This document shows positions 1 to 29,831 of a DNA stretch of 29,831 nucleotides, one piece after another. How positions within the stretch are numbered: the stretch's first letter is position 1; every line of letters starts with the position of its first letter. The DNA is from a virus: IMG/VR virus record IMGVR_UViG_3300011258_000121, positions 1-29,831 of that record, one strand, 5' to 3'. The position numbers were made by a program, and so were the translations under genes. The notes under the pieces are model-generated. The model made no database searches. It was not told the origin of the DNA and saw only the letters and a list, made by a program, of their open reading frames with translations.

Positions 1-1
1 A

Positions 2-1390
2 GGCTCTAGCTTTGGTGGTTATAGTGGGTACACTGGTTATAAACCATATGATCCTACTGTACAACCTGTTACTACTAGTACTCCTACTCCTGTAGCTCCT
101 ACTACTACTGCTGCCCCTGTTAATACAGGTTCACAGCTAAAAACATACTACGATAAAATGGGTAATCCTGTTTCTGTAATGTTTATTAATGGACAACCTC
201 AACAATCTTTACAAGGACTAACTACAAGTAATCCAAATGCATCAGGTGATTCAGGTCCAGTAAATGTAAATTTAAATAACCCTTTAGTTAATGACCCTGT
301 ATCTTCTGGAACTTCTGCTAGACAAGAAGTAGATAAAGACAACCTTCTTAATATGAACTCTGACCAATTAGATAGTTATATAGCTACTCAAATGGGTAAA
401 GGTGAAGGAATTATGGAAAGAATTGTTCCGGGACTTGTAGGGGCTGCAGTTTCTACAATTAATCCTTTAGCTGGATTAGCAGTAGGTCAAGGAATGGTTT
501 CAAGATCAAATTTAAAAGGACTTGAAAATGCTGAGGTAGCTTTAAAAGTCATGGAGTCTAGGTTTGGCTCGTCAGAAAATAAAGACGTAGCAGCAGCTAG
601 GGCATTGCAGAAACAAAGAATTGAAGAGCAAAGAAAAGGTGGTCTTGCTGATGAATTACTTTCAAAACTGTACAACAATGCTGATGCAAGGGCAAAAGCA
701 ATTCTTGAATCTCCTGTAAGTTCTGCAACAGAAAGAGATGAAACTAAAAAAGCTTTTTCTAAATCTGCAGTAGCTCCGAGCCAACAACCTAAATATACCA
801 GAAGTAAGGCTGAAGAATTACTTGGTGTAAAAACACCTTCTCTAAGGGTTGAAACAAGAGCCAGTGATGGGAGAGAAGCAGTTGCTAACAGTAAAAACCC
901 TTCTCAATATAATTGGGAAGATGTAAATAGATTAAGAAGTCATGATAGCGCTGCAAATAGAAATAAACTTGCACAATGGAATCGTGAAGTAGAAGCTGGA
1001 AATGCTAAAACAGGTAGCAGTAAAGGTGTAGGTGGTGGTGGAGAAGGAAGTGATAAGATTGTTTGCACTGCTATGAATGAAGCTTATGGTTTTGGTTCTT
1101 TTAGAAATAAAATTTGGTTAACTCATTCTGCTAAACATTTAACAAAAGCTCATCAAGTTGGGTATCATACGTTATTTTTGCCTCTTATTAATTTAGGCTA
1201 TAAAAAAGACTACAGATTTATACGTGCATGTTTAGAAAATATTGCAAGACATAGAACTTCAGACATATATTATCAAAGTAAAGGTTCAAAAAGGGATACA
1301 TTAGGACGTATATATAGATTTACATTAGAACCTTTGTGTTATATAGTAGGCAAAATAGTACTTTTAAAAGGAAATAAAAATGGAAATTGA
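2..1390 (+). CDS. 5'-truncated phage protein with Pro/Thr-rich linker and conserved C-terminal domain
   Basis: The reading frame is open from base 2, so the gene starts upstream of the window; the ATG at 158 is probably internal. About 462 residues are visible. They begin with a Gly/Tyr-rich and then Pro/Thr-rich linker (bases 2-130). A Gly/Ala-rich hydrophobic stretch follows around bases 420-500 (motif GLVGAAVSTINPLAGLAVG), then a charged low-complexity region. The last ~110 residues (bases 1061-1387) form a compact domain with motifs AYGFGSFRNKIWL, GYHTLFLPL, CLENIARHRTSDI and YRFTLEPLCYIVGK. I recall this domain as the C-terminus of otherwise unrelated marine phage proteins, with no function known to me. 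The gene lies upstream of scaffold and coat, where portal-proximal genes sit, but I see no portal signature. It overlaps the next gene by 11 bases. Confidence 0.8.
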   Translation, partial: GSSFGGYSGYTGYKPYDPTVQPVTTSTPTPVAPTTTAAPVNTGSQLKTYYDKMGNPVSVMFINGQPQQSLQGLTTSNPNASGDSGPVNVNLNNPLVNDPVSSGTSARQEVDKDNLLNMNSDQLDSYIATQMGKGEGIMERIVPGLVGAAVSTINPLAGLAVGQGMVSRSNLKGLENAEVALKVMESRFGSSENKDVAAARALQKQRIEEQRKGGLADELLSKLYNNADARAKAILESPVSSATERDETKKAFSKSAVAPSQQPKYTRSKAEELLGVKTPSLRVETRASDGREAVANSKNPSQYNWEDVNRLRSHDSAANRNKLAQWNREVEAGNAKTGSSKGVGGGGEGSDKIVCTAMNEAYGFGSFRNKIWLTHSAKHLTKAHQVGYHTLFLPLINLGYKKDYRFIRACLENIARHRTSDIYYQSKGSKRDTLGRIYRFTLEPLCYIVGKIVLLKGNKNGN

Positions 1391-1634
1391 TATTAATGGA
1401 GCTTATGAAAGGTATGAAACCCTTACTGATGAAGAAAAAAATATAATAAGAGAAGTTATGAATGGTCCTGCAAAAGCAGTAATAGAAAAACTTTTTGGAT
1501 CAAGTTTAGTAACTGCACTTGGAACTTTTGCTGCTCCTACTCCTACACCAAAGAAACGTACAATGGCTCCAACAATGCCTCAACAACAACCACAAGCTAA
1601 ACCACAAGGATTGGCTGCACGACCACAACGATAA
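1380..1634 (+). CDS. small phage protein of unknown function
   Basis: An 84-residue protein. The ATG at 1380 follows an AAAAGGA ribosome-binding sequence placed inside the end of the upstream gene, with an 11-base overlap, so the two are probably translationally coupled. Residues 1-45 look helical and charged, with a predicted amphipathic segment near VIEKLFGSSLVTALG. Residues 50-84 are Pro/Gln/Lys-rich and probably disordered. The C-terminus reads KPQGLAARPQR; a nearly identical KPQGLMARP ends the 175-residue protein at 21893-22420. Position between the truncated gene and the scaffold suggests a minor morphogenesis or virion protein. I do not recognise a family. Confidence 0.7.
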   Translation: MEIDINGAYERYETLTDEEKNIIREVMNGPAKAVIEKLFGSSLVTALGTFAAPTPTPKKRTMAPTMPQQQPQAKPQGLAARPQR

Positions 1635-1674
1635 GGCTACCCAGTTACGACTGGCCCCAACATAAGGAAATAAA

Positions 1675-2562
1675 ATGCCTGAATTAGCTACAATGGAAAC
1701 ACCTAAGACTGCAGGGTTTGTAAACCCTAAACATAATAATCGTAATCGTAAACGTATTGAACAGGAAGAAAAAGAACTAGAAGAACTTCTAAGTCCCAAA
1801 GAGGAGCAAGAAGTTGAAGCCAAAGAAGATGTTTCTGACGCACCTGCAGAGGTCAAGGAAGAAGAAACAGAAACCCTTAGTAGGGAAGAAAAGTCTTTCA
1901 AGAAACGCTATGGTGATCTACGTAGACATGCAGCGGAAAAAGAAAAAGAATACAAGGAACGTCTTGAAGCCCTAGAACATCGTATGGCTAACGAGACTAT
2001 TGTTCCTCCCAAGTCAGATGAAGACATTGCTGAATGGGCAAATAACCATCCTGATGTAGCCAGTATAGTTGAGACTATTGCTGCTAAAAAAGCACAGGAG
2101 ATGTTTGACAAAGCAGATAGCCGTCTAAAAGAACTAGATGCTATCAATGTGCAAGCAACACGTAAAACTGCGGAGAATCAAATTCGTGAAGTTCATGCTG
2201 ACTTTGATGACCTGCGAGACTCAGACACATTTCATGACTGGGTAGAAGAACAACCTAAGTGGGTTCAAGACGCACTATATGAAAATGCAGAAGATGCTCG
2301 TTCAGTAGTACGTGTTATTGACTTATACAAATCAGACAAGGGCATGACAAAAGAAGGTAAGAAAGCTAAGACTAAAGCTGCTGCCTCTGCTATTGTTAAA
2401 AGTTCTAAGGCAGAATTAGACGCAGATGAGACTCAAGGCTCTATTAAAGAGTCTGATGTTAAGCGTATGTCAGCCCAAGAGTTTGAAAAACGAGAAGAAG
2501 AAATTACTAAAGCAATACAATCTGGTAAATTTATTTACGATATATCAGGTTCTGCACGTTAA
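1675..2562 (+). CDS. putative capsid scaffolding protein
   Basis: A 295-residue, highly charged, predicted helical protein directly upstream of the coat gene, the usual place for a phage scaffold. Residues ~25-125 are Glu/Lys-rich coiled coil (for example KKRYGDLRRHAAEKEKEY). A middle segment has DFDDLRDSDTFHDWVEEQ, and a conserved-looking C-terminal stretch has MSAQEFEKREEEITKAI. A basic C-terminal region is typical of scaffolds that bind the inner coat surface. Start ATG 1675 follows AAGGA at 1664-1668. Scaffolds guide procapsid assembly and leave or are degraded before DNA packaging. The role is inferred from context, composition and recalled similarity to marine podovirus scaffolds. Confidence 0.75.
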   Translation: MPELATMETPKTAGFVNPKHNNRNRKRIEQEEKELEELLSPKEEQEVEAKEDVSDAPAEVKEEETETLSREEKSFKKRYGDLRRHAAEKEKEYKERLEALEHRMANETIVPPKSDEDIAEWANNHPDVASIVETIAAKKAQEMFDKADSRLKELDAINVQATRKTAENQIREVHADFDDLRDSDTFHDWVEEQPKWVQDALYENAEDARSVVRVIDLYKSDKGMTKEGKKAKTKAAASAIVKSSKAELDADETQGSIKESDVKRMSAQEFEKREEEITKAIQSGKFIYDISGSAR

Positions 2563-2568
2563 TACCTA

Positions 2569-2596
2569 TTGACAAAAGTATTTTTGTCAGTATAAC
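2569..2596 (+). promoter_or_regulatory. sigma70-like promoter upstream of the coat gene
   Basis: TTGACA at 2569-2574 is a perfect -35 consensus, 16 bases before TATAAC at 2591-2596, a 5 of 6 match to the -10 box. It lies just past the scaffold stop codon and about 230 bases before the coat start. It would give the coat and decoration genes their own transcript, read by host RNA polymerase. No start site has been measured. Confidence 0.6.
2570..2589. promoter_or_regulatory. perfect inverted repeat between -35 and -10
   Basis: TGACAAAA (2570-2577), loop GTAT, TTTTGTCA (2582-2589). The 8-bp arms are perfectly complementary, start inside the -35 box and fill the promoter spacer. It could be an operator for a dimeric repressor or activator, or an RNA hairpin at the end of upstream transcripts. 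The low GC content and lack of a following U-tract argue against an efficient terminator. Confidence 0.5.
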
Positions 2597-2707
2597 TAGG
2601 GGTATAGTAAAAAGAAGCCACCATTATGGTCTACCTTCCCTACTAACCCCAATCAAACTAAACAAAAAAAGAATAAGACTTACCTGTTTAAGTATAGGCC
2701 CATTTAC

Positions 2708-2740
2708 CCTAAACCGTAAAATGATTGATTTTACTTTAGG
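2708..2740 (+). promoter_or_regulatory. hairpin in the coat gene leader
   Basis: CCTAAA (2708-2713) pairs with TTTAGG (2735-2740), and GTAAAAT (2716-2722) with ATTTTAC (2728-2734), around the loop GATTG. This gives a 13-bp stem interrupted by a 2-base CC bulge. It lies in the predicted leader, about 85 bases before the coat start, and could stabilise the mRNA or be a processing site. The rest of 2563-2823 shows no gene, only pyrimidine-rich sequence with no other feature I can support. Confidence 0.45.
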
Positions 2741-2810
2741 CCGTAAATGCACCCTAGAAAAATTACAGCCTCTTATGTTTTGTGTTTAGCTCACAAAGCC
2801 TACACTTTAT

Positions 2811-2816
2811 AGGAGG
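2811..2816 (+). promoter_or_regulatory. strong ribosome-binding site that sets the coat start
   Basis: AGGAGG at 2811-2816 lies 7 bases before the ATG at 2824. The in-frame ATG at 2782 has no comparable site, so 2824 is the start. Such a strong site fits the most abundant virion protein. Confidence 0.8.
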
Positions 2817-2823
2817 ATTAATT

Positions 2824-3897
2824 ATGGCTTTTACAACAGCAACAGGTTATGGGAATTTACCGAATGGTAATTTTAGCCCTGTAATCTATTCTAAAAAAGT
2901 ACAACTTGCTTTCCGCAAGAGTACTGTATGTGGTGATATCACCAACTCTGATTATTTTGGCGAGATTGCCTCACAAGGTGACACCGTTAAAATCATCAAA
3001 GAACCAGAAATTTCTGTAAGCGAATATGCACGTGGCACAAATGTCACAGCGCAAGATTTGCAAGACGAAGACTTTTCTCTGGTTATTGACAAAGCTAACT
3101 ACTTTGCTTTTAAAATGGATGACATTGAAGAAGCTCATAGCCACGTCAACTTTATGGACCTTGCAACCAACCGTGCTGCATACCGTCTTGCTGACCAACA
3201 TGACCAAGAAGTTCTTGCGTATATGTCTGGTTACAAACAGACTTCTTTGCACACCCAAGGTTCTGCATTAAATACAACTGTTAATGGTACTAAAGCAGTA
3301 TCAACTGCTGGTTCTAACGAACTGCTTTCCTCTATGCAACTGCATAAGGATGACTTTGGCAACATCACTACAAGCTCTGCAGGAACACACTCTATTCCTC
3401 TGGCTGCACGTTTGCCCGGTGCTACTGCACTTCCAGATGCTACGGCTTCACCAGCAATGGTTGTTGCTCGTATGGCTCGTTTGCTTGATCAACAGCAAGT
3501 TGACAAACAAGGGCGTTGGATTGTAGTTGATCCAGTATTCATGGAAATTCTTGCTGATGAAGATTCACGCTTCATGAATGCAGACTTCGGTGAATCAGGT
3601 GGACTGCGTAATGGCTTGACCATTAACAACTTCCACGGCTTCCGTGTATATTCCTCGTCTAACCTACCAGCGGTAGGTACTGGACCGGGAACTACTGGTA
3701 CTGCCAACCAATTGACTAACTTCGGTGTTATCGTAGCTGGTCATGATTCTGCTGTAGCAACTGCAGAGCAAATCAATAAAACAGAAACATATCGTGACCC
3801 TGACAGCTTTGCTGACATTGTTCGTGGTATGCATCTATACGGTCGTAAGATTCTTCGTCCTGAAGCAATCGTTACTGCCCGTTATAACGCAGCGTAA
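2824..3897 (+). CDS. major capsid protein
   Basis: A 357-residue coat protein, starting MAFTTATGYGNLPNGNFSP. The start is set by the AGGAGG ribosome-binding site; an in-frame ATG 14 codons upstream is rejected. The N-terminal third has GDTVKIIKEPEISV, and LVIDKANYFAFKMDDIEEAH follows, the pattern seen in P22-type/HK97-fold phage coat proteins where this segment leads into the A domain. Near the C-terminus are an IVVDPVFMEIL strand and GMHLYGRKILRPEAIV. Upstream scaffold and downstream decoration gene support the call. I recall close similarity to marine podovirus coats. Expression is likely driven by the promoter at 2569 and ends at the hairpin at 4408. Confidence 0.88.
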   Translation: MAFTTATGYGNLPNGNFSPVIYSKKVQLAFRKSTVCGDITNSDYFGEIASQGDTVKIIKEPEISVSEYARGTNVTAQDLQDEDFSLVIDKANYFAFKMDDIEEAHSHVNFMDLATNRAAYRLADQHDQEVLAYMSGYKQTSLHTQGSALNTTVNGTKAVSTAGSNELLSSMQLHKDDFGNITTSSAGTHSIPLAARLPGATALPDATASPAMVVARMARLLDQQQVDKQGRWIVVDPVFMEILADEDSRFMNADFGESGGLRNGLTINNFHGFRVYSSSNLPAVGTGPGTTGTANQLTNFGVIVAGHDSAVATAEQINKTETYRDPDSFADIVRGMHLYGRKILRPEAIVTARYNAA

Positions 3898-3911
3898 GGG
3901 AGGCATAAAAC

Positions 3912-4397
3912 ATGGCACTTGGTGATAATACACTTCAATCGGCACGTGGTAACACACAACGTGGACGTAATCCTTACATGGTACAGACTGTACTCAATCT
4001 GGCAACTGCTTTGTCTGACAAAGGCTCTGCTCTTGCAGCGGCTGATGTTATTCCAGTAATTGCTATCCCTAAAGGGAACATGGTTCTTAATGCAGGTATT
4101 GAAGTAGATACCGCTAGTGATGGTTCTACCTTCACTGTGGACCTTGGTATGGTTGACGCTGATGTATTTGTTGATGGCTTTGATGCTACTTCAGCCGCTG
4201 CTGTTGTTGCACAAAATCCAGCAGCATACCAGCCCGTAATGGCTGTTGCAAATGACAACATTGACCTAACTATTGCTACACTTTCTGGTGGTGCAGTAAG
4301 TACAGGTAAGTTGCGTATCTGGGCAGTTATGATGGACTGTTCTGATATGGGTCAAGACATGACTGCTAATGAAGTAGGTCGTGACTACTTAGCTTAA
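3912..4397 (+). CDS. putative capsid decoration/stabilisation protein
   Basis: A 161-residue protein directly after the coat gene, with ribosome-binding sequence GGGAGG and a 14-base gap. It is Ala/Val/Asp-rich and predicted mostly beta, with few charged helices (AADVIPVIAIPKGNMVLNAG, STFTVDLGMVDADVF, STGKLRIWAVMMDCSDMGQD). Short Ala- and beta-rich proteins next to the coat gene often bind the outside of the head. A terminator-like hairpin follows, so coat and this gene may form a two-gene high-expression unit. The decoration role is inferred from position and composition; a head-completion role is possible. Confidence 0.6.
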   Translation: MALGDNTLQSARGNTQRGRNPYMVQTVLNLATALSDKGSALAAADVIPVIAIPKGNMVLNAGIEVDTASDGSTFTVDLGMVDADVFVDGFDATSAAAVVAQNPAAYQPVMAVANDNIDLTIATLSGGAVSTGKLRIWAVMMDCSDMGQDMTANEVGRDYLA

Positions 4398-4407
4398 ATA
4401 CACATAG

Positions 4408-4438
4408 GGGGCTGGCTTTAGGTTGGCCCCTTGTTTCT
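4408..4438 (+). terminator. putative intrinsic terminator after the decoration gene
   Basis: GGGGC (4408-4412) pairs with GCCCC (4426-4430), extended by three G-U wobbles to TTG; the loop is 7 bases (4416-4422). A T-rich run TTGTTTCT follows at 4431-4438. It lies 10 bases past the stop codon and would separate the coat unit from the tail genes, perhaps with read-through. Confidence 0.6.
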
Positions 4439-4454
4439 AAACTAAGGATAGATA

Positions 4455-5177
4455 ATGTCTACTTTTATTAACTTAACCAATGAACTTTTGCGAAGATTGA
4501 ACGAGGTTCAAATTGACCAAGCTGACTTTGGTTCGGTTAAGAATGTGCAAGCACTAGCAAAAGATGCTATTAACTCTTCCTTAAGAGAACTTTTACAAGA
4601 TGCTCAAGAGTGGCCTTTTACCTTAACTACATATGAACAAACATTAGTTTCAGGAACAAAAGTTTATAATTTTCCTGCAGACTATTCTAAAGCTGATTGG
4701 GATACTTTTTATATTAAACAGCTTACTTCTAAAAATAACAACCCACAAAAACTAAACCTCATTACCTATGATCAGTATTTAACTAGTCATAGAAGTGGAG
4801 AGGATACTAGTGGTACAGGTGGGTATACTAACCCTTTAAATGTTTACATGACACAAGACACTAAGTTTGGTGTTACCCCTATTCCAGACGACTCCTATGT
4901 AGTAGAGTACAGATACTGGAAATACCCAGCAGACTTAGTTGCATATAGTGATACAGCAGTAGTACCTGATAGATTTAAACACGTAGTTATTGATGGTGCA
5001 ATGATGTACATGATGAGCTTTAGATCTAATGATCAATCCTCAGAACTTCACAAAGAGAAATTTCAAGACGGAATAAAAATGATGAGAAGACTTTTTGTAG
5101 ATCAATCTGTAAATGTTATTTCTACCATGCTAATTCCTGCTGGTGGAACTTCTGTTTTTAAATCTAATGTAATATAA
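4455..5177 (+). CDS. tail tubular protein A (head-tail adaptor)
   Basis: A 240-residue protein of the size and type of T7 gp11/P22 gp4-like adaptors that form the ring between portal and tail nozzle. The N-terminal helical part has LTNELLRRLNEVQIDQADFG and INSSLRELLQDAQEWPF, followed by the strand pair TLTTYEQTLVSG and KVYNFPADYSKADWDTFYI, all characteristic of this family. Later segments include YVVEYRYWKYPADL and a C-terminal helix with DGAMMYMMSFR. The start is preceded by AAGGA. The gene ends one base before the nozzle gene, a pairing conserved in podoviruses. Confidence 0.8.
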   Translation: MSTFINLTNELLRRLNEVQIDQADFGSVKNVQALAKDAINSSLRELLQDAQEWPFTLTTYEQTLVSGTKVYNFPADYSKADWDTFYIKQLTSKNNNPQKLNLITYDQYLTSHRSGEDTSGTGGYTNPLNVYMTQDTKFGVTPIPDDSYVVEYRYWKYPADLVAYSDTAVVPDRFKHVVIDGAMMYMMSFRSNDQSSELHKEKFQDGIKMMRRLFVDQSVNVISTMLIPAGGTSVFKSNVI

Positions 5178-5178
5178 T

Positions 5179-7332
5179 ATGGCAGATCAACTACAAACAT
5201 TTGCTGCAGTTTGTGCCGGGGGTCTTGTAACTAATGTTGATCCTATCACACAATCTACTCAAATGCCGGGAAGTGCTATAAGCCTAATTAATATGGAGCC
5301 TTCACTAGAAGGTGGGTACAGACGTATTAGTGGATTTTCTAATGGTTACGGCACAGTTTCTGGCACAGGTAAAATACTTGGTCTTACTGTTAATGGGGAA
5401 ATAAAACAAGGTATCTTTGCTACACGTGAGCCTTCTTCTGGAAGCAATTACCTACATTGGTACAATCACTATTACACAGTAGTAGTAACAGACAATCAAT
5501 CTGCTAGTTTTACTATAGGTGAAACTGTAACTGCTGTAGTAAGTTCTTCTGATAGCTCTAGTACAGGTATTACTGCTACTGTTATTTCTAAGACAGCTAA
5601 CGGATCAGGAAACTCTATAGTATTAAACCTTGGCAGACTACCTTCTTCTGTTTATGCCTCTGGTAATGTTTTAACAGGGGGAACATCTACTCACTCAAGT
5701 ACTGTAGTAGGAACACCTACTGTTATTGGGTGGAATGCAGTAGATAGCTCTTTTGTAGCAAATGATCCAGATGGAGTATGTGCTACACAAACAACAAGTG
5801 GAGCAGCTAATCTTAATTTAAATGGTGCGTTAGCAGACAGTGGGACTATTAACTTTTACACTGCTGCTTCATTACAACCAAGAAAACTAACTATAACTGG
5901 GTTAGTAAGTAATGATAACTCTGGTGTGACCTTTACTATAACAGGTACAGATTCATCTGATGTTGCACAGACAGAAGCTATTGCTGGTCCTAATGGTGCC
6001 GTTACTGTAAGTAGTACAAAGTATTTTAAAACTATTACACAAATAGCTGCAGACGGTGCAGTTACAGGAAACATTACAGCAGGTTCTGGTGCAGGTGAAT
6101 ATAGACCTACTAACCCTAGCTTTACTGGTATAGACATTGTAAGGTTTTCAAAGCACAACTGGTTTGAAGAAATACTAATACTTACTGATGGTGTAAATCA
6201 AGCCGCTAAATATAATGGTACAGACTACGTAAAGTTATACCATGTAAATGCACCTGCTGCTCCAAAGTTTTCTAGTGCTTTTGCAAACCATTTGTTTTTA
6301 GCTGGGGATTCTACTTACCCTTTTAATTTGTATTTTTCTTCCCCTTTAAATGATACAGACTTTGACCCTGCTAATGGTGCTGGGGTAATTAATGTAGGCT
6401 TTTCTATTACCCAAATTATTGGGTTCCGTAATCAACTATATATCTTTGGTCAAAATTCTATTAAAAGGTTGGTAGGAGATAACTACTCTAACTTCTTACT
6501 TGAAAATGTTACTAATGACTTAGGTTGCATAGCATCAGATAGTGTGGTAGAATTTGGTGGTGATATTATCTTCTTGGGGCCGGATGGTATCCGTCCAGTA
6601 TCAGGTACAAACAGAATTGGTGACGTTGAACTTGAAACTGTTTCCAGAGAAATACAGAAAACTTTTGAAAACTACTCAATCAACGAAGATGTAACAAAAC
6701 TTAAAGCTGTTGTTGTAAGAAGAAAATCACAATTTAGACTATTCTTTGAAGCTAACACTTCTCTTTCTCTTATAGGAGCTATCCGTAAAAGCCCCACTGC
6801 TCAGTCTACTTTTGAATACAGTCAACTTGTAGGTATAGAAGCTACTGCTGTAGCTAGTGGCTACATAGGACAGTTTGAGTTTGTACTTCATGGTGATAGT
6901 GCGGGTGGGGTACATAGACAAGAAACAGGTAATAATTTTAATGGGTCTGATATTTTAAGTGTTTATCAAACCCCCTATTATTTTATGGGGGATACAGACA
7001 TAAGAAAAATATTTTATAAGGTTAAAACTTACCTTAAAACAGAAGGTGAAACAGAAATTTCTTTAGGTATTAATTACAACTTTGGTGATTCAGAGATAGC
7101 TACTCCTTCTAGCTTTACCCTTACAACAGCAGGGGCTGCAGTAACTTTTGATGATCTAGGTACAACTTATGACGAAACAGATATCTATGATGGCAACCCT
7201 TCGCCAATAAAAAGCACTTCAATTAGTGGGTCAGGAGATTCAATCTCTATGACTTACGTTACAAATAACACAAGTCCTAGCCACACTATTCAAGCGGTTA
7301 CGGTGACTTACGGATTAGGTGATAGGAGATAA
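5179..7332 (+). CDS. tail tubular protein B (tail nozzle)
   Basis: A 717-residue protein directly after tubular A. The start MADQLQTFAAVCAGGLVTNVDP resembles the usual opening of T7 gp12/P22 gp10-like nozzles, with MPGSAISLINMEPSLEGGYR close behind. The central propeller-like part has FANHLFLAGDSTYPFNLYFS (369-388), IIGFRNQLYIFGQNSIKRL and FGGDIIFLGPDGIRPVSGTN, hallmark nozzle segments. Residues ~100-310 appear to be an insertion. The latter part (~195-305, with CATQTTSGAANLNLNGALAD and TFTITGTDSSDVAQTEAI) looks like an Ig-like domain more often seen in phage decoration proteins. The protein should form a six-fold nozzle through which DNA leaves, and anchor the fibres. Confidence 0.82.
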   Translation: MADQLQTFAAVCAGGLVTNVDPITQSTQMPGSAISLINMEPSLEGGYRRISGFSNGYGTVSGTGKILGLTVNGEIKQGIFATREPSSGSNYLHWYNHYYTVVVTDNQSASFTIGETVTAVVSSSDSSSTGITATVISKTANGSGNSIVLNLGRLPSSVYASGNVLTGGTSTHSSTVVGTPTVIGWNAVDSSFVANDPDGVCATQTTSGAANLNLNGALADSGTINFYTAASLQPRKLTITGLVSNDNSGVTFTITGTDSSDVAQTEAIAGPNGAVTVSSTKYFKTITQIAADGAVTGNITAGSGAGEYRPTNPSFTGIDIVRFSKHNWFEEILILTDGVNQAAKYNGTDYVKLYHVNAPAAPKFSSAFANHLFLAGDSTYPFNLYFSSPLNDTDFDPANGAGVINVGFSITQIIGFRNQLYIFGQNSIKRLVGDNYSNFLLENVTNDLGCIASDSVVEFGGDIIFLGPDGIRPVSGTNRIGDVELETVSREIQKTFENYSINEDVTKLKAVVVRRKSQFRLFFEANTSLSLIGAIRKSPTAQSTFEYSQLVGIEATAVASGYIGQFEFVLHGDSAGGVHRQETGNNFNGSDILSVYQTPYYFMGDTDIRKIFYKVKTYLKTEGETEISLGINYNFGDSEIATPSSFTLTTAGAAVTFDDLGTTYDETDIYDGNPSPIKSTSISGSGDSISMTYVTNNTSPSHTIQAVTVTYGLGDRR

Positions 7333-7335
7333 CAC

Positions 7336-10300
7336 ATGGCAGGTTACGCAAGACAGTCATCGGCAGATATTGTTGCAACAGCCGTTGTACGTGCGAACCC
7401 ATTGAATGTAGAGTTTAACGCTTTACGTGATACTTTTGCATTAGCTACAGGACATACACATGATGGATCAGCTACAGAGGGCGGTTATGTACCTCTTATT
7501 GCTGACTCGGACGCACTAAATAAAATAGCTATTGACACTAGTAATAATAGAGTTGGGATATTTGTTGAGGTATCTAGTGCTGCAGTAGAGCAAATACGTA
7601 TTCAAGATGGTGCTATTGTTCCTGTAACTGATAGTGATATTGACTTAGGTACATCTACTTTAGAATTTAAAGACTTATTTCTTGATGGTACTGCACACAT
7701 AGATACACTTGATGTAGATGCAAATGCTGGTATCATAGGTAATTTAACAGTAAGTGGCAACACCACTCTTGGTGATGCAGCATCCGATACAGTCACTGTT
7801 ACTGCTGATGTAGCTTCACCACTTATTCCTTCTACTGATGACACATATGACCTTGGTGCTAGTGGCTCTGAGTGGCGTAACTTATACATTGACGGTACTG
7901 CTAATATTGATGCACTTGTAGCTGATACTGCAGATATTAATGGTGGTACTGCTGATGGTGTAGTTATAGGTGGCTCTAGTGCTGCTGCTGGTACATTCAC
8001 TTCTTTAACTGCTACAGGCACATCTACACTTACTACTGTTGATATTGATGGTGGTGCTATTGATGGTGCTATTATTGGTGCTAACTCTGCTGCTGCTATT
8101 ACAGGCACTACTATTACAGGTACATCTCTTGTAGGTGCTGTAACAGGTAATGCTGATACTGCAACTGCACTTGAAACAGCAAGAAATATTGGCGGTGTTA
8201 GCTTTGATGGTACAGCTAATATTAACTTACCGGGTGTTAATACTTCGGGTAATCAAGACACATCAGGTACTGCAGCAAATGCAACGGTACTTGAAACTGC
8301 TAGAACAATCGGTGGTGTTTCCTTTGATGGTAGTGCCAATATTAATCTTTCTGGTGTTAATGCTGCGGGTAATCAAGATACCTCTGGAAATGCAGCTACG
8401 GCTACTACACTTGCAACAGCTAGGACTATTGCGGGGCAATCGTTTAACGGTTCTGCTAATATTACTATTGCTGCTACTGATCTTTCTGATACTGACCAAA
8501 GTCTAGCAACAGGTGACAACGTACAGTTTGCCCAAGTAACAACTACAGCCAATGTTATTGTTGGTGGTGATCTAACAGTCAATGGAACTACTACCACTGT
8601 TGACACGACTAACATGGTTGTGTCTGATGCACTGATTGAGTTAGGCAATGGTACTACAGGTACACCTGCCAATGATGCTGGTATTGTAATTGAACGTGGT
8701 GATGCAGCTAATGCATTCATTGGTTATGATGAAAGTGCAGATAAGTTCACTGTAGGTACAGGTACATTTACTGGTGCATCCACAGGTAATCTGTCTATCA
8801 CTACAGGTACTCTTGTTGCCAACATCGAAGGTGACGTAACGGGTGATCTTACAGGTAATGCTGTTACAGCTACAGCCTTAGCAACTTCACGTACAATTGC
8901 TGGTCATTCTTTCGATGGTACAGCTAACATCAGCATTGCTCCTACCGATTTAACTGGGGTTAATAGTACCGCTGCTGAATTAAACATCATGGCGGGGGGT
9001 ACGTCAGCCACCAGCACAACTCTCGCAGATGCTGACCGTGTAGTGGTCAATGATGCTGGTACTATGAAGCAAGTCGCACTGACTGACTTTGAAACGTACA
9101 TGGAGACTAGCTTAGATACTCTCAGCAATGTGACTGCAGTCGGGGCATTAAACAGCGGTAGTATTACATCAGGCTTTGGTGCTATTGATGTTGGTTCTTC
9201 TGCTATTACTACTACAGGCACGATGACCTTCGGCTCACTAGCTGATGGCTCTATTACTATTACAGGCTTTGTAGATGAAGATGATATGTTATCTAATTCT
9301 GCTACTCTTATTCCTACTCAACAGTCTGTTGAAGCACGTATTCAAGCAGTTAATAGTTCATCCAACAACGTAACTGGCCTTAATGCTACAGGCGCAGAGA
9401 TTAACACAGTAGCAGACCCTGTTACGTCTATCGGTACAACAGCCGTAGCTGGTGGCGATGGGATCGTTACGCAGGACACATCTGACAATGTAATGCTACA
9501 GACTACTGTCGATACGTTTGATACCTATCTGTCGCAGACCACCAAGACGCTTACCAATAAGACACTGACTAGCCCAATAGTAACTGGGCTGCACCTTAAT
9601 GACTCAGGCTTCACCGTTGAAGGTTCGGCTGAGGATGGCAATGACACTACAGTAGCCTTCACTAACCCGACTGCCGATAGAACAATTACTTTGCCTGATG
9701 CTACAGGTAATCTGGCTGTATTTACTACGGCTCCCACGGCTGCAATCACTGACGGTTCATCAGGACAGTTTTTAACAACTGATGGCTCTGGTGCATTGAG
9801 TTTTGCTACTGCTGGTGGTGGTGGTGCTTCTGCTTCAGATGATTTGTATATTGCCAATCCTAGTTCAGCCACAAACCCTAGTGCGACAGGGGATAATGCT
9901 GTGGCGATTGGTAGTGGATCGGTAGCCTCTGGGTTAAAAACATTTGCAATAGGTACCGACACTGATGCTACTGGGCTTTACAGCTTTGCTATCGGTCAAG
10001 GCGCACAAGCCACAGCAAACTACAACTTAGCTATAGGCTTAAATGCAGTTTCTTCTGGGGAACGGGCAGTTGCTATTGGCAACAACTCTGTAACAGCTTC
10101 TGCCAGTTGGAGTACAGCAATTGGCAATAACTCTGGCAATGGTGGTTCCAAAGCCGTTACAGGTTCAGGCGCAATGGCCCTCGGCGGCTCCTACGCATCT
10201 GGCACAAATTCCTTCGCAGCAGCTATAGCCGACAACGCAGCAACCTACGGGGCTCTTGGCGCTAACTCTGTGGCGATTGGGTATCGGGCGAAGGCATCAG

Positions 10301-11016
10301 GTTCTTTTAGTTCAATAGCATTTGGATCGGACGCTGTGTCTAGTGGTCGTGCTTCCATTGCCATTGGAGAAGGGGCAACCGCTTCCGCAGACAGTGCGGT
10401 GTGCTTCGGTGAGGACTCAACTGCATCTGGGGCAAATTCTTCTGTACTAGGTGGATTGGATAATACTGCGAGTGCATTAAGGTCTGTTGTCCTAAACGGT
10501 TATCAGAACACAGCAAGTTATGACTACTCAATCGCCTCTGGCGCAAATTCAAAGTCTGATAAGTGGGCAAAGGTTTCCCATGCTGGCGGTCAGTTTTCTT
10601 CGCAAGGGGATGCCCAAACAGGCACGATGGTTCTCCGTAGCGACACCACAGACGCAACACCTGAAGCATTGACTGCCAACAATCTTACCGCTGCTACAAC
10701 TAACCAAGTCATCCTCCCCAACAACTCTGCTTACAGTTTCAGCGGCACCATCGTAGCCCGTCAGCAAGCGTCAGCAGGCACAGCCTCTGCAGCATGGAAG
10801 GTTGAGGGTCTGATCCGCAGAGAAGGTTCCGCCAGCACAACCGTGTTAGTCAACAGCGCCACTACAGTTTTGGACAATACACCTTCATGGGGCATGTCTC
10901 TTAGTGCAGATACGACCACAAACGGGGGTGGCCTTAAAATTCAGGTCACAGGCGCAGCGTCAACAAATATCCGCTGGGTAGCAACAATCAACACTTCTGA
11001 AGTCACATACGCTTAA
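7336..11016 (+). CDS. large modular tail fibre with YadA-like beta-roll
   Basis: A 1226-residue protein starting 3 bases after the nozzle gene. Residues 1-60 (including HTHDGSATEGGYVPL) are a likely virion anchor. Residues ~60-260 are short beta-structured repeats of the DLGTSTLEFKDLFLDGTA type. Residues 271-390 hold 40-residue repeats with TARTIGGVSFDGSANINL, with a further copy near 507-540. Residues ~720-830 are a linker module seen in many fibres (TTKTLTNKTLTSPIVTG). Residues ~853-1075 are YadA/Hep_Hag-type repeats (NAVAIGSGSVAS, YSFAIGQGAQAT). The C-terminal ~150 residues probably bind the receptor or drive trimerisation. Wobble positions change from mostly T/A in the first half to more C/G after about base 9000, suggesting a mosaic gene. 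The role is host recognition. Confidence 0.82.
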   Translation: MAGYARQSSADIVATAVVRANPLNVEFNALRDTFALATGHTHDGSATEGGYVPLIADSDALNKIAIDTSNNRVGIFVEVSSAAVEQIRIQDGAIVPVTDSDIDLGTSTLEFKDLFLDGTAHIDTLDVDANAGIIGNLTVSGNTTLGDAASDTVTVTADVASPLIPSTDDTYDLGASGSEWRNLYIDGTANIDALVADTADINGGTADGVVIGGSSAAAGTFTSLTATGTSTLTTVDIDGGAIDGAIIGANSAAAITGTTITGTSLVGAVTGNADTATALETARNIGGVSFDGTANINLPGVNTSGNQDTSGTAANATVLETARTIGGVSFDGSANINLSGVNAAGNQDTSGNAATATTLATARTIAGQSFNGSANITIAATDLSDTDQSLATGDNVQFAQVTTTANVIVGGDLTVNGTTTTVDTTNMVVSDALIELGNGTTGTPANDAGIVIERGDAANAFIGYDESADKFTVGTGTFTGASTGNLSITTGTLVANIEGDVTGDLTGNAVTATALATSRTIAGHSFDGTANISIAPTDLTGVNSTAAELNIMAGGTSATSTTLADADRVVVNDAGTMKQVALTDFETYMETSLDTLSNVTAVGALNSGSITSGFGAIDVGSSAITTTGTMTFGSLADGSITITGFVDEDDMLSNSATLIPTQQSVEARIQAVNSSSNNVTGLNATGAEINTVADPVTSIGTTAVAGGDGIVTQDTSDNVMLQTTVDTFDTYLSQTTKTLTNKTLTSPIVTGLHLNDSGFTVEGSAEDGNDTTVAFTNPTADRTITLPDATGNLAVFTTAPTAAITDGSSGQFLTTDGSGALSFATAGGGGASASDDLYIANPSSATNPSATGDNAVAIGSGSVASGLKTFAIGTDTDATGLYSFAIGQGAQATANYNLAIGLNAVSSGERAVAIGNNSVTASASWSTAIGNNSGNGGSKAVTGSGAMALGGSYASGTNSFAAAIADNAATYGALGANSVAIGYRAKASGSFSSIAFGSDAVSSGRASIAIGEGATASADSAVCFGEDSTASGANSSVLGGLDNTASALRSVVLNGYQNTASYDYSIASGANSKSDKWAKVSHAGGQFSSQGDAQTGTMVLRSDTTDATPEALTANNLTAATTNQVILPNNSAYSFSGTIVARQQASAGTASAAWKVEGLIRREGSASTTVLVNSATTVLDNTPSWGMSLSADTTTNGGGLKIQVTGAASTNIRWVATINTSEVTYA
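8146..8505 (+). repeat. three tandem 120-bp repeats in the fibre gene
   Basis: Residues 271-310, 311-350 and 351-390 of the fibre align without gaps, each with an ETAR(T/N)IGGVSFDG-like core; the third has diverged (TARTIAGQSFNGSANI). A partial fourth copy lies near 8854-8950. It is a beta-structured shaft module common in phage fibres. Confidence 0.7.
9892..10560 (+). repeat. YadA/Hep_Hag-like beta-roll repeats
   Basis: About 14-16-residue repeats with the core AIGxxAxAxG (for example AVAIGNNSVTASA and ASIAIGEGATASADSA) span fibre residues ~853-1075. This pattern is known from trimeric autotransporter adhesin heads, where it forms a left-handed beta-roll that binds host surfaces. Confidence 0.75.
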
Positions 11017-11031
11017 AAGGAGCAAACTAAG

Positions 11032-11334
11032 ATGGCTATTACGAATAACATCACTACAGAAAATTCACAGTACGGCATCGCTTTCAACGGGGCTTACTAC
11101 CGTATTGTTACAGCGGCAGTCTCACGACAACGTGGTACTGATCCAAAGTTTAGCGTCATGATTGACCTGTCTGGTTATGCAGCAACTCCTGATGATGACA
11201 CCCGTGAGGTAGACTTTAAACGGTATCACGCACCACTTACTGAAATTGAAGCTGCCGCAGGGAATACGTTTATGGCCCAGTGTTACGCTTGGGTTATGGC
11301 TCAAGCTGATATGTCAGGCTCTACTGCAGTATAA
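11032..11334 (+). CDS. small conserved phage protein between fibre genes
   Basis: A 100-residue protein with a good AAGGAG ribosome-binding sequence, 15 bases after the main fibre. It opens MAITNNITTENSQYGIAFNG and continues AYYRIVTAAVSR, KFSVMIDLSGYAA and a C-terminal helix with NTFMAQCYAWVMAQAD. The first two-thirds look beta-structured. I recall similar small proteins beside tail-fibre genes in marine phages but no assigned function. Its place inside the fibre cluster suggests a minor tail component or fibre-connecting protein. Confidence 0.65.
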   Translation: MAITNNITTENSQYGIAFNGAYYRIVTAAVSRQRGTDPKFSVMIDLSGYAATPDDDTREVDFKRYHAPLTEIEAAAGNTFMAQCYAWVMAQADMSGSTAV

Positions 11335-11343
11335 GGATTACCT

Positions 11344-12504
11344 ATGACTCTTGTAATTGATTACTCAAGTGGTATCTTTGAGGCAGCACCTTCAGGTGAA
11401 ACTGTTGGTACTGTTACAGGTAATGCCACTTTAGATTTAACATCCGGTAATCTTTTTAATCATACACCTACTGCTAACACTACCTTTGTGTTTAGCAATC
11501 CACCTACTACGGGTAGTGCATACGATATGACACTGAAGGTAGTAGGGGCTAACGTTACTGCTGGGTATGGCTTAGCTAATGCAAGTTACGATAGTGTTAG
11601 CTTTAGTGTAAGTGGGCAGGAAAGTATCCCTATTGGGTTGTTTTTTAAGCCTGATGGCACAAAGATGTATGTATCAGGCCCAAACTCAGACGCCGTTTTT
11701 CAATACAGTTTGTCTACAGCTTGGGACCTAAGCACTGCATCTTACGATAGTGTTAGCTTTTCTGTTTCTTCACAGGACTTGAGTGCTGCAAGCATTTACT
11801 TCAAATCAGATGGCACTAAGATGTATTTGGCTGGGTACACTGGTGACAGCGTGTATCAATATACCTTGTCTACTGCATGGGACTTGTCAACAGCATCGTA
11901 TGACAGCGTTAGCTTTTCTGTAGCATCTCAAGCAACCACACCGTTTTCGTTAATATTTAAGCCAGATGGCACTAAAATGTTTTTAACAGATGGCACAAGT
12001 GACGCTGTGAAAGAATATTCATTAAGCACGGCTTGGGACATTTCCACTGCATCATATCAAGCGAGTTTTGGTGTGGCTTCTCAAGAAACAAACCCTTATG
12101 GATTAGAGTTCAATCCAGATGGCACTAAAATGTATATTGTCGGCATTACAACCGATACTGTCTATGAATATGCCCTGTCTACCGCTTGGGATATAACGAC
12201 CGCTTCTTATAGCAGTGTTAGCTTTTCTGTAGCTTCGCAATCTTCGCAACCAGCTCCCGTTAGTATGAGATTCGGCAACGATGGTCAAAAACTTTATGTT
12301 TCTGACGCTGGCTCAGACACCATTTACCAATACTCCACAAGCACAACAGCATTAGCAACACTCACATACCCTTCCTCAGTAAAGTGGGCTGGGGGTACTG
12401 CACCATCTGCTCCTGCTAACGGTAACAAGGATGTGTACAACTTCTTCACAATTGATGGCGGCACCACGTACTACGGTTTCCAAGCAGGAGATGCAATGGC
12501 ATGA
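11344..12504 (+). CDS. propeller tail-fibre protein 1 (one 5-blade cassette)
   Basis: A 386-residue protein, first of four tandem paralogues. Residues 1-80 (MTLVIDYSSGIFEA, TLDLTSGNLFNHTP, ANTTFVFSNPP) and the last 47 residues (LTYPSSVKWAGGTAPSAP, FTIDGGTTYYGFQAGDAMA) are the two halves of a domain I know as contiguous in many phage fibres. Between them, residues 81-339 hold five blades of 51-52 residues. Their consensus is SYDSVSFSVxSQ, GLxFxPDGTKMY, DxVYQYSLSTAWDxSTA. Each reads as a four-stranded propeller blade, and the array starts with one outer strand and ends without it, as in a Velcro-closed ring. The function is probably surface or glycan binding. The gene ends in an ATGA overlap with the next. 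Confidence 0.75.
   Translation: MTLVIDYSSGIFEAAPSGETVGTVTGNATLDLTSGNLFNHTPTANTTFVFSNPPTTGSAYDMTLKVVGANVTAGYGLANASYDSVSFSVSGQESIPIGLFFKPDGTKMYVSGPNSDAVFQYSLSTAWDLSTASYDSVSFSVSSQDLSAASIYFKSDGTKMYLAGYTGDSVYQYTLSTAWDLSTASYDSVSFSVASQATTPFSLIFKPDGTKMFLTDGTSDAVKEYSLSTAWDISTASYQASFGVASQETNPYGLEFNPDGTKMYIVGITTDTVYEYALSTAWDITTASYSSVSFSVASQSSQPAPVSMRFGNDGQKLYVSDAGSDTIYQYSTSTTALATLTYPSSVKWAGGTAPSAPANGNKDVYNFFTIDGGTTYYGFQAGDAMA
11584..12360 (+). repeat. propeller cassette A, 5 blades
   Basis: Five repeats of ~156 bp (52, 52, 52, 51 and 52 residues). The entry DNA GCAAGTTACGATAGTGTTAG (from 11581) recurs with little change at the other cassettes. The exit contains GACACCATTTACCAATACTC (12316-12335). Confidence 0.85.
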
Positions 12505-13652
12505 CTGTGCTTATTGATTATACCAAAGGCTTCTTTGAGACAACAGAAGGCGATACTGTTGGTACAGTTACAGGCAATGCTACGTTGGACCTATCGACAG
12601 GCTCTGTGTTTAGCCATACGCCTACTGCCAATACCACCTTTGCATTCACCAATCCTGCAGCATCAGGTACATCTTCTAGTGCAACGTTAAAGCTGACAGG
12701 GGCTAACGTTACTGCTGGGTATAACTTAGCTAATGTAAGTTACGATAGTGTTAGCTTTAGCGGGGCAACTCAAAGCTCCGGTATGAACACTTTTTCACTT
12801 GGTTATGAAGGCAGCCGTTTGTATATGGTTGACAGTACTAATGATACCATCTACCAATATAATCTAACAACTCCTTATGATATTTCCACGGCGAGCTACT
12901 CAACGAAAAGTTTTTCTGTTGCGACACAAGAAGGTTCCCCTTCGGGAATATATTTTAAACCAGATGGGCAGACTGTTTTTGTTGGTGGTTATAGCTCTGA
13001 CACAATATACCAATATAGTCTCAGCACAGCTTGGGATATTTCTTCTGCAAGTTATGCTTCAAAGTCGTTTTCCGTTTCTGCTCAAGAAACTGTACCAAGA
13101 AACTTTTGGGTAAACCCTGCTGGCACAAAGCTATTTTCAGTGGGGCAAACTGGAGACGATGTGAACGAGTATACTCTTTCTTCTGCATGGGATATTAGCA
13201 CTGCTTCCTACACGCAAAACTTTAGCGTTGCCGCACAAGATACTACTCCAATTGGAATATATTTTTCACCAGCCGGAGATAAAATGTTCATTGCTGGTTC
13301 GGTTGGAGATTCCGTTTACCAATACACCCTTAGCACGGCCCTTGATATATCTACAGCCTCCTACGACAGCATTGCTTTTAGTATTTCTGGGCAAGATAAT
13401 TCGCCCATTGGCGTTGCTTTCAATGGCACCGGCTCCAAGATGTATGTCGTAGGCGCTACTAGCGACACCGTCTACCAATACTCCATAAACACAACAGCAT
13501 TAGCAACAATAACTTACCCTTCCTCTGTTATTTGGTCAGGTGGCACAACACCAACAGCACCTGCCAATGGTGAGACTGATGTGTACTCATTCTATACGGA
13601 CGATGGCGGTACAACATATTACGGATTTGTATCAGGAGATGCTTTAGCATGA
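12501..13652 (+). CDS. propeller tail-fibre protein 2 (one 5-blade cassette)
   Basis: A 383-residue paralogue of the preceding gene, overlapping it by 4 bases (ATGA). It has the same plan. The N-terminal half-domain (residues 1-79) has MTVLIDYTKGFFET, TLDLSTGSVFSHTPTANTTF and ATLKLTGANVTAG. Five blades follow (80-336), then a 47-residue C-terminal half (ITYPSSVIWSGGTTPTAP, YTDDGGTTYYGFVSGDALA). The flanking halves are much closer to those of protein 1 than the blades are, so the propeller evolves faster or was exchanged. Blade 1 is the most diverged (FSLGYEGSRLYMVD). The role is inferred to be receptor or surface binding as part of a fibre set. Confidence 0.75.
   Translation: MTVLIDYTKGFFETTEGDTVGTVTGNATLDLSTGSVFSHTPTANTTFAFTNPAASGTSSSATLKLTGANVTAGYNLANVSYDSVSFSGATQSSGMNTFSLGYEGSRLYMVDSTNDTIYQYNLTTPYDISTASYSTKSFSVATQEGSPSGIYFKPDGQTVFVGGYSSDTIYQYSLSTAWDISSASYASKSFSVSAQETVPRNFWVNPAGTKLFSVGQTGDDVNEYTLSSAWDISTASYTQNFSVAAQDTTPIGIYFSPAGDKMFIAGSVGDSVYQYTLSTALDISTASYDSIAFSISGQDNSPIGVAFNGTGSKMYVVGATSDTVYQYSINTTALATITYPSSVIWSGGTTPTAPANGETDVYSFYTDDGGTTYYGFVSGDALA
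12738..13508 (+). repeat. propeller cassette B, 5 blades
   Basis: Five blades of 50-52 residues. The entry DNA differs from cassette A by very few bases (GTAAGTTACGATAGTGTTAG from 12735). The exit has GACACCGTCTACCAATACTC at 13464-13483. Confidence 0.85.
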
Positions 13653-15583
13653 GTGTATCAATAGACTATACTGGCGGTGTATTCCAAGCCAACAAAGCCA
13701 AGAGTGTTGGTACAATTACGGCTGGCACCGGAACGTACAACCTTGCTGTTGCGAGTTATGATAGTGTTAGTTTTAGTGTGGCTTCTCAGGAGGCTAATCC
13801 GTTTGGTATGTTTTTTAAGCCAGATGGCACTGCTTTATATTTATGTGGCACTAGTGGCGATGATGTAAATGAATATTCTTTGTCTTCTGCATGGGATATT
13901 AGCACAATGAGTTTTGTACAAAACTTTAGTGTTTCATCACAAGAAACCGTGCCAACATGTATTTTCTTTAAGAACGATGGAACTAAGATGTTTATAGCAG
14001 GGCAAGGGTCAGATGCTATAAATGAATATACTCTTTCTACTGCATGGAATGTTTCAACTGCTTCTTATACGCAAAACTTTAGTATTTCCTCACAAGAGGC
14101 GGCAGTTAGAGGTTTATTCTTTAAAGGTGATGGAACTAAGATATATGTAGCTGGCACTTCTGGTGATGATGTAAACGAATACAATCTAAGCACAGCTTGG
14201 GATATATCTACTGCATCATTTAATCAGGTTTCTTCATCTATCTCATCTCAAGTAGCAAGTGTAGCGAGTTTGTATTTTTCACCAGACGGTGGTTATTTTT
14301 ATGTGACAGACGATTATAATAATGATGTTTCTGAATATTCTCTATCAACTGCTTGGGACGTAAGCGCTATATCTTATGTACAAAACTTCAGTGTCTACTC
14401 AGAGGGAACTAATGTTACAGGTTTATCTTTTAAATCTGATGGTTCAAAGATGTATGTACTTAATCGCACTAACGACACCATTTATCAATACAGCACAGGC
14501 ACAGCTACAAGCCTAGACATCTCCAGCGGCACATACTTCAACTACACGCCATCAGTCAACACCACGTTTACTTTTGGTAATGCACCAGCATCTGGCACGG
14601 CGGCTGGCTTTGCTTTGGCACTTACTGGTGGTAATGCGGCTGCGGTATATGACATTGCTAATGCAAGTTACGATAGTGTTAGCTTTAGTGTGGCTTCTCA
14701 GGATGGTGTACCTGTAGGTATTACCTTCAAACCTGATGGCACATCTATGTTTATTACTGGCAATGGTAATGACAATGTGTACCAGTACACACTTAGCACG
14801 GCTTGGGATGCCTCAACTGCTTCTTATGCATCCAAAAGTTTCAGTGTGGCTACTCAGGAAACTGCTGTTTCTGGGTCTGCGTTTAAGCCTGATGGCACTT
14901 TGTTATACGTTTGTGGGTCGGGAACAGACAGTGTTTTTCAATACACACTAAGCACAGCTTGGGATATTTCCACTGCCTCTTATGCATCTAAAAGTTTTAG
15001 CTTCAGTACACAAGATAACGTTGTTACTGGAGTAGCCTTTAATGATGACGGTACTAAAATGTATATTTCAGGAAGTGGTAACGACACAATATTTCAATAC
15101 AGTTTAAGCACAGCTTGGGATATTTCCACTGCCTCTTATGCATCTAAAAGTTTTAGTGTTTCATCAATAGAGGGAAGCCCAAGGCAGTTAAACTTTTCAC
15201 CAACAGGTAATAAACTGTGGTTTACGGGTTTAGATACTGGTTATGTTTATGAATTAGATCTTTCAACAAATTTTGACATATCAACAGCGTCCTATAATAG
15301 CGTTAATTTTTCTACGGCAACACAAGCCTCTAGCCCAACAGCAACATTCTTTAAAACTGATGGTACAAAGATGTATGTTGTCGGCATTGCTACCGACACC
15401 GTCTACCAATACACCACAGGCTCTTCAGCAACAGCCACCTTCAGCTATCCAGCATCAGTTGAGTGGCCTTCAGGCACAGCCCCTACTGGTCCAGCAATAG
15501 GTCAAACAGATGTGCTGGTCTTTTACACAGACGATGGTGGAACTACGTATCAAGGCTTTAGAGCAGGGGATGCAATGGCATGA
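13649..15583 (+). CDS. propeller tail-fibre protein 3 (two 5-blade cassettes)
   Basis: A 644-residue paralogue joined by ATGA overlaps on both sides. The split fibre domain is interrupted twice. Residues 1-35 (MSVSIDYTGGVFQA, SVGTITAGTG) lead into five blades (36-288). The host domain resumes at 289-339 (LDISSGTYFNYTPSVNTTF, ASGTAAGFALALTGG), then five more blades (340-597), then the usual end (FSYPASVEWPSGTAPTGP, YTDDGGTTYQGFRAGDAMA). The second insertion point is the one used in proteins 1 and 2; the first, between the GTITAG and LDISSG segments, is unique here. Ten blades as two rings fit better than a single 10-blade ring, because host-domain sequence separates them. Confidence 0.75.
   Translation: MSVSIDYTGGVFQANKAKSVGTITAGTGTYNLAVASYDSVSFSVASQEANPFGMFFKPDGTALYLCGTSGDDVNEYSLSSAWDISTMSFVQNFSVSSQETVPTCIFFKNDGTKMFIAGQGSDAINEYTLSTAWNVSTASYTQNFSISSQEAAVRGLFFKGDGTKIYVAGTSGDDVNEYNLSTAWDISTASFNQVSSSISSQVASVASLYFSPDGGYFYVTDDYNNDVSEYSLSTAWDVSAISYVQNFSVYSEGTNVTGLSFKSDGSKMYVLNRTNDTIYQYSTGTATSLDISSGTYFNYTPSVNTTFTFGNAPASGTAAGFALALTGGNAAAVYDIANASYDSVSFSVASQDGVPVGITFKPDGTSMFITGNGNDNVYQYTLSTAWDASTASYASKSFSVATQETAVSGSAFKPDGTLLYVCGSGTDSVFQYTLSTAWDISTASYASKSFSFSTQDNVVTGVAFNDDGTKMYISGSGNDTIFQYSLSTAWDISTASYASKSFSVSSIEGSPRQLNFSPTGNKLWFTGLDTGYVYELDLSTNFDISTASYNSVNFSTATQASSPTATFFKTDGTKMYVVGIATDTVYQYTTGSSATATFSYPASVEWPSGTAPTGPAIGQTDVLVFYTDDGGTTYQGFRAGDAMA
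13754..14512 (+). repeat. propeller cassette C1, 5 blades
   Basis: Blades of 52, 51, 51, 52 and 47 residues. Entry is GCGAGTTATGATAGTGTTAG from 13751; exit is GACACCATTTATCAATACAG from 14474. Four blades have the shorter (V/T)QNFSV-type outer strand or a variant of it, unlike C2. Confidence 0.85.
14666..15439 (+). repeat. propeller cassette C2, 5 blades
   Basis: Blades of 52, 52, 52, 52 and 50 residues. The entry matches cassette A in its first 20 bases (from 14663); exit is GACACCGTCTACCAATACAC from 15395. A 50-bp exact direct repeat lies at 14951-15000 and 15107-15156, spaced by one 156-bp unit. Confidence 0.85.
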
Positions 15584-16416
15584 GTATCGCAAGATTAATG
15601 CAAATGGCGGCGGCTAGGGGTGGTTACGTGTGGGCCGACCCAGACCTAGCTAATGCAAGTTATGATAGTGTTAGTTTTGATGTAAGTGGGCAGGCGCCTG
15701 GACCGACAGAGGTTGTGTTTAGCGCCAATGGGTCAAAGTTATATATTATTGGAAACGTAACGGATTCTGTTTATCAGTATTCCTTGTCAACGCCTTTTGA
15801 TTTATCTACGGCATCTTACGATAGCGTTAGTTTTAGCGTAGGCTCTCAAATGGGCAATCCATACGGCCTTTTTTTCAGCCCTGACGGAACAAAAATGTTT
15901 GCTTTGGATATTTCAACGGACGCAGTTTACCAGTATTCCCTTTCAACTGGGTTTGACTTGTCTACAGCTTCATACGACAGCGTGAGTTTCAGTGCTGCGA
16001 GCCAAGATACGAATACAATAGGACTTTCTTTCAACCCCGAAGGTACAAAAATGTTTGTGCTGGGAATTACGGGAGACGCAGTTTACCAATACTCTCTCTC
16101 AACTGGGTTTAACCTAAGCACCGCATCATACGACAGTGTTAGTTTTAGTGTCGCTAGTCAAGATACTGTCCCCTCAAGCATAAGGTTTAACCCCGATGGC
16201 ACTCGGCTCTTTGTGCTTGGTGTAGTTACAGACGCAGTTTACCAATACTCTCTCTCAACTGGGTTTAACCTAAGCACCGCATCGTATGACAGCGTTAGTT
16301 TTAGTGTCGCTAGTCAAGAAGCCACTCCATACGGATTTGACTTTAGTTCGGACGGCTCAAAAATGTATGTCGTAGGTTTTGACAACGACACCATCTACCA
16401 ATACTCAACAGACTAG
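15580..16416 (+). CDS. propeller protein 4 (5 blades, no fibre half-domains)
   Basis: A 278-residue protein joined to the preceding gene by an ATGA overlap. It has a different 26-residue start (MSIARLMQMAAARGG, YVWADPDLANA) and then only five blades of 52 residues (27-278), ending at VYQYSTD-type exit sequence. Both halves of the fibre domain carried by its three neighbours are absent. The blades are the most uniform of the cluster; blades 3-5 share QYSLSTGF(D/N)LSTASYDSVSF. A YTVT-like structural start such as MSIARLMQMAAA is one I recall from other phage fibre-end proteins. It may be a cap, an adaptor, or a cassette donor for the other genes. Confidence 0.7.
   Translation: MSIARLMQMAAARGGYVWADPDLANASYDSVSFDVSGQAPGPTEVVFSANGSKLYIIGNVTDSVYQYSLSTPFDLSTASYDSVSFSVGSQMGNPYGLFFSPDGTKMFALDISTDAVYQYSLSTGFDLSTASYDSVSFSAASQDTNTIGLSFNPEGTKMFVLGITGDAVYQYSLSTGFNLSTASYDSVSFSVASQDTVPSSIRFNPDGTRLFVLGVVTDAVYQYSLSTGFNLSTASYDSVSFSVASQEATPYGFDFSSDGSKMYVVGFDNDTIYQYSTD
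15658..16413 (+). repeat. propeller cassette D, 5 blades with near-identical DNA
   Basis: Five blades of 156 bp (last one shortened). A 53-bp exact repeat at 16075-16127 and 16231-16283 continues with three mismatches for about 35 more bases. This suggests recent duplication or gene conversion. Exit is GACACCATCTACCAATACTC at 16387-16406. Confidence 0.85.
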
Positions 16417-16424
16417 GAGATACA

Positions 16425-16937
16425 ATGTACGTTAAACTCACAAACGGTCAGCCCGACCAATTTCCATACACAGTTGGGCAATTTCGCCGTGATAATCCAA
16501 ACACATCTTTCCCACGCCAGATACCTAATACGATCTTGCGCAGGTATGCAGTCTATGAGGTTACTGAATTAGCTAAACCCTCATATGATCCGCTGGTGCA
16601 AACACTTGTAGTAGGTACACCTACACGGGAAGTTATTCGGTTAAAGACTGAAGCTGACTGTACTGACCCTGAGACAGGTGAGGTAGATACAGATCAGGTA
16701 GGACAACCTCTGTACGGCAACGAGTGGGAAGTATCTTACACTGCACAAAATATGGAACAAACCACTGCAGAGTCTAACGTAAGAGCTAGACGTGATAGCT
16801 TATTGCAAAAGACTGATTGGATGGCGAACTCTGACGTAACCATGTCAGACGCATGGCGCACGTACCGACAGGCTTTGCGTGACGTTCCTAGCCAATTACC
16901 AAGTACAACTATTACTTGGCCTACGGAGCCTAGCTAA
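16425..16937 (+). CDS. putative tail-fibre assembly chaperone
   Basis: A 170-residue protein following the fibre cluster, the usual place of fibre-assembly chaperones. The N-terminal half has a beta-type pattern (MYVKLTNGQPDQFPYTVGQF, RYAVYEVTELAKPSYDP). The C-terminal half has the typical pattern RARRDSLLQKTDWMANSDV, then AWRTYRQALRDVPSQ, found in the phage tail assembly chaperone/DUF4376-like group. It probably helps fold or attach one of the upstream fibres and may not be in the virion. Its stop overlaps the next start by one base (TAATG). Confidence 0.7.
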   Translation: MYVKLTNGQPDQFPYTVGQFRRDNPNTSFPRQIPNTILRRYAVYEVTELAKPSYDPLVQTLVVGTPTREVIRLKTEADCTDPETGEVDTDQVGQPLYGNEWEVSYTAQNMEQTTAESNVRARRDSLLQKTDWMANSDVTMSDAWRTYRQALRDVPSQLPSTTITWPTEPS

Positions 16938-17191
16938 TGGATATTAACTGGACAGTAGTAACAATAGTTGGTGCCTTATTAGCCCAAGGTGCTGCTATTG
17001 TCTGGGCAGTATCAGGCATGGCTTCAGACATTCAGTATAACAGAAGTGACATATCTGAAATGGAAAATAGCACAGCAAGACTAGCTGATGATATACATGA
17101 GAATGACGTAATGATTGCACGTATTGATGCAAATGTAGAAGCAATCAAGGAAGCATTAAATGTGGTTACGACTAGCCACGCACAGAATTAA
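16937..17191 (+). CDS. small membrane protein with coiled coil (possible lysis protein)
   Basis: An 84-residue protein with one N-terminal transmembrane helix at residues ~5-25 (WTVVTIVGALLAQGAAIVWA). A predicted coiled coil follows (~38-80; SEMENSTARLADDI, ARIDANVEAIKEALNV). The topology fits an inner-membrane spanin-like (Rz-type) or holin-type protein. Overlap with the chaperone gene and two further membrane or secreted proteins downstream suggest a lysis cassette, but no family could be named. Confidence 0.6.
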   Translation: MDINWTVVTIVGALLAQGAAIVWAVSGMASDIQYNRSDISEMENSTARLADDIHENDVMIARIDANVEAIKEALNVVTTSHAQN

Positions 17192-17195
17192 TTAG

Positions 17196-17675
17196 ATGAT
17201 TGACCCCATCACAGCTTTTGCTGCAGCTAACGCAGCCTTCAAAGGGGTCAAGATGCTTGTAGGTGCTGGCAGAGAGATACAAGATGTATCACAGCAACTA
17301 GGAGCATGGTACGGTGCAGTAGCTGACATTACTAGGGCTGAGTCTCAACGTAAGAAACCTACATGGTTAGACAAGCAGACCCACGGCAGTGACAACATTG
17401 AACAAGAAGCAATGGACATTGTTGTTCGTAAGAAGACACTGCTTGAGAAAGAAAAAGAAATAAAGTTTATGTTAGACTACAGGTTTGGTCTTGGCACATA
17501 CGATGAAATGCTAGGGATGCGTAGGCAGATACGTAAGGAACGTGAAGAGACTGTGTATGCAGCAATGGAAGCTAAAAGACAGATAGCTAACAACGCAGCT
17601 ATAGGTGGCCTATCATTACTAATAATTGGTGTATTAGGTGGGGGCATATATTTGATATCACTAGGGATTGGTTAA
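17196..17675 (+). CDS. tail-anchored membrane protein of unknown function
   Basis: A 159-residue protein. An amphipathic N-terminal region (MIDPITAFAAANAAFKGVKM) is followed by a highly charged helical middle (KKTLLEKEKEIKFMLDYRFG, RRQIRKEREETVYAAMEAKR). A single hydrophobic helix ends the protein (~133-157; AAIGGLSLLIIGVLGGGIYL). I recall similar proteins in marine podoviruses near lysis or internal-protein genes. Its role could be in lysis or in DNA ejection at the membrane. The stop overlaps the next start (TAATG). Confidence 0.6.
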   Translation: MIDPITAFAAANAAFKGVKMLVGAGREIQDVSQQLGAWYGAVADITRAESQRKKPTWLDKQTHGSDNIEQEAMDIVVRKKTLLEKEKEIKFMLDYRFGLGTYDEMLGMRRQIRKEREETVYAAMEAKRQIANNAAIGGLSLLIIGVLGGGIYLISLGIG

Positions 17676-17941
17676 TGATTAATATTGTTGTGTTACCCCT
17701 TGTGTTAGCAGGGCTGTTAAGTCACCCTGAGTTTGTACAGTGTCACCTAGCAAAAAGAGTTAAGATACAGGGAGAAATGGTTTGCATTTACCGTGGACCT
17801 AATGGTACAATAGGCTACCACTACCCTATGTTTAAGTTTAGTGAGTGCCCTAAGACATACATGTGTAGGTATACACCTAATGCTAAAAAAAGAGTAAGTG
17901 TTCAAGATATACTTGACGGATTAAAGGACGGATTTGAATAA
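17675..17941 (+). CDS. small exported cysteine-containing protein
   Basis: An 88-residue protein with an N-terminal hydrophobic stretch (MINIVVLPLVLAGLLS) that looks like a signal peptide or anchor. It is followed by a compact domain with four cysteines (residues 23, 37, 58 and 64) that could form two disulphides in the periplasm. No lipobox is visible. It overlaps both neighbours by one base, so it belongs to the same translational string as the two membrane proteins upstream. An outer-membrane partner of a spanin pair is one possibility but is not shown by the sequence. Confidence 0.55.
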   Translation: MINIVVLPLVLAGLLSHPEFVQCHLAKRVKIQGEMVCIYRGPNGTIGYHYPMFKFSECPKTYMCRYTPNAKKRVSVQDILDGLKDGFE

Positions 17942-20919
17942 TGATTAACCCAGCAGTTAATAAAAATATTGATACAGCTAATTCACGTGCAGCTACGGCA
18001 CAAGATCAGAATATTGTTAGTCTTATAAATAAAACTAAAAGTGCAATAAAAGCTCGTGGTGGAAATGTAGAAAGTCCTGCTGCAAAGGCTCTTGTTAATA
18101 GGGCTATTATGATCTATGAGCAAGGGAGAGGGACTAAAGTTGTAACTGCTTCTTCTGGTACATTTACCTATGGTCAATGGAACGGAAAAAAATTAGATGA
18201 TTTAAGTGGTGCTGAAAGACGTGCTTATGAAGTGGCGATGAATGAGCATCAAGCACAACAAAATAAAGGGGCTCCAATTACTACAGCTCCAAGTACTTTA
18301 CAGACCACTGGAAAGCCCGGCATTTTGAAAGACAAGCTAGATCTTTATGACACTAGGGGGTGGGCAAATCAAGTTGAAACAGATCCAACCAACCCGCTTG
18401 ACATTGCTGATGAAGAAGAAAGTACTACAGTTAAAACACCCGAAGAGTTAGCTGCTGAAGCTAAAGCTGCTGAAGAAGCCGCAGCAAAAGCTGCTGCTGA
18501 TGCGGAGAAAGAAAGACTAAAGGGTATGGCTGACACTGCTAGAGAAGGTCAAAGACAGCTAGTAGTTGATGTTAGCTCTGACCCCACATCCGCAGTTGAA
18601 AGTCCTGATGTAAAAACAATCATGAATAACACTTATGATGCTGATGGTAATCTTACTTCAAGTATACTCCCTACAGGTACAACTGTAGCTGACTCCGCTG
18701 GTAAAATTGCCACACCATTAGAAATAGCTGGCAAAAAAGGAGAGTACGTACCCCCTGTCATGAGTGAAGATGGTACTACTGTTGTTACACCGGGATATTA
18801 TCCAAGTACAGGACCAAAAGGAGTGGCAGTAGCTACTGAGGTAGATCAACCTGATGATATTACAGCTACTAAAACAATTAATAAGACGGCAATAGGTGAT
18901 ACTAAATCTGCACTGTCAGGTGGAGAAAGAGATTACTTAACAGTCCCACTTGAGAATGTAGAGTTTAAACCTATGGAGTTTGAAGGTGGTGTAGTTCCAC
19001 CTGAACTAGCAGCTCAATTAGAACCTACAGAAGAAGAACAAGTTAAACTTAATGAAGTTTCTGCTAAATTTGATCCTCAAGTAGATGCTGCAAATTCTGC
19101 TGTAGCTACCTTTACTATGAGTGATCCCCCCACAGAAGAAGAAACAGCAGAACTAGAAAGATTACAAAATGTTGTAACAAGTCTTGAACAACAAAAAAAA
19201 GTTGCTTCTAATGCAATTCTTTCTGTAACTTTTCACAACCCTACAACAGGAGAAAAGATTACAGTTGACAGAGAAACAGCAGTACTATCAAATCCACCGG
19301 AAGGTTTTGTTAAAGGGGAACCTGAAGGTAAATTTAAAGATGGTAGCTTAGAGTCAGCACAAGGTACTGTATCTGATGAAGCTAAAGTGACTGCTGCTCA
19401 AGGTGATTCTAAAAGTATTACTGGAACTGGTTTAGATAAGATAGCTCAATTAGGTACAAACATTTTTGATGCTGACGGTAATGTTATTGTTGATAAAAAT
19501 GGGGAACCTATAAAAGGTAACTTTACTCAGATTGATGCTTTAGATGACACAACTAAACGTAAGCTACTAACTGAAGATGTATATGATGCAGATGGTAAGA
19601 TTGTTAGTAGAAAAGAAACCCTAGATGAAACTGGTTTTACTACCGAAGAACAAAAAGACATAGATGATACAATAGCTAAAACAAAAGCTGCACAAATAGA
19701 TACCGGAGCTAGAGACACATATGATAAAGACGGTAATCTTGTAAAGAAAGGTGATAAAGGTTACACAGTCAAAGCTCAACTAGATGACTTAATGAGTGAC
19801 TTTGAGGGTGGTGCTACACCAGCATGGGCAGCAGGAGCCATGAGAGCAGCCTCAGCAGCTATGGCTGCACGTGGGCTAGGTGCTAGTAGTATGGCTGGAC
19901 AAGCTATCATACAAGCTACTATGGAGTCTGCGTTACCTATTGCACAGGCTGATGCTGCAACTATTGCCCAGTTTGAAAGAGACAACTTAAGTAATAGACA
20001 GCAAGTTACTGTTCTTGCTTCACAACAGAGGGCCGAATTTCTTAAGGTAGAGTTTGATCAAAAGTTTCAAGCAAAGGTACTTAATGCTGCAAAGATTTCT
20101 GACATTGCTAACTTAAACTTTACTGCTGATCAACAGATCACTTTAGAAAATGCAAGGTTAGCACAGACAGCAAACATATCAAACATGAATGCAAAAAATG
20201 CTAAGGTTATGGCTGATGCCTCAGCTATGGCAACGATGGATTTAAAGAACCTAGACAACAAGCAACAAGCTGCTGTACAAAACGCTAAGTCATTCTTAGA
20301 AATGGACATGGCTAACCTAGACAATGCGCAAGAAGCATCTATGTTTAAAGCTCAAGCTATTGCTGCAGCTATCTTGTCGGACACCGCTGCTGAAAATGCT
20401 TCACGTCAGTTCAATGCTTCTAGTGAAAATCAAACTAATCAGTTTATGGCTAACTTAAAAACATCTGTTGATCTTGCTACTGCTGCACAGAAGAATGCTA
20501 TCTCTATGGCTAATGCTGACGCAGAAAATACTTTAGAACAATTCAATGCAAGTTTGCAAGAAAACCGCACACAATTTGAAACTTCAAATGGTTTAGTTAT
20601 AGCACAAGCTAACGCACAGTGGAGGCAAAATGCAGAAACACTAGACACCGCTGCACAGAATGAAGCTAATATGATTGACGCTGCTACCATCAACACGTTT
20701 ACCAAGGCTGTTATAGATCAGATATGGCAGAGAGAACGTGATATCATGGACTATTCTTTCAAAGCTAATGAGCAGAAAGCGGATCGTGATGTAAGTATTC
20801 TTCTTGGGGATAAAACAGCAGCTCAGTATGAAACAATAGCAAAAATCAACGCCGCCTCTGCAGAAGACACGGCAAAGGGTGAACTTATAAATGATCTCGT
20901 TGATGAGATCTTTTTTTGA
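17941..20919 (+). CDS. large internal virion/ejection-type protein
   Basis: A 992-residue protein. Residues 1-90 are a small N-terminal region (SLINKTKSAIKARGG, RAIMIYEQGRG, YGQWNGKKLDDLSGAERRAY). A Glu/Ala/Lys-rich segment follows (~150-200), then a long acidic middle with four Y/F-D-x-D-G-(N/K) motifs near residues 232, 509, 548 and 594. Residues ~620-660 have WAAGAMRAASAAMAARGLGA, a segment I recall as conserved in marine podovirus internal proteins. The remainder to ~980 is Ala/Asn/Gln-rich helix. This fits a protein stored in the capsid and ejected with DNA. The last codons form a terminator-like hairpin. Confidence 0.7.
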   Translation: MINPAVNKNIDTANSRAATAQDQNIVSLINKTKSAIKARGGNVESPAAKALVNRAIMIYEQGRGTKVVTASSGTFTYGQWNGKKLDDLSGAERRAYEVAMNEHQAQQNKGAPITTAPSTLQTTGKPGILKDKLDLYDTRGWANQVETDPTNPLDIADEEESTTVKTPEELAAEAKAAEEAAAKAAADAEKERLKGMADTAREGQRQLVVDVSSDPTSAVESPDVKTIMNNTYDADGNLTSSILPTGTTVADSAGKIATPLEIAGKKGEYVPPVMSEDGTTVVTPGYYPSTGPKGVAVATEVDQPDDITATKTINKTAIGDTKSALSGGERDYLTVPLENVEFKPMEFEGGVVPPELAAQLEPTEEEQVKLNEVSAKFDPQVDAANSAVATFTMSDPPTEEETAELERLQNVVTSLEQQKKVASNAILSVTFHNPTTGEKITVDRETAVLSNPPEGFVKGEPEGKFKDGSLESAQGTVSDEAKVTAAQGDSKSITGTGLDKIAQLGTNIFDADGNVIVDKNGEPIKGNFTQIDALDDTTKRKLLTEDVYDADGKIVSRKETLDETGFTTEEQKDIDDTIAKTKAAQIDTGARDTYDKDGNLVKKGDKGYTVKAQLDDLMSDFEGGATPAWAAGAMRAASAAMAARGLGASSMAGQAIIQATMESALPIAQADAATIAQFERDNLSNRQQVTVLASQQRAEFLKVEFDQKFQAKVLNAAKISDIANLNFTADQQITLENARLAQTANISNMNAKNAKVMADASAMATMDLKNLDNKQQAAVQNAKSFLEMDMANLDNAQEASMFKAQAIAAAILSDTAAENASRQFNASSENQTNQFMANLKTSVDLATAAQKNAISMANADAENTLEQFNASLQENRTQFETSNGLVIAQANAQWRQNAETLDTAAQNEANMIDAATINTFTKAVIDQIWQRERDIMDYSFKANEQKADRDVSILLGDKTAAQYETIAKINAASAEDTAKGELINDLVDEIFF
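20893..20917 (+). terminator. terminator-like hairpin inside the end of a coding region
   Basis: GATCTC (20893-20898), 6-base loop, GAGATC (20905-20910), then seven T (20911-20917). The T-run encodes the final Phe-Phe and the first base of the TGA stop. The 6-bp stem has moderate GC, so termination may be partial. A 61-base AT-rich gap without a clear promoter follows before the next gene. Confidence 0.55.
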
Positions 20920-20980
20920 TTAGCATTTGATTCTATAAAACCAAACAATGAGTTAGGTTAAGTTAACAATAGGAAAATAA

Positions 20981-21889
20981 ATGGCAAAGAATTTCTTAAA
21001 AGAAAGCATACTTAGAGCAAGAGCTATGTATGCTGAAGATGTTAGGGGCTTTAATGAGGGTGGTTATGTTACCAATGCTCAAACTAAAGTAGCTACAGGT
21101 GCTGACTTAGGTTCAATAAGACTGCAGAATAAACGGTCGGGCATTAATATACAAACAGCGGATGACTCTATGTTACGAGAGCAGATGAATGAAAATAATG
21201 GCTCTCTTGTTAGACGTAGACAACAAACAAGTGAAGACTCACGTAGCATATTAGACAAAGCTTATGGTGAGATACGTAATCAGAACCAACTGTTACGAGA
21301 CGAGATGGAGGCTATGTATGATCAAGGTTTTTATTCTGAGACTGGTGATGAGTTGGGTCAAGTTAAACCTCCTGTATCTCGTAAGAGTGAGTTCCCCACC
21401 TTTGATAAAGTTGTACCAACCTTTAGTGCAAAACAAAATGAGTTACAGAGTTACATCTTTGAAAAAGCTAAAGACCGTGGCTATGAAGGTTCAGAGCTTG
21501 CACAGTTTATGGCACAGGTTGCAATAGAAACAGATTACTTTAAGACTCTTGAAGAGTACGGAGGTGGTAAAGATAAGTATGGTGGTGGTAAGAGGTACAG
21601 AGGCAGAGGATTCTTGCAGCTAACCCATGACTACAACTATAAAGCTGCTGGTAAAGCTCTTGGCTATGCAGGCCTAGCAGATGATCCTGATTTAGTTTTA
21701 GACAGAGAGACTGCAGCAGAGACTTCTTTCTGGTTCTGGGAAACTAATGTAAGACCTAAAGTAACAGACTTCTCTAACACAAGTAAAGTTACTCGGATAG
21801 TTAATGGGCCGGGTATGCTTAAAACCCCTGAAAGAAATGATGCGTATAACTTTATGAAGTTATCCGGCACTACACTATATGAGGAATAA
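20981..21889 (+). CDS. GH19-like peptidoglycan hydrolase, probably virion-associated
   Basis: A 302-residue protein. Residues ~145-300 match the glycoside hydrolase 19/chitinase-like lysozyme pattern. FMAQVAIETDYFKTLEEY (176-193) carries candidate catalytic Glu183 and Glu191/192. YRGRGFLQLTHDYNY (206-220) is the family hallmark after the catalytic acid, and VNGP (274-277) lies near the end. Residues 1-140 are an extra helical N-terminal region (KESILRARAMYAEDVRGF). Lysis endolysins of this family are usually shorter, and this gene lies between internal-protein genes. I therefore infer a virion enzyme that opens the wall during DNA entry, although it could also serve lysis. Confidence 0.72.
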   Translation: MAKNFLKESILRARAMYAEDVRGFNEGGYVTNAQTKVATGADLGSIRLQNKRSGINIQTADDSMLREQMNENNGSLVRRRQQTSEDSRSILDKAYGEIRNQNQLLRDEMEAMYDQGFYSETGDELGQVKPPVSRKSEFPTFDKVVPTFSAKQNELQSYIFEKAKDRGYEGSELAQFMAQVAIETDYFKTLEEYGGGKDKYGGGKRYRGRGFLQLTHDYNYKAAGKALGYAGLADDPDLVLDRETAAETSFWFWETNVRPKVTDFSNTSKVTRIVNGPGMLKTPERNDAYNFMKLSGTTLYEE

Positions 21890-21892
21890 ATA

Positions 21893-22420
21893 ATGTTTGA
21901 TGCAGCAGTACCGGGACAATCTTTAACCAGTGAACCTAAGAACTACCCTTGGGAAAACCCACCAAGGATGACTGTTCCTGAAGAAGCATTGGCCTACCAC
22001 CTAGAAAGACTTAGTAAGCCTAAGAGGATGGAAGCTGTGCTAGATGCCCTTCAACTAGACATAGAGGTTACAACGTTGACAGAAGGTTTGCTACGTAATG
22101 CTGTGGCTAATGGGGAGCATAGCATAGACGTTAGCTTAATCATTGGCCCTATTGTCCATGAGTACATTGTTGGTATGGCTGACGCTGCACGTATTGATTA
22201 CGTTGAAGGTGTAGAAGATAAAGACACTTCTGAAGAACGTATGTATGCTATTCGTGAAAACAAAGCACGTAAGATTCTTGACAACATTAAGAAAAATAAA
22301 AAGCCTGACCTTGAAGACCTTGAAGCATCCTTACCTACACAAGAAGTAGAAGCTATGCCCACTGAGGTAGAAGAAGAAAAACCTCAAGGACTAATGGCAA
22401 GACCAGAAAGGGCTATGTGA
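21893..22420 (+). CDS. conserved phage virion-type protein of unknown function
   Basis: A 175-residue protein starting 3 bases after the hydrolase gene. It opens MFDAAVPGQSLTSEPKNYPW, a start I recall from internal-protein regions of marine podoviruses. Residues ~30-105 are helical with a hydrophobic core (LIIGPIVHEYIVGMADAA). Residues ~110-145 are charged, and the tail is acidic and probably disordered. It ends KPQGLMARPERAM, sharing KPQGLxARP with the small protein at 1380-1634. Context suggests a minor internal or connector protein. Confidence 0.65.
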   Translation: MFDAAVPGQSLTSEPKNYPWENPPRMTVPEEALAYHLERLSKPKRMEAVLDALQLDIEVTTLTEGLLRNAVANGEHSIDVSLIIGPIVHEYIVGMADAARIDYVEGVEDKDTSEERMYAIRENKARKILDNIKKNKKPDLEDLEASLPTQEVEAMPTEVEEEKPQGLMARPERAM

Positions 22421-22421
22421 T

Positions 22422-23504
22422 ATGGGTATGTGGCAAGGGATAAGAAATTCTAGGGTAAGAAATAGAGAAAGAAAGGCGGAAGAAGAAGCTCAAGCTAAAC
22501 TTGATGTTTTAAACTCTGAGAACATGCGCCTTAAGAAACTTGATATGGCTTTAAAGTATTCTCATAAACGTGCTGTAAATCCCTATGGTAGCAGTACTAC
22601 TACAAGCACTGGGGGTAAAGATATACCTACTGTTGAACACAGTCTAGCAGAACTCACAGCAATGGATATACCAGAAGATATTATTCTTAAGGTTGCTGGT
22701 GGTGGTGCTGGAGATTTAGATAAACTTGTAAAAGAGTTTTCAAAAACTGTAGAAAAACATAAAACAGAATATGGTGATATACCTATGGCACCTGAGATGT
22801 TTATTAATGCTTTACAAACAGCAGTAATAACACAACCAAAAAAAGTTGGTGTTAATATAGATGAAGTTTTAGAGTTATTTAAAGTAGAAGCATCAGAGGC
22901 AGAACGTACTATGTTCCCTGCACCTGTAGCACCAAGACAACGTATAACACTTAGGCCGGGCAGCTTGAATGTTATACCTGCTCTTAAACCTGAAGATCTT
23001 CCTAAAGCTGTTCAAGCTATAAGTACAAATGTTATTATTAGTGCTGCAGGAGAATTAAATAAATTAAAGGGTGTTAAAGGAGATGAAACACTACAAGCCG
23101 TAGACCCTGAAATTAATACTTGGTTAGCTAATAGAATTGGTCAAGTTGAAGCAGCTCTAGCAAGGGCGCAAGGAGACATACCTATTTTAACAGAAATTTT
23201 TGGTCTTTACGGAAATTCTTATGCAAGTCAGTACATTGAAAGTCAACCAATACTAAAAAATGCAGTTAAGATGGGGCAATTTCCAGAACAATATGCTACT
23301 GCTCTTGCTCGTCCTGATTTAGATTTGAGTAAGAATCAACTTGGTGAATCTGCAACACCCGAGTACGGAGAGAAAATACTGGTATACTTACTAGAGAATA
23401 AGTTAGTGCCTCTGGGTACTAATGTTAAGTTTTTTGACAAAAATAATGTCCTCTCTGTTCAAACTATAACAGAAGACTTGCTGCGTAGATACGGAGTAAA
23501 TTAA
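22422..23504 (+). CDS. putative internal virion protein
   Basis: A 360-residue protein between the preceding gene and the largest gene, overlapping the latter by one base (TAATG). The N-terminus is a basic, highly charged helix (GIRNSRVRNRERKAEEEAQA), followed by a Ser/Thr/Gly linker. The rest is mainly helical (EHSLAELTAMDIPEDIILKV, KPEDLPKAVQAISTNVII, INTWLANRIGQVEAALARAQ). No enzyme motif was seen. In podoviruses, three or four such proteins in a row next to the largest gene form the ejected inner core, so I infer this role. Confidence 0.6.
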   Translation: MGMWQGIRNSRVRNRERKAEEEAQAKLDVLNSENMRLKKLDMALKYSHKRAVNPYGSSTTTSTGGKDIPTVEHSLAELTAMDIPEDIILKVAGGGAGDLDKLVKEFSKTVEKHKTEYGDIPMAPEMFINALQTAVITQPKKVGVNIDEVLELFKVEASEAERTMFPAPVAPRQRITLRPGSLNVIPALKPEDLPKAVQAISTNVIISAAGELNKLKGVKGDETLQAVDPEINTWLANRIGQVEAALARAQGDIPILTEIFGLYGNSYASQYIESQPILKNAVKMGQFPEQYATALARPDLDLSKNQLGESATPEYGEKILVYLLENKLVPLGTNVKFFDKNNVLSVQTITEDLLRRYGVN

Positions 23505-26500
23505 TGGGTAGTACTTTAGAATCTTTTTTAGGTTTATCTGGGGCATCACCGTCTATTAATTCTTCTAGTTTACCTGTGCCGATTGAAGAAGAAGAAGAAG
23601 AAAAGGTTATTAATAGTCAGACCTTAGAGGAATTTTTAGGTACCACTGCTAAACCTAAAAGTGACTTTAATAGTAACACTTTAGAATCTATTTTAGACGG
23701 GGCCATACCAACACCTTTACGTAAGGTAGTCCCTCAAGGCCCACAAAGTTCTCTCTTCATAGACCTTGACCAGCACTTTGCAGATAAGTATGATAACAAA
23801 CCTTTAATTAAAGAAGACATTATCTCAGACCCTGCCCTAATAGAAGTTATGGCAAGTGCAATGGAAGCTAGGTTTAAACCAGCAGGTCTCCTTAAGAAAG
23901 GTTACAAAGCTGCCACTGCTACTGCTGGTGGAACCATAGGTGGTTTAGACAGGGACTACAGGTCTATGTCACCTGAAGATTTGTTTGAAACATATCAGAA
24001 CTATCAAAGATCTTTAGCTGGATTGCAAACTGTAACTGTAGCTAATGAATCTGTGTATGGTATAACTGCTGATGATATGACAAGAGCCAAACTTGGTGCA
24101 GGTTATAAGCTGTTCAACCAGATGGATAATGCATTTACTGGTGAAGGTACTTGGTCTGAAGCTGCCGATGCTACAGCAGACTATTTTAGAGCTGGTGTCC
24201 ATGACCCAAGTATGTTATTTGGTATTGGTTTTGGTAGACTACTAAGCGTAGGTACAACCAAAGCAACAGGACTAGCCTTAAGAACTCTTGCACAAACTAC
24301 ATATAAAAAATTACTTAAGGCACAGCTTGCTAAAGGTGTAGCTTTACCTGCTGCTAAACAGGCTGCACGTGTCAGTCTAGGTAAGAGAGCTGCTGCTACT
24401 GCTGTAGTTGCACCTGCAATAGTAGACGGTGGTATTAGTATGGGTGCTGACGTTGCGTATCAAATGCAACTAATTCGTACTGATGCACAAGAAGCCTACA
24501 GTAAATATCAAACAGCATTTGCTGCTCTTGGTAGCATGGTGTTGCCATCTCTTGTACTAACTAAAGAAGTTATCAAAACCCTAAGAGCAAAGGGTAAACT
24601 TACACCTGACTTTGCAAGATACATAGACCTAGACCTTACTCTTGGTAAGCTTGATCCTAAAAAAGCAATGGCCCACGTCAAAGCTAAATTAAGCCCTAGT
24701 ATGGGTGGTATCTTCACTGCAGTAGATGCAAACTTTGGAACAATACGTGGTAGTACAAGACCTGTAGACTTTAAAGTTTGGGACGATGCTAAACAAGATG
24801 CATCTGGAACGTTGAGTCAACTGGGCGGTAAAATGGGTGACAACGAGTTGACCACTCAGTTCTTTCGTAGGTTTTTCTTTGGTGATGACAGTCAAAACTT
24901 AAAAGGTTATGCTCAAGTACTAGAGGAAGCTGGCTTTCAAGTTCATCCTAGTATGAGAGAAGATGGTAAAATTAGTGGTATCTATGGTCAAACTATTAGC
25001 TGGCTTGATGATGATGTTGTGGAAAGAATAACAACACAGTATGAAAATACTATTGGTAGGCCTATAGGTTTAGGTAAAACCTCAAAGGAACTAAGCAAAC
25101 AATTTATACAGATACAATCTGGTTCTGGTGCTGCACTTAATGTAAGCTCTATACTTGGGCAAATCTCTGGTGGTAAACTTACAGCAGCAGAAAAATTATC
25201 TGCTATGGCAGGTAAGTACCATAAGGGTGGTGACAAACCAAAAAGAATGCAGTTTGGTTTATCCGTATACAAACGTCTACTTACTTCTCATCTATCTACT
25301 ACAGGTGCTAACCTTAAGGGTTTTAAACAACTTGTTACACTTAATAATTTATCCGACTTTGCTACCTCTGCTATAAACTTTAGTCAGAGTGGTGCGTATA
25401 AGTTAATAGGTAACACTGCAAAATCAGAGGTGTACTACAACAGAGGCTGGGGTTCTGCTGCTGGTGCTGTACGTAGGGGTTACTCCGTGGTATCACCTGA
25501 CATTGAGATGGCATACGCTAGAAAATACTTTGACTTAGACCCTAAGACTAGAGAAGCATTGTTCAGAGATGTTGCTGGTGACGGTGGTGCTTTTGATAGC
25601 ATCAAACAATTTAACTTAGACCCAGATGATAAAATTTATAAAGGTGTTGATGCTTACACTAAAATGATGCAAACAATATCTTTAGCAAGAGTACAAGATG
25701 ATATAACTAAAACTTGGGCCTTTGGCAATAACATGAACCAAGCTATCATGAGAGAGTATGGAATAACACCTGAACAATTCTTTAAAGGTGAATGGAAATC
25801 AGGTCAAGTTTCTAAAGAGGCTGTCCATCTGGCTATGGGTGAGAAAAGATTTCTTACTAACGTAGCAGAAAAGGCTTTGTTTAGAACTCAAAGAGAAACT
25901 GCTTCTGTTAATTGGAGTAGGTTAAAAGAAGATGTTGGATTTAGTTTTAGAGATATGGCTGAATACATTGAGATTGCGACTAATAAAACCCCTTTTGGTT
26001 TTGTAGTTCCCTTTGGCTCTTTCTTAAATACAACCCTTGCTACTGCTGCTGATCTAACTGGCGTAAATGCAATGCGTATAGCTATGATGAAAGCAACAGG
26101 TAAAGAGATTGATTTTGTAACAAGAGAAGGCTCTGAGATATTAGGCAAAACTATTGTTGGTTACAGTACAATAGGTCTAGCAACCTACGGACTGTCAGAT
26201 ACTGATACTGACATGCTACCTCATGAACAAAAAAATACTGCTGTTTACCGTGTTAAAAATGGTCTAGCATATAACCAACAAGTTCTTAATGATGGTTCTA
26301 TTGCTGATGTAAGATATGATTGGCCCAACTCTACAATACAAGTAACAGCTCAAATCTTAGCTCATGCTACTATGGGAGAGTTTGATAATCTTACTAGCCT
26401 TAACTTTGATAAAGTGCCCCCTGATTTAGTTGTAGAATTACTTTCTCAATTAGGTGGTCAATCAATCAGAGATATGGAAAGTTTGACTGAACAAAGTATC

Positions 26501-27310
26501 TATGTTTTTGGAGAAAATCTTGCCAGAGAAATTCAAGATGACGATTACATGGGTATAGTTGACGCAGTACTTGGACCTTTTATAGCACGTGCTGGTCAAG
26601 GTCTTACTAGACACGTAGAACCAGCCAATGAGTTTTACAAATTGTTTACTGATCAAAGTGGCGCACCTGATTTAAATATGGCACCGTATGAATACCAAGG
26701 TTACATAAAATATATTGATGGTTTAGTTGGCGGTCTTACACCTGCTGGATCAGAAGAAACATACTCTGATCTGCCAAGAAAACTTGATGTATTTGGTAGG
26801 ACTGCACCGACAAAGATAAGCAAACAAATAATGTTTAGGCAGTCAGGAGAACCTATCTCTGCAGAGATGATGATGAATGCTGCAGGTATACCTAGCTGGA
26901 AAGCTACAAAGTTTGATGGCCCTGCTGTTGTCAAAAGAAAAATGCAAACCTTAGTCAACCCCTACTTTGAGATTGCTGCTATAAAATACCTAAACAGATA
27001 CCCAGACTTCTTTGAGATGGAACAGAAAAAGAAAGCACAGATTGTAGCTGACATGCAGAAAGAAGTTCAAGGTAATGTTAAAGCTTTGTTTGATGATGGA
27101 TACATGCCAGAAAGTTTAACCATGCTTAGAGTTTTATCTAAGCCTAGCAACAAAAAGAAATCCCTAGAAGCAATGAAGTTCTTAGGGATTACTGGTAGCT
27201 TAGAAGATGTGTACAAAAGAGAAGACGCATTGTCAAAGTTAAACTTGATCAACATCTTAATACAGAAAGATAACTATAGAGCAGTAGTCCAAGGCTTTGG
27301 CCTAGACTAA
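23504..27310 (+). CDS. largest internal virion/ejection-type protein
   Basis: A 1268-residue protein, last of the plus-strand block. Its size and place match the large ejection protein of T7-like phages (gp16 class), though I cannot show homology. Residues 1-70 are a disordered acidic tail with three short repeats: STLESFLG (3-10), QTLEEFLG (39-46) and NTLESILD (58-65). Gly/Ala-rich hydrophobic segments lie at ~245-350 (VVAPAIVDGGISMGADVAYQ, LGSMVLPSLVLTKEV) and ~820-900 (NKTPFGFVVPFGSFLNTTLA), possible membrane-contact regions. No lytic transglycosylase motif is visible; the wall enzyme is the separate GH19-like gene. The stop overlaps the convergent minus gene by 4 bases. Confidence 0.7.
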   Translation: MGSTLESFLGLSGASPSINSSSLPVPIEEEEEEKVINSQTLEEFLGTTAKPKSDFNSNTLESILDGAIPTPLRKVVPQGPQSSLFIDLDQHFADKYDNKPLIKEDIISDPALIEVMASAMEARFKPAGLLKKGYKAATATAGGTIGGLDRDYRSMSPEDLFETYQNYQRSLAGLQTVTVANESVYGITADDMTRAKLGAGYKLFNQMDNAFTGEGTWSEAADATADYFRAGVHDPSMLFGIGFGRLLSVGTTKATGLALRTLAQTTYKKLLKAQLAKGVALPAAKQAARVSLGKRAAATAVVAPAIVDGGISMGADVAYQMQLIRTDAQEAYSKYQTAFAALGSMVLPSLVLTKEVIKTLRAKGKLTPDFARYIDLDLTLGKLDPKKAMAHVKAKLSPSMGGIFTAVDANFGTIRGSTRPVDFKVWDDAKQDASGTLSQLGGKMGDNELTTQFFRRFFFGDDSQNLKGYAQVLEEAGFQVHPSMREDGKISGIYGQTISWLDDDVVERITTQYENTIGRPIGLGKTSKELSKQFIQIQSGSGAALNVSSILGQISGGKLTAAEKLSAMAGKYHKGGDKPKRMQFGLSVYKRLLTSHLSTTGANLKGFKQLVTLNNLSDFATSAINFSQSGAYKLIGNTAKSEVYYNRGWGSAAGAVRRGYSVVSPDIEMAYARKYFDLDPKTREALFRDVAGDGGAFDSIKQFNLDPDDKIYKGVDAYTKMMQTISLARVQDDITKTWAFGNNMNQAIMREYGITPEQFFKGEWKSGQVSKEAVHLAMGEKRFLTNVAEKALFRTQRETASVNWSRLKEDVGFSFRDMAEYIEIATNKTPFGFVVPFGSFLNTTLATAADLTGVNAMRIAMMKATGKEIDFVTREGSEILGKTIVGYSTIGLATYGLSDTDTDMLPHEQKNTAVYRVKNGLAYNQQVLNDGSIADVRYDWPNSTIQVTAQILAHATMGEFDNLTSLNFDKVPPDLVVELLSQLGGQSIRDMESLTEQSIYVFGENLAREIQDDDYMGIVDAVLGPFIARAGQGLTRHVEPANEFYKLFTDQSGAPDLNMAPYEYQGYIKYIDGLVGGLTPAGSEETYSDLPRKLDVFGRTAPTKISKQIMFRQSGEPISAEMMMNAAGIPSWKATKFDGPAVVKRKMQTLVNPYFEIAAIKYLNRYPDFFEMEQKKKAQIVADMQKEVQGNVKALFDDGYMPESLTMLRVLSKPSNKKKSLEAMKFLGITGSLEDVYKREDALSKLNLINILIQKDNYRAVVQGFGLD

Positions 27311-27510
27311 TCATCATCCTCTAACATAAAGTCTGCCCACTCGTATGCTGAACGCTTTACATGAGACATGTTTAAAGCCCCTCTACTACCTGAAAGTATT
27401 CCAGCAAGAGCTTGTCCTGCTAGGTACCTTCGGGCAGTGAGGGGTTTTATCATATCTGGGTTACGCTTCTTGCGTGTGTACTTCTTGGCTTCCTGCTCTA
27501 AGTTGCTCAT
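27307..27510 (-). CDS. small basic phage protein of unknown function
   Basis: A 67-residue protein, last in the minus cluster. The N-terminal third is very basic (EQEAKKYTRKKRNPDMIKP), and a helical Gly/Ala segment follows (ARRYLAGQALAGILSGSRGA). An acidic end, MLEDDD, closes it. The ATG at 27510 gives a 50-base overlap with the upstream gene. A second in-frame ATG at 27453 would remove the overlap and leave a 7-base gap, but neither has a strong ribosome-binding site. Confidence 0.55.
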   Translation of the reverse strand: MSNLEQEAKKYTRKKRNPDMIKPLTARRYLAGQALAGILSGSRGALNMSHVKRSAYEWADFMLEDDD

Positions 27511-27652
27511 ACTGTTTCACTTTTTCTAGGTTCTTGAAATACTCGGTGTTAAACCCGAACTCCCAATCTTTGTTAGGCCGTGTGTCTATCTTGTAGGGAT
27601 TGACTAGCTTGCCCCTAATGAAAGATTCTCTACCCTGATCGTATGGCTTCAT
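27461..27652 (-). CDS. small protein with RMF-like pattern
   Basis: A 63-residue protein overlapping the DUF3310 gene by 4 bases (ATGA). Residues ~4-40 have YDQGRESFIRGKLVNPYK then KDWEFGFNTEYFKNL. This resembles the spacing of ribosome-modulation-factor-like small phage proteins (a G-x3-F/Y-x2-G stretch, an NPY turn and a W-x2-GF motif). The family link is tentative and from memory. If right, it could act on ribosomes or other host factors early in infection. Confidence 0.5.
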   Translation of the reverse strand: MKPYDQGRESFIRGKLVNPYKIDTRPNKDWEFGFNTEYFKNLEKVKQYEQLRAGSQEVHTQEA

Positions 27653-27897
27653 TCTTTTTCTACCTCACTGATTAGTCGGTCCAAGTACCAACGTGCTTTC
27701 TTTAAGTCTTCCAAGCCATTCTTATAAGGCCATCGCCAAAGATACTTGAAAGAGTTTTGCCAACAGTATGCTTCATGCGCACTGACAGGTGCATCCTCAG
27801 CCATAGCTTGCATAGCATCAATGCATTCAATACCTGCTGCATTGTAATGAGGTGGATGATCTACCATATCCACAACCAACTCTTTCCATTTAGCCAT
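27649..27897 (-). CDS. DUF3310 phage protein
   Basis: An 82-residue protein with the full DUF3310 pattern: DHPPHYNAAGIECIDAMQAM, YCWQNSFKYLWRWPYKNG, EDLKKARWYLDRLI. This family is frequent in tailed phages of many hosts, usually in early or nucleotide-metabolism regions. It is sometimes labelled nucleotide kinase, without firm support known to me. The start has an AAGGAG site and overlaps the upstream stop by one base (TAATG). Confidence 0.85.
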   Translation of the reverse strand: MAKWKELVVDMVDHPPHYNAAGIECIDAMQAMAEDAPVSAHEAYCWQNSFKYLWRWPYKNGLEDLKKARWYLDRLISEVEKE

Positions 27898-28352
27898 TAA
27901 GTTTCTCCTTGCAAGTTAATTAGTTCCGCATCAGTGTAAGGGATATGAAAGAACTGTTCACCTTTCTGAATGTATCTACCCTTAGCTTCTTTAAGACTCT
28001 CTTTAGTTAAGCAAGTATCCTTAATGCGCCAACACTGCTTCATATCTTTACGAAAAATATAAAAGTTTAACACGCCGTTGACGCCCTCATACTTATCAAG
28101 CAGCCTTTGCTTTCGTTCTGGAATCCTAATCTCTGCCCAATGTGAAGGCCAGTCACCATCCCATGCTACCTTTACCTCTGCCTCATTGAAGTAAGTGTAG
28201 TCCTCTTTCTGTGACACCACATCTACATAATAGTTTTCTTCTGTGTTTATAATAGTGTGTCCTTTTTGTTCAAGTAAAGTTACAAGTTTATCTTTTGCAG
28301 CGGCATCATATGCTTCATACAAAGCTCTGTTAAAAGGTTTTCTTACAGCCAT
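27897..28352 (-). CDS. putative PD-(D/E)XK nuclease-fold protein
   Basis: A 151-residue protein. An N-terminal helix (RALYEAYDAAAKDKLVTLLE) is followed by strands YYVDVVSQ and NEAEVKVAWD. Together these give Asp44 and Glu59-Val60-Lys61, the D-x(n)-E-x-K arrangement of PD-(D/E)XK nucleases. Then come AEIRIPERKQRLLDKY and a strand NFYIFRKDMKQCW. A Holliday-junction, exonuclease or repair-type activity is possible, but the family is too diverse for a specific call. The start overlaps the upstream stop by one base (TAATG). Confidence 0.55.
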   Translation of the reverse strand: MAVRKPFNRALYEAYDAAAKDKLVTLLEQKGHTIINTEENYYVDVVSQKEDYTYFNEAEVKVAWDGDWPSHWAEIRIPERKQRLLDKYEGVNGVLNFYIFRKDMKQCWRIKDTCLTKESLKEAKGRYIQKGEQFFHIPYTDAELINLQGET

Positions 28353-28570
28353 TAAGATTTAGTCCCTTGCAGTTTGAAAGGCATAGCCACACATTGACTT
28401 ACTGCCCTAGAGTTTTCGTCAGGTCTTGTTTCGTATAGCCGTAGCATATCATGTTCTCGCCATGCTTGGCAAGAGCTTTCTGTTTTAAAAACAAGGTTAA
28501 GTGATTTAACATGAAACCTTTGTTCATCTTCTGTAATAAGGCTTAGTATTACTACGTATATCCATACCAT
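28352..28570 (-). CDS. small membrane-anchored protein of unknown function
   Basis: The ATG at 28570 has a good AAAGGAG site 7 bases upstream (minus strand), giving 72 residues. An in-frame GTG at 28603 is a weaker alternative that would add 11 residues. The N-terminus MVWIYVVILSLITEDEQ is a short hydrophobic segment, perhaps an uncleaved anchor or signal. A small domain with Cys in SSCQAWREHD and SQCVAMPF follows. The pattern recalls small phage proteins of the form signal, FxS, C, C, but no family is recognised. Confidence 0.6.
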   Translation of the reverse strand: MVWIYVVILSLITEDEQRFHVKSLNLVFKTESSCQAWREHDMLRLYETRPDENSRAVSQCVAMPFKLQGTKS

Positions 28571-28620
28571 AATATTTCTCCTTTTGTATAGCAGTTTACC
28601 CACATGCTAAGGTGCATACT

Positions 28621-29829
28621 TCAGGTAATGTCTACCATCTCACATACATCACCAGTGCAAGCCATCGTCTGCATACCGCTGGTGTTATCTTCTTGTTCGT
28701 ATTCTGATAACTTAGACCAGTCAATACCTTTAGGCATAATAGACAGAAGGTTACGATACTCCGTAACATCTACGTCTTGATATGGTGCCTGTTGATAAGT
28801 GTGTTCATTGAAAGGTAGGAACGACACACCTGACATTTCATCAAAGTGTTTGTACACAAATGCTCCTACCTCAAACCATTCATCAGACTTAACGTTGATA
28901 GTGACGCTAGGCTTATGCTCACACCAATTGCGTTGGTACATTAACCACATCTCTAGCTGCTCTAGTGCAGTCATGTCAGCCGTACACACAGCCCCATCTG
29001 GCGCTTGCATTGGAAAGCTGAACACAGTAGTAGCATCAGGCTTCATAACGTCAGGCTCACTAGGGATGCCTTGGTCACGCATAAATGCAGTCAATGGGTC
29101 TTTATTATCTCCACGCACAGTACGGATATAATAGGGACTATGACGAGCATGTATTCCAGAAGCCGAATCAACCAGTTGGGAAACTGTTCCACTGGGCTTA
29201 ACGCAAGTAATAGCAGTGCTATGAGGGATACCAAGACGGTCAGCCCACTCAGCGTTAGTAGAAATAGCCACATTCTTAAGCTCCTCTAATGTACCAGCCA
29301 GACCTTTGTTCTTTAAGGTCATCAGCTTGTTGTCCATTATCCCCGTGAGTGACACACCGAGCAATCTTTCTGCTGCTGTGTTGGTGTTCCACACCTTACG
29401 CAAGTATGGAAAGTGGGTGTAGGTGGATTGAATGGTTCCAAGTACAGTTGCAAGGCGGACTTTTCTTGCAAGGTCTTCAAAGCTATCCGTAGCACGGACA
29501 ACAACCTCTGTAAGATTGCAGAATTGATTCGGCCTAAGAATAATTTCCGAGCAGGGGTTTGTTCCGAACTCATAGCAAGACTCTCTACGGCCATTCTTTG
29601 CAGCTTGTTTAATTGATGCTTCTCTGTTGAAGACTCCACGTTCACCACTCCCACTCTCCATAAGGGCTGTCCACTCACGCATGAATGACATACTATCAGG
29701 CTTGTCTGTGTAAGCCACGGAGTTATTAGCCAAGGCTCTATGACCTGCTGTCTCCCACCAGTTGCCTGACTTGGCATGACGCATACGATCATCAGATAAA
29801 TTACTCAATGATATCATAGCACTACGGCG
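28621..29829 (-). CDS. class II ribonucleotide reductase, monomeric, C-terminal part
   Basis: The frame stays open to the right edge (…RRSA before the Met at 29817), so the N-terminal part of the enzyme lies outside. Numbering from that Met, NPCSEIILRPNQFC (87-100) gives Cys89, Glu91 and Cys100. These match Cys408/Glu410/Cys419 of the Lactobacillus leichmannii enzyme in spacing. CVKPSGTVSQLVDSASGIHA follows. The C-terminal ACTGDVCEMV (Cys387, Cys392) matches its redox pair Cys731/Cys736. The enzyme reduces ribonucleoside triphosphates to deoxyribonucleotides using adenosylcobalamin, so it works without oxygen but needs B12 from host or environment. It supplies dNTPs for phage replication and leads the minus-strand cluster seen here. 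Confidence 0.92.
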   Translation of the reverse strand, partial: RRSAMISLSNLSDDRMRHAKSGNWWETAGHRALANNSVAYTDKPDSMSFMREWTALMESGSGERGVFNREASIKQAAKNGRRESCYEFGTNPCSEIILRPNQFCNLTEVVVRATDSFEDLARKVRLATVLGTIQSTYTHFPYLRKVWNTNTAAERLLGVSLTGIMDNKLMTLKNKGLAGTLEELKNVAISTNAEWADRLGIPHSTAITCVKPSGTVSQLVDSASGIHARHSPYYIRTVRGDNKDPLTAFMRDQGIPSEPDVMKPDATTVFSFPMQAPDGAVCTADMTALEQLEMWLMYQRNWCEHKPSVTINVKSDEWFEVGAFVYKHFDEMSGVSFLPFNEHTYQQAPYQDVDVTEYRNLLSIMPKGIDWSKLSEYEQEDNTSGMQTMACTGDVCEMVDIT

Positions 29830-29831
29830 TA

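Follow-up and report, generated by a model that had tools for sequence, protein, structure and literature searches.

Five-bladed propeller rings predicted in the tail-fibre module of an HMO-2011-type marine podovirus

Background

Five-bladed propellers are already known in phage receptor-binding proteins. Gp45 of the Staphylococcus phage phi11 is a receptor-binding protein with a five-bladed propeller in which an N-terminal strand joins the last three strands, and propeller domains are also present in the putative receptor-binding proteins P2 of PRD1, where the propeller is five-bladed and distorted, and gp131C of PhiKZ, where it has seven blades (PMC4901313). Gp45 is a host-recognition propeller of five blades closed by an N-terminal strand, an arrangement that is also predicted for the rings described here; it differs in having a coiled-coil stem and a single ring in each chain, and was absent from the sequence matches when solved structures were searched by profile. 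P2 and gp131C, unlike the present rings, are not described as tandem domains or loop inserts. In the open-access literature on fibre propellers of marine phages or on the surface proteins of SAR11, we found no description of this ring family. What appears to be new is a repeat-built family in which the number of blades is fixed at five and which is arranged as loop inserts, has a variable face and also occurs in surface proteins of bacteria.

The window analysed here is the virus record IMGVR_UViG_3300011258_000121, of 29,831 bases. Its coat protein shares 81% identity with the one from roseophage CRP-9 and 72.5% with the one from Puniceispirillum phage HMO-2011, which places the structural module in the HMO-2011 type common to many marine phages (PMC8528129). 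The host of this podovirus probably belongs to the marine Roseobacter group. Another contig, L084, matches over 11 kb at 99.9% identity.

Results and discussion

The rings are encoded by four consecutive genes, A to D, each overlapping the next as ATGA, within a fibre module that adjoins a fibre assembly chaperone (Table 1). The sequence-only reading had proposed a host-recognition role for these genes, and the context agrees with such a tail-fibre role: a fibre-tip scaffold is part of the same chains, the chaperone lies downstream, and the long YadA-head fibre protein lies upstream, where it possibly forms the shaft. Some relatives keep the neighbourhood in which the small 100-aa protein lies. 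Judging by their position, the two large proteins encoded further downstream are probably internal virion or tail proteins.

Table 1. Features of the fibre module and additional genes in the window
Feature	Position	Strand	Evidence
Long tail fibre protein, 1226 aa, YadA-head repeats	7336..11016	+	family matches
Small protein, 100 aa, without family match	11032..11334	+	
Gene A, 386 aa; loop 2 of its tail-fibre tip domain carries one five-blade ring	11344..12504	+	
Gene A scaffold, first half of split fibre-tip domain	11392..11568	+	alignment
Ring A, 5 blades	11569..12339	+	profile HMM
Gene A scaffold, second half; PHROG tail fibre families 7760 and 9017	12340..12501	+	family match
Gene B, 383 aa: layout as gene A	12501..13652	+	
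Ring B, 5 blades	12726..13490	+	profile HMM
Gene B scaffold, C-terminal piece; matches in fibre proteins of CRP-603, CRP-4, CRP-13 and P-TIM68	13491..13649	+	
Gene C, 644 aa; two loops of its fibre-tip domain each carry a ring	13649..15583	+	
Ring C1, 5 blades, insert in loop 1	13739..14497	+	profile HMM, AlphaFold2
Gene C middle scaffold piece, between C1 and C2	14498..14650	+	alignment
Ring C2, 5 blades, insert in loop 2	14651..15418	+	profile HMM, AlphaFold2
Gene C C-terminal scaffold piece	15419..15580	+	alignment
Gene D, 278 aa; one ring following a short N-terminal helix, scaffold absent	15580..16416	+	
Ring D, 5 blades, pLDDT about 96-99 over the ring	15643..16413	+	profile HMM, AlphaFold2
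Tail fibre assembly chaperone, PF16778 / PHROG 4912	16425..16937	+	family match
Large protein, 992 aa, without family matches	17941..20919		
Large protein, 1268 aa, without family matches	23504..27310		
Ribonucleotide reductase gene, PHROG 367, at the window's end	28621..29829	-	

An iterative profile HMM run across the four proteins detected exactly 25 units of about 49-54 amino acids each, arranged in five blocks of five (residues 80-335 of A, 80-332 of B, 35-292 and 339-592 of C, and 26-277 of D), which sharpens the earlier estimate of about 25 units with five in every block. The individual units scored 60-95 bits, against -2.1 bits for the best of the remaining matches, and no 26th unit was identified in the four proteins with this HMM. 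In each unit, the register is outer strand D followed by inner strand A, then B and C. Every block opens with an outer strand (LANASYDSVSF-like), and its last blade stops at the third strand (DTVYQYS-like); therefore, the outer strand is split between the first and last blades, and the block ends seen in the sequence match those noted at first reading. Rings A, B, C1 and C2 share 47-58% identity with ring D and are therefore not recent copies.

Structure prediction with AlphaFold2 yielded confident 20-strand, five-blade propellers for rings C1, C2 and D, as anticipated from the repeat count. The model of gene D (66 alignment rows; pLDDT 95.2, pTM 0.91) comprises four strands per blade; in the model of gene C (23 rows), both rings are mostly at pLDDT 90-98, and the scaffold around them is poorly predicted (pLDDT about 44-68). 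In the D model, the first strand (E27-34) is confidently assigned as paired, and the only edge left open belongs to the last strand of blade 5. Because this last strand is the only free partner for the paired strand 27-34, the ring is predicted to be closed, and we infer that the rings would be locked by the N-terminal outer strand completing the last blade. The Velcro (strand-swap) closure proposed from the DNA is thus predicted from secondary structure and model confidence.

A fold search with the D model retrieved nine predicted viral proteins (TM 0.81-0.92, rmsd 1.2-4.1 Å), one of which is a baseplate wedge subunit. Among solved structures, 3qqz (the C-terminal domain of E. coli YjiK, 243 residues) aligned with the D model at TM 0.64/0.73. 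Seven-blade and WD40 structures reached about TM 0.5 with rmsd of 5-13 Å, and this poor overlay argues against an arc with seven-blade curvature. The two-ring gene C model matched tandem WD40 structures at TM of about 0.25, which is uninformative.

All four proteins match PF10282 (YVTN/lactonase; 27.6-66.1 bits against a cut-off of 21.7), PF08450 also matches above its gathering score, and the blades match the archaeal S-layer protein 1l0q in a profile search (E=1e-15). The blade sequence is therefore like that of the YVTN/lactonase superfamily, but PF10282 is described as seven-bladed whereas the present rings have five blades. Kinship with tachylectin-2, proposed initially, did not hold up: Pfam scans (E up to 0.1) detected no tachylectin family, solved structures searched by profile yielded no tachylectin chain, and the blades match the YVTN/lactonase families. 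Tachylectin-2 has five blades of a length similar to those of the rings here.

Given the Pfam matches above the gathering scores, and the propeller domains contained in endosialidases of several phages (PMC4901313), the rings could be thought of as lactonase- or glycosidase-like enzymes that trim a surface polymer. We consider this very unlikely: the two families match at the level of blades only, the residues kept in every blade (F, DG, Y and strand turns) look structural, and the face where an active site would usually be located is the variable one (see below). Membership in the 6-phosphogluconolactonases was rejected, with the curated equivalog models scoring 18-21 bits against a cut-off of 370.

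Alignment of A, B and C shows that they have in common a split domain that is interrupted by the rings. The C-terminal half of this scaffold matches the PHROG tail fibre families in A and B, and was assigned by alignment in C; D has no scaffold. In gp46 of roseophage CRP-13, the scaffold is uninterrupted, that is, empty, and among other viral proteins the ring occupies loop 1 alone (L042), loop 2 alone (as in A and B) or both loops (as in C); thus, the rings behave as inserts in the fibre tip. A search of phage records with the N-terminal scaffold piece of gene B alone retrieved nothing. In a ring phylogeny that addressed whether loop-1 and loop-2 rings form separate lineages, 11 of the 62 inner branches were supported, the bootstrap was not settled, and the labels clustered only weakly.

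Ring-bearing loci were sampled in three ways, namely, with the five-block query, one single blade, and a SAR11 ring, and these samples share contigs. With the five-block query, complete blocks of five numbered 145 among viral contigs, 104 among genome contigs and 16 among phage records, and there were also runs of 10, 15 and 25. The single blade, a query that can have no bias towards five, yielded 125 blocks of five, seven of ten and four of fifteen; for the SAR11 ring, the corresponding numbers were 180, four and one. The pooled set, which takes in only blocks that are multiples of five, includes 628 ring copies and 458 distinct sequences from viral contigs, phages and bacterial genomes, forming 330 clusters at 70% identity and 103 at 50%. 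The sequence-only reading held that five blades are under selection, and that relatives with 4, 6 or 7 units without pattern would speak against this; across hundreds of rings, we observed runs of 5, 10, 15 and 25, with about five exceptions, which is consistent with selection.

The apparent departures have four blades (L112, L166, L185), three (L203) or eight (L206). The clearest of these is L206:1998-3398, with eight blades in one block, two neighbours being near-identical. A few further fragments resulting from broken frames or contig ends were found, for example in L105 (seven blades, running off the contig end), L188, L245 and L223. On reading, several 4- and 3-blade blocks turned out to contain a degenerate fifth blade or a broken frame, and the 6- and 11-blade blocks in L044 and L098 were rejected as spurious weak matches. 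A viral protein of 2079 aa (L005:4975-11211) contains runs of 10 and 25 degenerate blades.

In three 15-blade runs, the spacing is 51-52 throughout, blades 5 and 10 end in an altered C-D segment, and the blade that follows each such segment opens with an altered outer strand. With the altered segments appearing at every fifth blade, a 15-blade run therefore reads as three rings. The rings are all of a single blade family, with 40-60% identity to the query for most of those sampled, which might suggest that five per block was inherited by recent common descent rather than held by ring closure. This appears extremely unlikely, given the spread of the rings over the clusters listed above, the marking of the 15-blade runs at every fifth blade, and the weakly similar blocks with degenerate blades that, on reading, still number five; furthermore, similar blades within one ring should recombine readily, yet sixes and sevens were unseen save at a contig end.

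The four-gene set had been considered unusual, and this part of the initial reading was not borne out: 34 of the 83 viral loci hold at least two ring-bearing ORFs. The same blade family, with five blades per block, is present in Lentibacter phage ICBM2, in roseophages CRP-2, CRP-9, CRP-13 and CRP-738, and in Synechococcus phages S-SKS1 and S-SCSM2R, where the ring proteins are annotated as hypothetical or baseplate wedge. In these phages, a single protein carries one, two or three rings (three in CRP-2, CRP-9 and CRP-13), whereas the rings here are distributed over four short tandem genes. Lentibacter phage ICBM3, which infects the same host strain as ICBM2, had no ring match, and therefore the ring is not needed by every phage of that host.

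Entropy by blade column is highest at columns 14-21 and 34-38. With the loops defined solely from the D model, we compared 48 disjoint pairs of rings that are 75-98% identical. Amino-acid change per site was 0.204 in the D-A and B-C loops, 0.055 in the A-B and C-D loops, and 0.091 in the strands, a loop-to-loop ratio of 3.7 (2.9-4.9) with the same direction in 44 of the 48 pairs; synonymous change was flat (0.158, 0.182 and 0.162, respectively). In a propeller, the D-A and B-C loops lie together on the face that usually binds ligands. Given that this face varies and that the opposite face and the strands are conserved, the D-A/B-C face is most likely the receptor-binding one. Combining sequence comparison with the model, this is the best evidence for binding: variation on one face would fit a ligand-binding surface, without giving the identity of the ligand.

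Alternatively, the rings might be structural spacers or oligomerisation modules of the fibre that bind nothing. They can be missing from relatives, the scaffold exists in an empty form, the runs of 10-25 blades resemble beads on a string, and relaxed selection on free loops could explain part of the one-face pattern. The focus of amino-acid change on one face at flat synonymous rates, however, is as expected at a binding surface, and bacterial autotransporters display the same ring, so that we regard the spacer role as distinctly unlikely.

In SAR11 proteins, a likely signal peptide and one ring are combined with an autotransporter barrel (PF03797, E down to 1.6e-40). Genomes of SAR11 and SUP05 (L134, L140, L143, L149 and others) encode one five-blade ring followed by the PF03797 barrel. 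Giant bacterial proteins with DUF4347 and cadherin-like domains carry up to four rings. Two giant SAR11/alphaproteobacterial proteins of 3300-4570 aa (L121:899-14596 and L131:3914-13837) contain four five-blade rings each, the latter additionally with DUF4347 and bacterial cadherin-like domains, and an Imperialibacter (Bacteroidota) chain (L150:3419-11377) contains six. Large SAR11 autotransporter adhesins, with the binding target unspecified, were described in 2025 (PMC12636525), and these could be the same proteins. One could speculate that a single ring family, common to marine phages as receptor binders and to marine bacteria such as SAR11 as autotransporter passengers and giant surface proteins, is an exchangeable recognition module on both sides of infection, used for adhesion or as bait or mimic of phage fibres; at present, this idea seems to us unlikely.

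Conclusions

Taken as a whole, the best explanation, to which we assign a probability of roughly 0.75, is that the products of A-D belong to the tail fibres of an HMO-2011-type podovirus, as tip proteins or as accessory fibre proteins, and carry five closed five-bladed rings whose variable face binds a receptor. Each block would fold into a closed propeller, the predicted N-terminal strand serving as the outer strand of blade 5 that locks the ring. Comparison with the empty domain shows that the rings of A, B and C are inserted in loops of the fibre-tip domain, which would project them from the virion. The D-A/B-C loop face would then bind the receptor, which is probably a glycan or a protein of the surface, and several divergent rings per virion may provide more than one receptor specificity or multivalent binding.

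The strict five in a repeat type that is usually filed as seven-bladed offers a natural test of what sets the blade number of propellers. The link to SAR11 suggests what structure some as yet unexplained surface proteins of very abundant bacteria might have. In abundant marine phages, the receptor-binding parts are largely unknown, and the ring, as a module that can be recognised and counted and whose variable face is defined, makes the host range of marine podoviruses testable using single purified domains.
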